DNA from: Anadara kagoshimensis
Lineage: Eukaryota; Mollusca; Bivalvia; Arcoida; Arcidae
Direction of reading: 5' to 3'
Assembly: GCA_021292105.1 (NCBI GenBank)
Contig: CM037874.1
Location: 28,341,083-28,405,082 of the forward strand
Length of the DNA stretch: 64,000 nucleotides
The notes beneath the pieces were generated by a model, which was given only the letters and a program-made list of their open reading frames with translations, had not been told where the DNA came from and did not search any database. Position numbers and translations under genes: made by a program. Of the stretch, positions 1-64,000 are shown in pieces (positions within the stretch are counted from its first letter, which is position 1; every line of letters starts with the position of its first letter).

Positions 1-36
1 TCAGGCAGCTACATCCACCACGTGTAAAATCAAATC
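1..36 (-). mobile_element. Retroelement R tail, fragment at window edge
   Basis: The first 36 bases read on the minus strand as GATTTTACACGTGGTGG followed by GTAGCTGCCTG. This matches the 3' untranslated tail of the R retroelement seen whole at 43.7-43.9 kb. The copy is cut by the window edge, so its full length is unknown. Confidence 0.55.
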
Positions 37-915
37 TATATGTACATGACCTTTTTTAAATCTTTAATCGAGTGTAATTGCACTTATTAAAGCACTTTAC
101 AATGAATGCGATACTTTTTTTTACACAAAGTATAATTGACCTCATTTACAGTATTTTATATTATAATTCGACGTTTATTTTAATCTGAAACTATAACGGA
201 CATTGATCAGATTTAGTTCAGTTTATGATTTTATAAAAAAAAATAGGTTAAATCTGCAAAAAAGTTCGCTTTTATTACGCCTTAAATGTAGTTTCAAATT
301 ATGAAAGTATATGTTAATGTCTGTAAAAAGTGAAATAATAGATGAAGCTTTACATATTCTTATTGCTTTTGTTGTTAATGTTATGTTTAATACTGAGATA
401 TTCGCGATTCAACCCTTTCGCGATTTTTGCAAAAATATATCTCACAATGTATAACATACATGTATATGCTTGGCCATACAGCTATTGTCGCCAAGAACGA
501 TTGATAGCAAAGTAAATAGGACAAAGAAGAAAAGGCAAAGACATGGTTAACAGAACCATAACTAATTATGTAAATCAAAGAAGTTTAATTTGAGATGTTC
601 ATCTAGTCACTTCAAGCTTTAAAGTACTTTAATTTATTGGATAACAAACGATTTGGCGTCTGTAGTTTTGCAAGTTTACGTGTTGTTAGCTATAATAATT
701 ATAATATACAATGTACATTATTTTGTCATTAAAACCAGTTCCTATCCAAAGTAGTGTATGTTATAATTTATGTACCAAATTGTGTTTGTCTTTTCTTGTC
801 TGTTTGTTTTATCGTAGACATTTCCTGTGTTCAACTGTTTAAATACATTTGCTCTAGCGAATTACATATTTTCAGATGCTTCGTTTTTCTATATAATTCA
901 AGGTTTTAACAGACA
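37..915. other. AT-rich non-coding stretch
   Basis: I see no gene, RNA or recognisable repeat here. The only open frame, at 387-578 on the minus strand, is short, low-complexity and unlike known proteins. Confidence 0.5.
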
Positions 916-3900
916 CTTGAGAGATGGAAAGCAAGGGCGTGTGAGGAAATGTTACACTGTTTTATTTTGAAGGTGGTGTAAGATTTTGACGATGGAAAGC
1001 AAAGTCGTATGTGGACCGAGGACAGAAATGTTATACTGTTTTATTTTGAAGGTGGTGTAAGATTTTAACGATGGAAAGCAAGGGCGTATGTGGACTGAGG
1101 GCAGAAATGTTATACTGTTTTATTTTGAAGGTGGTGTAAGATTTTAACGATGGAAAGCAAAGTCGTATGTGGACCGAGGACAGAAATGCTATACTGTTTT
1201 ATTTTGAAGGTGGTGTAAGATTTTAACGATGGAAAGCAAGGGCGTATGTGGACTGAGGGCAGAAATGTTATACTGTTTTATTTTGAAGGTGGTGTAAGAT
1301 TTTGACGATGGAAAGCAAAGTCGTATTTGGACCGAGGACAGAAATGTTATACTGTTTTATTTTGAAGGTGGTGTAAGATTTTAACGATGGAAAGCAAAGT
1401 CGTATGTGGACCGAGGACAGAAATGTTATACTGTTTTATTTTGAAGGTGGTGTAAGATTTTAACGATGGAGAGCAAGGGCGTATGAGGACTGAGGACAGA
1501 AATGTTACACTGTTTTACTTTGAAGGTGGTGTAAGATTTTGATGATGGAAAGCAAGGGCGTATGTGGACCGAGGACAGAAATGTTATACTGTTTTATTTT
1601 GAAGGTGGTGTAAGATTTTAACGATGGAAAGCAAAGTCGTATGTGGACCGAGGACAGAAATGTTATACTGTTTTATTTTGAAGGTGGTGTAAGATTTTAA
1701 CGATGGAAAGCAAGGGCGTATGTGGACTGAGGGCAGAAATGTTATACTGTTTTATTTTGAAGGTGGTGTAAGATTTTGACGATGGAAAGCAAAGTCGTAT
1801 GTGGACCGAGGACAGAAATGTTATACTGTTTTATTTTGAAGGTGGTGTAAGATTTTAACGATGGAAAGCAAAGTCGTATGTGGACTGAGGACAGAAATGT
1901 TACACTGTTTTATTTTGAAGGTTGTGTAAGATTTTAACGATGGAAAGCAAGGGCGTATGAGGACTGAGGACAGAAATGTTACACTGTTTTACTTTGAAGG
2001 TTGTGTAAGATTTTAACGATGGAAAGCAAGGGCGTGTGAGTACTGAAGACAGAAATGTTACACTGTTTTACTTTGAAGGTGGTGTGTTAGATTTTGACGA
2101 TGGAAAGCAAGGGCGTATGAGGACTGAGGACAGAAATGTTACACTGTTTTATTTTGAAGGTTGTGTAAGATTTTAACGATGGAAAGCAAGGGCGTATGTG
2201 GACCGAGGACAGAAATGTTACACTGTTTTACTTTGAAGGTGGTGTGTTAGATTTTGACGATGGAAAGCAAAGTCGTATGTGGACCGAGGACAGAAATGTT
2301 ATACTGTTTTATTTTGAAGGTGGTGTAAGATTTTAACGATGGAAAGCAAAGTCGTATGTGGACCGAGGACAGAAATGTTATACTGTTTTATTTTGAAGGT
2401 GGTGTAAGATTTTTAACGATGGAAAGCAAGGGCGTATGTGGACTGAGGACAGAAATGTTACACTGTTTTACTTTGAAGGTTGTGTAAGATTTTAACGATG
2501 GAAAGCAAAGTCGTATGTGGACTGAGGACAGAAATGTTACACTGTTTTACTTTGAAGGTTGTGTAAGATTTTAACGATGGAAAGCAAGGGCGTATGTGGA
2601 CTGAGGGCAGAAATGTTATACTGTTTTATTTTGAAGGTTGTGTAAGATTTTAACGATGGAAAGCAAGGGCGTATGTGGACCGAGGACAGAAATGTTATAC
2701 TGTTTTACTTTGAAGGTTGTGTAAGATTTTAACGATGGAAAGCAAGGGCGTATGAGGACTGAGGACAGAAATGTTACACTGTTTTATTTTGAAGGTTGTG
2801 TAAGATTTTAACGATGGAAAGCAAGGGCGTATGAGGACTGAGGACAGAAATGTTATACTGTTTTATTTTGAAGGTGGTGTAAGATTTTAACGATGGAAAG
2901 CAAGGGCGTATGAGGACTGAGGACAGAAATGTTACACTGTTTTATTTTGAAGGTGGTGTAAGATTTTAACGATGGAAAGCAAGGGCGTATGAGGACTGAG
3001 GACAGAAATGTTACACTGTTTTACTTTGAAGGTGGTGTAAGATTTTGACGATGGAAAGCAAGGGCGTATGTGGACTGAGGACAGAAATGTTACACTGTTT
3101 TACTTTGAAGGTTGTGTAAGATTTTAACGATGGAAAGCAAGGGCGTATGAGGACTGAGGACAGAAATGTTACACTGTTTTACTTTGAAGGTGGTGTGTTA
3201 GATTTTGACGATGGAAAGCAAGGGCGTATGAGGATTGAGGACAGAAATGTTACACTGTTTTACTTTGAAGGTGGTGTAAGATTTTGACGATGGAAAGCAA
3301 GGGCGTATGTGGACTGAGGACAGAAATGTTACACTGTTTTACTTTGAAGGTGGTGTGTTAGATTTTGACGATGGAAAGCAAGGGCGTATGCGGATTGAGG
3401 ACAGAAATGTTACACTGTTTTATTTTGAAGGTGGTGTAAGATTTTGACGATGGAAAGCAAGGGCGTATGCGGATTGAGGACAGAAATGTTACACTGTTTT
3501 ACTTTGAAGGTGGTGTAAGATTTTGACGATGGAAAGCAAGGGCGTATGCGGACTGAGGGCAGAAATGTTACACTGTTTTACTTTGAAGGTGGTGTAAGAT
3601 TTTGACGATAGAAAGCAAGAGCGTATGAGGATTGAGAACAGAAATGTTACACTGTTTTACTTTGAAGGTGGTGTAAGATTTTGTTGATGGAAAGCAAGGG
3701 CGTATGAGGATTGAGAACAGAAATGTTACACTGTTTTACTTTGAAGGTGATGTAAGATTTTGACGATGGAAAGCAAGGGCGTATGAGGATTGAGAACAGA
3801 AATGTTACACTATTTTACTTTGGAGGTGGTGTAAGATTTTGACGGTGAAAAGCAAGGGCGTATACGGACTGAGGACAGAAATGTTACACTGTTTTACTTT

Positions 3901-4330
3901 GGAGGTGGTGTAAGATTTTGACGGTGAAAAGCAAGAGCGTATGAGGATTGAGAACAGAAATGTTACACTGTTTTACTTTGAAGGTGGTGTAAGATTTTGA
4001 CGATGGAAAGCAAGGGCGTATGAGGATTGAGAACAGAAATGTTACACTGTTTTACTTTGAAGGTGGTGTAAGATTTTGACGATGGAAAGCAAGGGCGTAT
4101 GAGGATTGAGAACAGAAATGTTACACTGTTTTACTTTGAAGGTGGTGTAAGATTTTGACGATGGAAAGCAAGGGCGTATGAGGATTGAGAACAGAAATGT
4201 TACACTGTTTTACTTTGAAGGTGGTGTAAGATTTTGGTGGAAAGCAAGGGCGTATGCAGACCGAGGGCAGAAATGTTATACTGTTTTTCTTGAGGGTGGT
4301 GTTTTAGATTTTGACCCTTGTCAAGTTTGT
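916..4330. repeat. 79-bp minisatellite array, about 43 copies
   Basis: The unit GATGGAAAGCAAGGGCGTAT, then a GTGGACTGAGGACAG block, then ATGTTACACTGTTTTACTTT and a GAAGGTGGTGTAAGATTTTG block, repeats head to tail every 79 bp, with 80-bp variants carrying GGTGTGTTAG. Diagnostic variants form blocks. The left part is dominated by TATACTG, TTTATTTTG, TTTTAAC and an alternation of AAAGTCGTATGTGGACCGAG with AGGGCGTATGTGGACTGAGG. The right part (after about 3600) is dominated by TACACTG, TTTACTTTG, TTTTGAC and GGATTGAGAACAG. The last copies near 4240-4330 are most diverged. A 79-bp period is not a multiple of three and no frame stays open across the array, so it is not coding. It lies downstream of transporter exon 2. 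Confidence 0.95.
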
Positions 4331-4500
4331 GCGTATGGATTATCTATTATTGGATTTTATATTCTTTGGTCTCTATTTCAATGATTAGGATTATGTAAAG
4401 AAAATATTAATCGGATTTACCGTCTTTATAATTACAATTGACTTAAAGATATACTAACCTTGATTAATTAATCTGTTTAGAGGACAATAATATTAACATA

Positions 4501-4722
4501 CAGTGCAGACCTGACTAAAGTTTAAAATTTATTTAACGAATAAGTGCCGAATACGCATCTTATCTCTCCCTCTCCCCCTCGTTGACACGACAGCTTTTTG
4601 GCAGCTGCCATCTATCTCTTCGTCGCTCTTTGGCCACTAGGCATCTACATCTGTTTTTTCTGTCATTCAAAAATCGAGCTTCGACTCCTTTTCAGTGTTA
4701 AATTTTCGACAGGTTTGTACTG
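4501..4722. mobile_element. Family A MITE, copy 1
   Basis: The ends are CAGTGCAGACCTGACTAAAG at the left and, reversed, CAGTACAAACCTGTCGAAAA at the right. Both sides are flanked by TA (4499-4500 and 4723-4724), as in Tc1/mariner-type insertions. The element is 222 bp with no coding capacity. Its interior is pyrimidine-rich and more GC-rich than its surroundings, and does not align well with other family A interiors. Confidence 0.75.
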
Positions 4723-4730
4723 TACAATAT

Positions 4731-5195
4731 TTACTGCCACTTGAAATGAACATTTTCTGAGTACAGTTAGGTTGATCTGTTACAAACGTCACGAACACGT
4801 CAAAATGAAAACATTTATGTAATACAAGACTTATTGATTGTTATCATACAGTTATGGCAAGGAAAAGTAAAAGATTGCAATAACAATAGTCCCGTAATCA
4901 CAATATATAAAATTTTAAAAATACCAGAAATATAAATAAATAATGTACTAGTGAATAAATAAATATTAAATAAATAAACAGATAAATAAATATTTAGCTT
5001 AATATTTACAATAAAGTAATTTGGTTTTCAAGGTGACGTTTTTTATCGTGAAAGACAAATTAACCTATATATTTCAATTTCACTTGTAACACTGATTAGT
5101 GAATTTTTTAAAAAGTTTTTTATCATGAACACTTATGAATGGGTTTGTACCCTGATGCTGGTGATGACATCAATTTTTACGTGTTTGAATACCTC
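4731..5195. other. AT-rich stretch with AATA-rich low complexity
   Basis: Around 4915-4995 the sequence is a run of AATAAATA variants. Nothing else is recognisable. Confidence 0.5.
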
Positions 5196-5318
5196 TGTCA
5201 TGTGCTGTTTTTGAATTTCTATTAAGATAATGCATTCAAAAACAGCACATGACAACAGTTGTCATGTGCTGTTTTTGAATGCATTATCTTAATAGAAATT
5301 CAAAAGCAGCACATGACA
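5196..5318. repeat. 123-bp near-perfect palindrome made of two ~60-bp foldbacks
   Basis: TGTCATGTGCTGTTTTTGAA opens the structure and its reverse complement closes it, with only one visible mismatch between the outer arms (AAAAACAGC against AAAAGCAGC). Each half is itself an inverted repeat, bounded by TGTCATGTGCTG and CAGCACATGACA. The two are fused head to head through a short ACAGTT centre. Related single foldbacks occur at 26371-26428 and, more diverged, at about 6244-6304. Confidence 0.85.
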
Positions 5319-5409
5319 CTTCTGTCAAATATTCAGGTTATCTTTCTAATTACATGTATATTGATAACGCATTTAGCCATTAATAAATTGTGCTTATCCT
5401 TCCGAAACA

Positions 5410-5522
5410 CCTGGTCTCAATTCCATTTTGAAAACTCACGTGTTTCATCTAACTTGTCATTTTCAAAGTGTTTACTATGCTTCTGAATGTGAATCGGACA
5501 TCGATTAGGATGTTTGTGTTTG
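5410..5522 (+). mobile_element. Retroelement R tail fragment
   Basis: CTCACGTGTTTCATCTAACT and the following TTTACTATGCTTCTGAATGT match the 3' tail of R at 43.8-43.9 kb with substitutions. Only the extreme 3' end is present, as expected for a 5'-truncated insertion. Confidence 0.6.
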
Positions 5523-6099
5523 AATAAGTTTCTAAATTTCACTTTTCTAGTACATTTATCATATCCTTATGTTCGACTAAAAGTATTGAAATTAACTTAT
5601 TATTAATATTATTGATGTAGGGACATTTTTATATTTACAACAATTCAAAATTTAACACACGTTATATGTCTTGAATTTTAGTTTGCTCGCCAGTTTAGAG
5701 AAACGTGATCTCGATACACGTTGAAAGGGTGCCAATCATATTGTGTATGCGTCAGTGCATTATATACAATAATTCCTGAGGACAAACTTAGTTTAACTTG
5801 ACCTTCATTGGACGTATTACACAAGAATTATTGCAGCTTATTACACAAACCTTAATGTGTCTTAATTTGAAACTTAGTCTTAGTCTTAGTGATAAAAGGG
5901 CATTATATGTACGTTACAGCTTATTTCACGACTTAAATAAATTGTTTATTATACCGAAAGATAACCATTTTAATAAGAAAGACAGAAAGAAGAAAAATAT
6001 TTTAAAAAAGACATCATTCCTTCCCCGATTCATTGCTTTTTCTCCTATCGGAACTCATCGGAGGCAAACGCTAGAACGTCATGACCGATTTTCCATCGA

Positions 6100-6123
6100 T
6101 GACGTCATATCATTGTGACGTCA
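6100..6123. promoter_or_regulatory. Two perfect CRE-type sites
   Basis: Two exact TGACGTCA palindromes (6100-6107 and 6116-6123) lie 16 bp apart, start to start. TGACGTCA is the full consensus for CREB/ATF proteins. The pair is about 2.1 kb beyond transporter exon 2, in its next intron or 3' flank, so an enhancer role is possible. Function is inferred from sequence only. Confidence 0.3.
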
Positions 6124-6243
6124 TGGTGTGTTCCGAAGAGGTGGGATATGATGTTTTCAGAGGGATACACGATGTTTTCTTCACCCTGATCACATGATCC
6201 AACGATCCAATCAAATTAGACATAGTATTGTATTTTTTCTAAT

Positions 6244-6304
6244 GAGGTATAATAATAGCTTTTGAATATATCCATAAATCGCATTCAAAAAGTGGTATAT
6301 GACA
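6244..6304. repeat. Diverged ~60-bp foldback
   Basis: GCTTTTGAATATATCC pairs with GCATTCAAAAAGTGG in inverted orientation, followed by TATATGACA. This resembles the TGTCATGTGCTG foldback family of 5196-5318. Confidence 0.4.
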
Positions 6305-6305
6305 A

Positions 6306-7540
6306 TAGCATTAGATTACATTGTTAAGTTGAATATATTCACGAGCGCTAGTTGTGTGTTTCAAACGCTTTGAAATTCTTAACGCTTGTCAAAATAGGAA
6401 TAAATTTAAATTATTTTAGTTGCGAATGGTATAGTTTTAATTTTTCATTGTTAGAATAGAATCAAAATGTGTATTTGTATACATGTATGTACTGGTGCTG
6501 ACGGTGGTGTTGTTAACATGATCTGAATTGCTGTAACCAATTACATTTATTTTACAACACAAAAATATTAAGCCTTATCTTTTCAAACAATGAAACCACA
6601 ACTAAGCATATTTTTATCTATAAACAATTTGGCAAAAACCATAACAGATAGGTACTTTGTATTCCTTCCGATATTCACGCGTACTTGAGGCAGGAAATCA
6701 TCCACTACTTAGATCTTACAAATGCCATCTTAAAATGTTTGGATGTGTTTGTGTAGGGATTACAAAATATCAATCATTCCACCAATGTACTCTCAAAGCA
6801 GCATTAAAATTTCAAAATATCACAAGTTGCTTTAGAGAGGTATTAGAAATGTAAAACAAATAAATTGGAATTTTGCATTTGCATTTAATTTCAACATAAC
6901 TCAATTGATAGCATTTTCAAAATTTGACAATTAAATTATGTTCTGTTTATCTAAAACACGAAATTAAATTAGCAAAAATGTTGAAAAGCAGTGATACAGA
7001 GATTACATCGAACGACTTGATAAATTCTAGACAAAAAGATCCGAGGAGAACGTATTCAATTATTGATGGGATAAAGTCACGGAAATTGAGGAAGCACGCA
7101 AATCTTAAGTGTCTTCGTTGCTGAAGAGAGATGTTCTTTGACTTGTATTATCGGTAATAATTCAATTTTATACAACAAATCTGACACAGAATGCGTTATA
7201 CGGTGTCAGAGATCAGGAGAAATCTGGAACTACAACTCCATGTGCTTGATTTATGATTCTCTAGTTATAAAAATGGTTTGAAAAGGAAGTCAACGGATTA
7301 TGTGCACTGACATCGGGTGAAGTTTTCAAAGGCGACTTCAAGATCATACAAAACCATATAAAGCTGTTCAGTGCCTCTTGCCCATTTAATGTATTTATGT
7401 TTCCGGCAATGTATAATGGTTTTGCATGAGTTAAGTTTGTTATCAATGAAACAAATATTATAAAAATAGGCGAAGTAAGTTGTTTTGATCTTTACGCACA
7501 ACTTACGATTTATGCCCATGAAGACTTTTCATACATTTAT
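6306..7540. other. No recognisable feature
   Basis: The sequence is AT-rich with only short open frames (for example 6657-6854 and 6924-7124), none of which resembles a protein family or has convincing splice or promoter context. I also looked for further exons of the transporter on the minus strand and found none. Confidence 0.4.
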
Positions 7541-7549
7541 TCTAAAACG

Positions 7550-7695
7550 TAAACGAAAATATCGGTTCATGTTCAAATCAACTTGATAAAAAAACAGTAA
7601 ATACGTTAAAAATGAAAAATTAACTAATTACATTAATTTCCACCAGGGAAGTGAGATCGGGTGTTCCGGAAGGGTAAGCACCTCATGTTGTTAAT
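7550..7695 (-). mobile_element. Retroelement R tail, diverged
   Basis: On the plus strand, TTTCCACCAGGGAAGTGAGA, then TCGGGTGTTCCGGAAGGGTA and AGCACCTC, are the reverse complement of the R tail block. The distal part (7550-7640) is degraded. Confidence 0.65.
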
Positions 7696-8271
7696 AGGTG
7701 AAATTCTGATTGGTAAAACATTTACCAGACTTATATATATACTGTACTAATAACAAGAATTTCTAGTTGATGATAAGTTCTTTATAAATCATGTTTCTGA
7801 CGTCAGTAAAAACATACTTGATTTGATGTTTGATTAACTTATTGGAAAAGAATTTTATCTACAAAAATCACCACTGTTTAAATAAAGATTTATCGTCATA
7901 TGTAGTTCGTTCATTGCTATGTTTGATTGTGAATCTAAATACAAATTCTCGAAACATTCAGTCTCTATGTTCTTAAGATATATGTTGGACCTTCTGATCA
8001 TTTTACTTCCAGAGTAAAGATGCTGCTACACGCTAAAATGTGTAATATCGCAAAAATATAACACTTTTCAATCACGAAAATTTGCAAAAGTGTAAAATAT
8101 GGACTGGATTGAATTCTTAAAATGGATTGGACTCTTTGATTGAATTGGACTCTTGGTGTGAAATGTGGACTGGATTGGACTCTTGGATTAACGATATCGT
8201 TAATATGCGAAAATAATGTGATCGTGAATAGATGTGGTTTACAATATACTTCTACATAGTATAGGGTTTAC

Positions 8272-8406
8272 CTGTAAACATTGGACATATTCTCTGCCAG
8301 ACAGATATGGCACCACATCTTTGGTATTGTCCTAACGCTAACTCCATGTAAAATAAAGGCATTCCCAAAAACACCAACATCACTGCATATGGTATCAAGA
8401 AGGCAC
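8272..8406 (-). CDS. SLC6A4: Serotonin-type SLC6 transporter, second coding exon (TM2)
   Basis: Read on the minus strand, this 135-nt exon follows a TTTTCAG acceptor and ends at a GTAAAC donor. It enters and leaves in phase 1, matching exon 1. It encodes [14 protein letters not shown], then [20 protein letters not shown] and [11 protein letters not shown]. This is the TM2 block of Na+/Cl- dependent SLC6 transporters, with the conserved [11 protein letters not shown]. The spacing W-x-x-ICP resembles serotonin transporters (WRKICP in mammals) rather than dopamine or noradrenaline transporters, which have one residue fewer (VWKICP). The protein would sit in the plasma membrane of aminergic cells and take up monoamine using the Na+ gradient. 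Later exons must lie beyond position 1 on the minus strand. The exon structure, phases and joined product are inferred from splice signals and homology. Confidence 0.88.
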
Positions 8407-8629
8407 CTGAAAACAGCAATATAAACATAGTGATGTATTCTAATTAAAATGGAAACATTTATTTGAAAAAAAGAGAGAATAAAATATATAAATTAAAAGT
8501 AATTGGAAAAAAACAATACAAGAAAACATTAAAAATAAAATATTGACTATCCACCAACCCTAATTTAATTAATAGCATTAGTAGAAACACTAATATTGTT
8601 TTTAGCCTTAGTATTCTACCTCAATGTAG

Positions 8630-8633
<4 letters not shown>

Positions 8634-8686
<53 letters not shown>
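8634..8686. repeat. (AT)n microsatellite
   Basis: About 26 uninterrupted AT dinucleotides in the transporter intron, roughly 230 bp from exon 2. Confidence 0.95.
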
Positions 8687-8688
<2 letters not shown>

Positions 8689-9166
8689 CATTTATCTAAC
8701 TTGTTTGATTGCTTAAAAACAGTGTTTAATAGTTTTGCCCAGCGATAATACTGTCATATACTTTTTTTAAATTATACCATTCAATACATTAAAAAACGGT
8801 GTATGGTAATACAATAACCACACCACTGGAGGCCGTTTTGTCTTTAGATCTAGTACTTGTTCAAAGTCTGGAGAATTATCATCAGTGGTCCATATTCTAT
8901 TTATCTTGTTTAGTCTTGTCAGTTTATTGTTTGATGTTTTGTGGTTTTTATACGAATTGCTTTCTTTCATTTTGATTATCCTATAAGCAGTTCCTTTTAT
9001 GTATTTTAATTTCTTGGTTAATTTATGTATAAAATATTTTTATTTTCCGATAGTGTATACAAAAAGTGTTAATTGTCTTACACAATACTTAATGATTAAT
9101 TTTAAGTGTTTGTCAACAGTGTCCACCAACATTGAAAGATTGACCTAGTATTGGCCCAGACAATTG

Positions 9167-9412
9167 ACGTATCGCCGGCCACGCCCACAATGTTCCGTCA
9201 AATGACCGGATGCTTGTTTTACACGCAAAAAAGAAATGACGTATCGCCGACCACGCCCACAATGTTCCGACACTGGCCGCCATCACGGTACCAAAGCAGC
9301 GTCACGGCAACTAATGATGTACTAGTGTCAGCGACGTCATTAAATGGCGCTATTTAGGCCGAGTTTTCATTCTTTTTTGCGTGTAAATCAAGCATCCGGT
9401 CATTTGACGGAA
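9167..9412. mobile_element. GC-rich inverted-repeat element with a duplicated flank
   Basis: TTCCGTCAAATGACCGGATG (from 9193), then CTTGTTTTACACGC, is inverted at 9367-9412 ending CATCCGGTCATTTGACGGAA. This gives arms of roughly 45 bp. The block GACGTATCGCCG-CCACGCCCACAATGTTCCG occurs twice, once outside the left arm (9167-9197) and once just inside it (9238-9269). The region is far more GC- and CpG-rich than its neighbours. I read it as a MITE-like element; no family name is assigned. Confidence 0.6.
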
Positions 9413-9879
9413 TACTAAGTCAATCATTCAGTGTTGTTCAGCTATTTGTATTCATTTTTTTTCTTTTATCCTTTTGTTTTTGTTATTGCAAATGAGACAT
9501 TTGTTTATAACGACAACAGACGCCAATATAGAAATATATTCAACACCCGTACCTTATATAAAGCGGCTTGATGTGCCAAACCTATATATTTGTTTACCAA
9601 TTTTTGATAGATAACACAGAAAATATACCTATCCTATCTTTAAATGAGTTCACTCACAAGGACTAGAACTGAATTATTAATTAACAAGTAGCTTGTAAGC
9701 GATAATTTTCTCAGTTTCCCTTTCACATTCTTGACTGTGTACATGTACATACGAGTATATGTAAACGCGTTTTAATATTAGTCTGATTGAGAAGTATCCA
9801 TAAAAAGAGCATGTTAAAAAAGTATAAGACAGAATAGATGTTTGATTGTTTCGTATTTACGTACCATTCGAATAAAAAC

Positions 9880-10165
9880 AAACATACTAATCCATTCCGA
9901 ATCACAATTCAGTGGCAAAGTAAAAACTTTAAAACTGACAAGTTAGGTTAAACATATGAAGTTCAAACAGGGAAGCAATGTCAGGTGCTCCGGAAGGGTA
10001 ACCACCTCCTGTTTAGCTAGCTACACCCGCCACGTGTGTACAATCAAAATTTAGTGAAAGGAACATGAAACTATGGAACGTCGTCAAATATATCTAAGGC
10101 AATCCTTAACAAAGGCATCAAACTTATCAACAATACTAATGACGACCACAAAACGTTTTGAGAGT
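9880..10165 (-). mobile_element. Retroelement R, 3' part with the end of its coding region
   Basis: The minus strand carries GTTGATAAGTTTGATGCC and TTAGATATATTTGACG, similar to the end of the R coding region at 43.6 kb. It then has the tail ACACACGTGGCGGGTGTAGC with GGAGGTGGTTACCCTTCCGG. It is a 5'-truncated, degraded copy. Confidence 0.75.
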
Positions 10166-10324
10166 TCTAATGCAATAAACATTGACATGATAAATTCAAT
10201 CAATGTATTTATTTACTCTTCCTACTTTGAGATCTCTTTATTATGTTAAAACTGATCGATTGAATTGGATTGGATTAAAGGTGTTTTACATTCAAAATTC
10301 TTTGACTTATATTTTAGAGATGGT

Positions 10325-10490
10325 CAGTTTGTGCTCGTTGGAGGAAACTGAAATACCCGAAAAAACCTTCTGAGACTTTCTCACACTAAGATCTGCCAAT
10401 ATGGGATTCTAACCTGGCCAATTAGAGAAGTTGCGATTCGTAAGCGCGCGCTAAACACCACTTGGTTACCGAGGACCTCTGTTAAAAAAC
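10325..10490 (-). mobile_element. tRNA-headed SINE remnant
   Basis: On the minus strand GGTCCTCGGTAACCAAGTGG resembles a tRNA A-box region, followed by a weak B-box-like block. GAGGAAACTGAAATACCCG on the plus strand lies in the SINE body. Pol III promoter structure is only partly kept. Confidence 0.45.
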
Positions 10491-10942
10491 AACCCTGGTG
10501 GTTAATTAAGATTAATTCGTAAAAGTAAAAATAACTTTATTGCCACTGTGTTAGACACACTTATTTACATTGAGTCAAGGGGCACCTGTACATGTCTCTT
10601 CATTTTATTAATTATTAATTTAAAATTATATTATTAAATTTTATAAAACTCTTTAATACAAGTTTGTTATAAATTTTCTCTTTTTATTTTAAACAAAATT
10701 TAGAAGCATTTTCAGCAATGTATAGCGGTTAGAACATACATGTAAGAAATTTGGCTTTACTCCACAAGACTAGACTAAGTGTACTCTGCAATAGAAGCAC
10801 TTGAATTTTCAATGATTTGTACCAGTAACCTTATCATGATTCAGGAAAACTTTCAATAAAAATGAATGTGGAGTAAATAAAATGATATCACCGTTTTAAT
10901 CATTGATGCCCTATCAAACATAGATTTTTTGTTAAAAGTTTA

Positions 10943-11132
10943 GTACAGACCTGTCGAAAGTTTAACACTGAGCTAACGAATACAAATCATCTCGGTTGTA
11001 TCTGGACGGCTTTTGGCAGCTGTTAACTATCGCAGCTACAGGTATTTAGCTTCAAGCTTTCAATCATTTTGCCACAACCGAGCTTCGACTCCTTTCGAGA
11101 ATCTAGTGTTAAACTTCGACAGATCTGTACTG
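10943..11132. mobile_element. Family A MITE, copy 2
   Basis: GTACAGACCTGTCGAAAGTT at the left and, reversed, CAGTACAGATCTGTCGAAGT at the right, flanked by TA (10941-10942 and 11133-11134). The left end lacks the first two bases of the family end. The interior contains TCTCGG, GGCAGCTG and CGCAGCTA words but is not alignable to other copies over its length. Confidence 0.75.
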
Positions 11133-11219
11133 TATATGTATAAATGGGATGGCCTCACTCCTGTATCAAGCATCGAGATTTTGACTAACGCAAAAATTGT
11201 TATCTTTACGGTTAGATAA

Positions 11220-12588
11220 TAATTACATGCTTTATAATCTTGGTATTGTATGTATAGTCATAACTTCAAACTGGATCGATGTCTTTTTATTTGATTTTTT
11301 CTGCTAATGTTTCTCAGGATTGTCATTAATGTTCATACTTCACAGCTTATGAAGTGTTCATTTTGTCTGTAACACATTCTCAATCCCATTTCTCTGACTA
11401 ATGTGTCTAACCAGCATTGAGGAGTGGACATAGACATAAAACCAAACTGTTTTAGCGGTATTTCCTTTTTTTCCCCCGACGGAGTAAATTAAATTCTTGG
11501 TGCGTTTTCAATCATTATTTTTAAATAATATTAAAAACAAGTCGAATGTGTAACCGATAGTTTTTTTTTGCCTTTTATCATTATTGTTCCGAATGTAGAA
11601 ATAAACAGAATGAATTCTGTAACGTAACATCGAATTCAAGACCAAGCTGTGTAAGCGATATATTTTCCAGTCCTGTAGTTTTCCCTACTTTAAGTTAAAC
11701 GAACTACTGAGTAACAACATAGTGTAGTTATGAACTAGAGTTTTGAACATTGAATAAGGCACTTTTTAATATTTCTTGAACCAATACATTTTTAAAAACA
11801 ATTGGTAATACTTCAGATTACAAGTTGTTTTATCTCGGTTTGGGCAAATACTCTAGATCAAACATTCCTTGCGGAATAGACACATTGCTTTTTGTTACAG
11901 TCGATTGGTTGGCCAGTTTGACATGCTATTTTGTTTTACGTCGAAATTTCGAAGGTTAAATATATCACATAAGTCGAGGTGGTGCAATCTTTCAACGCAC
12001 CTCGTATCAGTATGCAATTTCCCGCTTTTCGGTTTGACTTTGGGGCTTGTGGTGAATTTTTTGTTTTTGTTTCGTATAAATGGGCTATAATGTGCAAGTC
12101 ATTTTTCTTCAACGCTAACCTCTTTCTCGTCCAAAATGAAATAATTGGTATAAAATGATCGCTACTTTATAGGAGATAATAAAGCACCATGGTGTAGAAT
12201 AAAGTTAATATTTTAAGACAATATACGTCACTTAAATATATTTTTATGAACTATTTAATATTTACCACCAACATAAATAATATGATGTTTCGATTTTTAG
12301 GCTGATAAATAAATATGTTACAGTTTCCTGGCGTATTAAATACAAGTTAAAATAAAGAAACTTACATCTGGTCTATTTCATAGTTTGTCGATTGCAATCA
12401 TATATAATAACACAATGTGAAGAAGAATTTGATTACACAGCAACGTTTGTATTTTAAAAGATTTTTCTTATCTTAAAAAAATAGTAAATAAAATTCTGCC
12501 GTTTAGCAATAATGAACGGTTTTCATTTAATAACTTATTGCCGGTATATATATGAATTAAAATATTAGCTTGTGGATGCGTACTTATA

Positions 12589-12590
<2 letters not shown>
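11220..12590. other. No recognisable feature
   Basis: Intronic AT-rich DNA. The open frame at 11869-12090 has no recognisable similarity. Confidence 0.4.

Positions 12591-12594
<4 letters not shown>

Positions 12595-12622
<28 letters not shown>
12595..12622. repeat. (GA)n microsatellite
   Basis: About 14 GA dinucleotides. Confidence 0.95.
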
Positions 12623-12624
<2 letters not shown>

Positions 12625-12687
12625 ATTATAAAATTGTAATAATTTAAATTTCCTCAATTATTCCATTTTCCTTCCATTTTCAATCTT

Positions 12688-12775
12688 GATTACACACGTG
12701 GTGCATAAAGGTAGCCGAACAGGTGACACTTACCCTTTCAAAGCACCCAACCTTACTTTCCTGGTGTAAGTTCGT
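12688..12775 (+). mobile_element. Retroelement R tail fragment
   Basis: GATTACACACGTGGTGCATA, then CACTTACCCTTTCAAAGCAC and CTTTCCTGGTGTAAGTTCG, align with the R tail at 43.75-43.83 kb. Confidence 0.65.
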
Positions 12776-13471
12776 GATAATTTTAGTTTTTATTTTGTTT
12801 TTGGGGATTGTGATTTGGACATGGGTTACTATATTTCAATTTTCTCGCAGCCAATGGTACAATGAAATAGTCACGAACCTGTCAGCTTCAATCAAACCCA
12901 AAAGCCGAAATATTTAAACAGGACTCTGTATGTGGGAGGAAACGGTTGATTTCTAAACACGATTTGTGAAAAAATTGTAAAGACATTCATCATCTTAAAG
13001 ATATGCTTAGTTAAAAAATCATTGATTTTTCATGCTTTGATTTGCATGAAGAATGTAAACATTTTATAAGTAACAAAACAGCTGATGTAGCGACCTTTAT
13101 ACATAGGAATGATAACTTCCATTCACAAACACTGGAGATGGAGTGCTATAAAACAAGGAATAGTCTACCCTTGAAGACGGCAATAGTCTATCTTTGAAGG
13201 CGGCAATATGCATGTAGTAAAGTGTGTATAACTAGACTTCACTTCCGGATAAATCAAACCATGAAAGTTTTTTCATTCAATAATCATGGATAACTTTGTA
13301 CACCATTTTATTATTAATTTGATTCATAGTGCTCTCCGGGTTCCACAATATTCCATGCTTTTAATCAACAATCTAAGACTATAGTAAGTCGGTAAAACAG
13401 TATGAAAGGATTGGACATTTTGCACACTGAATAATTCGCGTAGTGAATTATGTAACGTGTGCAAATTGTCC

Positions 13472-13672
13472 AATGGGGTTCGCCGCTGTACCACGTAATC
13501 AATACCTCTTAATGTTTGTGCGGAACGTTTTGGAAAACGTCGACGTCACAGATTCCCGGAATGACGTATTTTTCGCGGGAAACCGTCATTTCATGCGATT
13601 CCATATCCATTGGAAAAAAGAGTTCCGCACAAACGTGAGGGGGTATTACGTGTTACAGTGGCGAATCCCATT
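13472..13672. mobile_element. Long-TIR MITE (AATGGGGTTCGCCGCTGTACC ends), copy 1
   Basis: AATGGGGTTCGCCGCTGTAC opens and the reverse complement of TGGGATTCGCCACTGTAACA closes the element. Arms of about 50 bp include TTTGTGCGGAAC. A related element lies at 63638-63839. There is no coding capacity beyond a frame that simply crosses it. Confidence 0.75.
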
Positions 13673-14103
13673 TCATTCTTCCATAAAAAAAAGGAAAATT
13701 ATTTTCATTTCTTGTAATTCAATTTATAGAATTTAAAAAAAAAACAATTTAAACAATAATATAGCCGTCGCAAGTTAAAAAAAATAGCATCAGCGATTCG
13801 CAATAGTGTCTCTTGTGTGTCGTCCATAAAAAGATGTCATTGAGAGCCAATCCAATCATCAAACGTAACCAATCAAAATGCTGAAAACAAAAGAGAATAG
13901 AGCAGATTTCAAAAGTCCCCGTACAGGCCTATTGTAAATTACAAAGACTGACTACATACTACACCCTTTCCTTAATGATTTTATGTTTTTTGAAAATATT
14001 TCTGATAACCGTGTTTTGGAATGTTTAGCATATATTAATTTTTTGAAAACAGAACGTTTAAACGTTTAACCACATTCCATGAGAAACGACAAAAAACATG
14101 TTC

Positions 14104-14106
<3 letters not shown>

Positions 14107-14136
<30 letters not shown>
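14107..14136. repeat. (CT)n microsatellite
   Basis: About 15 CT dinucleotides in the transporter intron. Confidence 0.95.
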
Positions 14137-14137
<1 letters not shown>

Positions 14138-14356
14138 GTGGATGTGTTGTAAATTCCTAGGTATAGTTTAAATTAATATTTCTTTTTTTTAAAAAAAAAA
14201 AGGAAAATAGGAAATGGCATTTAAACTAAAACAAATATAGTTATCGTATGATCTATACCTTGCATCAAAAGCTTTTACATTTTTCAGAATATAGTAAAAT
14301 GCTTAACATTAAAAATGGTAAGTGGACGATTAAATAAATGAATATGTGTATATATA

Positions 14357-14562
14357 CAGTACAGGCATGTCAATAGTTTAACACTAAGCTTAGAACAGGT
14401 GACAGCTTATCACGGCCTCTCGTTGGGAATATCGCGAGAGCTATCTCGGCATCAGTTTTCTGTCAACAAATCTCGGCAGATTTGCTGAAACTACCGATCC
14501 ATATCTCGGCAAATCGACAGAAGTCGTTAGCTAAGTGTTAAACTTTCGACAGATCTGTACTG
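14357..14562. mobile_element. Family A MITE, copy 3
   Basis: CAGTACAGGCATGTCAATAG at the left and, reversed, CAGTACAGATCTGTCGAAAG at the right, with TA on both sides (14355-14356 and 14563-14564). The interior repeats the word ATCTCGGC several times and is about half GC in a very AT-rich setting. Confidence 0.8.
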
Positions 14563-14642
14563 TAACTACGACAAATTACATACATATGTAGGTTTTAAAA
14601 CCACTTCTATTTGTCATACTGTCACAATTTATCGAGAACCTA

Positions 14643-14854
14643 CAGTAAAGACCTGTCGAAAGTTTAACACTGAGTTAACGCAATGGAGTCAACTCGGCTG
14701 CCAAATGCCCAAGATATGGATACCATATAGCCGAAAAGCTATCGGAGTGTATAAAGCAGCTGCCTAATAGATATCATTAACGAGAGGCGAGATGCGTTTC
14801 CGATTTGGTTCTAATTCGTTACCGTAGTGTTAAACTTACGACAGGTTTGTACGG
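14643..14854. mobile_element. Family A MITE, copy 4
   Basis: CAGTAAAGACCTGTCGAAAG at the left; the right end is ACTTACGACAGGTTTGTACG. TA flanks both sides (14641-14642, 14855-14856). It starts only 80 bp after copy 3 ends. Confidence 0.8.
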
Positions 14855-15988
14855 TAAATACATATGTGGGAAAATTTCTATCAATCAGATTTCGCAAGGT
14901 CCAACACAAGCTTGGTATCGCCGATGTTCGCATCCGGTAAACGGCAGCGCTTAAAAACTTTAACATATTTTAAAGCGCACCCTGTGACGTTGCCTCAAAA
15001 TGTTTGGAAGGTCAACGACTTTTTACAAAAATCGTTGTATGTAATAAAAGAATTTGTACGAAGACTGTTACAGTCATATATAAACGTTCACCATATAACG
15101 GCTAAAACGAATACTCACGCAAGCTTGATGTGTTAAACGTACGGTACCAGTGGTTTTGACTGGAATATATCGGTCTTTATATCATTATGTGGGAAAAAAT
15201 ACAAACTATTTTCCTCTTTAAACTTGTTATCTGATCGTATGCATGTATATATCCGAATTTCTTTGTTCTTTCCCTTTATATTACTGGCTAAAATATTTTA
15301 GATAAATCCTAACTTTGGCGTAATTCGCGTTGTAAGGTATTCCCAAGGACCCAAGGACAAAACATATTTATTTAGTTATCGATGTGCTGTGAAAATTTCA
15401 AATGTGCATGACTTGATAAAAAATGGCATTACTGAAAGGAAAAATATTTTGTAATTGTGTTTTAGAGAATGCGTGTATGAATCAAATATCGTTTACTTTA
15501 GTAAATTTGTTTTGTACAGTAAGGTAATTTACCAAATAATTACTGTTCGTATTTGTTTCCGATGATCAGAGTGTAATTTTCAAAATAATTACAATTTCAG
15601 TATCTTACTTCTAGGCATAACAACGTGACACTGCCATTCAAGTCAAAATCACTTAATTATAACAGTTTAAACGCCTAACTCGTGACTGTTTTAATTTCGC
15701 TTCCGTCTTTCCTGGAGTTATTTACGTCAAGAATTTCTAAAATCGGCTAAAAACTAATTTCAAAATAACGAAAATAAATAGGTGATGATAATTTTTAGAA
15801 GGAGAGAGTAGATTAGTAGTAACTGATGGTGGTTCATTGACATGAGGTATAATTATCATTTATGAAAAGTATAATTTATAACTACGCGTACTTTTATCTG
15901 ACGAACTGATTATCCAATCAGAATCAATTACGTTATAATTCGGTATAATCCCTATCTTATCGTCAGGGGTTTGTATGGTCTTTATATA

Positions 15989-16181
15989 CAGTACAGACCT
16001 GTCGAAAATTTAACACTAAGCTAGGAAATTAGCCGAATCATCAGCCCATCTCGGTCGCCCAGCAGTTCTCTTTTTCACGCGGCAGCTAGCTATAATCTAG
16101 CTCTCGCCAGTTATCCATATATCGGCCGAACTTCGAGCTTTTTCGTAAGTCCAATGTTAAACTTTCGACAAGTCCGCACTG
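15989..16181. mobile_element. Family A MITE, copy 5
   Basis: CAGTACAGACCTGTCGAAAA at the left; the right end is ACTTTCGACAAGTCCGCACT then G. TA flanks both sides. The interior has GCAGCTAGCTATAATCTAGC, again GC-richer than the flanks and unlike the other cores. Confidence 0.8.
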
Positions 16182-16491
16182 TAGATATAAACCGTGGCAA
16201 ATTACAACAATACCATATTGTATCAATCAGTGTGAAACAAAACTCTAAACAGACTGACTTCCAGTCGAAACGATGTTCCGGAAGTCAAACAATATCATAT
16301 CCGTTTTGCGAAAGATGATTTGGGTGAATTGTTACCAATAAGGTACATAAGGTGTTATGAAGGTGTTATGAAGGCGTTGTTAAATTTTTACAGGGTATTT
16401 TATTCATGATCGTGAACTGTTTTGACAGTGCATCTGAAACTTAATGTTTTCAAGTGTCGATTATATGGCAACAATGCCATGTGGACGCATT

Positions 16492-16762
16492 GTAACGCCA
16501 TGCAGCGGTACCGGTGTTGTCTAACACGTCTATGTTGGAATTTCAACGCATAAAGAGGATGCTTTTATGCGACAAAAAGCTACCATTCGCCCCATAGAGA
16601 AAACATTTAAAGCACGATACCATAAAATCCTTCACTATCATCACCTACGTACACCTCCGTCATCATTACCACCGTTACTAAAAACACCACCACCATCGCC
16701 GTCGGCACCGCCCTACAAACCTCTTGACAAACTTAAGCCGTTTAATGCGATAGTCTTTTAAA
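16492..16762 (+). mobile_element. Family M MITE, left half only
   Basis: It begins GTAACGCCATGCAGCGG, with TTTCAACGCATAAAGAGG, TTTTATGCGACAAAAAGC and then the CACCATCACC-rich middle typical of the family. It stops near TTTAATGCGATAGTC without the right inverted end, so it is truncated. Confidence 0.75.
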
Positions 16763-17814
16763 GCATAAATTATGATATTTTCAACCACTGTCTTATGGTC
16801 AAATGACTACCGGCTGCCTTTAAAATTGAATTCGATACATTTATTAGCATATTGAAGGGGAAATCTCTTTTTTCATTCATGACAAATCAACTACATAGGT
16901 AGACAGATAGTGTGTCGTGTAACTTTGCCTTTATACGTCAGATACGTGGGAAGGGGGTATCGATGCATATCGATGACGTTTTAGTCCCGGGGTAATAGAT
17001 TTTTGGTATTTAATAATATAATAATAGAACATGATGACAGGTGTTAAAGAAATACTATCCTTGAGCTATTGGCATAAGGTCGTGATGAAACTGTACCTTG
17101 CCTAAATGACGTTTTAAGGTCCTAATATGGGACGCAAGAAAAAATCAACCATAATTACCAAATTTAAACCACCATACATGCTGATGAGATCAAGCGATTA
17201 AATTATTGACGTTTTAATCAAAATTATCTTTTCAACGAAGAATTTTTATAACACACCGCTTATATTATATAGTATTATATTTTCTTAACAAATGTTTTTT
17301 TTTTTTTCATTTTTTTTTTCTTAATTTCGTCAAAATAGTCGAAATTTCAATGCTAAAGCTTATACTGTTCTATAATTTTGAAAACGAACAAATACTTTAT
17401 TCATTTTTATTAGAATAAGTATAAGTGGCGTCACAGAAAAATGAGGAGTCAAATGGGTTTTCTGTGCCACAAATCTCATGAAAAATTCGGGATGTCAACC
17501 TATAAGTTCACGCTGATCAACTCCTCGTTACTGACAATTATAGCGTTTGGTGTGTCTACTGTGGAAAAAATATATTTTCGGTCACCAATGCACAAACAAG
17601 CTTTGGAATCATTATTGACCGAATTATATAGTTAGTGGTAGGTGTTGGTATTTATAACTGAGCCACTTGGATATTCTCTAAATCTAATCATAATCGTTAT
17701 GAGATTAAAATGTAATGCACGCGTAACGCATTAATAAGGAGAAATTGGCACAGCTATCCGACAAGCTTCTTAAATATAACCGTCAAAACAATGCCAAAAT
17801 CATTTTGAAAATAT

Positions 17815-17908
17815 CTTATTTATTTATTTTTTATTTTATTTATATTGTTATATTTTTACATTTTTATTTTATTTATTGATTTAATTTAATTTAATTTATT
17901 TCTTTATT

Positions 17909-17940
<32 letters not shown>

Positions 17941-17955
17941 TGTTTATTAATTATT
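17815..17955. repeat. TTTA-rich low complexity
   Basis: A long run of TTTA/TTTAA words with a clean (TTTA)n stretch near 17905-17940. Confidence 0.85.
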
Positions 17956-18331
17956 ATTAACCTTGCTGTGAATTCATTTAAAAATGAAAATAGCGCTATG
18001 CTTCTATTTTTGACTGTTTTATCTGTATGATTATATTTACTGCATTCTTATGGGTCCAATCAATCAAATCTTTACTCGACACACATCAAATTTATACTCT
18101 ATTTTAAAAAAAAAACCAAAATATTCCAGAATAATTGGAAAGTCTGATTTTGAAGCAACTTTCACTTGAGTTATGCGGTAAAACCAGATAAGGTTCAAGA
18201 ATTACATAAAAATATCAAGTACATTGTATATTGCTATCTTTATATGTTTTTACTATCTTTCATTTATCTTGCATTGATGTTCCCATCGATTTTTTGATAT
18301 TCTATTTACAGTGTCACACGATGATGGACGG

Positions 18332-18333
<2 letters not shown>

Positions 18334-18425
<92 letters not shown>
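18334..18425. repeat. (CA)n(CT)n compound microsatellite
   Basis: About 23 CA dinucleotides switch directly into about 23 CT dinucleotides, roughly 0.9 kb inside the intron from exon 1. A second (CT)n tract follows at 18519-18566. Confidence 0.95.
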
Positions 18426-18428
<3 letters not shown>

Positions 18429-18516
18429 TAGTAAAAACAACAACAGTCATTGGTGATTTTTAAAAGCACAGACATACACAAGTACATATATACTTGGTTA
18501 AGTTTAACACCCTATA

Positions 18517-18518
<2 letters not shown>

Positions 18519-18566
<48 letters not shown>
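18519..18566. repeat. (CT)n microsatellite
   Basis: About 24 CT dinucleotides. Confidence 0.95.
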
Positions 18567-18570
<4 letters not shown>

Positions 18571-19291
18571 CAATGCCCTACACCTATATAAAGAGGTAAA
18601 TCCTAAATACTTTGAGGAAGTCAAAAGTGCATGGCTACTTAAATCAGATATATACATGTCAATTCGAGACATTTTTATTATATTTTTATGTTTTGTCCTG
18701 GAATGCTTAATTTAAGCAGACAAAATATATGCGTATTAACCTTCATAACCTTAATTCAAATATTAAAATGACATTGAAAATGTCAAAATGTCAAACTTCA
18801 AAATCGGATTTTTTTATTTTAGGTTCGTGTTCAAACCAATACTGGTTATAATGAAATAATTATTAAATAAAATTTTGTCGGATACGATATTATCAAGCAC
18901 TATTCCTTTTTATATAGTAATTATACAACAAAATCGCTTATGAAACTTTAAAGGTTTTAAGAAAGTCGGAAATGATTCAGAGAGAAAAAAATTTATAGGA
19001 AAAATTCGTGCAAAAAATTAGCATCAATTGCATTATTTCATATTGCGTTAAATGTGAACCCCTAAGCTTAAAAATCGAAAGACAGCGGAATTTATATTTG
19101 GTTGACTTAACGATGTCATCAAATTAAAACTATTACAAATGAAACCGTTCGAAATTTTTAAAAATGACTAGAACAGAAGTCTGCAAAGTTAAGAAAAAAA
19201 ACCGTCGAATTATCAAAGTTACGCTGCTTGTCGCATATAAAATTGAAATTACAATTAAGTTGTGATACAAAAATACACAAACAGTTCTTAC

Positions 19292-19874
19292 CTCCTCCGT
19301 TCTTGTAACATATATACGGAAATCTCCAAACATTTCCCAAATCTACAGCAAATCCAATAACGGACAGCATAAAGTCCAACTTTTTACCCCATGTTTCACG
19401 CTCCGGTTCTTTGCTATTAGAATTCCTGTCATTTCCATCAACTTTCTCCAACATGTCTTTATCCGCCTCCAAATAGCAGCCATTCCTAGGCAACAAAGAT
19501 TTTTCCGACTGTGACATTTGTTGTGTCTTTTTATCACTTATTTCCAAAAAATTTACATCTTTTACATCAGTTTTCCTTGTTGTTGAATCACATTTTGCAG
19601 TGTTATCTTTTTTCTTAAATTTATTTTTTAAAGACTCAACTATGGGCGATTTTGAAATTCTGTTAAATACACCTGTTTTCGTAGTTTCAGAATTTTTTTC
19701 TGTATTAGAATTGTCTAGCTCCGATTTACTATTACGATCAACCCGTCTTTTCCCACGACTGTCTCGGTTTTCATTGATATCTTCACTTGTTGATGGATAA
19801 CTTATAGTGAAAGCCGCATTCTCGTAGCACAATGAATGAATGGGTGTTTCTCGCGACTTGATTGGTTGAGCCAT
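19292..19874 (-). CDS. SLC6A4: Serotonin-type SLC6 transporter, first coding exon (N-terminal tail and TM1)
   Basis: The ATG at 19872-19874 is the first after an in-frame TAA at 19923-19925, which fixes the start. The exon has 194 codons plus one base and ends at a GAG|GTAAGA donor (phase 1). Residues 1-158 form a hydrophilic, Ser/Asn/Lys-rich cytoplasmic tail, longer than the roughly 85 residues before TM1 in vertebrate serotonin transporters. Residues 159-195 contain [20 protein letters not shown] and [17 protein letters not shown], the TM1 signature. Asp178 in FAVDLGNVW corresponds to the amine-binding Asp of monoamine transporters, where GABA and glycine carriers have Gly. Motif and spacing point to serotonin over dopamine transport. 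The tail has many Ser/Thr near basic residues, so phosphorylation control is plausible but not shown. Reading through the donor adds residues that are intron, not protein. Confidence 0.9.
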
Positions 19875-20695
19875 GATTCTTAGAGTTATCTCCCTTGATT
19901 CGCTCAGCTTTAAAAGATCTTCTTAATACATTGGGTCGACGACCAGTTATAAACAGCTGAATTAAAATTGGTGTATTAGTAATCCTAAATTTACTTATTA
20001 TAAATAACTTACAACTTAATAACAAAACCTATTATTTGAAAAATACACTTCCAATACGATGACCTCAAATCAGAATAGATATTTTAATAAAAGCATGTAG
20101 ATCTACATGTACTATGATATTAAAATGAAAAATCGGAAGTTGTGTGGTCGGAAAAACATTCACATTCCAAACATTCACCAGAATACAACAGTTTTACTAT
20201 ATTTATCCGGTATAGATACATGTAGTTATACAATAATGGGCTATTGGTTCTATGACCGCTGAGTAGAGACAAAAGCTTTCTCCATTTTGTAGTTTAATCA
20301 TGAGAAATTTTCTGGACTATCTTCAGCCTTATTTTTTCAGATTTTCTAAGCCCGGTTCTTTAGGTAACTTCAAAGATACACGTATTTGAGCATATACAAC
20401 GTGATGAAGTGAACGTTTAATGTCATATATATACCATTGTCAATTGATTCAAATAATAAAATACAATACAAGGTGTTAATTAAAACGAATCGTTCATTAT
20501 TGCCTAATAAATTAGAAGAAGTGATAATATGTCGATCGTAAGACCGACAAATGTGTGTCAAAAATCAGTCCAAACTGATCGATTGATTAATTAATTAGTA
20601 AATGGGGCTTTATGGCCCTGTCAAGAATATTTTCTAATTTTAGTATAAGCAATATTTTATTCGAATTCAATAAAATATTTCAACGTTCAGGGAAG

Positions 20696-21365
20696 ATTCT
20701 TTAGTGTGACCATGCCTACCATGTAACAGGACATAGGGTTTAAAGGTCTGTAACGCCACATAGCGGTGTTGTCGCATAAACGTGTTCCAACAAACACGTC
20801 AATGCGGGGAATTTCAACGCATAAATAGGGCGCTTTTATGTTGCAAAACGGCTACCTTCCGCCGCATAAGAAAACATTTAACGCACGATACCATATATCC
20901 CTCACTATCATCACCTACACCTCCATCATCATTACAACCTCCACTAAAACACCACCACCATCACTGTCATCGATTTTTTCCGTCATCATTAATGTCATCA
21001 CCACTGTTTTAGTCGAGATATAAGTTCTTTTTAAGATTCACACTTAGTCGTTAAAATTAGTTTTCTTTATGCGTCAAAAAGGCACCATTGCGCCGCATAT
21101 AAGCAACACATCTTTATGCGTTGAGCACCCCTGCATAGACGTGGCCGACCTGTTTATGCGTTGAAATTCCCCGCATACTCGGACGTGTCGGGCGTGTTTA
21201 TGCGGTAACACCGCTATGTGGCGTAACAATGGTCTCCTCCGAAAGGACCCGTTACTTTTAAAGCTTTAGCGAAAGAACAGTCAGTACCAATTTTCAATTT
21301 TTGATCAGACACGGCCCGGGCTCAAATCATGACGGAAGCGAGGCTTCTACAACTAAGTTACCGTG
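20696..21365 (-). mobile_element. S1 SINE split by a family M MITE
   Basis: 20696-20749 (TGTGACCATGCCTACC, ACAGGACATAGGG) and 21229-21365 (GGTCTCCTCCGAAAGGACCC, GAAAGAACAGTCAGTACC and a tRNA-like head on the minus strand) are the two halves of one S1 SINE. They match the uninterrupted copies at 30541-30862 and 35492-35765. The MITE sits inside the GGTCTC block and duplicates it. Confidence 0.8.
20750..21228. mobile_element. Family M MITE, complete copy in a SINE
   Basis: It runs from GTAACGCCACATAGCGGTGT to CACCGCTATGTGGCGTAACA, 479 bp. Subterminal boxes CGCATAAA/TTTATGCG recur in both arms and the centre is rich in CATCACC words. Flanks AAGGTCT (20743-20749) and ATGGTCT (21229-21235) form a 7-bp target duplication with one mismatch. 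There is no open reading frame for a transposase, so it is non-autonomous. Confidence 0.85.
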
Positions 21366-21439
21366 CCGCGGAGGGATACATTCGAAATTAAATTATAAAC
21401 TGACATAAGTACGTGTATATAATGGTAGGGAGACGTGAC

Positions 21440-21505
21440 AGAGATATTAAAGTGGTGGGCTCATGATTCTTAAAGCATCGTGGGTTCGAGTCCCAGTCGG
21501 GGTGT
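21440..21505 (+). mobile_element. tRNA-like SINE head
   Basis: AAAGTGGTGGGCTCATG followed by CGTGGGTTCGAGTCCCAG has spaced A-box and B-box motifs like a pol III promoter, but it does not fold as a full tRNA with paired acceptor arms. I call it a SINE head rather than a tRNA gene. Confidence 0.45.
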
Positions 21506-21965
21506 TTGTATATAACTTTAAACAATGTCACATCAGTCTAGCCGTCATGAATTGATCAATAATTTCCTTAGTTTGAACTTGAATGATTAGCGACTCTTCT
21601 TTTTCTAATTTAGAAAAAAACAAAAGGTCCTTTAGATAAGAAGCTGTAATTTTGACCTTGGAGTGCATAGACATGCATTCATTGCATAATATAATGCAGC
21701 TTAATAGTTTTGGCGTGCCGATATCAGGGATACAACCCTTACCGAGACCTGAACATTTATACTCACCAAGTCACTCACCAAATCACTACTGTTTACACCA
21801 CTTGCTGTTTTACTTAACTTTACAGAATACGGTTGCTCCTCGATATTTATCTACAATGTTTTGCAAAAGTATTTTAAAACGAAATAGTGTGTATTGTTTT
21901 AGAAAATGTTTCTCCCTGGAACACCAAATCTCATTTTCACTTCATTACTGTTGACATTCAATGTA

Positions 21966-21967
21966 AG

Positions 21968-22001
<34 letters not shown>
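21966..22001. repeat. (GA)n microsatellite with one interruption
   Basis: GA dinucleotides interrupted by GAAGAG. It lies just before the tail end of an S2 SINE. Confidence 0.9.
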
Positions 22002-22025
22002 CTGATAAGCATATGTCCACTGAGT

Positions 22026-22428
22026 TGGTTGACTTTAATGTTGAAATGTTCAATGTTGTATAACGTCGCATCAGCACTTTTTCAGCTATTCGCGTCGCAA
22101 GTAACTTGATTGATCTCAAAGAATTCACCTTAGAACAATTTCGCGTATTCGTAAAATTTGCGAGTGTGTTTAATGGTATACTTTGAACTGGTGCGCACTC
22201 AGACTGACTTTCTTGCTCTCGGAGACAGTACTCTATAAACAAGCTTACAATAAATCACTCCCCAATCACATTATACTGGCACCGGATGAACCAGTCGACG
22301 CTGTTCTCTTAATACCGAGCGTCAAGTGGGGTAGCAGTATCTTAACATTGGAATCTTATATTACCTGCTCTACGAACTCACGACCCTCAGCTCTAGAGAC
22401 GGACACTCAATCACTGAGCAGCCGAGAT
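22026..22428 (-). mobile_element. S2 SINE, diverged copy
   Basis: TATAACGTCGCATCAGCACT and TTCAGCTATTCGCG are the conserved S2 body. CCCAATCACATTATACTGGC, then ACCGGATGAACCAG, is the central block, and a minus-strand tRNA-like head lies near 22380-22428. The frame at 22183-22452 merely crosses the SINE and is not a gene. Confidence 0.7.
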
Positions 22429-22793
22429 AGTGGAACGACTGGGAAAGTTTAAAATATCATAAGAGTTATTTCCCTTAGTACATTCAGCGACGTAATTTAT
22501 CTTTTAAAAAGTTAGAAACTTTATGACGATTAAAATATAATATCTTTGTCAAAAAACTTTATCAGAATTGTGCACTCAAAGATTTTTCTATCAGTATTAA
22601 CATGTGACATCGTGTCATGAAGATACCAGGGCTTCAATTTACTAAGATGATCATTAATTCCTCGGTTACTGAAATTTAAACTTGACAGATAGAGTGACCT
22701 GTTATGTAAACATTATAATAATGTAATAGTAAACTGAAACTCTTCATATTATGTATTTATTTGATCAAGTCTTCTTACTGCAAGAATCGTGTA

Positions 22794-23050
22794 TAGGCAA
22801 ACAACATTAACTTGCTCGATTGACCTTTCATTAGGAATATTCATATACTCGATCCACCAAATGCATCGTTCCACCAAATGCATCGGTACTGTTAGAATTC
22901 ACAGTTAATACATAAAAAACAATGTGCATTTCCCCATGGCGCAGACGAAATAAACACATCCATTTGTTCCCTAAACACTAATATACTGCTTTTTTTATTT
23001 ATACTGATTAAAGGTCAAGCAGACAGGTACGGCCAACTTTGTTTGCATAT
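22794..23050 (+). mobile_element. TA-type MITE (TAGGCAAACAACATT ends), copy 1
   Basis: ATAGGCAAACAACATTAACT with TTGACCTTTCATTAGGAATA at the left; GGTCAAGCAGACAGGTACGG then GTTTGCATA at the right, inverted. The core carries ACCAAATGCATCG twice in tandem. Arms are about 45 bp and no ORF is present. Confidence 0.7.
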
Positions 23051-23473
23051 ACACACAGGTATTATGGAAATACATATAAATGCTCAGCAAGGATAAGATT
23101 TCATGACTTGCTTAAACTATACAAATATATCCTTTCCTTTTTTTCCCAGCCTGGATATTGACCTTATCCCTGATATTGAAGCTTTTTTCGAAATTTGTGG
23201 TTTGGGTATACATTATTTACAAATATTATCAAGTTTTATAGTGATAATGACTAAAGTTTTATATCCATATGATTTCAAATCATAAACTGACCAATATTCA
23301 ACACAGTTGATATAATGCCTGCTTTTATCCAGGATTGGACGACAATTAATACGAAAAGGTAGTTTTTTTCCATCAGTCTATAATGCATATTGACAAATAA
23401 CACTTTCTAAGAAGGGTATATATATGATCAAGATGCATGAATATTTGTATGATTATCTAAATGCCGATGTACA

Positions 23474-23710
23474 ATAGGCAAACAACATTGAACTGTCCAC
23501 TTGACTTTTGATTTAAATATTCATTATGGACAAGTCAATTTAAGTAATAGGGATCACACGTGCATGTTATAACGTCTATTTGATGTGAATACTAATCATG
23601 GGCAATACATGTATGTTAATGTGTTAACTGCGAACTCTAACGCTACCTATGTATTGGGTGGACCATTCCTAATGAAGGATCAAACGGACAGGTCAATGTT
23701 ATTTTCCTAT
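23474..23710 (-). mobile_element. TA-type MITE, copy 2 (inverted)
   Basis: It has the same ends as the neighbours at 22.8 and 24.2 kb, but the core matches their reverse complement (for example GGTCCACCCAATACATAGG read on the minus strand). The copy is therefore in opposite orientation. Confidence 0.7.
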
Positions 23711-24193
23711 ACCTATACAGCTACTTTATGATGGTATAAGTATTGGCATGCAGTGTCTTCTACACGAACATTTTATAATATTAAGTAATGTCAATAGAGC
23801 GAAACGCAATTACCAACAACTCAAAACACAGTTTCAATAAGATTAAAAGAGGACATATACTAATGCCTAGTAACGGCACTATTAAAACCAGTTTACTTTA
23901 ACCCACATTCACCTGTACTTGAATGCAATATATTGAATATTTTATAAGTCGTCATTATATTAAATAATTTAAGCGAAGCGATGGGTTTTTCCAAATTCAA
24001 TTAATGTTTCAATGCACTGAAATGTTCTGCAATAATTCCAAACTTACCTTGCAGTACTGGTGATACGTTACCTGTTTACAGCTAGAAACTGTTCTATTTT
24101 TTCTTACTCTAAAAGATAATACAATCAGTCTGAATACATCATGGTGGATGTTTTAAGTGATAAAATGTACACCTGTAAATAAACAGCAACAGG

Positions 24194-24418
24194 TATAGGC
24201 AAACAACATTAACCTAGCAGCTTGACCTTTCATTTGGCATATTCATATCAGAGGACCCATTCAATAATGGGTAGTGTTAGGATTCAAACTTCATAAAAAT
24301 GTACGTTTCCCATGATATAAACGAAATAAACACCTGTGCCCCCTTTACATCAGAAGACTGGTCCACAATAAATATTTAAATCAAAGGTCAAGCGCACAGG
24401 TCAATGGTGTTTTTCTTT
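24194..24418 (+). mobile_element. TA-type MITE, copy 3
   Basis: ATAGGCAAACAACATTAACC at the left and, inverted, AAAGGTCAAGCGCACAGGTC at the right. The core has GGGTAGTGTTAGGATTC and AACGAAATAAACACC shared with copy 1. Confidence 0.7.
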
Positions 24419-24849
24419 CACAAAATTTAACCTTTAAATATCAAGGGAGCTAATTTTCATACCATTAGTTGCATCCTACCGTGACGAATTTGTGTTTATT
24501 GTGTGAAATATAATAGAAATACTTATAAGACGGGAACTATTATAATTTAAATTCAATTTTATTACCACATAGGATTTGACATGTATGTGTATTGTCAGGG
24601 ACGTATAGAGCTAGAGTAATTAATATACGCTCCTGGTATTGTTAAAACTTTATCTCAATTTATTGCTTGGTGTATCCACATGAAATAGGTAGCGAAGCTT
24701 TTTGTCCGAATTCATTTTTATAAATCTACTCAATGAAATGTTTTATCTGAATCCTGAAATATCAAGACTAAAGGAACTTGTGACCAAGATATATATAGCT
24801 AGCTGCAGGTAGCTAAATATTAAAGTTGCCTAGAGATTTATGTAGATAG

Positions 24850-24948
24850 CAGCTGTCGAAAATCTGTCGAAATATAGCCAAGGAAGCTGAAATGAGCTGC
24901 CCATTCGGTAGACATTTTGGTTGGTGCTAAATTTTCGACAGTGTGCTG
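24850..24948. mobile_element. Family A-like fragment
   Basis: The right end GGTGCTAAATTTTCGACAGT, then GTGCTGTA, resembles the family A end, and CTGTCGAAA words precede it. A clear left terminus is missing. Confidence 0.4.
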
Positions 24949-24965
24949 TACATGTTTTATTTAAG

Positions 24966-25121
24966 AAATGACATTCTGATCTTGGTATTTCAAGGGATAA
25001 TGCAAGATAGTGTGACGCGTGCCAAATTCGACGAAGGGCAAAACCCTTTTATTTTGAATTTGGCAAGCGACACACTATCTTGCATTACCCCCTTGAAATA
25101 CCATGAGCAGAAATGTCATTT
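24966..25121. mobile_element. 156-bp foldback element
   Basis: AAATGACATTCTGATCTTGG with TATTTCAAGGG and GCAAGATAGTGTG at the left is answered by CACACTATCTTGCATTACCC and CTTGAAATACCATGAGCAGA at the right. The arms run nearly to the centre and the ends are AAATGACATT/AATGTCATTT. It would fold into one long hairpin. Confidence 0.8.
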
Positions 25122-25734
25122 TTTATATTTACAATTCTTTCTTTAAATAAATATTTTGTACCCATATTTGTTTCAACCGTTGGTGCTATTTCTTCCATAT
25201 ACCTGCTCATGTAGGATATTGTTTTTAGCCACATAACCCCACGTGTGGACATGACGTAATATTGCGGGAAAATTAATACACATCAAGGGTCATGACCCCA
25301 TTGTCTTTCAACGGGAATTGCAATTCAATTGCTCAGTCTGCAGTTTCATCGAAGAGAGATACAGTCATATTTTAAATATTATGCATTATACAGAAATATA
25401 ACACTTGATTTAACTGAAATAATTATTTGTTCCGTGATCCATTCACGTTATGGATGATTTTAGTTGTCAAAAATACTTTAATGACAAGGTTACACATTCA
25501 CAAACATCGTTATTTGAAGATTGTATTTTATAAGTGTGTGATCATTTTCACAGCAATCATAAAGTTATTCGGTGCAATGTTTGGATTGGTTTGTTGTTCT
25601 AAAACATTTGATAGATCAAAACCACAACGGATTTATAAGGTGCTACAAACAGAATCACTACAGTTCATGTCAGAATTATCGTGGCTATCGACACATTTGA
25701 ATTTCCATAGTGACATGTTTCTTGCATGTGCAAT

Positions 25735-25850
25735 TCTGACTTCACAAGTGGCGGGTGTACATGTAGGTTGCTGGAACGGAGGTGCTTACTTTTGCGGAGC
25801 ACCAATCTCATTTCCCTGATGAAAGTTTACGTATTTATTCTCATTTACCA
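25735..25850 (+). mobile_element. Retroelement R tail fragment
   Basis: GTGGCGGGTGTACATGTAGG, then GGAGGTGCTTACTTTTGCGG and AGCACCAATCTCATTTCCCT, align with the R tail. It forms the last third of the 130-codon frame at 25427-25819, which argues that this frame is accidental. Confidence 0.7.
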
Positions 25851-26370
25851 GTTTTCAACGTTTTTTACTTTGTGATTTGATCGCAAGTTGATATGTTAGT
25901 GTTTGACGTAGATCTTTTAGGGTAAAATGCACTTGTGACATAAACACGCACACGTTATGTAATTTGTCAAACAGAAAAGTGCCTGGTGTTGAAAAAGTAT
26001 TAGAATTTATATTGAAGAGGAATAAAGATTTGACGTATACATGTACTTAATCAAACAACACACTCTTCGGTATTTTAAAGCTAAAAGCTTTATACCTGAC
26101 TACAGCGAATGTAACCAACAACGCTAAGTACAAAAAAGACCCGCGTTGATAGAGAGGTTCTAATTTCGACGCCGTGGTCCTATCAAAAATCCAATGGGAT
26201 TCCGTCTCAAGCAAGCTGAAAAGATGGTGCTTTTACATTTAATTCATGTCCGATCCATATACTAGATGTCTTTAAGTGTATTGGATATAGAAGTTTGCAT
26301 GTTACACACATACTTGGTAATAGCACTATAGTACTTACATGTACGCATTAACGAAGAACATAATTGACAC

Positions 26371-26428
26371 TGTCATGTGCTACTTTTGAATGTATTATTT
26401 CATAAAAATTAAAAAATAGCACATAACA
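26371..26428. repeat. ~58-bp foldback, single copy
   Basis: TGTCATGTGCTACTTTTGAA pairs with TTAAAAAATAGCACATAACA. It is a single unit of the family that forms the double palindrome at 5196-5318. Confidence 0.65.
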
Positions 26429-26465
26429 ACGCGAAAATCTGAACTGAGGACATCACCACATATAA

Positions 26466-26468
<3 letters not shown>

Positions 26469-26496
<28 letters not shown>

Positions 26497-26514
26497 TTTA
26501 TTTATTTATTTAAA
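26469..26514. repeat. Poly-T followed by (TTTA)n
   Basis: About 27 T then TTTA repeats, ending a few bases before the left terminus of the 14.4 kb element. Confidence 0.9.
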
Positions 26515-26822
26515 GCTACTAACACTGGGCGAAATAACACCTTTTAGATACCTTTTGTCATTGCCAACAGGTATACAAAAGTTCAGCCCTTTATCAAGTC
26601 AACCTTTTATATACCTTTTGTTTGTCAAAAGGTTACCTTTCATATTTTGAATTGTACGAAAGATTCAAAAGGTAATGTTTCATCTTTTGGTCATAGTCAA
26701 AAAGTAATATTTCATTATCTTTCGGATAGTGTCAAAATATAACATTTTCTTTTTTCCAACTTTTGTTTAAACTTCAATGGAAAACCTTTTATATATTTTG
26801 ATTCACATGAAATTGTCATATT

Positions 26823-28460
26823 TCCATCCTTTTCTGTGTTCTATACAACATAAAATGTCATATTTCGACATCTCTCATACCTTTCATACAACACAAAATG
26901 TCATATTTCGACACCTATGCATACCTTTCATACAACACAAAATGTCATATTTCGACATCTTTCATACAACACAAAATATCATATATCGACACCTTTGCAT
27001 ACCTTTCATACAACTCAAAATATCATATTTCGACACCTATGCATACCTTTCATACAACACAAAATATCATATTTAGACACCTTTGCATACCTTTCATACA
27101 ACACAAAATATCATATTTCGACACCTATGCATACCTTGCATACAACACAAAATGTCATATTTCGACATCTTTCATACAACACAAAATATCATATATCGAC
27201 ACCTTTGCATACCTTTCATACAACACAAAATGTCATATTTCGACATCTTTCATACAACACAAAATATCATATTTAGACACCTTTGCATACCTTTCATACA
27301 ACACAAAATATCATATTTCGACACCTATGCATACCTTGCATACAACACAAAATGTCATATTTCGACATCTTTCATACAACACAAAATATCATAAATCGAC
27401 ACCTTTGCATACCTTTCATACAACTCAAAATATCATATTTCGACACCTATGCATACCTTTCATACAACACAAAATATCATATTTAGACACCTTTGCATAC
27501 CTTTCATACAACACAAAATATCATATTTCGACACCTATGCATACCTTGCATACAACACAAAATGTCATATTTCGACATCTTTCATACAACACAAAATATC
27601 ATATTTAGACACCTTTGCATACCTTTCATACAACACAAAATATCATATTTCGACACCTATGCATACCTTGCATACAACACAAAATGTCATATTTCGACAT
27701 CTTTCATACAACACAAAATATCATAAATCGACACCTTTGCATACCTTTCATACAACTCAAAATATCATATTTCGACACCTATGCATACCTTTCATACAAC
27801 ACAAAATATCATATTTAGACACATTTGCATACCTTTCATACAACACAAAATATCATATTTCGACACCTATGCATACCTTGCATACAACACAAAATGTCAT
27901 ATTTCGACATCTTTCATACAACACAAAATATCATATATCGACACCTTTGCATACCTTTCATACAACACAAAATGTCATATTTCGACATCTTTCATACAAC
28001 ACAAAATATCATATTTCAACACCTATGCATACCTTTCATACAACACAAAATGTCATATTTCGACATCTTTCATACAACACAAAACATCATATATCGACAC
28101 CTTTGCATGCCTTTCATACAACACAAAATGTCATATTTCGACATCTTTCATACAACACAAAATATCATATTTCGACATCTTTGCATACCTTTCATACAAC
28201 ATAAAATGTCTTATTTCGATATCTTTCATACAACATAAAATGTCATATTTCGACATCTTTCATACAACACAAAATATCATATTTTGACATCTTTGCATAC
28301 CTTTCATACAACATAAAATGTCATATTTCGACATCTTTCATACAACATAAAATGTCATATTTCGACATCTTTCATACAACACAAAATATCATATTTCGAC
28401 ACATTTGCATACCTTTCATACAACACAAAATGTCATATTTCGACACTTCGAATTGTTATA
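26823..28460. repeat. 44/34-bp satellite in the left arm of the CACTG element
   Basis: The monomer CATACAACACAAAATGTCAT plus ATTTCGACATCT comes in a 44-bp form (with ATGCATACCTTT) and a 34-bp form. Much of the array follows a 166-bp higher-order period, equal to three 44-mers plus one 34-mer. Several long frames (up to about 250 codons) read through it as repeated HTTQN-like peptides. They are by-products of a stop-poor repeat, not genes. Confidence 0.9.
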
Positions 28461-28628
28461 TCTGTGATACAACACAAAATGTCATCTGTTTAAAATCAAC
28501 TTAATCGTCATGTATCGGATTTTCATAATTTGACGTGTTTTTAACCTTGCACATCAAAAACGTTATTATTTTTTTACATCTTTCTCTCTTTTATTTCAAC
28601 AAGAAATGCGACATTTGATATATTTTAT

Positions 28629-28855
28629 ACGGGGGCCGCGGTGTGTGGTTAAAACACCAGTCTACAAGTTAAATTCTGTTACTATTGTGGGTTGTGGGTT
28701 CGATCCCCTGTCAGACTAGATGTGATTGTTTCTTACTGGTTTACCGATGGCTCTGTAATGTAAAATCGGGATATTCTATATCAACGAACTAGCACCATTA
28801 GTGCTTAAATGAAGGCAGACAGCAAACATACACATTCACATTCACACACCGCGTA
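28629..28855 (+). mobile_element. tRNA-headed SINE
   Basis: GGCCGCGGTGTGTGGTTAAA resembles the 5' half of a tRNA with an A box, and GTGGGTTCGATCCCC is a good B box. The body ends near ACACATTCACATTCACACAC. It lies inside the CACTG element. Confidence 0.65.
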
Positions 28856-29257
28856 AAGTTTTTAAGTTTGATCTATGGAGATGTTCTTCTGATTTATTCT
28901 GATAATATTCTTATTTTTATCTTATTACTTTTTAAGGGGACAATTGGCTCATTTAGTTTTTAAATATCAATCCAATTTTTTTTCTGCCACACAATCATTT
29001 TCCCATTGTTCTCTCATTGAGTTTACAATATTTAGATCGCTTTTTTATTTGTTCGATGATAAAATTTAAATCAATTTAAGAACAACAGGTTCTAAATATC
29101 ACCAATCATTTGGATAAATGAAAAATCTCGAGTCTTATATATATGTTCAGACAGAGAGACATGCAGATAGACATTCAGGTAAATATCGTTACAAAATTGG
29201 GTGCAGCAACGTTAAAAACGTTAAAAATAAATTTGTTGCAATGTCAGGGAAGTAACC

Positions 29258-29463
29258 CAAGTTCCAGTTTCAAAAGCATTCCTTAACTAAGATTTTCCTT
29301 AACTTGTATTTTGTAAATTTCGCATCTTTATAATTTTGTTAATTTTCTCATCATATTGAAAATCACTTCAAGCCTATAACATTTTTATTCGATTTTAGCC
29401 ATAAATACAAAAAAATTGTCGAAATTTGTTAACTTTCAAGTTACAGAATGTGAAACTGGAGCT
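29258..29463. mobile_element. Foldback MITE (CCAGTTTCACAATCATTCC type), copy 1
   Basis: AGTTCCAGTTTCAAAAGCAT then TCCTTAACTAAG at the left; the right end is TACAGAATGTGAAACTGGA. Arms are imperfect inverted repeats and the core is very AT-rich. Confidence 0.55.
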
Positions 29464-30142
29464 ATTTCATGTGAGATATAAGTATTGTACATTAGTTTAA
29501 AGACTTTAAGATATTGACAAATAGGTTTTTGAAAAGTTACAGACGGATGTGCAATTCACCATATCCGTTTGCTGTGCGTTAGGTGCAATATTAAAATTCT
29601 AAATTTGAGTATATAGGACAGTATTAAATTGGTAAAAAACAGGGAAATTTCAAATTTTAATTAATACGATATACACTATACACGTGTTTTTTCAAATTGC
29701 ATTACAATGCATACTACCAACAATAAAAATAAAATCAATTTCCTGTCTTTTTATCCAACATATGGCTTATTTGAATGAACAGGTAGTTAAATGGTATTAA
29801 CTCCAGTAGGGTCACTTTGAGAGTGTGGTATAATTTGTTTAGATGACATAAGAAATTTTAGTGTTTAGCTATAGCCCCACCCCCCTTCGATCTTAGCCTT
29901 GTTAATAATAATAGTATTTAGCCTTGTTACTATGAGGTATTACACATCTGGTAGGATATATTTGCGGTGGTCGTTTCTGTGCTAACTTTAACAACACAAG
30001 AAAAAAAAAACCTTATTTGTAGATCAGTTCAATAAAATGTTAACGATATGTAGACAAAAAACATACAAAATCATTTATAAAAATATATTTAAAAAATTAA
30101 AAATGAATTTGGTACTACATATTTGTTTACTGGTTGAAGAGG

Positions 30143-30409
30143 CCAGGTCCCGGTTTCACAATCATTTCTCGGCTAAAAATTTTCTTAACTTAATTTTTTG
30201 CAAAATCGCAAATCTTTATAATTATATTAATTTCCTAGATATTCAGGAGTTTAAGGTGCCGTTTTTAAGATCAATTCTAGACTGAAATGTTTGCATTAGT
30301 TTTGAAATTTTTTTATCAAAAGTTCTAAAAAGAAATTACCAAAATTTGCTTAATTTAAGATAAAGACTCTGATATCTTAGCTAAGGAATGATTGTGAAAC
30401 TGGGACCAG
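30143..30409. mobile_element. Foldback MITE, copy 2
   Basis: CCAGGTCCCGGTTTCACAAT then CATTTCTCGGCTAA at the left; TTAGCTAAGGAATGATTGTG then AAACTGGGACCAG at the right. Ends are better preserved than in copy 1. Confidence 0.75.
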
Positions 30410-30540
30410 AGCTATCGATTGTTTCAAAAACAGTATAATGATTTAATTATTTACTGTTGCCGTTTACTAATATAATTAAGCCAAATAAGCGATTATAACA
30501 AATTATTTTATATTTATTTTTCTTTGAGTTGATCCGAGTA

Positions 30541-30862
30541 ATGGTGTTTAACGTCCCAGTGAAAAATATTTCACTTATATCAAGACATCGCCAGCTATAG
30601 GTCATTGTGCATAAATTTTGCCTGTGCGTTACGCTGATGCAATATACAGCAGTTTGTTTTTATCGTGCCACGCCTACCGTGACACGGGACCTTGTTTATC
30701 CGGAAAAAAAACATGACTTCCATTTTGGAATGCCGAGTGCTTGGCGAAAGAACAGTGACTACCCACTTTCAATTCTTGGGCCAGACCTGGTCGGTGTTCG
30801 AACCCACGACCTGCCACTCACGGACGGAGCGAGCACTCTACCAACTAAGCTACTGCAGTTAC
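30541..30862 (-). mobile_element. S1 SINE, near complete
   Basis: The minus-strand head contains GTAGCTTAGTTGGTAGAGTG and GGTCGTGGGTTCGAACACC (A and B boxes of a tRNA-like promoter). The body has GGTGTTTAACGTCCCAGTG and ATTTCACTTATATCAAGACA on the plus strand. Frames at 30607-30882 and 30692-31006 only cross it. Confidence 0.8.
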
Positions 30863-30956
30863 AAGTTATTGTTTTTCTTTGATAGCTATTATAAGTGGTT
30901 TGGTCCTGATATAAGTACTTATGTATATGATGATCTATGTTGCATTCTATTTGAAT

Positions 30957-31005
30957 GTACAGTGCGGGTGTGCCGAACGTTTGACACTAAGCCAACAAAA
31001 TATTG
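30957..31005. mobile_element. Family A MITE, left end only
   Basis: CAGTGCGGGTGTGCCGAACG then TTTGACACTAAGCC, preceded by TA, matches the family A left terminus. The right end is absent. Confidence 0.5.
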
Positions 31006-31686
31006 ATTAATGAATCGGCAATTGATTGATTGGTTAATCGAATGGGGCTTTACATCCAAGTTAAGAAATGCTATTACATCGAGAGGTCACTTGCTATAGT
31101 TAAAGTATTATTTTTTACCTTTGAAGTCCGTTCAGGGGAATTTGCAGGGAGGGTTTGGTTCAGTATATAGACTGAGTGATCTCTGATCATAGTTTTTGAC
31201 ATTAATTACAGACCAAATGTCCAACGACGGCAAAAATCACAGTAAGTGCGCATTAGTACAAAGCAGATTTGAAACACTTGCCGAACCCAGCACCACATGA
31301 ATGTATGTGTGTTGAGATTGATAGTTGGGATTAATAAAAAACTCGTTTTTTCACGAATAACTGAATAATTGTTGATGAGACATAAAACCCACTCAATTAA
31401 CTATTTCTTATAGTGTCAACATAGTCTGAGGGTAGTATCAGTTTGTGTTTTTAACATAAGATGTGAAACTCGAATTGTTATATAATAAATGACAAACAGC
31501 TGGAAATATGCATGGTGAAAATATGCAAAGACCAAGTTTGTATCCATTTTTAACGAATTAACACCGGCCATATACTTGTGTCAGTCCAACACCCCAATAC
31601 AGACCAATGTTTAAATTGTTTGGCAGGGATATTTATATTTCAATAAGCTGGAATACAACTTGTGCTGATGTAGCAAACATGTTGTA

Positions 31687-32992
31687 AGATAGGTAAAGTT
31701 TGCTACTTGGGAAGAAAAATTAGCTATTAGTAGTCAGTTACTTGCAGAAGAAAAGTTAGCCACCAGTAGTTAGTTACTTAAAGAAGTAAAGTTAACTATT
31801 ATATAATTAGTTGTTAGTTACTTGTAGAAGAACAGTTAGCTATAAGTAGTCAGTTAATTGTAGAAGAGAAGTTAGCTACCAGTAGTCAGTTACTTGTACA
31901 AGAACAGTTAGCTATTAGTAGTCGGTTACTTGTAGAAGAACAGTTAGCTATTAGTAGTCGGTTACTTGTAGAAGAACAGTTAGCTATCAGTAGCCAGTTA
32001 CTTGTAGAAGAAAAGTTAGCCACCAGTAGTCAGTTACTTGTAGAAGAACAGTTAGCTATTAGTAGTCGGTTACTTGTAGAAGAAAAGTTAGCTATTAGTA
32101 GTCGGTTACTTGTAGAAGAACAGTTAGCTATTAGTAGTCGGTTACTTGTAGAAGAACAGTTAGCTATTAGTAGTCGGTTACTTGTAGAAGAACAGTTAGC
32201 TTTTAGTAGTCGGTTACTTGTAGAAGAACAGTTAGCTATCAGTAGTCGGTTACTTGTAGAAGAACAGTTAGCTATTAGTAGTCGGTTACTTGTAGAAGAA
32301 CAGTTAGCTATTAGTAGTCGGTTACTTGTAGAAGAAAAGTTAGCTATTAGTAGTCGGTTACTTGTAGAAGAACAGTTAGCTATTAGTAGTCGGTTACTTG
32401 TAGAAGAACAGTTAGCTATTAGTAGTCGGTTACTTGTAGAAGAACAGTTAGCTATCAGTAGGCAGTTACTTGTAGAAGAAAAGTTAGCCACCAGTAGTCA
32501 GTTACTTGTAGAAGAACAGTTAGCTACTAGTAGCCAGTTACTTGTAGAAGAAAAGTTAGCTATTAGTAGTCGGTTACTTGTAGAAGAACAGTTAGCTATT
32601 AGTAGGCAGTTACTTGTAAAAGAAAAGTCAGCTATTAGTAGTCAGTTACTTGTAGAAGAAAATTTATCTACCAGTAGTCAGTTACTTGTAGAAAAACAGT
32701 TAGCTATTAGTAGGCAGTTACTTGTAAAAGAAAAGTTAGCTATTAGTAGTCAGTTACTTGTAGTAGAAATTTTAGCTACCAGTAGTCAGTTACTTGTAGA
32801 AGAACAGTTAGCTATTAGTAGGCAGTTACTTGTAAAAGAAAAGTTAGCTATTAGTAGTCGGTTACTTGTAGAAGAACAGTTAGCTATTAGTAGTTTGTTA
32901 TTTGTAGAAGAAAAGTTAGCTATTAGTAGTCAGTTACTTGCAGTAGAAAAGTTAGCTATTAGTAGTCGGTTACTTGTTAGAGAAAAGCTATG
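31687..32992. repeat. 36-bp satellite, about 36 copies, starting with a foldback terminus
   Basis: The unit GTTAGCTATTAGTAGTCGGT plus TACTTGTAGAAGAACA repeats every 36 bp, with variants such as CAGTAGCCAGTTAC. The array begins at AGATAGGTAAAGTTTGCTAC, which is the terminal sequence of the 193-bp foldback at 37352-37544. The arm of that foldback carries the same GTTAGCTACTAG and CTTGTAGAAGAAAAG words. No opposite terminus or target duplication is found at 32992. The 153-codon minus-strand frame is a repeat artefact. Confidence 0.9.
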
Positions 32993-33539
32993 TGTGACCC
33001 CTACATGAAGTAACACGTACAAATGTAAAACCTATCACAAATTTAACAAAATAATACCAAACATGTAGTAACGAACAACAAAATGTAATAAATTTGTCAA
33101 AAATGTATTAAATGTTGGTCACAAATGTAGCAAAATGAAAAACAGGTAATATCATAATTTTCAACATGGATAATATCTCCGTGATAGTTATTGAATAATA
33201 ATGACAAGCACTGTGGTGTCTCTTGTCCTTGCCGTGTATTTTTAAGACTGTAACCCCACCACCTTGTTGGACTCGGTGTTTTACGTGTACCCATTAGCGA
33301 CTACAGATTCTAAAACGTTCACCAGATTGAATTACTGATATAGTGAACAGTCGTTTTCAGCCAAAACATGGCTATGCGCAAGTCTATATGAAGTTCATGC
33401 ACGAGAACATTTATAAGTCGTTATTTTTGCGTGTTTCTTATTGGTGACCTCATCTTCGATCGGTTAAATATCAATTATTTATCGTAATTAATATTCCACG
33501 TTCTGTCTCGTTCTGTTTCGCCACTTTCTGATTTCCGAT

Positions 33540-33850
33540 CATGGTCAGACTTTGGTTTAAACCCACGACCTACGACCGTCGGTACCTAAAAGGTAGAATG
33601 CACGCTCTGATTGTGGAAGATTGGGGGAGTGTAACCTTGTCCGGGTCCCACCAAGCCTCAAAAATGTTATTTAGAAATAAAAGTCATTAGGGTCCTTCGG
33701 ATAAGACCTTAAAACCGATGTTCTGTGCAGCGGTTAACGTGGCACGTTAAAGAATCCTCATATTACAATATCGTTAGCAGAGTCAAATTTTCTGTAACTT
33801 CGCATGTAACTGGCGAAGTCTCGATTTAAGCAAAATACTCATTCAGTCAA
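33540..33850. mobile_element. Degraded S1 SINE pieces in opposite orientations
   Basis: 33540-33615 looks like a minus-strand S1 head (AAACCCACGACCTACGACCG). 33690-33850 looks like a plus-strand S1 body (GGTCCTTCGGATAAGACC, GGCGAAGTCTCGATTTAAGC). They may be two insertions or one rearranged copy. Confidence 0.45.
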
Positions 33851-34278
33851 AGAATCCATGCTCTTGTGTAATTATAAGTTACACTTGACGTGGGATGGAC
33901 ATTGAAGTTTGCGTATCTATCAACAGTCTTTAAAATATGTAATCTTTGTAAAATCGAAATGATCAAAATGTAGCACCTCTATGCAGACCTTTGATCAGAT
34001 GACTTCTCGGAGGGGGTAAGAGGCGTATATAAATAAAATAGAAAAAAACTTTGAAAATTGCTAAAGAATAAGAACTACCACTTAAAACCTATATGAATTG
34101 CGAAATATCTTGTCATCTCCGGTTTTATTTGATTTGGTCATCAAGTCGGTTTCATTAAAATTTTTAATAGGCACTTATTTAAGCAGATTTTTTAATATTC
34201 AAGAATAATTTGAAGAACTTTATTCATTTGTGTGTCCCGGATTTATACCAAATATTCAAATTTTAAAGCTTTCATACG

Positions 34279-34967
34279 CAGGGACGTAGCCAGGCGTACG
34301 TTTGTACGCAAAAACGTCCACATCGTTTTCGCAAAAAAAAAAAACTAGAGAGAGAATGAGAATATAAAATATTTCTTATACCAAACCGTTGGTCTTCACC
34401 GGAAATGTTATATACGAATGCGGTTTATACCTGACTTCGATAGCCTCCGAGGTGCGGTTCCGGTGTCTTGACTTTGCCGGCATGGCAAAACAATTGAAAC
34501 TGTCTGATTTGTTCTCGGCTTCAAAAGCCGATAACTGGAGCGCAGTTAGTCCAGCAGCTCAACAGCAGAATCCAGATACACAAGATAAACCTGAGGTTAT
34601 AAGTAAACCAACATCATCAACTTCAAATGTCCATAAACCTGGGCCAAAGTATCCCGATCATTTCGCTTTGAATGATGATTAGTTGAGATGCACCAATACA
34701 AAACTCCAGCTTCTCGCAGACTTTCTCAATTATTGAGTGTGTTGTTTTCGTAGTGCTTATGCATACAACATCAGATCCCCTTGTACCTCGTCTTCAGGTT
34801 TAAGAATGAACCAGTCCTCAAAAGAACGACAAAACTACCACAGCATAGCATAATATTATTAGAAAAATTCTGATAAATAGCGCCCTGGAGGGCCGAAAAT
34901 TCGCATCAGGGCGGCCCCCAAACCTCTTTAGGCGTCCACATCATAAACACCCCCAGCTACGCCCCTG
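34279..34967 (+). mobile_element. hAT-like element (hAT5-type, 5-bp target), internally deleted
   Basis: The left end is CAGGGACGTAGCCAGG and the right end, reversed, is CAGGGGCGTAGCTGGG. Both flanks read ATACG (34274-34278 and 34968-34972). CAGGG...CCCTG ends are typical of hAT transposons, and a 5-bp duplication is known for a hAT subgroup. The inner left arm (GCAAAAACGTCCACATCG) is partly mirrored on the right (GGCGTCCACATC). The 689-bp length is far below an autonomous hAT. Confidence 0.7.
34482..34682 (+). pseudogene. N-terminal remnant of a hAT/ZMYM-type transposase
   Basis: The frame from the Met at 34482 (inside a longer frame from 34389) reads MAKQLKLSDLFSASKADN and later KPGPKYPDHFALNDD, stopping at 34680-34682. 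Short lead segments of the type QKTLSDFF, then a low-complexity linker, precede the TTF-type zinc finger in hAT/ZMYM1-like transposases. The zinc finger, RNase-H-like core and dimerisation region are all absent. It lies wholly within the hAT-like element. The match is by style of sequence and is modest. Confidence 0.4.
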
Positions 34968-35491
34968 ATACGCAAATATTCGCTTATACAATCCGTGGGG
35001 GAGGGGGTAGTTTCAGGTACAATTTCTATCATTTTTTACATTCAAGACTACTAGCTGGTTATTTGTTTTTTTAAACATTCACTATTCAATTATATCATTA
35101 TAAACTATAATATATTGTGTTAGTTATACTGTATATTATTACTGGATATATCTTTGTTTTTTCGGGTTGGTAACCTACATGTAATTGATACCCAATCGCC
35201 TATACTTTACCAGCACGTGTAAAGGTTTTCATTTTGATGAAAAACTCCAATTCAGTTGGAAACTATTACAATCAGATTCCAATGTATACAAATCAGCAGA
35301 ATGATGAAATTTCAGAATTCTGACAAGTCATACGATTGTGTTTTATTCAATGATGCTGTCTTGAACGAAGTTCGCTAATATCAAAATCAGTTTGTGATGT
35401 TTTTGATGTTGTAGTGGAGAATGCAATTTTTCAGCTATTGCAGACGAAAGCAAGGCTAATATCATACAGTTTCACATAATTTGCGCAAGTT

Positions 35492-35765
35492 CGTAGGGAC
35501 GTCACCAGCTATAGGTGAGGAGGCAGAAAGTTTACCTTCGCAGTATGCTAGAACAATGTAAAGGAAGGGGTGTTTAACGTGCCAAGCCTGTCGTGACACG
35601 CGTACGGGACATCGATTTTAAGGTCTCTTCCGAATGACCTCGCTACTTTCATTTTTAATGCCAAGTTCTTGACGAAAGAACAGTAACTACTTTTTCAACT
35701 CTTGGTAGACCCGGTCAGGGTTCAAACCGAAGACCTGTCACATATGGAGCGAGCACTCTATGCTC
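35492..35765 (-). mobile_element. S1 SINE, diverged
   Basis: AGGGACGTCACCAGCTATAG, GTGTTTAACGTGCCAAGCCT and GTCTCTTCCGAATGACCTCG are S1 body words. The minus-strand head near 35700-35765 keeps GAGTGCTCGCTCC. Confidence 0.7.
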
Positions 35766-36616
35766 CCTAAGGACAAGCGTCCACTAATGCATTATTACGT
35801 GAATAGTCTCAAATTATCATACTGTTCTTCCTGTTCATTTTACTGACAGTGATTAAGTTATTCGTTTCCTCATTTCACTGAATGCAAAACGTCATGCGAG
35901 AAGTAGAAAACTGCACATTTTAACATTTTTAGTTTAAACACGCACAACATCCCGCGCTTACAAGGCGTACGGTCTATTACTACACCATCGGGGCGATCCA
36001 GATTATATCATTTTATTTTTTAACATAAAATAAAATAATTTTTTATACTGTAAATCAAATAAATACAAATTACATCGAAATGTATCTTATGAGGTTAACT
36101 AATAAAAATAGGAATTCCAAGCTATTTCTCGTTTTTCTTATTAACATTTCAATTAATGCATTTTGTGTTCTAAAAATCAGATTGACGTATTGTCTGCAAC
36201 AATTTTCCTTTATGGAATTCTCTATTTCGGAAGACTTTAATTCTGAGCCGCAAAAACTAATTACCAGCAATAAATAGATGAATGTTGACACCGGACTTGT
36301 GTTTCTGTCGATTGTGGGACGGAATGGGATAGACTAATTGCATCCTCAAATGTGAAGAAGATTCATGCTTATTTATGATTCCAAATTTCGTAATATTTCG
36401 AATAAGCCAGGTCTTTTCTCTTATTTTTAAATTTTACATTAATGATCATTCTTTCATATTGGTTCGGCTATACCTTTCTTGGACCTTCAGTCCAGGTGAG
36501 CTGTTGTCTTTGTTCTACTCCGAGCACCAACTCCTCGTACAAAAGATATTGAAACTGCAATTTTGGTTCTCGGAAAAATAAGGAAAATAAAAGTTTGTTT
36601 TATTGACGGTGACTCG

Positions 36617-36617
<1 letters not shown>

Positions 36618-36647
<30 letters not shown>
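36618..36647. repeat. (CA)n microsatellite
   Basis: About 14 CA dinucleotides, followed by a short imperfect duplication of GTAGCGGGACTGAGCTAG around 36650-36735. Confidence 0.9.
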
Positions 36648-36650
<3 letters not shown>

Positions 36651-36774
36651 TAGCGGGACTGAGCTAGCCGTGGTGTTGTGGGCGAGATTTCCAAGGTAGG
36701 AAATCGAGGAATGTAGCGGAACTGAGCTAGTCGCATAATAGCTATAGACTGATTTACTGCCAGCCTTTCTGGTC

Positions 36775-36865
36775 CGAAACTTTTAGCCTTGTGGTAGAAC
36801 GCTCGCTTTTCACTCGGAGGTTCGGGTTCGATCCTAAAGCAGGGCACTCGATGAGAAAGTAATTT
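36775..36865 (+). mobile_element. tRNA-like SINE head
   Basis: TAGCCTTGTGGTAGAACGCT and GAGGTTCGGGTTCGATCC give A- and B-box spacing of a pol III promoter. No full tRNA fold and no clear SINE body follow. Confidence 0.5.
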
Positions 36866-37351
36866 TTCTGGTGTTTTTCCCTGTTACACACACGCGCGCA
36901 CACATATATAATTTAGTTCGAAAGGTGCAGTGGATAAATACATTGGCTCAGAACCATCAGATATGTATTTTACACCTACGAAATTTATTCGAATGTAAAT
37001 GGTGCTTAAAACTCATACAACTCGTTAAGTGTCCATCTTTTATTTCAAACTGAACAGCGGAAAATAAGGCTTTGATATAATTAGATTTAATAAATTCTAT
37101 CATTAAATTCAGATGGTCTATATACAAAGAAATATTTCTTTAAAAAATGTAGTTTGACTATTTTCACTATTTTCTAATTTAATATTAAAAATCAAGAAGT
37201 TAAAAACTGATGTTTTGAAATCAAATTTGCCACATTGTTCGCAACTTTGTCTAGTAGGAAAAATACCACACAAAATCGCATTCATCCTTGGAGTGAAAGA
37301 CTCAATTCAAATTTTCCGAATTTCCATCTATACTTAATAAAAATAATAGAA

Positions 37352-37544
37352 AGAAGGTAAAGTTAGCTACTAGTAACTGGCTACCAGTAGCTGGCTACTT
37401 GTAGAAGAAAAGTTAGCTGCTAGTATCCAGTTACTTGTTGGAGAAAAGTTAGCTACTACAAGTCAGATACTTGTTAGAAAAGCTACTAGTAGCTAACTTT
37501 TCTTCTACTATTAGCCAGTTACTAGTAGCTAACTTTACCTATCT
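37352..37544. mobile_element. 193-bp foldback with 9-bp target duplication (MULE-like)
   Basis: AGAAGGTAAAGTTAGCTACT at the left and, reversed, AGATAGGTAAAGTTAGCTAC at the right. The flanks are an exact 9-bp repeat, ATAATAGAA (37343-37351 and 37545-37553), the size made by Mutator-like transposases. Both arms contain copies of GTTAGCTACTAGTA and CTTGTAGAAGAAAAG, the ancestor-like words of the 36-bp satellite at 31.7-33.0 kb. It has no coding capacity. Confidence 0.8.
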
Positions 37545-38034
37545 ATAATAGAATGACATTTATAAAAAATCATTTCTAATTTATACATAAAAATTCGGAA
37601 TCATAACATATAGCATGTTTGAGGTGAGTGCTCACTCAAACTATAGGATTAATCAATCCACAACTTCATTAGGTTTGGCTACACTAACTCAGCATGACAA
37701 AATTAAGTGGTTTATACTACATGTACTATCTTTTATGTCGGGTAATGAATTGGTTTTTTTAACATTACGCAATGGTTCTTTTGTTTTTGTTGGGTCAGTA
37801 AATTCGATGAACAACCCGTGTCTGAATAGATAGGCTGGTATGTGCTCGTGGGTAGGTTGGTATTTTCTTAGAACACTCTTTAAGGTTAAAATATTTATTG
37901 TTTTACGGGTATTTAATAATTCTTTGTCTATATCTTTTATCACATGTTAAAAGTTTCTCATACGTCTTTTAAGGCTGGGTGATGTATTTTATACAAATTG
38001 CTAACATTGTTTAGATATTTCTGTGACTTTATGT

Positions 38035-38056
38035 TATTATTATTATTATTATTATT
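38035..38056. repeat. (TTA)n microsatellite
   Basis: About seven TTA/ATT triplets. Confidence 0.85.
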
Positions 38057-38949
38057 GACTTACACAATAGAACACTACATTAACATTTCAATACGACGGT
38101 TATAAACCTTTATTTGCATGTTAAGAGACAAGAATAACTTTATTTTTGTCCAGAATGTAATGGAGAACCTCGCAGATCAACGATAGTTCATACAAAATGT
38201 ACATATTTTGTATTATCATTGGAATTATTACAAATTGATAAATTAAAGCCAGTGACAATACATTATGTATTAAAATTAATAAACAGTTTTTACTACATGT
38301 ATTTTATAAAAGATTTGGATTGAAACTCATGTTTTCATAGCAAATTAATACAAAGTAACTTATGTTTTTATAATAATGATAATATGGAAGAAGACATTTG
38401 ATCATTCTTCCATACCTAGACAAAGAAAAAGATTTATGTAAGGATCGGATAATAAGTCTTATATCATCACAAACAGAAACATTATTTGGTGACAGTAAGG
38501 AGTTACAATTTGATGGTCAATAACAACCCCCACTGTGTAATGTGCCATTAACCAAATGTTCTCATTTCCTCTGTATCTCTATATCTAATTTAAACAGGCA
38601 ATTTTGTTCATTTTTAACTCTTGAGAGGAAAGAACGCACATCGCTGAAACAACTCTTAAAATCAAGTACATGTATCTATGACAGATAGTGAAGTGATCAT
38701 TCTATTGATATCGTGCAAAAAGATCATGAAAGAATAATACAAAGTGAAGAAAGTGTGGCTACATTGTACTTTCCTGAATATTATTTAATATATAAACAGG
38801 TTTTCAGTATCAGATGGTGTGCGCGCTTACTGGAGTTAATGGCGAAAAATTCATGTGTTTCCGATTTTCGTAGTAACATTATAATGCATCAATAGATATA
38901 TCAAAACACTGAATTTTATAATGGAATATTATCATCAAAATGTATGTGA

Positions 38950-40600
38950 TTATTATTAAAAACGTAAAAATGTCATCTTTTTGGAAAGTCAAAAGATTTG
39001 GATATGTTAAAAAAGTTGTATTTTGTACAGCAAAATATATAAAAAGGCTAGGAAAGGTCATCTTTTGGAAGGTCAAAAGATGTGGATATGTCATAAAAGG
39101 TTATATTTTGTTGTACAAAATGTGTAGAAAGGCCTTCCAAAAGGTCATCTTTTTGGAAGGTCAAAAGATTTGGTCATGTCACGAAAGGTCATATTTTGCA
39201 GTACAAAATGTATAGAAAGGCTAGAAAAGGTCATCTTTTGGAAGGTTAAAAGATTTGGATATGTCACGAAAGGTCACATTTTGCAGTACAAAATGTATAG
39301 AAAGCTAGGAAAGGTCATCTTTTGGAAGGTTAAAAGATTTGGATATGTCATAAAAGGTCATATTTTGTAGTACAAAATGTATAGAAAGGCTAGGAAAGGT
39401 CATATTTTGGAAGGTTAAAAGATTTGGATATGTCATAAAAGGTCATATTTTGTAGTACAAAATGTATAGAAAGGCTAGGAAAGGTCATCTTTTGGAAGGT
39501 TAAAAGATTTGGATATGTCATAAAAGGTCATATTTTGTAGTACAAAATATATAGAAAGGCTAGGAAAGGTCATCTTTTGGAAGGTTAAAAGATTGGATAT
39601 GTCATAAAAGGTCATATTTTGTAGTACAAAATGTATAGAAAGGCTAGGAAAGGTCATCTTTTGGAAGGTCAAAAGATGTGGATATGTCATAAAAGGTCAT
39701 ATTTTGTAGTACAAAATATATAGAAAGGCTAGGAAAGGTCATCTTTTGGAAGGTCAAAAGATTTGGATATGTCATAAAAGGTCATATTTTGTAGTACAAA
39801 ATATATAGAAAGGCTAGGAAAGGTCATCTTTTGGAAGGTCAAAAGATTTGGATATGTCATAAAAGGTCATATTTTGTAGTACAAAATATATAGAAAGGCT
39901 AGGAAAGGTCATCTTTTGGAAGGTCAAAAGATTTGGATATGTCATAAAAGGTCATATTTTGTAGTACAAAATATATAGAAAGGCTAGGAAAGGTCATCTT
40001 TTGGAAGGTCAAAAGATTTGGATATGTCATAAAAGGTCATATTTTGTAGTACAAAATATATAGAAAGGCTAGGAAAGGTCATCTTTTGGAAGATCAAAAG
40101 ATGTGGATATGTCATAAAAGGTCATATTTTGTAGTACAAAATATAGAAAGGCTAGGAAAGGTCATCTTTTGGAAGATCAAAAGATTTGGATATGTCATAA
40201 AAGGTCATATTTTGTAGTACAAAATATATATAAAGGCTAGGAAAGGTCATCTTTTGGAAGGTCAAAAGATTTGGATATGTCATAAAAGGTCATATTTTGC
40301 AGTACAAATATATAGAAAGGCTAGAAAGGTCATCTTTTGGAAGGTCAAAAGATTTGGATATGTCATAAAAGGTCATATTTTGTAGTACAAAATATATAGA
40401 AAGGCTAGGAAAGGTCATCTTTTGGAAGGTCAAGAGATGTGGATATGTCATGAAAGGTCATATTTTCCTGTACAAAATGTTTAGAAAGGCTAGAAAAGGT
40501 CATCTTTTGGAAGGTCCACAGATGTAGATATGTCATAAAAGGCCATATTTTGCTGTACAAAATGTATAGAAAGATATATTAGATGTGGATATATCAGAAA
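38950..40600. repeat. 85-bp satellite in the right arm of the CACTG element
   Basis: The unit GGTCATATTTTGTAGTACAA, then ATATATAGAAAGGCTAGG, AAAGGTCATCTTTTGGAAGG and TCAAAAGATTTGGATATGTC, repeats about 19 times. The centre (39.7-40.1 kb) is nearly identical between copies and both edges decay. Read on the minus strand it shares the order CCTTTC-ATA then ACAAAATAT with the left-arm satellite, so the two arrays may descend from one subterminal motif. Confidence 0.9.
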
Positions 40601-40999
40601 AGTCCAACTCTTGTCGCATAAAATCTATTGAAAGGTTAGCAAAAGTTTATATTTTGGAAAATCAAAAGGTGTAGGTATGCCACAAAAGGTCAAGATGTGA
40701 TGTATAAAATATATAAAAAGGCCTACAAAGATAAACTTTTGGAAGGCTAAAATGTCAAAAAAGGTGAAATTTTATTGAACAATATGTGATAAAAGTGAGC
40801 CATTTGTAAAAAACAAAAGGTATACAAAAGATCATTTTTCGACACCTTTCCAAAAAGTTGGATCAAAAGACAATGAAAGCTTTATAAAAGATGGTCTTTT
40901 ATTAACCTTTTGACTACATTAAAAGGTGATAATTCGCCCAGTGTAAAACAGTAAATTTTTCAACATTATGTATTTGCGACCCTAGCAGTTCTTCATACA

Positions 41000-41655
41000 C
41001 ATTTCCATAACAGATATAGTTTTTAAGATTTTTCTATCTATATCTAGAAAAGGTGTCATTATGAATTTGACCATGAATTGATGTCAAGATCACTAATCTT
41101 CCTCTTGAAATTGGTAACCCTTCAAGACCACATAATGTATGTATAGTTTAAAGCCCTAAATTTTTTTAATCATGAAAATGTTTGAAGGTCTCTATATATC
41201 AGGTCATAAATAAAATAAAGGTCAACCAGCTTCTAAAACCTATATCAATGCATTGACTCTTACTAACTTACAGACCATTATATCATTGTAATAATACAAC
41301 ATACAATTGTCCTGAGCATGGTTTTGGGGTCATGATGATGACAACTTTGCAAAGTTCTCAAATACTGATGCTGTTTATAAAGTTTCAAGTTCCGGTGCAC
41401 TGGTTGTGAAGTGAATTGCCCTAAATGAGCTACGTTTGAAATACTAGTATGTTACGAACAATAGATTGCTGATGAAAAATATGACTACACTCATATTTCA
41501 AAACACATTATTCAAAACTTAAATGAAGGTCAAGATATTCCAGTCTCGCAAAACCGGAACGTGTTAGACTAAATCAGATACCCGTCAAGTGCTTCTAAAA
41601 TTCGTTCAATGTTTCAGAATAAGATTTGATATGAAAATTTACAAATTGGGTTATA
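41000..41655. other. No recognisable feature
   Basis: The stretch begins just right of the CACTG element. No repeat, RNA or coding signal is recognised. Confidence 0.4.
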
Positions 41656-41664
41656 CACACGGAC

Positions 41665-41705
41665 TTCCATCAGGGAAGTGAGGCGGCGTGTTAAGGAAGC
41701 CGGGT
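41665..41705 (-). mobile_element. Retroelement R tail, short fragment
   Basis: GGACTTCCATCAGGGAAGTG then AGGCGGCGTGTTAAGGAAGC is the reverse complement of part of the R tail. Confidence 0.5.
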
Positions 41706-41718
41706 AAAATTATTCAAG

Positions 41719-41905
41719 GTTGGTTGGTTGGTTGGTTGGTTGAATGTTGATTAACGTCGTGTCAGCAATTGTTCAGCTATTCACGACGAAAACTTTTTTA
41801 TTAATCTTTATGTATTAATCTATGAACAAGTTCGTGTATGCATGTGAAGTGCGAGTGTGTTGTATGGTCTGCCTTGTACTAGCGCGCACTTAGGGCGACT
41901 TTAAC
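41719..41905 (-). mobile_element. S2 SINE, tail half
   Basis: (GGTT)n, then GAATGTTGATTAACGTCGTG, CAGCAATTGTTCAGCTATTC and GAACAAGTTCGTGTATGCAT, are shared with 58130 and 60740. The tRNA-like head is missing, so this copy is 5'-truncated. Confidence 0.75.
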
Positions 41906-42705
41906 GTATTCAAGACGCTAGATATATTGATTACTCCAAATTTCAGGCGAACGATTTACAATATGTACAGTTTTAACAAGTCGTGTCACACTTCTCAAAT
42001 ATTTTTTATATCATGCTCTACTATTTCAAACAATTATATAATATAGATTGGTAATGTAACCAACATGACGGAATCAATTGTTATGTAATATTCCATATAA
42101 AAATGTTATGTAAGATGCCTATATATACACTAGTATCTATTAAAGATAAACACAAACATAATGGTGTTCCGTGGCTGATAAAATGATCACTGTCAACAAA
42201 TAAAAATGTAGTTAACACGTTTGTCTCTGAAATTGGTTATTCTATTTACAAGCAAACCATAAACAGATTCGAACAATGCCTAATATGTACAATAGGTAAT
42301 GTATTGGTGAACAAATTGAAACACGAAATGGTATTAGTAACATAGCCAATAGATGTCATTGTTCTTTGTGATTGTTCTCTGGAAAATAGACAGCAAAACT
42401 TGTCCATCATTGAAATAAATCAAATATTTGAACGGGTAGAAGTAATGGAACAATCAATAAAATAAAAACTGGCACATTTTTGAGACACTTCACTTTAGGC
42501 GATTTTAGTGTTTTCACATAATAATTTTGCCCATCCTTTCTATACAAATATAACTAGAAATCCGATACAAATTTATTTCACATATCTATGTGTCAAATAA
42601 GAGTTTCCTGTAATCCATCTACATTTGTTGACAAACTTATAAATGTTTAATTTTCAATTTTATTTCAAACGTCATAGAAGGGATTGAAGATTAAAAATAA
42701 ACAAA

Positions 42706-42884
42706 ACCTAAAGCGATTAAAAAACTATTAAAATTATTCTTGGAAAATTTGTCATCTGAATACAATGCAAAAAATTAGAACATCGAACTGAATACCTAAA
42801 GCGATTAAAAAAACTAACAAATATTCTGAGAAATAAACTGTCATCTGAATACAATGAAGAAATTCAGAACATTGAATATAATAT
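42706..42884. repeat. Tandem duplication of ~87 bp
   Basis: ACCTAAAGCGATTAAAAAAC and TGTCATCTGAATACAATG occur twice in the same order. Two diverged copies only. Confidence 0.7.
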
Positions 42885-42948
42885 GCTATAAATAATTTTA
42901 GAATTTTATTATTGTTGTACTATAAAGGATGATAGCCATTTTTTGGTC

Positions 42949-42951
<3 letters not shown>

Positions 42952-42979
<28 letters not shown>

Positions 42980-42980
42980 T
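42952..42980. repeat. (ATT)n microsatellite
   Basis: About ten ATT triplets. Confidence 0.85.
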
Positions 42981-43076
42981 ACAATTCCATTGTTACTACT
43001 TCGTTAACACTTTAATTGTCATTATATGTTAGCCGCCGATAACAACAAAATTAGACAGTAGTGTAATTCACGCCTT

Positions 43077-44462
43077 GTTACGCCACATAGCGGTGTTGCC
43101 ACATAAACGTGTTCCAACACGACTATGCGGGGAATTTCAACGCATAAAGAAGACGCTTTTATGCGACAAAAAGGCTACATTCCGCCGCATAAAGAAAACA
43201 TTTACTTGTTAAATCTGGAGAGAAAACTGTCGCCAAATCATTCAACTCAACATACAGATACATAGATGACGTTCTGTCTCTTAACAATCCTAAATTTGGA
43301 GACTATGTAAATGTCATCTATCCTGGTGAGCTTGAAATAAAAGAAACGACTGATTCCTCAAGTTCTGCTTCATATTTAGACTTATACCTGAATTATGACG
43401 CACAAGAAAGGCTACATTTGAAACTTTATGACAAACGTGATGACTTCAATTTTCTATTGTCAACTTTCCTTTTTTATGCAGCAATATACCTGCTTCTCCT
43501 GCTTATGGTGTATTTGTTTCCCAATTAATACGCTATGGTAGAGCTTGTTCCCACTACGGGGACTTTGTAGGCTGCTTGCAAATAAATTGTTGACTCAGGG
43601 ATATTGCAAGCCTAGGCTTATCAAGGCCCTCAAAAAGTTTTATGGCCGTCATCACAGTATTGTTGATAAGTTTGATGTCTCTGTGTCCAAGATTGCCTTG
43701 GATATATTTGACGTCTCATAGTTCCATGTTCCTTTCACACAATTTTGATTACACACGTGACGGGTGTAGCTAGCTAAACAGGAGGTGCTTACCCTTCCGG
43801 AGCACCCGGCCTCACTTCCCTGGTGGAAGTTCACGTGTCTAACCTAACTTGTCAGTTCCAAAGTTTTTACTTTGCTTCTGGATTGTGATTCGGAAATGGA
43901 TAAGTATGTTTGTTTTTGATTACTACCATCACCTACACCTTCATCATCTTTACCAACTTCACTAAAAACACCACCACCATCACTATCATCGTGATGATCA
44001 TCATTATATTATTATTATTAAAAGCAAAAGTAGAAATTCTGCAAAAATCGCAATTTTACGACCACCAACATTACAGTCACCATCGCCACCGCCGTCGGCA
44101 CGACGACGGTAACATCGTCGTCGCGCTCCAATCACCCCCGTTCCCGTCCTCCACCTTCTCCTTACAATTATTGTTACCATTATCAACAAAATCCTAAATT
44201 CTCAATTGTCACCTTCGTCGTCATAATTAATGGCACCACCACCGTTTTTGTCGAGATATAAGCTCTTTTTAAAATTCACACTAAGTCGTTAAAATTAGTT
44301 CTCTTTATGCGCCAAAAAGGCAACCTTGCGCCGCATATAAGCAACACATCTTTATGCGTTGAACGCCGCCGCATAAACGTGGTCGACCTCTTTATGCGTT
44401 GAAATTCCCCGCATAGACGTGTCGGGCGCGTTTATGCGGCAACACCGCTATGTGGCGTAACA
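43077..44462. mobile_element. Family M MITE interrupted by retroelement R
   Basis: The left arm GTTACGCCACATAGCGGTGT runs to about 43203 and the right part resumes at about 43920 with ACCATCACCTACACCTTC, ending CACCGCTATGTGGCGTAACA. The target duplication is ACGCCTT, exact, at 43070-43076 and 44463-44469. Without the insertion the MITE would be about 670 bp. Subterminal TTTATGCG boxes are well preserved. Confidence 0.85.
43204..43919 (+). mobile_element. Retroelement R with reverse-transcriptase remnant
   Basis: This is the longest R copy in the window. Its coding part (about 43215-43690) includes the box YRYIDDVLSLNN, a YxDD reverse-transcriptase catalytic motif, and downstream LYDKRDDFNF. 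A non-coding tail follows, with ACACACGTGACGGGTGTAGC, GGAGGTGCTTACCCTTCCGG, CTTCCCTGGTGGAAGTTCAC and a GTATGTTTGTTTTTG end. I have seen proteins of this type as repeated reverse transcriptases in bivalves. Placement among Penelope-like or other non-LTR classes is not settled from this fragment. The copy is 5'-truncated and degraded. It sits inside a family M MITE with a possible short duplication (TTAC). Confidence 0.7.
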
Positions 44463-44554
44463 ACGCCTTCTTGGCAATCTGTGTGTAAAACGGGTTTCTA
44501 GATTCCCATTTTGACGTTGCGCGTAACATTGAAAACTGGAAAAAGCAGGATTCA

Positions 44555-45067
44555 AACGTAACTACACAGCACATTCACTTAGAGTCGTCACTGCCACACA
44601 AGCATTAAATTACTCGGGTATGGAGACAAGACAGACATGGACAACGTAACTACACAGCGCATTCACTTAGAGTTAATGCCATACAAGCATTAAATGACTC
44701 GGGTATGGAGACAAGACAGACATGAACAACGTAACTACACAGCGCATTCACTTAGAGTTAATGCCATACAAGCATTAAATGACTCGGGTATGGAGACAAG
44801 ACAGACATGAACAACGTAACTACACAGCGCATTCACTTAGAGTTAATGCCATACAAGCATTAAATGACTCGGGTATGGAGACAAGACAGACATGGACAAC
44901 GTAACTACACAGCGCATTCACTTAGAGTCAATGCCATACAAGCATTAAATGACTCGGGTATGGAGACAAGACAGACATGAACAACGTAACTACACAGCGC
45001 ATTCACTTAGAGTCAATGCCATACAAGCATTAAATGACTCGGGTATGGAGACAAGACAGACATGAAC
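44555..45067. repeat. 85-bp tandem repeat, six copies
   Basis: AACGTAACTACACAGCGCAT, then TCACTTAGAG, TAATGCCATACAAGC and GGGTATGGAGACAAGACAGA, repeats every 85 bp (first copy 88 bp). The inner copies are nearly identical, so the expansion is recent. It begins about 90 bp after the M MITE at 43.1-44.5 kb. Confidence 0.95.
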
Positions 45068-45257
45068 ACTGGACGTCGCAATGAAAGTTTCGTTCGAAGT
45101 TACAACAGAGATTACCACTGTGTATAGATGGAACCGGAAATAGAATACTTTGAAGCGAGAGTCTATCCAGGTCAACGCTCTAGAGGTAACTTTGAACACG
45201 TCTGGTGATGTTTACGCAACACACCAAAACAACTTCTGAGCGATGTTCTTTCCGCAG

Positions 45258-45450
45258 CAGTATTACCATCTACAGCCGTCCGCAATGAAATCAATAGCAC
45301 AACTGATTCAACCCTATTGCAATATTCCCCTATCAACAATATCACTACGCCCAATAACATCGAACTCACCAACGTTATCTCATCAGTTCAGTCAGGTGTA
45401 CTCACAAATTCAACGTTTTCAAACTGCACGTCCACTTTTAACTTGAGAAT
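45258..45450 (+). CDS. Possible exon of an extracellular Ser/Thr/Asn-rich protein
   Basis: A frame without an ATG start is open from 45209 to a TAA at 45452-45454. Within it TTCTTTCCGCAG is a good splice acceptor (exon would start at 45258) and GAAT|GTAAAT a fair donor. The peptide includes STAVRNEINSTT, NNITTPNN and VLTNSTFSNCTS. Four N-x-S/T sequons suggest a secreted or surface chain. It is not recognised as a family. The entry and exit phases (1 and 2) would not be symmetric. It may equally be a chance frame in AT-poor DNA next to the 85-bp array. Confidence 0.22.
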
Positions 45451-45454
45451 GTAA

Positions 45455-47025
45455 ATCATTAAGCAGTTATCTAATAAAAATAATGTAGAAGCATAAGTTT
45501 ATTGGTCTGAACTTTTTTGTTTACGTTGACAAAATCAGCAGCATTTACACTCGTCATTTCCGCTGTAGAGTACTGTTGCACCGTGTACACCGAAATGTAA
45601 ATTGTAGATATCTATATGTTTGTTAAAGTAATCGTGGGGAATATTGAAAATATAATAAAGACAATTGTATTGTTCGTTATAATGGAACAGTTAGAAATTA
45701 TGTCGGACATAATTTAAACATAAAAATATCCATTGGTGAAGTGAATATTGAGACTCAACATAATTGTAATAAGTGTACCACTTTTTGAATTTAATCATGA
45801 AATACAGACTTTTGTGGACTTTTTTAAATGTATTTTATAATTAAATTTAAAAAAATGGTATATGATCATAACATAAGGAATTGAGGGGGAACTGTTTCAA
45901 AGGGGCTGCGCACATTATCTTTTCAATGCGGATTGGTAATATTTCAGTTGGATTTTTGATATTTTTGAACAAATAAATTGATAGTTCTAACGAACCATCT
46001 ACAATATACAGCAATGTAAGTTTTATTAAATTTGATTTCGTATACCACAGACCTATTGATTATTTATACCTATCCAGTACAATAAAGTGCCGGAAATCAA
46101 GGAAATTGTGTTTTATTTGTCAAACGTTTAAATAAATAAAATAATCAATTTTTAAATTCAAATTTGTTATCTCTGTGTAAAATGAATTTAACAAGCAACG
46201 TTATTCCTCGGACGGTGTACATTCACGGCATTGACGGTTATAGACGTCCAAGTGAAGTTATGTTATGGTTTAACCGAAAAGAAAAAATAACATCTTTAGT
46301 ATTTATATAGAAGATACTTCAAATGGAAAAGTTTTTGGTAAGTGATGATAGTAGGGTTAAAAATTAAATGAAGAATAAAAAAAGAAACTCGTCATTATTT
46401 GTGGACATTGATTAGTATAAAAGTCTCGAAATTTCAAAATTTCTTGTGAATTATTTTTCATGTTTGTTCCTTGGAACTATTTTTGGAGCAATGGAAATTG
46501 AAATTACTTTCAACTTCACGAAAACAAATGCTGCAAAATCTTCTGAAAAATTGGAGACCTAAAAGCAATGTTCGTTAAAGTATTTTTTTAGATGCAATTT
46601 TTCCGAAAAAAAAGTATTTTTTGAAAATAATTCTTTTTTCATACAATTTTCTTCTTTTTATTTTTATAGCGTTTTGCTGCGGATTTAAGGTTGGGTAAGT
46701 TTTCTATATTTTCTTCTCTTTTAGCCGGTGAAATAACAAAAATCTTGAAACCATTTCTTCGAATGCCTGATCCGCTCAGCAATTTTTATTTTTTTAATAT
46801 TGTCAACCTATCAATTTAGCGGCCGTACGGTACTAGTGGCGATAATTTATGTCCATCGCCAATTCAACATGACCATATCGTGTACAAGTTGATCCATGAT
46901 ATCCACACTTGAATTCGGAAAACAAAGATATAAATCATATTAACTTGTACGTGTCTTATAAATATGATCGTTTGGATTTTGAATTTCTTTACATTATATA
47001 AAAACAAAATTCTTGTTATTGTACA
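45455..47025. other. No recognisable feature
   Basis: AT-rich DNA. A 42-codon frame at 46182 (MNLTSNVIPRTVYIHG) was seen but has no support beyond being open. Confidence 0.4.
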
Positions 47026-47027
47026 AT

Positions 47028-47165
47028 CCAAAACAAACATACTAATTCATGTCCGAATCACAATCCAGAAGCAAATTAAAAACTTTGGAACTGACTAGTT
47101 AGGTTAGACACGTGACTTCCACCAGGGAAATGAGACCCGGGTGCTCCGGAAGAGTAAAACTCCTA
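47028..47165 (-). mobile_element. Retroelement R tail
   Basis: AACAAACATACTAATTCATG, CACAATCCAGAAGCAAATTA, GGAACTGACTAGTTAGG and CTTCCACCAGGGAAATGAGA are the reverse complement of the R tail, including its 3' end. Confidence 0.8.
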
Positions 47166-47169
47166 GAAA

Positions 47170-49080
47170 ATCAAATTCATTAGTATAAAGAACAAATTTG
47201 CTTCAAACTGCATGTAGTTGACAACATCTTACTGTCAAAATGTTGGGAAAAGGAAGACGACACTCTATTACAATACAGAAATTTTATTCGACGTTGGGCG
47301 ATTGGAATGATTATACATTGACATTGTTTTGGTCATCAAAAACCAAATTTTAAAACCAGCAAATCTGATGAAATATAAAATAGTTCATTTTAGATTTGTC
47401 CTTTTAAAACCTGGTTTATCACTTGATAACCCAGGAAAAATGGCCAATTTTACATTTTTTATTTTTTCTTCAACTTTAATCTTTAATACTTCTTCTATTC
47501 GTTTAGTTTATGTCTATCCGATTCGCCATCTACAGACTTTCAAATTTTAGAACCGTCCAAGAAACAAAAAATGCGAATGGTCGATTCAATGTTCAAACAA
47601 TTTAACTAAACTTTATCAAAAAAAAAATTCTATATATTCCAAAAAAAAAATTACCACAAACGGTAATTATTTTAAATAGGAGTCGAAAAAAATTTTATGT
47701 TTCAAGTGACGTCACGAAAGACGTTTTCATACACCATTTTGTACTGCAACTAATATTCACGTGAAAAAGTGCCATACGTTGAGGAAATGAAGTTATTTTC
47801 AAAGAACCAAGGTTACTTAGCAGGGTTTATTGTAGGCGACTAATAAGCATTATAACATTTTGATTTTTATTACTTTTTATTTCCTGCATTACTAAGGTAA
47901 ATATTGTATTAGAGTAGCGGGAGTTGCAAAAAATATGTCTCAAAGTCTCCGATTGTTTTCCCTCAATGCGAGATATGTTCAATTTATAACGTATCACTTG
48001 ATTTACAAAATCATCTTTACTAATTCAGATTACACTGTAACAAATGTTCTATTTGTACACCGTTGCAATACTAGTAATATACCATTCGAATTCTTCAAGC
48101 TATGCCAAACCCTTTCTTCCATTCATCTTTATCTTTATCGTTTTAAGATCCCCAATTCCATTGTTCAAAGCGCATTTTGGGACTTTTTTGCATTCACTCA
48201 GACGGTGTAAGGTAACTGACTTTGCTTTTCTCAGCAGTAAGACTATAGACACCGAGTCCTGATGAAACAATATCATTTTAATGGCCATTAAACAATCATT
48301 GGGCATCTTTAGTTGGTAATTCTAGTCAAAATTAACATCTACAGTTTTGTTAATGATTCTCAGCGATGTTTTGCTATAAAAAATGATGCCAACACAAACC
48401 ATAAATCAGCGTACAAAATCACCACGAAAAAAAACCAACTTAACTTTTTGTCAATCATATTTTCCCCCAAGAACATTTATTTTGTCTTTTTTTTCATAAA
48501 ACAATATAGACGCTGTATGCATAGTAATTTTTTTACCTGATTTAGTCCGGGATTTCAAAGGTTCCCTGCATCAATAACACGACTGTTACCCTCAGTTGTT
48601 GTCAAGAGACAAAATGCTACTTTTGACAACAGATGGTCATATCGAAGGTACTAGCGGATATTTTTCCGTCCAGACTGGTCATATAATGATGCACAATTTG
48701 AAACGCTAAGCTGTTTACTAATAAGTGCTTTAAGGTCAATGCTTATTGGGGATTGAACAGTTACTTTATTTTTTATCTTGTGCATACGGTTGCTAATGCC
48801 AAATGCAAAATTTCTACTAAAAAGGTACATGTATTCAAAATTCCTGCATGGTCACGTGCAAAAATGGTAAAACGCAAAATTGTATGCTGTTCATACGAAG
48901 GCTTTGGTGTGCTCACGCGAAACTTGTTGCGTGCTTACAAAGTAAATTTTAAGTGCTACGCAACCATTTTTTCGCGCTCACCGGAATAGTATTGAGAAAA
49001 GTATTTCCGTACCAATTATAAATAGTTTTTGCTTTCTCGCGTGAAGTTTATTGCATGTTCTCACCAAAAGTGATATCGTT
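47170..49080. other. No recognisable gene
   Basis: Short frames at 47329-47550, 47935-48210 and 48753-48989 lack splice or family support. At 49085-49139 a 17-bp block AGCAGCCTTTACATGAG is imperfectly repeated just before an M MITE. Confidence 0.4.
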
Positions 49081-49348
49081 AAACAAGTGAGATTTTCATA
49101 AGCAGCCTTTACATGAGTAGCCTTTACATGAGCAGCCTTGTTACGCCACATAGCGGTGTTGCCGCATAAACGCGCCCAACACGTCTATGCGGGGAATTCC
49201 AACGCATAAAGAGGACCGCCACGTTTATGCGGCGGCGTTCAACGCATAAAGATGTGTTGCTTATATGCGGCACAAGGCTGCCTTTTTGACGCATAACGAT
49301 GGCTAATTTTAACGAGTTGGTATGAAATAAAAAAGAGCTGATATCTCG

Positions 49349-52300
49349 GGGTCAAATGCTGGTACGGGTCTCCAGGAGCAATGCTTATGCCACTAGGCTT
49401 CGCCATTTAAAACCTTGAGTTAATGCCCAACCGTCTCATATAGGTTCTGCCAGCAAGTCACATGTCACACCTCCCCGTGGTGGCCCTGGTAATGCTTATG
49501 TAGTTAAGTGACAGTGTCAAGAGGCGAGCATCCGGCGCCTTAAAAATAACTGGAACCCGTGGCTAAGGGAAGGAAAACCCTGACAGAAAACCACTGGCCC
49601 TCCGAGTCCAGGGGGTTAAGCTTAGGGCTAACAACCCTAACTTGTAAAACAAACATTGTTACAGAAACAGTAACGAGAAATATATCTATACCTGTGGACG
49701 AGAACCTCTCCAGGGCCACCACTGGAACCAGTATGACTGTGGGTAGTCAAAACCACCAGGAAGCTACCTGCATGATTAGAGAGGCACTCAACACGGCCAA
49801 AACCAAGGTCAGAAGAGGATTTTGGAGCGTGCGAACCATGTACGCAGCAGGAAAATTGGCACAAGTAACAGCAGAAATGAGGAAATACAACTTACATGTG
49901 CTGGGAGTCAGTGAGAGCAGATGGGTCAATTCGGGAAGAATGCGAACAACAACAGGTGAAACTCTATTGTATTCTGGCCGAGAAGATGGACAACACCATG
50001 AAGGGGTGGCAGTTATACTCAAGAAAGGAGTAGAAAAGTTCTTGATGGAATGGAAACCAGTTAGCAGCAGATTGATGTTGGTGAGACTTAGAGGAAAGCA
50101 GGTCAACACTACGGTTTTCCAGTGTTATGCACCTACTAACGATGCAGATGAAGAAGACAAAGATGCTTTTTACGAACAACTGCAAAGAGAACTAGACAAC
50201 ACGCCAGACCATGATATCAAGATCATCATGGGAGATATGAATGCTAAAGTAGGAGCAGATAATGAACTCTACAATAGTGCAATGGGGCACCATGGTTGCG
50301 GTATCATGAATGAGAATGGACATAGGCTTGCAGAGTTTTGTACCACCAACAACTATGTGATCGGAGGAACTCTATTCCCCCACCGAGACATTCATAAGTT
50401 GACATGGCATTCACCAAACGTGAGAGATCAAAACCAAATTGACCACATCATGATAAATGGTAAATGGAGGAGATCATTGCTTGATGTGAGGGTTAAGAGA
50501 GGCGCTGATGTTGGTAGTGATCACCACCTGGTAACAGTATCTATCAAACTAAAACTGCACAACACACAAGGAAAGCGTACAGCAAGGAAGAGATTTGATG
50601 TGGACAAACTCTGAGATATCAAGACAAGGCATGAGTTCAACATCACACTCAAAAATAAGTTTGGCATTCTACAAAACCTACAATCAGAAAACAAGACAAC
50701 ATCGGTTGATGAAAAATGGAAAGAAATTTGTAACATCTACACTGAAGCTAGCGAAGAGTGCATTGGCTACAAACCAAAACAAAAGAACAAAGAATGGATA
50801 ACACCTAACACTTGGAAAATGATTGAAACAAGAAAATGCACCAAAAAGAAAATACTTGAAGCCAAATCACTGAGACTTAAGGAGAAACATCAACAAGATT
50901 ACAGTGAAATACAGAAACAGGTGAAAAAAGCTGTACGTACAGATAGAAGAACATACATAGATGCCTTAGCAACAAAAGCAGAAGAGGCAGCCAACAAAGG
51001 GGAACAAGGAAATCTATACAAAATAACAAAAGTAATATGTGGGAAAAACAGACCATCACCAAACCTTCCCATCAAAGACAAACAAGGAAAGCTGATAACA
51101 TCAGAGAATGAAATGGAGGAACGGTGGACAGAACATTTTAAGGAGATCTTAAACAGACCACCTCCGATCCATGAACCTGAAATCAGTGAACCCGAATCAG
51201 AGTTGAATATCAACACCAATCCACCAGACGTTCCAGAAATTACAGCAGCCATACAGTGTTTAAAAAATGGTAAATCTCCTGGGAGTGACAATTTAAATGC
51301 TGAGCTATTCAAGACGGACGGACCCACTCCTTACAGCTACCATCCTCCAACCAACCTTCAAAGAAATCTGGGAAAGTAAGACCATACCAGATCAATGGAA
51401 TCATGGAGTCATCATTAAGAAACCAAAAAAAGGAAATTTAAATGACTGTAATAACTGGCGTGGAATAACACTTCTCTCCATTCCAAGTAAAATCATGGCT
51501 AAAATTATCATCAGAAGAATAGCCAAAGCAGTAGATGTCAAACTACGGAAGGAACAAGCAGGGTTCAGACCAGGACGAGGATGTATCGACCAAATATTCG
51601 CACTGAGAAACATCATTGAACAGTGTACGGAATGGCAGCGACAACTTTATCTGAACTTCATCGATTTTGAAAAGGCCTTCGACAGCATTCATAGAAACAG
51701 TCTCTGGAGAATTGTGCGTTCGTACGGCATCCCCCAACATCTTATAGACATCATCAAGAGTTTCTACGTCAACTTCAGATGCAAAGTTGGAAACTCAAGC
51801 ATCGAGTTTGGTGTCAAAACTGGAGTTCGCCAAGGTTGTGTAATGTCATCAACGCTCTTCATCATAGCCATCGACTGGGTCATGAGGAACACAACATCAG
51901 ACATCCCAAGATGCATCAGATGGGGAACGTTCACAACACTTGAAGACTTGGACTTTGCCGATGATATTGTCCTGTTTTCCCACTCCCATCAGCACATCCA
52001 AGACAAAACACATAGGCTCCACGAGTATGCTTGAAACATTGGACTGAAGATCAATGCTAAGAAAACTGAAGTCATGACCCTAAATGTGAATAACCCACAA
52101 GGAATTAAAATGGACAATCACATCCTCCCATTTACAAACAACTTTACTTATTTAGGGAGTATTGTCACAACAGATGGTGGAGCAGACAGGGACATTCAGC
52201 AGAGACTAGCCAAAGCCAGAGCAGCATTTAAGAACTTGCAAGCTGTGTGGAAATCCAGCCAATACACCAACAGGACAAAGCTCAAACTGTACAAAAGCTG

Positions 52301-52748
52301 CATCATACCAATTCTTTTGTACGGTTCAGAGTGCTGGAAAATGACAGAGAACGACCTTAACAAACTGTCAACTTTCCACACCAAATCCCTGAGAAGAATC
52401 CTAAAAGTATTTTGGCCAAATACCATCTCAAATCAGGACCTTCTCAGCAGATGCGACCAGGAGGATATGGCCACCATCATCACCAGGAGACGATGGATCT
52501 GGATTGGCCACATACTCAGAAGGGACCCTGAATCCATCATAAAGACAGCCCTCTTCTGGACACCAGAAGGAAAAAGGAAGAGAGGGAGACCAAAAGTTAC
52601 CTGGCGGCGAACAGTAGAAGCAGAGATGAAAGAGCATAAGAGAAGCTGGGGCACTCTCCAGAAGCTAGCCAGTGACAGACAAGGATGGAGAGCCCTCGTT
52701 ACTGCCCTATACGCCAAAGGCGTCACGGACAATAAGTAAGTAAGTAAG
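49349..52748 (+). mobile_element. APE-type LINE, full-length-looking 3.4 kb insertion
   Basis: It is flanked by an 8-9 bp target duplication, GATATCTCG (49340-49348 and 52748-52756, the first G shared with the tail). It starts GGGTCAAATGCTGGTACGGG and ends in a (TAAG)n tail, a short tandem repeat typical of several non-LTR clades. A 210-bp 5' leader precedes a single long coding region with endonuclease and reverse transcriptase. The one-ORF layout of about 3.4 kb and simple-repeat tail resemble RTE-like elements, but the clade is not proven. It is inserted within an M MITE, so it is younger than that copy. Confidence 0.85.
49559..52739 (+). pseudogene. LINE endonuclease/reverse transcriptase, three lesions
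   Basis: The endonuclease is at about residues 85-335 from 49559. It has SESRW (catalytic Glu), YAPT, GDMNAKVG and SDHHLV; the usual WNVRT box reads WSVRT, so the catalytic Asn is Ser. The reverse transcriptase has GFRPGRGCIDQI, FIDFEKAFDS (motif A), VRQGCVMSS (motif B) and FADD (motif C). The C-terminus has RRRWIWIGHILRRDP and GKRKRGRPKVTWRR, a usual finish for such LINE proteins. Lesions: TGA at 50612-50614, a frame change near 51305-51320 and TGA at 52032-52034. Both TGA codons stand where Arg or Lys is expected, so CGA to TGA decay is plausible. The natural stop is TAA at 52737-52739. Confidence 0.85.
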
Positions 52749-53639
52749 ATATCTCGACAAAAACGGTGGTGGTAATATAAATTATGACGACGACGGTGAC
52801 AATTGAGAATTTATGTTGTTGGTGTTGTTGATAATGGTAATAATAATAATACGAGGATGGAGACAGGGACGATGAGAGCGCGACGACGATGTTACCGTCG
52901 TCGTGCTGACGGCGTTGGCGATTATGACTGTAATGTTGATGTTCGTTAAATTGTGATTTTTGCAGAATTTCGACTTTTGCTTTAATAATAATAATTATGA
53001 AAATAAAACTAATAATAATATAATGATCATCACGATGGTGGTGCTTTTTGTGAAGGTGGTAATAATGATGGAGGTGTAAATGCAGGTGATGATAGTATTT
53101 GTTTTCTTTATGCGGCGGAATGTAGCCTTTTTGCCGCATAAAAGCTTTCTCTTTATGCGTTGAAATTCCCCGCATAGACGTGTTGGAACACGTTTATGCG
53201 GCAACACCGCTATGTGGCGTAACACAGCCTTTGCGTTAGCGCGCGATAATTTTTGTATATAGTATAATCGAACAATGACATTATGTAAAAGACGAATACA
53301 ACATATGATTTTCTGCCATCTCTAAATATGAAATATCGATGTCGATGTAACTTCTTTTTGAAGAAAATGGGAGAAAAAGAATTAATTATGAGTTAATCCA
53401 TGTAGGCAAGCCTCGTCTCTGACTGAAATATTAAACCCTTCGGGTTAGATTTCCCTATCCTACATGGGTATTCATGATAGATTATATATATTTGTCTGAC
53501 CCTTTAGATTTAACTGGAAAAGAAAAACCAAATCGAAACTCTTTTATGAAAAGCATAAAAATTATAAATTGATAATATGATTTTTAATTGAGTGCTACTT
53601 TTATTCAATCCTGCCTTTATCATTAATGAAACACGAAAA

Positions 53640-53930
53640 ATATCGGTGCATGTTCAAACCACAATTTCAAATTAAAAACTGACAAATTAAGTTAAACTCC
53701 TGAGCTTTAACCAGAAGTAAGGCCGTGTGATTTTGAAAGGTAAGAACATGCTGTCTTGCCAACTACACTCGCCAAGTGTGGATTCAAAATTATGAATCAA
53801 AAGAAACAAGGAAACAAGATACGTCAAATATCCAAGATAATTTTGGATACAGAGCCATTCAACAACATTGTGATAATGGACATAAAATGTTTGAGGGCAT
53901 TGACAAGCATGGACTCGTAATATTCCCGAA
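53640..53930 (-). mobile_element. Retroelement R, 3' part
   Basis: The minus strand has CCAAAATTATCTTGGATATT, ATTCATAATTTTGAATCCAC, ACTTGGCGAGTGTAGTTGGC and the rest of the R tail, well diverged. The 62-codon plus-strand frame here is antisense to R. Confidence 0.65.
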
Positions 53931-53934
53931 ACAA

Positions 53935-54765
53935 CAATTTATTTATTTATTTATTTATGCTTAGCTTGCTTATTCCTCTTGATTTCCTTGGGAACAAAGG
54001 GTCGCAACAACATCTCCACCTCTCCATCTGGCACGGTTTTGGGCTATCTTTTTATTTATAAGTAGCTTGATTAGTTGTATAAATTTCCCGAAGTGGAAAA
54101 AAGCTCTATCTTGCCCTATTAACTGTGGAATAATACATCATTTATATAAACACTAGAAGTAAGATCATTGCTCCATAGAAAAGTAAAATTGACAATAACA
54201 ACTTGAAGTAGTCACGTTTGTTACAGCGCTTTATATGTGCCTGTTGTGGATATCATAATTGCGGTCAAAATATAAAGCACACTCAGCGGTGCATTCCATT
54301 TCAGATTCACGAGGATAGATGCCATTCACATATTCTCAAAATGATTTAGAGATAGAACTTCATATATCGAAGTAACTGAATTGTCAAAGTGTCATCTTCA
54401 AATTTAACAAGGTTCTGCATAAATTATGCTTCATACGAGTAAAATCATCAATAAGCCAGCAGTGGTGCACAATTGTGTCCATTGGTATACCGATTGTTTG
54501 TTTGAAAATAATTATGCTAAACAAAAATGCATCTGTGCCTATCAGAAACCCTAACACTTTGTTAAAGGTATCTTCAATATATGTATGTGGTAAGTATATA
54601 ATACCATATAGGAGTTTAAACAATATTTTATTCATTTATAAACTACAGTTTACAAAAATAATTAACCTATATACATAGGGTCCCAGAACAAGATTATAAT
54701 CTTATATAAACCGGTTTTCTCAATACCTTATATTATTAAGTGCACTCTTGGTGCTGTCGCGCTTT
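53935..54765. other. No recognisable gene
   Basis: (TTTA)n at 53940-53957, then AT-rich DNA with overlapping short frames on both strands at 54384-54678 that look accidental. Confidence 0.4.
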
Positions 54766-54769
54766 TTTT

Positions 54770-54995
54770 GGTAGGTATAGTTAATACAACATTACAATAA
54801 AGTGTCATTTTTGCTCAATATCTTATAGTTTTCCGTGCACTCTTGGTGGTAGGTATAGTGAACACAACATTACAATAAAGTGCCATTTTTGCTCAATATC
54901 TTATAGTTTTCAGTGCACTCTTGGTGCTCACGCACTCTTGGTGGTAGGTATAGTGAACAAAACATTACAAAAAAGTGTTATTTTTTATCATAAGT
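54770..54995. repeat. 78-bp tandem repeat, about three copies
   Basis: GGTAGGTATAGTGAACACAA, CATTACAATAAAGTGTC, TTTTTGCTCAATATCTTATAG and GTGCACTCTTGGTG recur in order three times, the last with a small internal rearrangement (CACGCACTCTTGG). Confidence 0.85.
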
Positions 54996-55876
54996 GTAGT
55001 TATTGTATGCAATTGTGTGTAAATTGCTTTTAAATCGTGTCTTCTAAAGGCCGGATGTAAAGATTGTTTGAAATTAAAAAATATAAATTAAGTTTAAAAC
55101 CACACGACGCATTACCTTAAAAACACATAATTCAAATTGTAGAACTAACGGAATGAGCTGTTTATTTTATCATTAAAATAAATATTTAATATAAAACTGG
55201 TAATGTATGTAATGGAATATTAAAACCTACATTCTTTATCAAAAAGCTAAAACAAAGAACGATGTGTTACCAATAATGAACAATTCAATTGACCAAAGTG
55301 ACGTGCAGTACTTCGATAAAAATGTCGAAAGAAGAGTACAAACAAAAACAAGCAATAGTTTGGATTTATATTATCAAATAAAAAAAATCATCAATTAAGT
55401 TCGATATTTAAATCACATACCCGGTACAGCTAAAGTAGATATTGGAAAAAACTGGTTAATTTTACGATGAGCCAAGCCTCGTAGTCTCGAATGGCGTTAC
55501 AACATGTAATGCAAGAAGTAGTTGGCGACATTGGCATCGTTTTAAGGTTTTGCTTCATTCAAGATGGCGCTCAAAGTTGTTGTCAAAATAAAAAAAAAAC
55601 ACTTTTTTTAAAACTTTTTAGCATGAAGTCAAATGACATAAACCTTTCATTACAATTGTTTATCTCTTTTTATGACGGCCCGTTGTTTTATTATATGACA
55701 CTTCAAAATGGTATAAAAATCCGAATTTAGTGCTGCAATCAGCACACTGCTCCCAAATTTTGCCTAATTGAAGATGTTCATTAAGTCGGTAAATTTTTTT
55801 CTTTTAAATAACTTCTTTTTATTTGCATTAGGTTTTTTCGGATGGGAACTTAAAACAAACGAGGTACCATGTCACG

Positions 55877-56027
55877 TTAGGCTTGGCAAGATAAAGAACC
55901 CTGCTGTATAATGCTATCAACGCAATGCACAAGCAAAATTTCTGCACCTTTGTCTATACCTAGCGACGTCTCGATTTAAGTGAAATATTCTTGACTGGGA
56001 CGTTAAACAACATCACTCACTAACACT
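55877..56027 (+). mobile_element. S1 SINE, 5'-truncated
   Basis: AAGATAAAGAACCCTGCTGT, CGACGTCTCGATTTAAGTGA and TTCTTGACTGGGACGTTAAA match the complete copy at 60205-60425. The tRNA-like head is absent. Confidence 0.8.
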
Positions 56028-56029
56028 TA

Positions 56030-58120
56030 CACAATCTGTGGATTTCTCTGCGTAAACAACCTTTTTTGACGCTAAAATCGTCTCCAGCCCTGCGGTTTCT
56101 GCAAACGCCAGGCATTTGCACTGCTCGTCGTCCGTCAATTTAAAACATGTATATCGCCAAATTATGTCAAGGACAACAGTACTTGCTATTTTTTGTTTGG
56201 ATTTATAAATATGAAGCCATGGTGATGGGTTTCCTTAAAGTCCCTTTTCTATTGTTGGCTGATACCACTGTTTCTATTTATAGTGTTTAACTGGTCTGTC
56301 AACCATTCACAGACTTTTTGTCATTATTGCATCATTGAATATCGCCAAATATACTACTCTAATGGACCAGTCAGAACAAAAAGTAAACACGCAGTCAAAT
56401 AATAACTTCGTTTATTACTTCGTAACTAATATAAAGTTAAGTCAATTTCTATGAATGTAGTATGAGTAATATTTTCATTATTTTATTTTGTCAAACCTTT
56501 AATAAAAGTAGTTTGTTAAGTCTGTTAAATTGTAAGTATGTGATCAATTTCAAGTGGAGTAATGGTTGTAACAGCTCTTCAAAAAGCATATTCTATAGGT
56601 TATTTCTTATGATTTTCAACTTCAGTACTATCCTATCGGCCCTTATCTACTGACTGAAATATTGATACAAATATTGTACCACCTAATTTTAAAATTAAAA
56701 GTGGAATGGATATTTCATCACAATGTGAGTTTTTTTACGAAAACCAGACATTTTCACTTTTCTATTTCTTTAATAAGAAAAAAGCTGTTTATAAAAACAG
56801 TGCAGTACACTTTCTAATGAGTTTCATAGTGACACTAAGTAAAATCTCACTATATTTTAAATCAAAAAGAAGAATGGATTTTTTTCAAGATATTTTAATC
56901 ATTTTTATATTTGAATATTCGTGACAGTATGTATTTTTCACTGAGAACCAGACATTTTCAGAAAATAATTGGTGAAATTTAAATTTGAAAATCGGGTATA
57001 TCTAGTTCCCATTGTAACTTTATTTAAAGCAATGGTTATAACAATACAAAATTACAGTGATAGGATCTTAGTTTTCTGTTTTGTTTGTTGAAGTACGACA
57101 ATAGAAAGAATTATAAAAAAATGGTGAGAATATTATTTTCCAGTAAATAAAAAGCATCCATTTGGAAATACATGTATCTACATTTATTAAATGAGTGGGA
57201 ATCTAGCTATATCTAATGTCACGGATTCATTTATCTACTGAATGGTTCGGATTTATGGAGAAATTTTCATTGTTCAAATTTTAAAGTTCTAATTTATACG
57301 GAATTTATCAGGCCCGTAAAATTACTGGAAAATAATAATAAAACAAATCAACATATTTTCTTATGAATTCTACAAATAATCCCGTGTAGCAGTTGTCTGT
57401 ACACTCGACTGAACATCCAACTAAACAGTTGTAAAACCCGTTTTCACACAATTTTCAATTTAAAAGTGGAAACGTTTTTTTAATGTATCTTCATGAATTC
57501 AAGATTTGAATATTCAGGAAGATTTATATTTTCTAGTGGTAACTGTAAGATTTTCCTAAATTTTGTCTTTGAATTAATAATTTGTGTTCAAAAACACACA
57601 ATTTTCACACTGGTGTGAAGCTAGCCCGCAATTCCAGCCCGCAATTTTTTTTAAATATCATCAAGCGGGCAATTCGATTTTATATAAATACATTTTCACA
57701 AATTTGACGGACTCGGCATGGAATTTACTTTAAATGTTACGAGTGGAAATGGTTTTTTTAACACAACTAGATCATTTTTATATCTGAATGTTTATGACAA
57801 TATCTGTAGTTTCTTATGGTAACTATAAGATTTTCATAAAATTTATTTTAAAAACGAAAACAAGGTTTAAAATCTCCACATTTTACTTTCCCATAGTAAA
57901 GTAATGTACAGGTGTGACCGCAGGTATAGCTATCTTAGATTATTTCACGCATGCGCAGCTACGGGTCGATTTGGATTTCTGCGTATCTCTGTAAGAAAAT
58001 AAAATTATTTTAGGTACATTTAGGAGAAGCAACCATTGATTACCAATCGAATCTATATAAATAGGAATGAAAGATTTTGTAATTTATGTTCGGATGAAAT
58101 TTGAAAGAAATGAGAGAGTA
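56030..58120. other. Non-coding stretch with diverged direct repeats
   Basis: Blocks beginning with GTGGAA(A/T)GG and containing TTTATATTTGAATATT or similar, then GGTAACTGTAAGATTTTC, recur around 56700-56950, 57465-57560 and 57735-57850. They suggest three old copies of one repeat. At 57948 a CGCATGCGCA palindrome resembles an NRF-1 site. No gene is seen. Confidence 0.4.
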
Positions 58121-58129
58121 TTTGTTTGG

Positions 58130-58458
58130 ATGGTTTGGTTGAATGTTGCTTAACGTCGCATCAGCAATTTTTTTCAGCTATTCGCGACCAGACCTGTTTT
58201 ATTAATCTCTTTGGATTAATCTATGAACAAGTTCGTGTATGCATGTGAAGTGCGAGTATGCTGTATGATCTGCCTTGTACTAGCGCTCACTCAGGGCGAC
58301 TTTGAGGTGCTAACTAACAAAGTCAGTACGCCGCAGACAAGCGTACCACTCCCCCAGTCCTTTATACTGATACCAGGTGAACTAATAAAGGCCAATGGCA
58401 ACGAAAATTCACTTTCTCACATGTGGTCTGAGCGGTCTCGCACTTACAGCGGAGAGTA
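58130..58458 (-). mobile_element. S2 SINE
   Basis: GGTTGAATGTTGCTTAACGT, CGCATCAGCAATTTTTTTCA, ATCTATGAACAAGTTCGTGT and CCCAGTCCTTTATACTGATA are the S2 body; the tRNA-like head side near 58430 is eroded. The frame at 58223-58459, with an apparent hydrophobic start, is only SINE sequence. Confidence 0.8.
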
Positions 58459-58785
58459 AGTGTACAATGAGAGAGAAATTTCTGCTGTTTAAATTATAAA
58501 TTATATGAACTAGTCACGTATGGTTTTGTCCATTATCATGTATATTATTATGCATTATATATTCTCTGTATTGTAAATGTACAATTTATTAGAAATAAGA
58601 ACTTGAACTTTACCTTGCTGATGTGGGTTTTTTTCAGCCACACAGTGATTTCTTCTATTTACTGTTATGTAACGTATGTTGAATATACTATAAACGTATT
58701 TAATTTCGCGTGTATTTATTTTCGCGGTATAGAAACTTTACACATATCCGCGTAGTTAAATTTTCGCGTTTTTGTAATATGCACT

Positions 58786-59088
58786 GTAACGCCACATAGC
58801 GGTGTTGTCGCATAAACGTGTTCCAACACGTCTATGCGGGGAATTTCAACTCATAAAGAGAACGCTTTTATGCGGCAAAAATGCTACTTTCAGCCGCATA
58901 AAGAAAACATTTAAAGCACGGTACCATAATATCCTTCACTATCATCACGTGCACCTGCATCATCATTACCAGCTTCACTAAAAACACCATCATTATCATT
59001 ATCATCTAATGATCATCATCATTATCATTATATTATTATCTCTCTGCCCTCAGGGGTGAGGGGTATAGTAATAGCTGTGTGTGTGTGT

Positions 59089-59121
<33 letters not shown>

Positions 59122-59447
59122 TTTGGTTTACGTGCATTTGAAAGAAAACCGTACATCCGATTGAACTGAAACTTAGTCAGTTGGTTAAATACGGTGGGGA
59201 GGGGTATGGGATTGCCATCACCACGTCATCATCAATATCACCACCACCGTTTTTGTCGAGATATAAATTTAAATTAGTCCTCTTTATGCGTCAAAAAGGC
59301 ACCCTTCCGCCGCATATAAGCAACACATCTACATGTATATGCGTTGAACGCTACCGCATAAACGTGGCCGACCTCTTTATGCGTTGGAATTCCCCGCATA
59401 GACGTGTTGGGCGCGTTTATGCGGCAACACCGCTATGTGGCGTAACA
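58786..59447. mobile_element. Family M MITE nested in another MITE
   Basis: It starts GTAACGCCACATAGCGGTGT and ends CACCGCTATGTGGCGTAACA, with exact duplication ATGCACT (58779-58785 and 59448-59454). The centre holds a (GT)n tract (about 59079-59119) and a CTCAGGGGTGAGGGG block not seen in the other copies. Confidence 0.88.
59079..59119. repeat. (GT)n microsatellite
   Basis: About 20 GT dinucleotides with one GG interruption, inside the M MITE. Confidence 0.9.
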
Positions 59448-59814
59448 ATGCACTACAACCAATAAGTTAAATAAAATTTTCGCTCAGAATTAATTTTCGC
59501 GCAAAACAAACGTTCGCGAAATAGCGAAAACTAGTAAACCGCGAACATAAATACGTTTACAGTAGATATAAATTTATTATTTCATTATTTTTTTTTGGAC
59601 TATAACATTATGTTTTATCGATTTTTATCATTGTATTGTATAGTAAGTATAAAAAGAATCAGTTACACTTTCATGTTTGCATAATTGTAGGTATAACCTT
59701 ATCAGGTATATTGCTTGTTTGCTGTTCTGCTCCGGTTACACTTCTGGTGAGATATGCTCTTGTTTTGTAATTACTTGAAAAAAACCTTAACATCCAAGAT
59801 TCTAACACAAAGAT

Positions 59815-59872
59815 ATACCGGTCTATATCCAAATCACAATCCTACCATGGAAGTGAGGCCGGGTGCACTTAA
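59815..59872 (-). mobile_element. Retroelement R tail, short
   Basis: ATCCAAATCACAATCC then CCATGGAAGTGAGGCCGGGT is the reverse complement of R tail words. Confidence 0.45.
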
Positions 59873-60204
59873 GTGTTTTTAATGTATTTTTAAAACGATG
59901 TTGTAGTTCTTGAAATAATATAAATGTTATAGAAATATGATTTAACTATCACTTCATAAATTTTAAAATTCTTCAAAAAACTTTCTTTTGCGTTACTTTT
60001 CATTTCAACATTCTTGGATTTCCATAATTTTGGTTCAAGCATTACTGATGATGAATTTAACTCCGAAACGATTGTATAGTGCTGCAAAACTAAAACCGGT
60101 TAAAGAAATTATATTAGCAAACTGATTAAAGATGACATTCTGTACACAACATTTTGATTATAAGTTCCATGTTACTTTTGCTGCATACAGTCGATTGTAT
60201 CAAA

Positions 60205-60425
60205 CCACTGCGATAGCTCAGGGTAGAGTGCTCGCTTCGTAAGTGGGAGGTCGTGGGTTCGAACCTCTAGGCTTAGCACGATAAAGAACCCTGCTGTATA
60301 ATGCCATCAGCGCAACGCACATGCAAAATTTCTGCACCTTCGCCTATAGCTGACGACGTCTCGATATAATTGAAATATTCTTGACTGGGATGTTAAACAC
60401 CATTACTCAACTCAACTCAACTCTG
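60205..60425 (+). mobile_element. S1 SINE, complete
   Basis: It is flanked by an exact 10-bp duplication TTGTATCAAA (60195-60204 and 60426-60435). The head has GATAGCTCAGGGTAGAGTGC (A box) and GTCGTGGGTTCGAACC (B box), so it is tRNA-derived. The body has GACGTCTCGATATAATTGAA and GACTGGGATGTTAAACACC, and the tail is (CTCAA)n. It needs enzymes of a LINE for movement. Confidence 0.9.
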
Positions 60426-60737
60426 TTGTATCAAAACAAAAATGACCATTGGTGTCCCATAATTATGCAAATCATCTATCAAAATAAGTAACAATAATGT
60501 ACTAAGAATCCATTAATACATCTGTAAATCGTTGTTCAAAGCTCCGTTACTTTAATCAAATGTTTTTGAAAATCAAAATTGTTATAAACATTTACTGTAG
60601 TCATAAACTAAAAACCTAAATTCGCCTCTGCTGACAAAGTAATCAAATACACCAACCTTTAACATAACTTTTTAAAATATCAATACCCAAGGCGCACATT
60701 TTCTATAATCCAACTAGTAAGCAAGCGGGACTTTGGG

Positions 60738-61127
60738 CAATTGGTTGGTTGGTTGATTGTTGCTTAACGTCGCATCATCAATTTTTCAGCTATTCGCGAC
60801 AAAAACTATTTTATTAATCTCTATGGATTAATCTATGAACAAGTTCGTGTATGCAAGTGAAGTGCGAGTGTGTTGTATGGTCTGCCTTGTACAAGTGCAC
60901 ACAAGGCGACTTTAACATTATAGCTCGCACAGTTAGTACGCCGCAGACAAGCGTACCACCCCACCCCCAGTTACATTATACTGATACCAGGTGAACCAGT
61001 AAAGGCCAATGGCAAGGAAAATTTACTTTCCCACATGTGGTCTGAGCGGAGCTCAAACTCACAGCGGTGAGAGACCCTGGATTCGATTCGTAGACTGACT
61101 TCTTATCCATTAGGCCACCGCAGCCTC
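60738..61127 (-). mobile_element. S2 SINE, near complete
   Basis: The plus strand starts with (GGTT)n then GTTGCTTAACGTCGCATCAT and TTTCAGCTATTCGCGAC. It ends with the reverse complement of a tRNA-like head (GCTGCGGTGGCCTAATGGAT, and a GAATCGAATCCAGGG B box). It ends about 125 bp before the lectin exon. Confidence 0.85.
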
Positions 61128-61251
61128 TCTTCGGGCAATTGATCTAGGTAGTTTATTGCATGTGTAATTCTATGTGTTTATATATCTTGGTAAGAGTTTA
61201 ACGATGAAGTTTCTCGATTTTTATTTTATTATTATTATTATTACATTAAAG

Positions 61252-61524
61252 CAATTTTTTTGCGGACATGTGAGGGCAGTACGGCATTATTATCATGTTC
61301 ATTACTGGAGATCCAGATTACTAATGCTACTTACGGAAGACAAAGTTTGACTCACTGTAACAATGGGGCTGATTCTGTTACATGCCCTGAAAATGACGTC
61401 ACAGCTGGGTTGGCTGGTATGTGTGATGGTTTGTCATCTTGCTCTATAATTGCGAACGATGGTAACTTTCCAGACAATTGTCCTTCAGTATCAAGCTACA
61501 TGGAAATTAACTATGAGTGCGTAG
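61252..61524 (+). CDS. SUEL-type galactose/rhamnose-binding lectin domain exon
   Basis: The exon follows a pyrimidine-rich tract ending TTAAAG and closes at TAG|GTAAGG. It is 273 nt, phase 1 to phase 1. The peptide LRTCEGSTALLSCSLLEIQI, then TNATYGRQSLTHC, and the end SSYMEINYECV match the SUEL/Gal_Lectin fold: an N-terminal CEG...LSC, the ATYGR motif, several paired Cys, and a C-terminal Y-x-x-x-x-Y-x-C. The usual DPC before the last strand reads DNC, as if sugar specificity differs. Such domains occur in rhamnose-binding lectins, latrophilins and EVA1-like receptors and act outside the cell. Symmetric phase-1 ends suit exon shuffling. Upstream exons, including a signal peptide, are not found. 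Confidence 0.85.
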
Positions 61525-61700
61525 GTAAGGTTCAATAATTGTAATTTCAAGCGTAGCAACATAATAATGTAAGCAAAGGGAATACTAAAAGTTTCAAAAA
61601 GGGAACTTACAGTCTAAAAATAACTGAGTTTTGGAAGGGGTGGCTAGACAAACGTACATAAACAGAAACATGTTTTAACATCAACGTTCTATGGCAATTC

Positions 61701-61703
<3 letters not shown>

Positions 61704-61742
<39 letters not shown>

Positions 61743-61745
61743 CTC
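61704..61745. repeat. (CT)n microsatellite
   Basis: About 20 CT dinucleotides with one break near the end. Confidence 0.9.
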
Positions 61746-62154
61746 CCATGTGCAAAAAAGCGTCAATTGTTGGTTTTATTAAACTATAAAAACAATGCTA
61801 AGAAAACAAAAACCCACACAGAAAGTATTTAATTATTAAAAACATATACAAGAAAATTATTTGTCATTTATTATAGATGACACAAATGTCTAAGAAAACT
61901 TCGTTAATACAATATAATATTATACTTTTTCGCTTTCAACAGTGTAACTATTGCTAGCCGACGTGTTCTTGCTCTGTAAATGAAATATAAGTTTATTGGA
62001 ATGCTGAAAACTATAAGTTGATTGTTTTAACGTAGAACGTCATGTTTTATGTTTTTAGGACATTAGGTCATTGATAATTCAAATGTTTCAAAATAGGAGT
62101 TTATTAACTCTTTTAATAATTCACAGATTGCCTTATTTACTTATTCATGTGTAA

Positions 62155-62262
62155 TCACAAAACAAATATAGTTATCCATGTCCGAATCGCAATCCAGAAG
62201 CAAAAACTTTGGAACTGACAAGTCAGGTAAGACACGTCAACTTCCACCAGGAAGGCCGGGTG
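62155..62262 (-). mobile_element. Retroelement R tail in the lectin gene intron
   Basis: ATGTCCGAATCGCAATCCAG, AAACTTTGGAACTGACAAGT and CTTCCACCAGGAAGGCCGGG are the reverse complement of the R 3' tail. Confidence 0.75.
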
Positions 62263-62300
62263 CTTATTTTATCTTTTGCATCTTCTAAATTTATTTTCAG

Positions 62301-62465
62301 CCTCCGCTGGAGGAGGAGGAGGCGGAGGAGGGGGTCCAACGCCGCCTCCATACAACCCTTGTGACGGCCATCAATGTTTCTATGGATCATTCTGTCATGT
62401 GTCCGTTCATAATACTTCATATTGTAATTGCACTATCGGCGTTGAAGGTCTCCACTGCCTTAAAA
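62301..62465 (+). CDS. Poly-Gly linker and EGF-like domain exon
   Basis: The exon lies between TTTATTTTCAG and AAAA|GTAAGA: 165 nt, phase 1 in and out, so it joins in frame to the lectin exon. It encodes SAG, eight Gly in all, then PTPPPYNPC and DGHQCFYGSFCHV, and ends NTSYCNCTIGVEGLHC. The Cys order C-x4-C-x5-C-x9-C-x-C-x8-C is an EGF-like module with short last loop; the NTS sequon could carry a glycan. The Gly run is coded by GGA/GGC triplets and may be length-variable. Together with the lectin exon it suggests a modular secreted or membrane protein; the rest lies to the right or in unrecognised exons. Confidence 0.8.
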
Positions 62466-63637
62466 GTAAGATTAATTTATTATAATTTTATTAAAATATG
62501 ACTCATGACAAAATAATATTTTCATTAATCTAAGATTCAAATCACGCTGCTGAATAAAGCTCAGAAAAATAAAACAAATAGGAAGTTTTATATGAAACAG
62601 AACACTATTGTCGGGATATTCTTCTTTTTTATTGTGACCTCCTAGAGTATCAATGAATTACATTTTTTTCACTTTTCTTGATTGCATTTTCTATTTTTCC
62701 AAAACTGAAATACCGTAATTTAACAAAAATCTGTGTTATTATTACAGTTTACACCTCTTGTTGCGTTTTAGAAATATTGTTAATTGTTCCATGAAAATTA
62801 GTGGTATTTAAGAAAGTGTCTATACTTTCGAATGGTGATATATCAGCGGTTTGCCTTCATGGCAAAATTCATAAATTTTGTGTCGAGAACAATGATAAAT
62901 ATGTGATATAAATTCCCAGATATTATAGAAATGAAATTAAATTAATTTTTTTATGTTATGAAAGTTGTCCAATTGTTTCATATTTCCGTAAGAAGAAAAA
63001 AAATTTACAATTCAATTTATAAAAAAAATTCAGTAACAAATCAACATTTTAAACAACAAAACAATGAAAGCCTTGAGATGGTGTAGGAATTCAAATGTCT
63101 CTGTGCGTCATTCAAAATAAGATTACGTCACTGAGAATCAGTCCATTCATGCAAATGTAACAGAAAATATCTGACCATTTGTAAAATTGATTGAAATAAA
63201 AGAGAATTTAATTATTAAATAAAAGCTACGACAACAGAGGTTTTTTACATATAATTGATTAGCTTAATTTGCACGTTTTAAAGTTTTTGCTTTGCTTTGT
63301 AAATTTACACATGACATGGTGTGTTTGGTTTTGTTTTTCTCATTTCGTTTCTTTAAGTAATTTACATGAATAACATTAAAACGACGGGAAAACAAAATTT
63401 TGAGAGAGGGACAACTGGATCTTTATATTACATAAATTAATTTTAAACTTTAGTCATTAAAGATATTGAGCTTTCATTTTGATGTTGAACATTTACATTT
63501 CATTATTCGAAGTTATAGTTTTATTCTTAAACTTAAAACACATACTTTCTCGAAGAAATCAGTATTAAATATTGGTAGTCAGTGGTATAGCGATAACTAT
63601 AAGAAAAAGAAGTAAAATATGAATCAACGCCTCACCG
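62466..63637. other. Next intron of the lectin/EGF gene or 3' flank
   Basis: AT-rich with no further exon recognised. A third module must lie beyond the window if the phase-1 donor at 62465 is used. Confidence 0.4.
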
Positions 63638-63839
63638 TAATGGGGTTTGCCGCAGTGCCACGTGATACCCTCTAACGTTTGTGCGGAACACTAATTTCCA
63701 ACGGATATGGAATCGCATAAGATGACGGTTTCCGTGAAAACTACGTCATTCCGAAAATTTGTGATGTTGACGTTTTTCCAAAGCGTTCCGCACAAACGTT
63801 AAGAGGTATTAATCACGTGGTACAGCGGCGAACCCCATT
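63638..63839. mobile_element. Long-TIR MITE (AATGGGGTTTGCCGCAGTGCC ends), copy 2
   Basis: AATGGGGTTTGCCGCAGTGC at the left and, reversed, AATGGGGTTCGCCGCTGTAC at the right; arms include GTTTGTGCGGAAC. The core (GACGGTTTCCGTGAAAAC, TACGTCATTCCG) matches the element at 13472-13672 in reverse. TA adjoins ATGGGG/CCCCAT on both sides. Confidence 0.8.
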
Positions 63840-64000
63840 ATAATGAAATATAGAACGCTGTACCAATTCTATAAAACAATTCTATTCGGCAAAATATAAA
63901 CATCAACGTGTCAATATAATTATCATATATAACACGTTGTTTAACCCTCTTGCTGCCAAATTAATTGTCAATGCAACGTTAAGGTAGTTCCATACTTTAC

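Follow-up and report, generated by a model that had tools for sequence, protein, structure and literature searches.

EnSpm transposons are described with 5'-CAC..GTG ends and 3-bp target duplications (PMC12730594), and subterminal repeats of CACTA elements can span several hundred bases (PMC8978399). Jozin, a CACTA element of Chenopodium, measures 16,523 bp and is described with a transposase domain and one 171-bp satDNA array near its 3' end (PMC8978399). In Drosophila virilis, the foldback element Tetris is apparently non-autonomous, and its terminal inverted repeats contain tandem repeats; the latter are of one 220-bp type, from which longer satDNA arrays are reported to have grown (PMC4079207). 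Non-autonomous Helentron-type elements of oysters disperse satellite-like tandem repeats (PMC7492417), and the repeats of Helentrons are described as central (PMC9659126). Finally, in Chondrus crispus, En/Spm families enlarged to 16-20 kb are reported to carry 4-5 open reading frames (PMC6431247).

In this study, we analysed a window of 64,000 nucleotides from Anadara kagoshimensis, by which we mean the whole stretch of DNA under examination. As the earlier note on this DNA had proposed, positions 26523-40943 form one transposition unit (Table 1). The inverted ends (left, CACTGGGCGAAATAACACCTTTT; right, as reverse complement, CACTGGGCGAATTATCACCTTTT) agree at 21/23 bp, TAA stands on either side, and paired copies exist elsewhere in the genome. 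Both ends begin with CACTGGGCGAA..., which corresponds to the 5'-CAC..GTG-3' inverted termini of CACTA/EnSpm elements. Moreover, 3-bp target duplications were found in every copy with both flanks read (18/18, window included), and inverted subterminal repeats, in the form of ACCTTT words, occupy both arms in 11/11 copies. The ends, the duplications and the paired copies thus support the non-autonomous CACTA-like unit that the note had suggested. The element very probably belongs to a young family of some fifty non-autonomous cut-and-paste transposons of the CACTA/EnSpm type, 11-26 kb long and moved by a helper, with arm arrays that would be enlarged subterminal repeats. Scans for tRNA genes and Rfam families over the element gave no match.

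Table 1. Features of the element and of a related unfilled site, in window positions
Feature	Position	Strand	Basis
Left target-site duplication, TAA	26520..26522	.	flank reading
Left-end terminal inverted repeat of 23 bp (left-type end, ...AAATAACACC)	26523..26545	+	genome terminus search
Left subterminal zone; ACCTTT/CCTTTTG words	26546..26842	+	
Left-arm array, 44-bp units and 34-bp variants, ~40 units	26843..28446	+	TRF
Interior A, ~3.25 kb, without coding signal, 97.2-99.3% identity across 11 copies	28447..31703	.	
Central array, 36-bp unit; in 11/11 copies, lengths vary	31704..32977	+	TRF
Interior B, without coding signal, 97.0-99.6% identity (aligned columns, 11 copies)	32978..38967	.	
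Private ~694-bp insertion of the window copy; duplication of 5-6 bp, ATACG(C)	34280..34974	.	copy alignment
Inverted-repeat module, kin to the 36-bp unit	37355..37540	.	
Right-arm array, 85-bp unit, ~19 units	38968..40573	-	TRF
Right subterminal zone with degenerate repeats related to the 85-bp unit	40574..40920	-	
Right terminal inverted repeat, 23 bp	40921..40943	-	
Right target-site duplication, TAA	40944..40946	.	flank reading
Dispersed repeat outside the element; related unfilled site for copy C8:40551392-40564205	43648..43920	+	joined-flank alignment

With CACTA/EnSpm (CMC) elements this family shares the CAC..GTG ends, the 3-bp duplications and the subterminal repeats. It departs from them in that no transposase was seen, in the length of its pairs (11-26 kb, none shorter among 45) and in ends that read CACTGGG rather than CACTA. 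Like Jozin, it is a large CACTA-type element bearing a satellite array, but arrays lie in both arms and in the centre, and no gene was found. It resembles Tetris in being non-autonomous with internal tandem repeats; however, its arms hold different units (44/34 v 85 bp), which rejects a foldback element of this kind, and no outside array appeared among the listed left-unit matches. Similarly, the oyster Helentron-type elements are non-autonomous dispersers of satellite-like repeats, whereas the window family ends in inverted repeats, is flanked by 3-bp duplications and bears arrays in its arms. The Chondrus families are of similar size, yet the open reading frames reported there have no counterpart found here. 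No earlier report of the family was found in the literature, as covered by titles and the starts of abstracts, with most subscription journals outside reach.

The terminus pattern matched 107 places in the 1.115 Gb genome and its reversed control none, so the agreement of the ends is not due to chance. Among the 100 termini listed, 90 fell into 45 pairs, each made of one left-type and one right-type end in inverted orientation, which provides the other copies that the earlier note had proposed to seek. End spacing in these pairs ranges from 11.2 to 25.9 kb (median 13.4 kb), and none lies below 11 kb; the mate completing a 46th pair was located in a separate search with the 11-bp end. A full comparison of 11 copies shows that each retains over 7 kb of interior outside the arrays, 97-99.6% identical between copies. 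In the two parts of this interior, 250/297 and 339/391 variable columns differ in one copy only, and mean divergence from the column majority is 1.1% and 0.85%. Judged by their interiors, the roughly fifty near-identical copies are a young family that spread recently. Non-autonomous DNA transposons are usually short. The family is of interest because each copy keeps at least 11 kb without coding signal after a recent spread (~1% divergence), and because a CACTA-type element here carries satellite arrays and spreads them through the genome. It also offers many positioned replicates for the study of array length change.

All three tandem arrays (44/34, 36 and 85 bp) are present in 11/11 copies compared in full. 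The TRF periods of 78 and 122 bp in the left array are compatible with mixtures of 44 and 34. Regarding the description of the arms as different satellites, the unit lengths do differ (TRF), but the 44/34- and 85-bp units show a suggestive inverted similarity, with a score reached in 2/1000 shuffles against 16/1000 for the same-strand control. The note had also taken the window insertion as an example of transposon ends seeding satellites. This was not borne out: the arrays are already in all 11 copies, and right-array monomers are on average as alike within a copy as between copies (0.9258 in both cases). Furthermore, a 31-bp piece of the left array has 1050 genome matches, and of the 100 listed, 94 are found on the inner side of a left terminus, while the other 6 belong to a cluster of copies that has been rearranged; hence no free left-arm satellite occurs outside the element among these. 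On the sequence comparisons, the arrays appear to predate the spread of the family.

The origin of the arrays is the point on which another reading survives best. In the window copy, ACCTTT words are strongly oriented in the arms (35 vs 2 in the left, 2 vs 41 in the right) and roughly balanced in orientation in the interior (4 vs 3). They point opposite ways in the two arms in 11/11 copies and are oriented alike relative to the ends. In addition, the 85-bp unit bears a clear resemblance to the right subterminal zone (score of 144 against a maximum of 72 in 300 shuffles). Both features are as expected for enlarged subterminal repeats. They also speak, together with the position of 94 of the 100 listed left-unit matches, against the view that the element took up satellites of separate genomic origin instead of deriving them from its subterminal repeats, a reading that we regard as possible though rather unlikely. 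It draws on the weak likeness of the left unit to the left subterminal zone, whose score 9/300 shuffles reach, and on the central 36-bp unit, which resembles neither arm. In the preferred reading of enlarged subterminal repeats, an EnSpm-type element would supply transposase in trans, and this protein would bind both the inverted ends and the subterminal zones rich in oriented ACCTTT words. Arrays in the arms would have been long already in the master copy and would since the spread have changed mainly in length. They may represent expanded transposase-binding sites, as the note had inferred. A more speculative and doubtful proposal is that the satellite arms act as platforms for loading transposase, that selection keeps them long in copies that move, and that they thereby enable a transposase supplied in trans to move at least 11 kb of non-coding DNA; if true, this would explain the absence of shorter deletion derivatives among the copies found.

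The retention of a long array-free interior in each of the 11 copies and the lack of any short pair among the 45 would suit an autonomous family whose transposase is split over spliced exons small enough to be overlooked. The longest interior frames, 149 and 130 aa, give this reading some further ground, as the first is longer than the 95th percentile of its shuffles (121 aa); however, both fall short of the longest frames among their shuffles (160 and 167). Variable sites of the two interior parts lack codon-phase bias (p 0.39 and 0.67), and Pfam on nine window frames gave no match over the curated cut-off except GP67 on a 36-bp repeat frame. Codon phase, frame length and Pfam together led us to reject the interior as coding DNA. 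Likewise, the EnSpm-type transposase (PF02992, Transposase_21) has 88 matches in the genome, some in open frames and making up ~20 lineages by score, and 0 of the 88 falls within the 45 paired copies. Hence the family is at most a non-autonomous member, the absence of a visible transposase holds as noted before, and autonomy through small exons is very improbable. At 25.9 kb, the C10 copy is the longest of the pairs and was considered as an autonomous candidate. It was rejected, since its extra ~14 kb consists of an insert nested at an internal position, with one frame for an rva_4 integrase and one for HECT. Other long paired copies measure 15-23 kb.

A helper most probably mobilised the element, although the searches made found none. 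An autonomous relative with the same ends, of the kind that the earlier note had proposed to look for, was not found in the genome using the 13-bp or the 11-bp end. The identical 13-bp end with a non-C base at position 16 occurs at 7 places, one belonging to the family, and the 11-bp end followed by a non-A base at 72 (reversed control, 33); among these variant-end places, the shortest distance to a transposase match is 215 kb. Two abundant transposase lineages were rejected as partners, as no matching end pair lies within their 8.5 kb neighbourhoods. One of the two neighbourhoods inspected has a lone CCCAGTG.

PIF/Harbinger targets are, as a rule, restricted to TWA-like triplets. Although 3-bp duplications are described for these elements too in the literature, the duplicated triplets of our family, AT-rich and of 12 different kinds, include ACG, AAG, AAT and ACT, which speaks against this assignment. 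The flanks of the 8 left-end loci first compared (window included) differ and break exactly at the terminus. Of note, the empty site that had been sought has an equivalent for another copy: the joined flanks of C8:40551392-40564205 align across the junction, with a single TAA, to the dispersed repeat at 43648..43920 (83% identity, 257 ungapped columns). The window locus itself should have read CTACTAAAACAG before insertion. A second copy, C3:51645804, carries a TAG duplication and proved uninformative as an empty-site test, as the shared repeat starts beside the junction. The distinct flanks, the duplications and the unfilled site make spread by segmental duplication, or by any route other than cut-and-paste, highly unlikely, even if a local cluster (C3, 38.287-38.373 Mb) holds copies that look like duplications of already inserted ones.

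The idea of two unconnected elements, or of solo termini, that lie 14 kb apart by chance is refuted because paired copies, always left-type with right-type and inverted, carry matching duplications; we give it almost no credence, even though 10 of the 100 listed termini initially had no mate, since of these 1 was later mated, 4 lie in the C3 cluster and 1 is C1:21378289, a relative of the left end that is old and interrupted, with two stretches 85% and 90% alike. Relatives whose end has T as its eighth base occur at 4 places (control, 0), C1:21378289 among them.

The many secondary insertions reported for the interior reduce, when differences of at least 60 bp between the window copy and the 10 others are counted, to one private insertion of ~694 bp, and the remaining interior is common to the family. 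Older insertions shared by the whole family may lie inside it. The private insertion is missing from 9/10 other copies, and in the tenth (L029) a larger deletion spans the site. By eye, its ends look hAT-like.

The element is real and coherent, and it falls within a known kind. In the window (C18:28341083-28405082, part of a 36-contig genome of 1.115 Gb), the coordinates of the single 14,421-bp unit proposed in the earlier note proved exact: CACTGGGCGAAATAACACCTTTT starts at 26523 and its near-complement finishes at 40943, the termini match at 21 of 23 bases, and TAA flanks both ends. Both arm arrays were recovered with TRF, together with a third one at the centre (Table).

Table. Tandem arrays and private insertion of the window copy (window positions).
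Feature	Position	Units or ends	Remark
Left array	26843-28446	44-bp units	TRF
Third array	31704-32977	36-bp units	TRF; missing from the earlier note
Private insertion	34280-34974	hAT-like ends CAGGGRCGTAGC (named by eye)	5-6 bp duplication
Right array	38968-40573	85-bp units	TRF

Insertion is precise. At eight left-end loci, including the window, likeness starts exactly with the terminal C, and the sequences flanking it differ. Identical 3-bp neighbours were found in all 18 copies with both flanks read (the window, ten fetched copies, five joined from search loci, C3:51645804 and C10:12107296). The first 17 of these show 12 different triplets, 88% A+T, and the eighteenth carries AAT. Moreover, the joined flanks of the copy at C8:40551392-40564205 align across the insertion point to a repeat at window 43648-43920 that lacks the element, with one TAA kept (83% identity over 257 ungapped columns, 32 gapped; score 202, against 20 on the opposite strand).

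Other copies, to be sought with 300 bp of each terminus, do exist. The left end retrieved at least 40 scored places among 57 candidates (97-100%) and the right end at least 40 among 91 (94-100%), the window included in each. A terminus pattern with up to two mismatches matched 107 genome places, against none for the reversed pattern. Among the 100 matches listed, to which the pairing is confined (seven further matches and more divergent termini lie outside it), 90 form 45 neighbouring inverted pairs. Their spacing is 11,161-25,926 bp (median 13,374), with no pair below 11 kb, and 44 combine a left-type AA with a right-type AT end, the remaining one being AA with AC; three of the 45 belong to a C3 cluster (38.287-38.373 Mb) in which neighbours cannot be paired with certainty. 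That cluster, C3:38287620-38373473, packs ten family termini into 86 kb and appears to consist of copies that were duplicated or nested and have lost some of their ends. Ten listed termini are unpaired: four in the C3 cluster, C1:21378289, C2:12368932, whose mate C2:12355842 was recovered in a separate search with an 11-bp end, and four others. C1:21378289 (locus L060) is a relative of the left terminus, old and interrupted, with two stretches 85% and 90% alike and no array match within the 1.5 kb read.

Eleven copies were compared in full: the window copy, one of 14.6 kb and nine between 11.2 and 12.6 kb, a sample skewed toward short ones. None of the eleven lacks any of the three arrays, but array lengths vary, at about 0.12-1.6 kb on the left, 0.36-1.27 kb at the centre and 1.0-1.6 kb on the right. 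The array-free interiors A (28447-31703 in the window) and B (32978-38967) span 2.8-3.3 kb and 3.9-7.4 kb, with 97.2-99.3% identity and, in aligned columns, 97.0-99.6% identity. Mean divergence from the majority is 1.1% and 0.85%, respectively. Most variable columns are differences of a single copy (250 of 297 in A, 339 of 391 in B), a star-like pattern as expected for a burst from one master. When differences of at least 60 bp were counted, the window copy had a sole private insertion (Table), absent in nine of the ten other copies; the tenth, L029, has a larger deletion spanning the site. Several other copies carry private insertions or deletions of their own. The longest paired copy (L049-L051, C10:12107296-12133221) is interrupted internally by a nested insert of roughly 14 kb; the flanking matches overlap by 6 bp, and the insert carries frames for an rva_4 integrase core (381 aa) and a HECT domain (693 aa). 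Inverted AGGTAAAGTT-type words adjoin the central array and recur in a module at 37355-37540 (window 31690-37540), possibly a fossil nested element common to the family.

No gene is visible inside; the earlier note had seen no transposase there. Codon-phase bias at variable sites was absent overall (p 0.39 and 0.67), with three of the overlapping 450-column windows at p <0.05, the lowest 0.019. The longest frames of copy L035 measure 149 aa and 130 aa; against mononucleotide shuffles of that copy, the former exceeds the 95th percentile (121) and stays below the maximum (160), and the latter lies under both (137 and 167). Of nine window frames compared with Pfam, the only one to score above cut-off was a frame of the 36-bp repeat, with a GP67 match that we read as an artefact of that repeat.

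The family is likely a non-autonomous member of CACTA/EnSpm, a group whose defining transposase, judged by PF02992 matches, is absent from the 45 paired copies. Because of the ends, the 3-bp duplications and the subterminal repeats, an EnSpm-type transposase would most likely act in trans on the family ends. CAC..GTG ends with 3-bp duplications are described as consistent with EnSpm in a passage of PMC12730594, and subterminal repeats of CACTA elements in part of PMC8978399. PF02992 (Transposase_21) has 88 genome matches, many of them within open frames 800-931 aa long and falling by eye into about 20 groups by score, the nearest 175 kb from a paired copy. Two transposase copies, C11:27708287 and C17:10040077, show no difference across the 3570 bases read, and thus the superfamily looks recently active. 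An autonomous relative with these ends was not found by variant-end searches or in the neighbourhoods of two transposase lineages. A 13-bp identical end with non-C at position 16 occurs at seven places (control 2), one of them of the family, and an 11-bp identical end followed by non-A at 72 (control 33), of which 14 form a local C8 tandem repeat and five belong to family copies; the nearest of the 72 to a PF02992 match is 215 kb away. These searches covered the 13-bp and 11-bp ends, CACTGGGCGAAA followed by non-T falling outside them, and the 8.5 kb read around each lineage held no matching end pair. Alternatively, the helper supplying the transposase could be a partner sharing just CACTG and subterminal words.

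The earlier note's idea that the arrays may be expanded binding sites fits the oriented ACCTTT words. In the window copy these occur 35/2 (forward/reverse) in the left arm, 2/41 in the right and 4/3 in the interior, arm counts that are not independent because the arrays repeat the word; the orientation is alike in 11 of 11 copies. In the subterminal zones alone, read inward, the count is 6 against 2 in each. The right unit resembles its subterminal zone (score 144, against a maximum of 72 in 300 shuffles) and the left unit does so weakly (9 of 300 shuffles reach the score). Without their 23-bp ends, the two zones resemble each other (1 of 300). An inverted likeness of the left and right units is suggestive: its score is reached by 2 of 1000 monomer shuffles and, with a left dimer, by 0 of 1000, against 16 of 1000 for the same-strand control. 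In L035 the left array is about 0.12 kb (TRF); hence a long left array is either unneeded or was lost after insertion.

Mean identity of right-array monomers is 0.9258 both within copies (784 comparisons) and between them (1500 sampled). Between copies, middle monomers are 0.954 alike and terminal ones 0.935, more than the first and last of one copy (0.887). This array thus predates the spread and was not remade in each copy. When a 31-bp stretch of the left unit was searched with up to two mismatches, 1050 genome places matched (control 0). Among the 100 listed (exact, C1-C10), 94 share the orientation of a listed left terminus and lie on its inner side within 5.1 kb, five of them beyond 2 kb, and six lie in the C3 cluster.

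Transposon-borne satellites are already known: PMC8978399 describes a 16.5-kb CACTA element with a satDNA array, PMC4079207 another satellite-linked transposon, and PMC9659126 others, including Atenspm/ENSAT1. By the count given in PMC10294476, a curated library for bivalves includes two CMC transposons. What distinguishes the present family is a combination: arrays in both arms and centre, an interior in which no gene was seen, a lack of short pairs among those found, and recent spread. Elsewhere in the window, positions 946-4302 hold a tandem array of about 42 copies of a 79-bp unit different from those of the element, and LINE-like frames and a reverse-transcriptase-like YIDDV frame, both recognised by eye, lie at 49550-52736 and 43193-43525.
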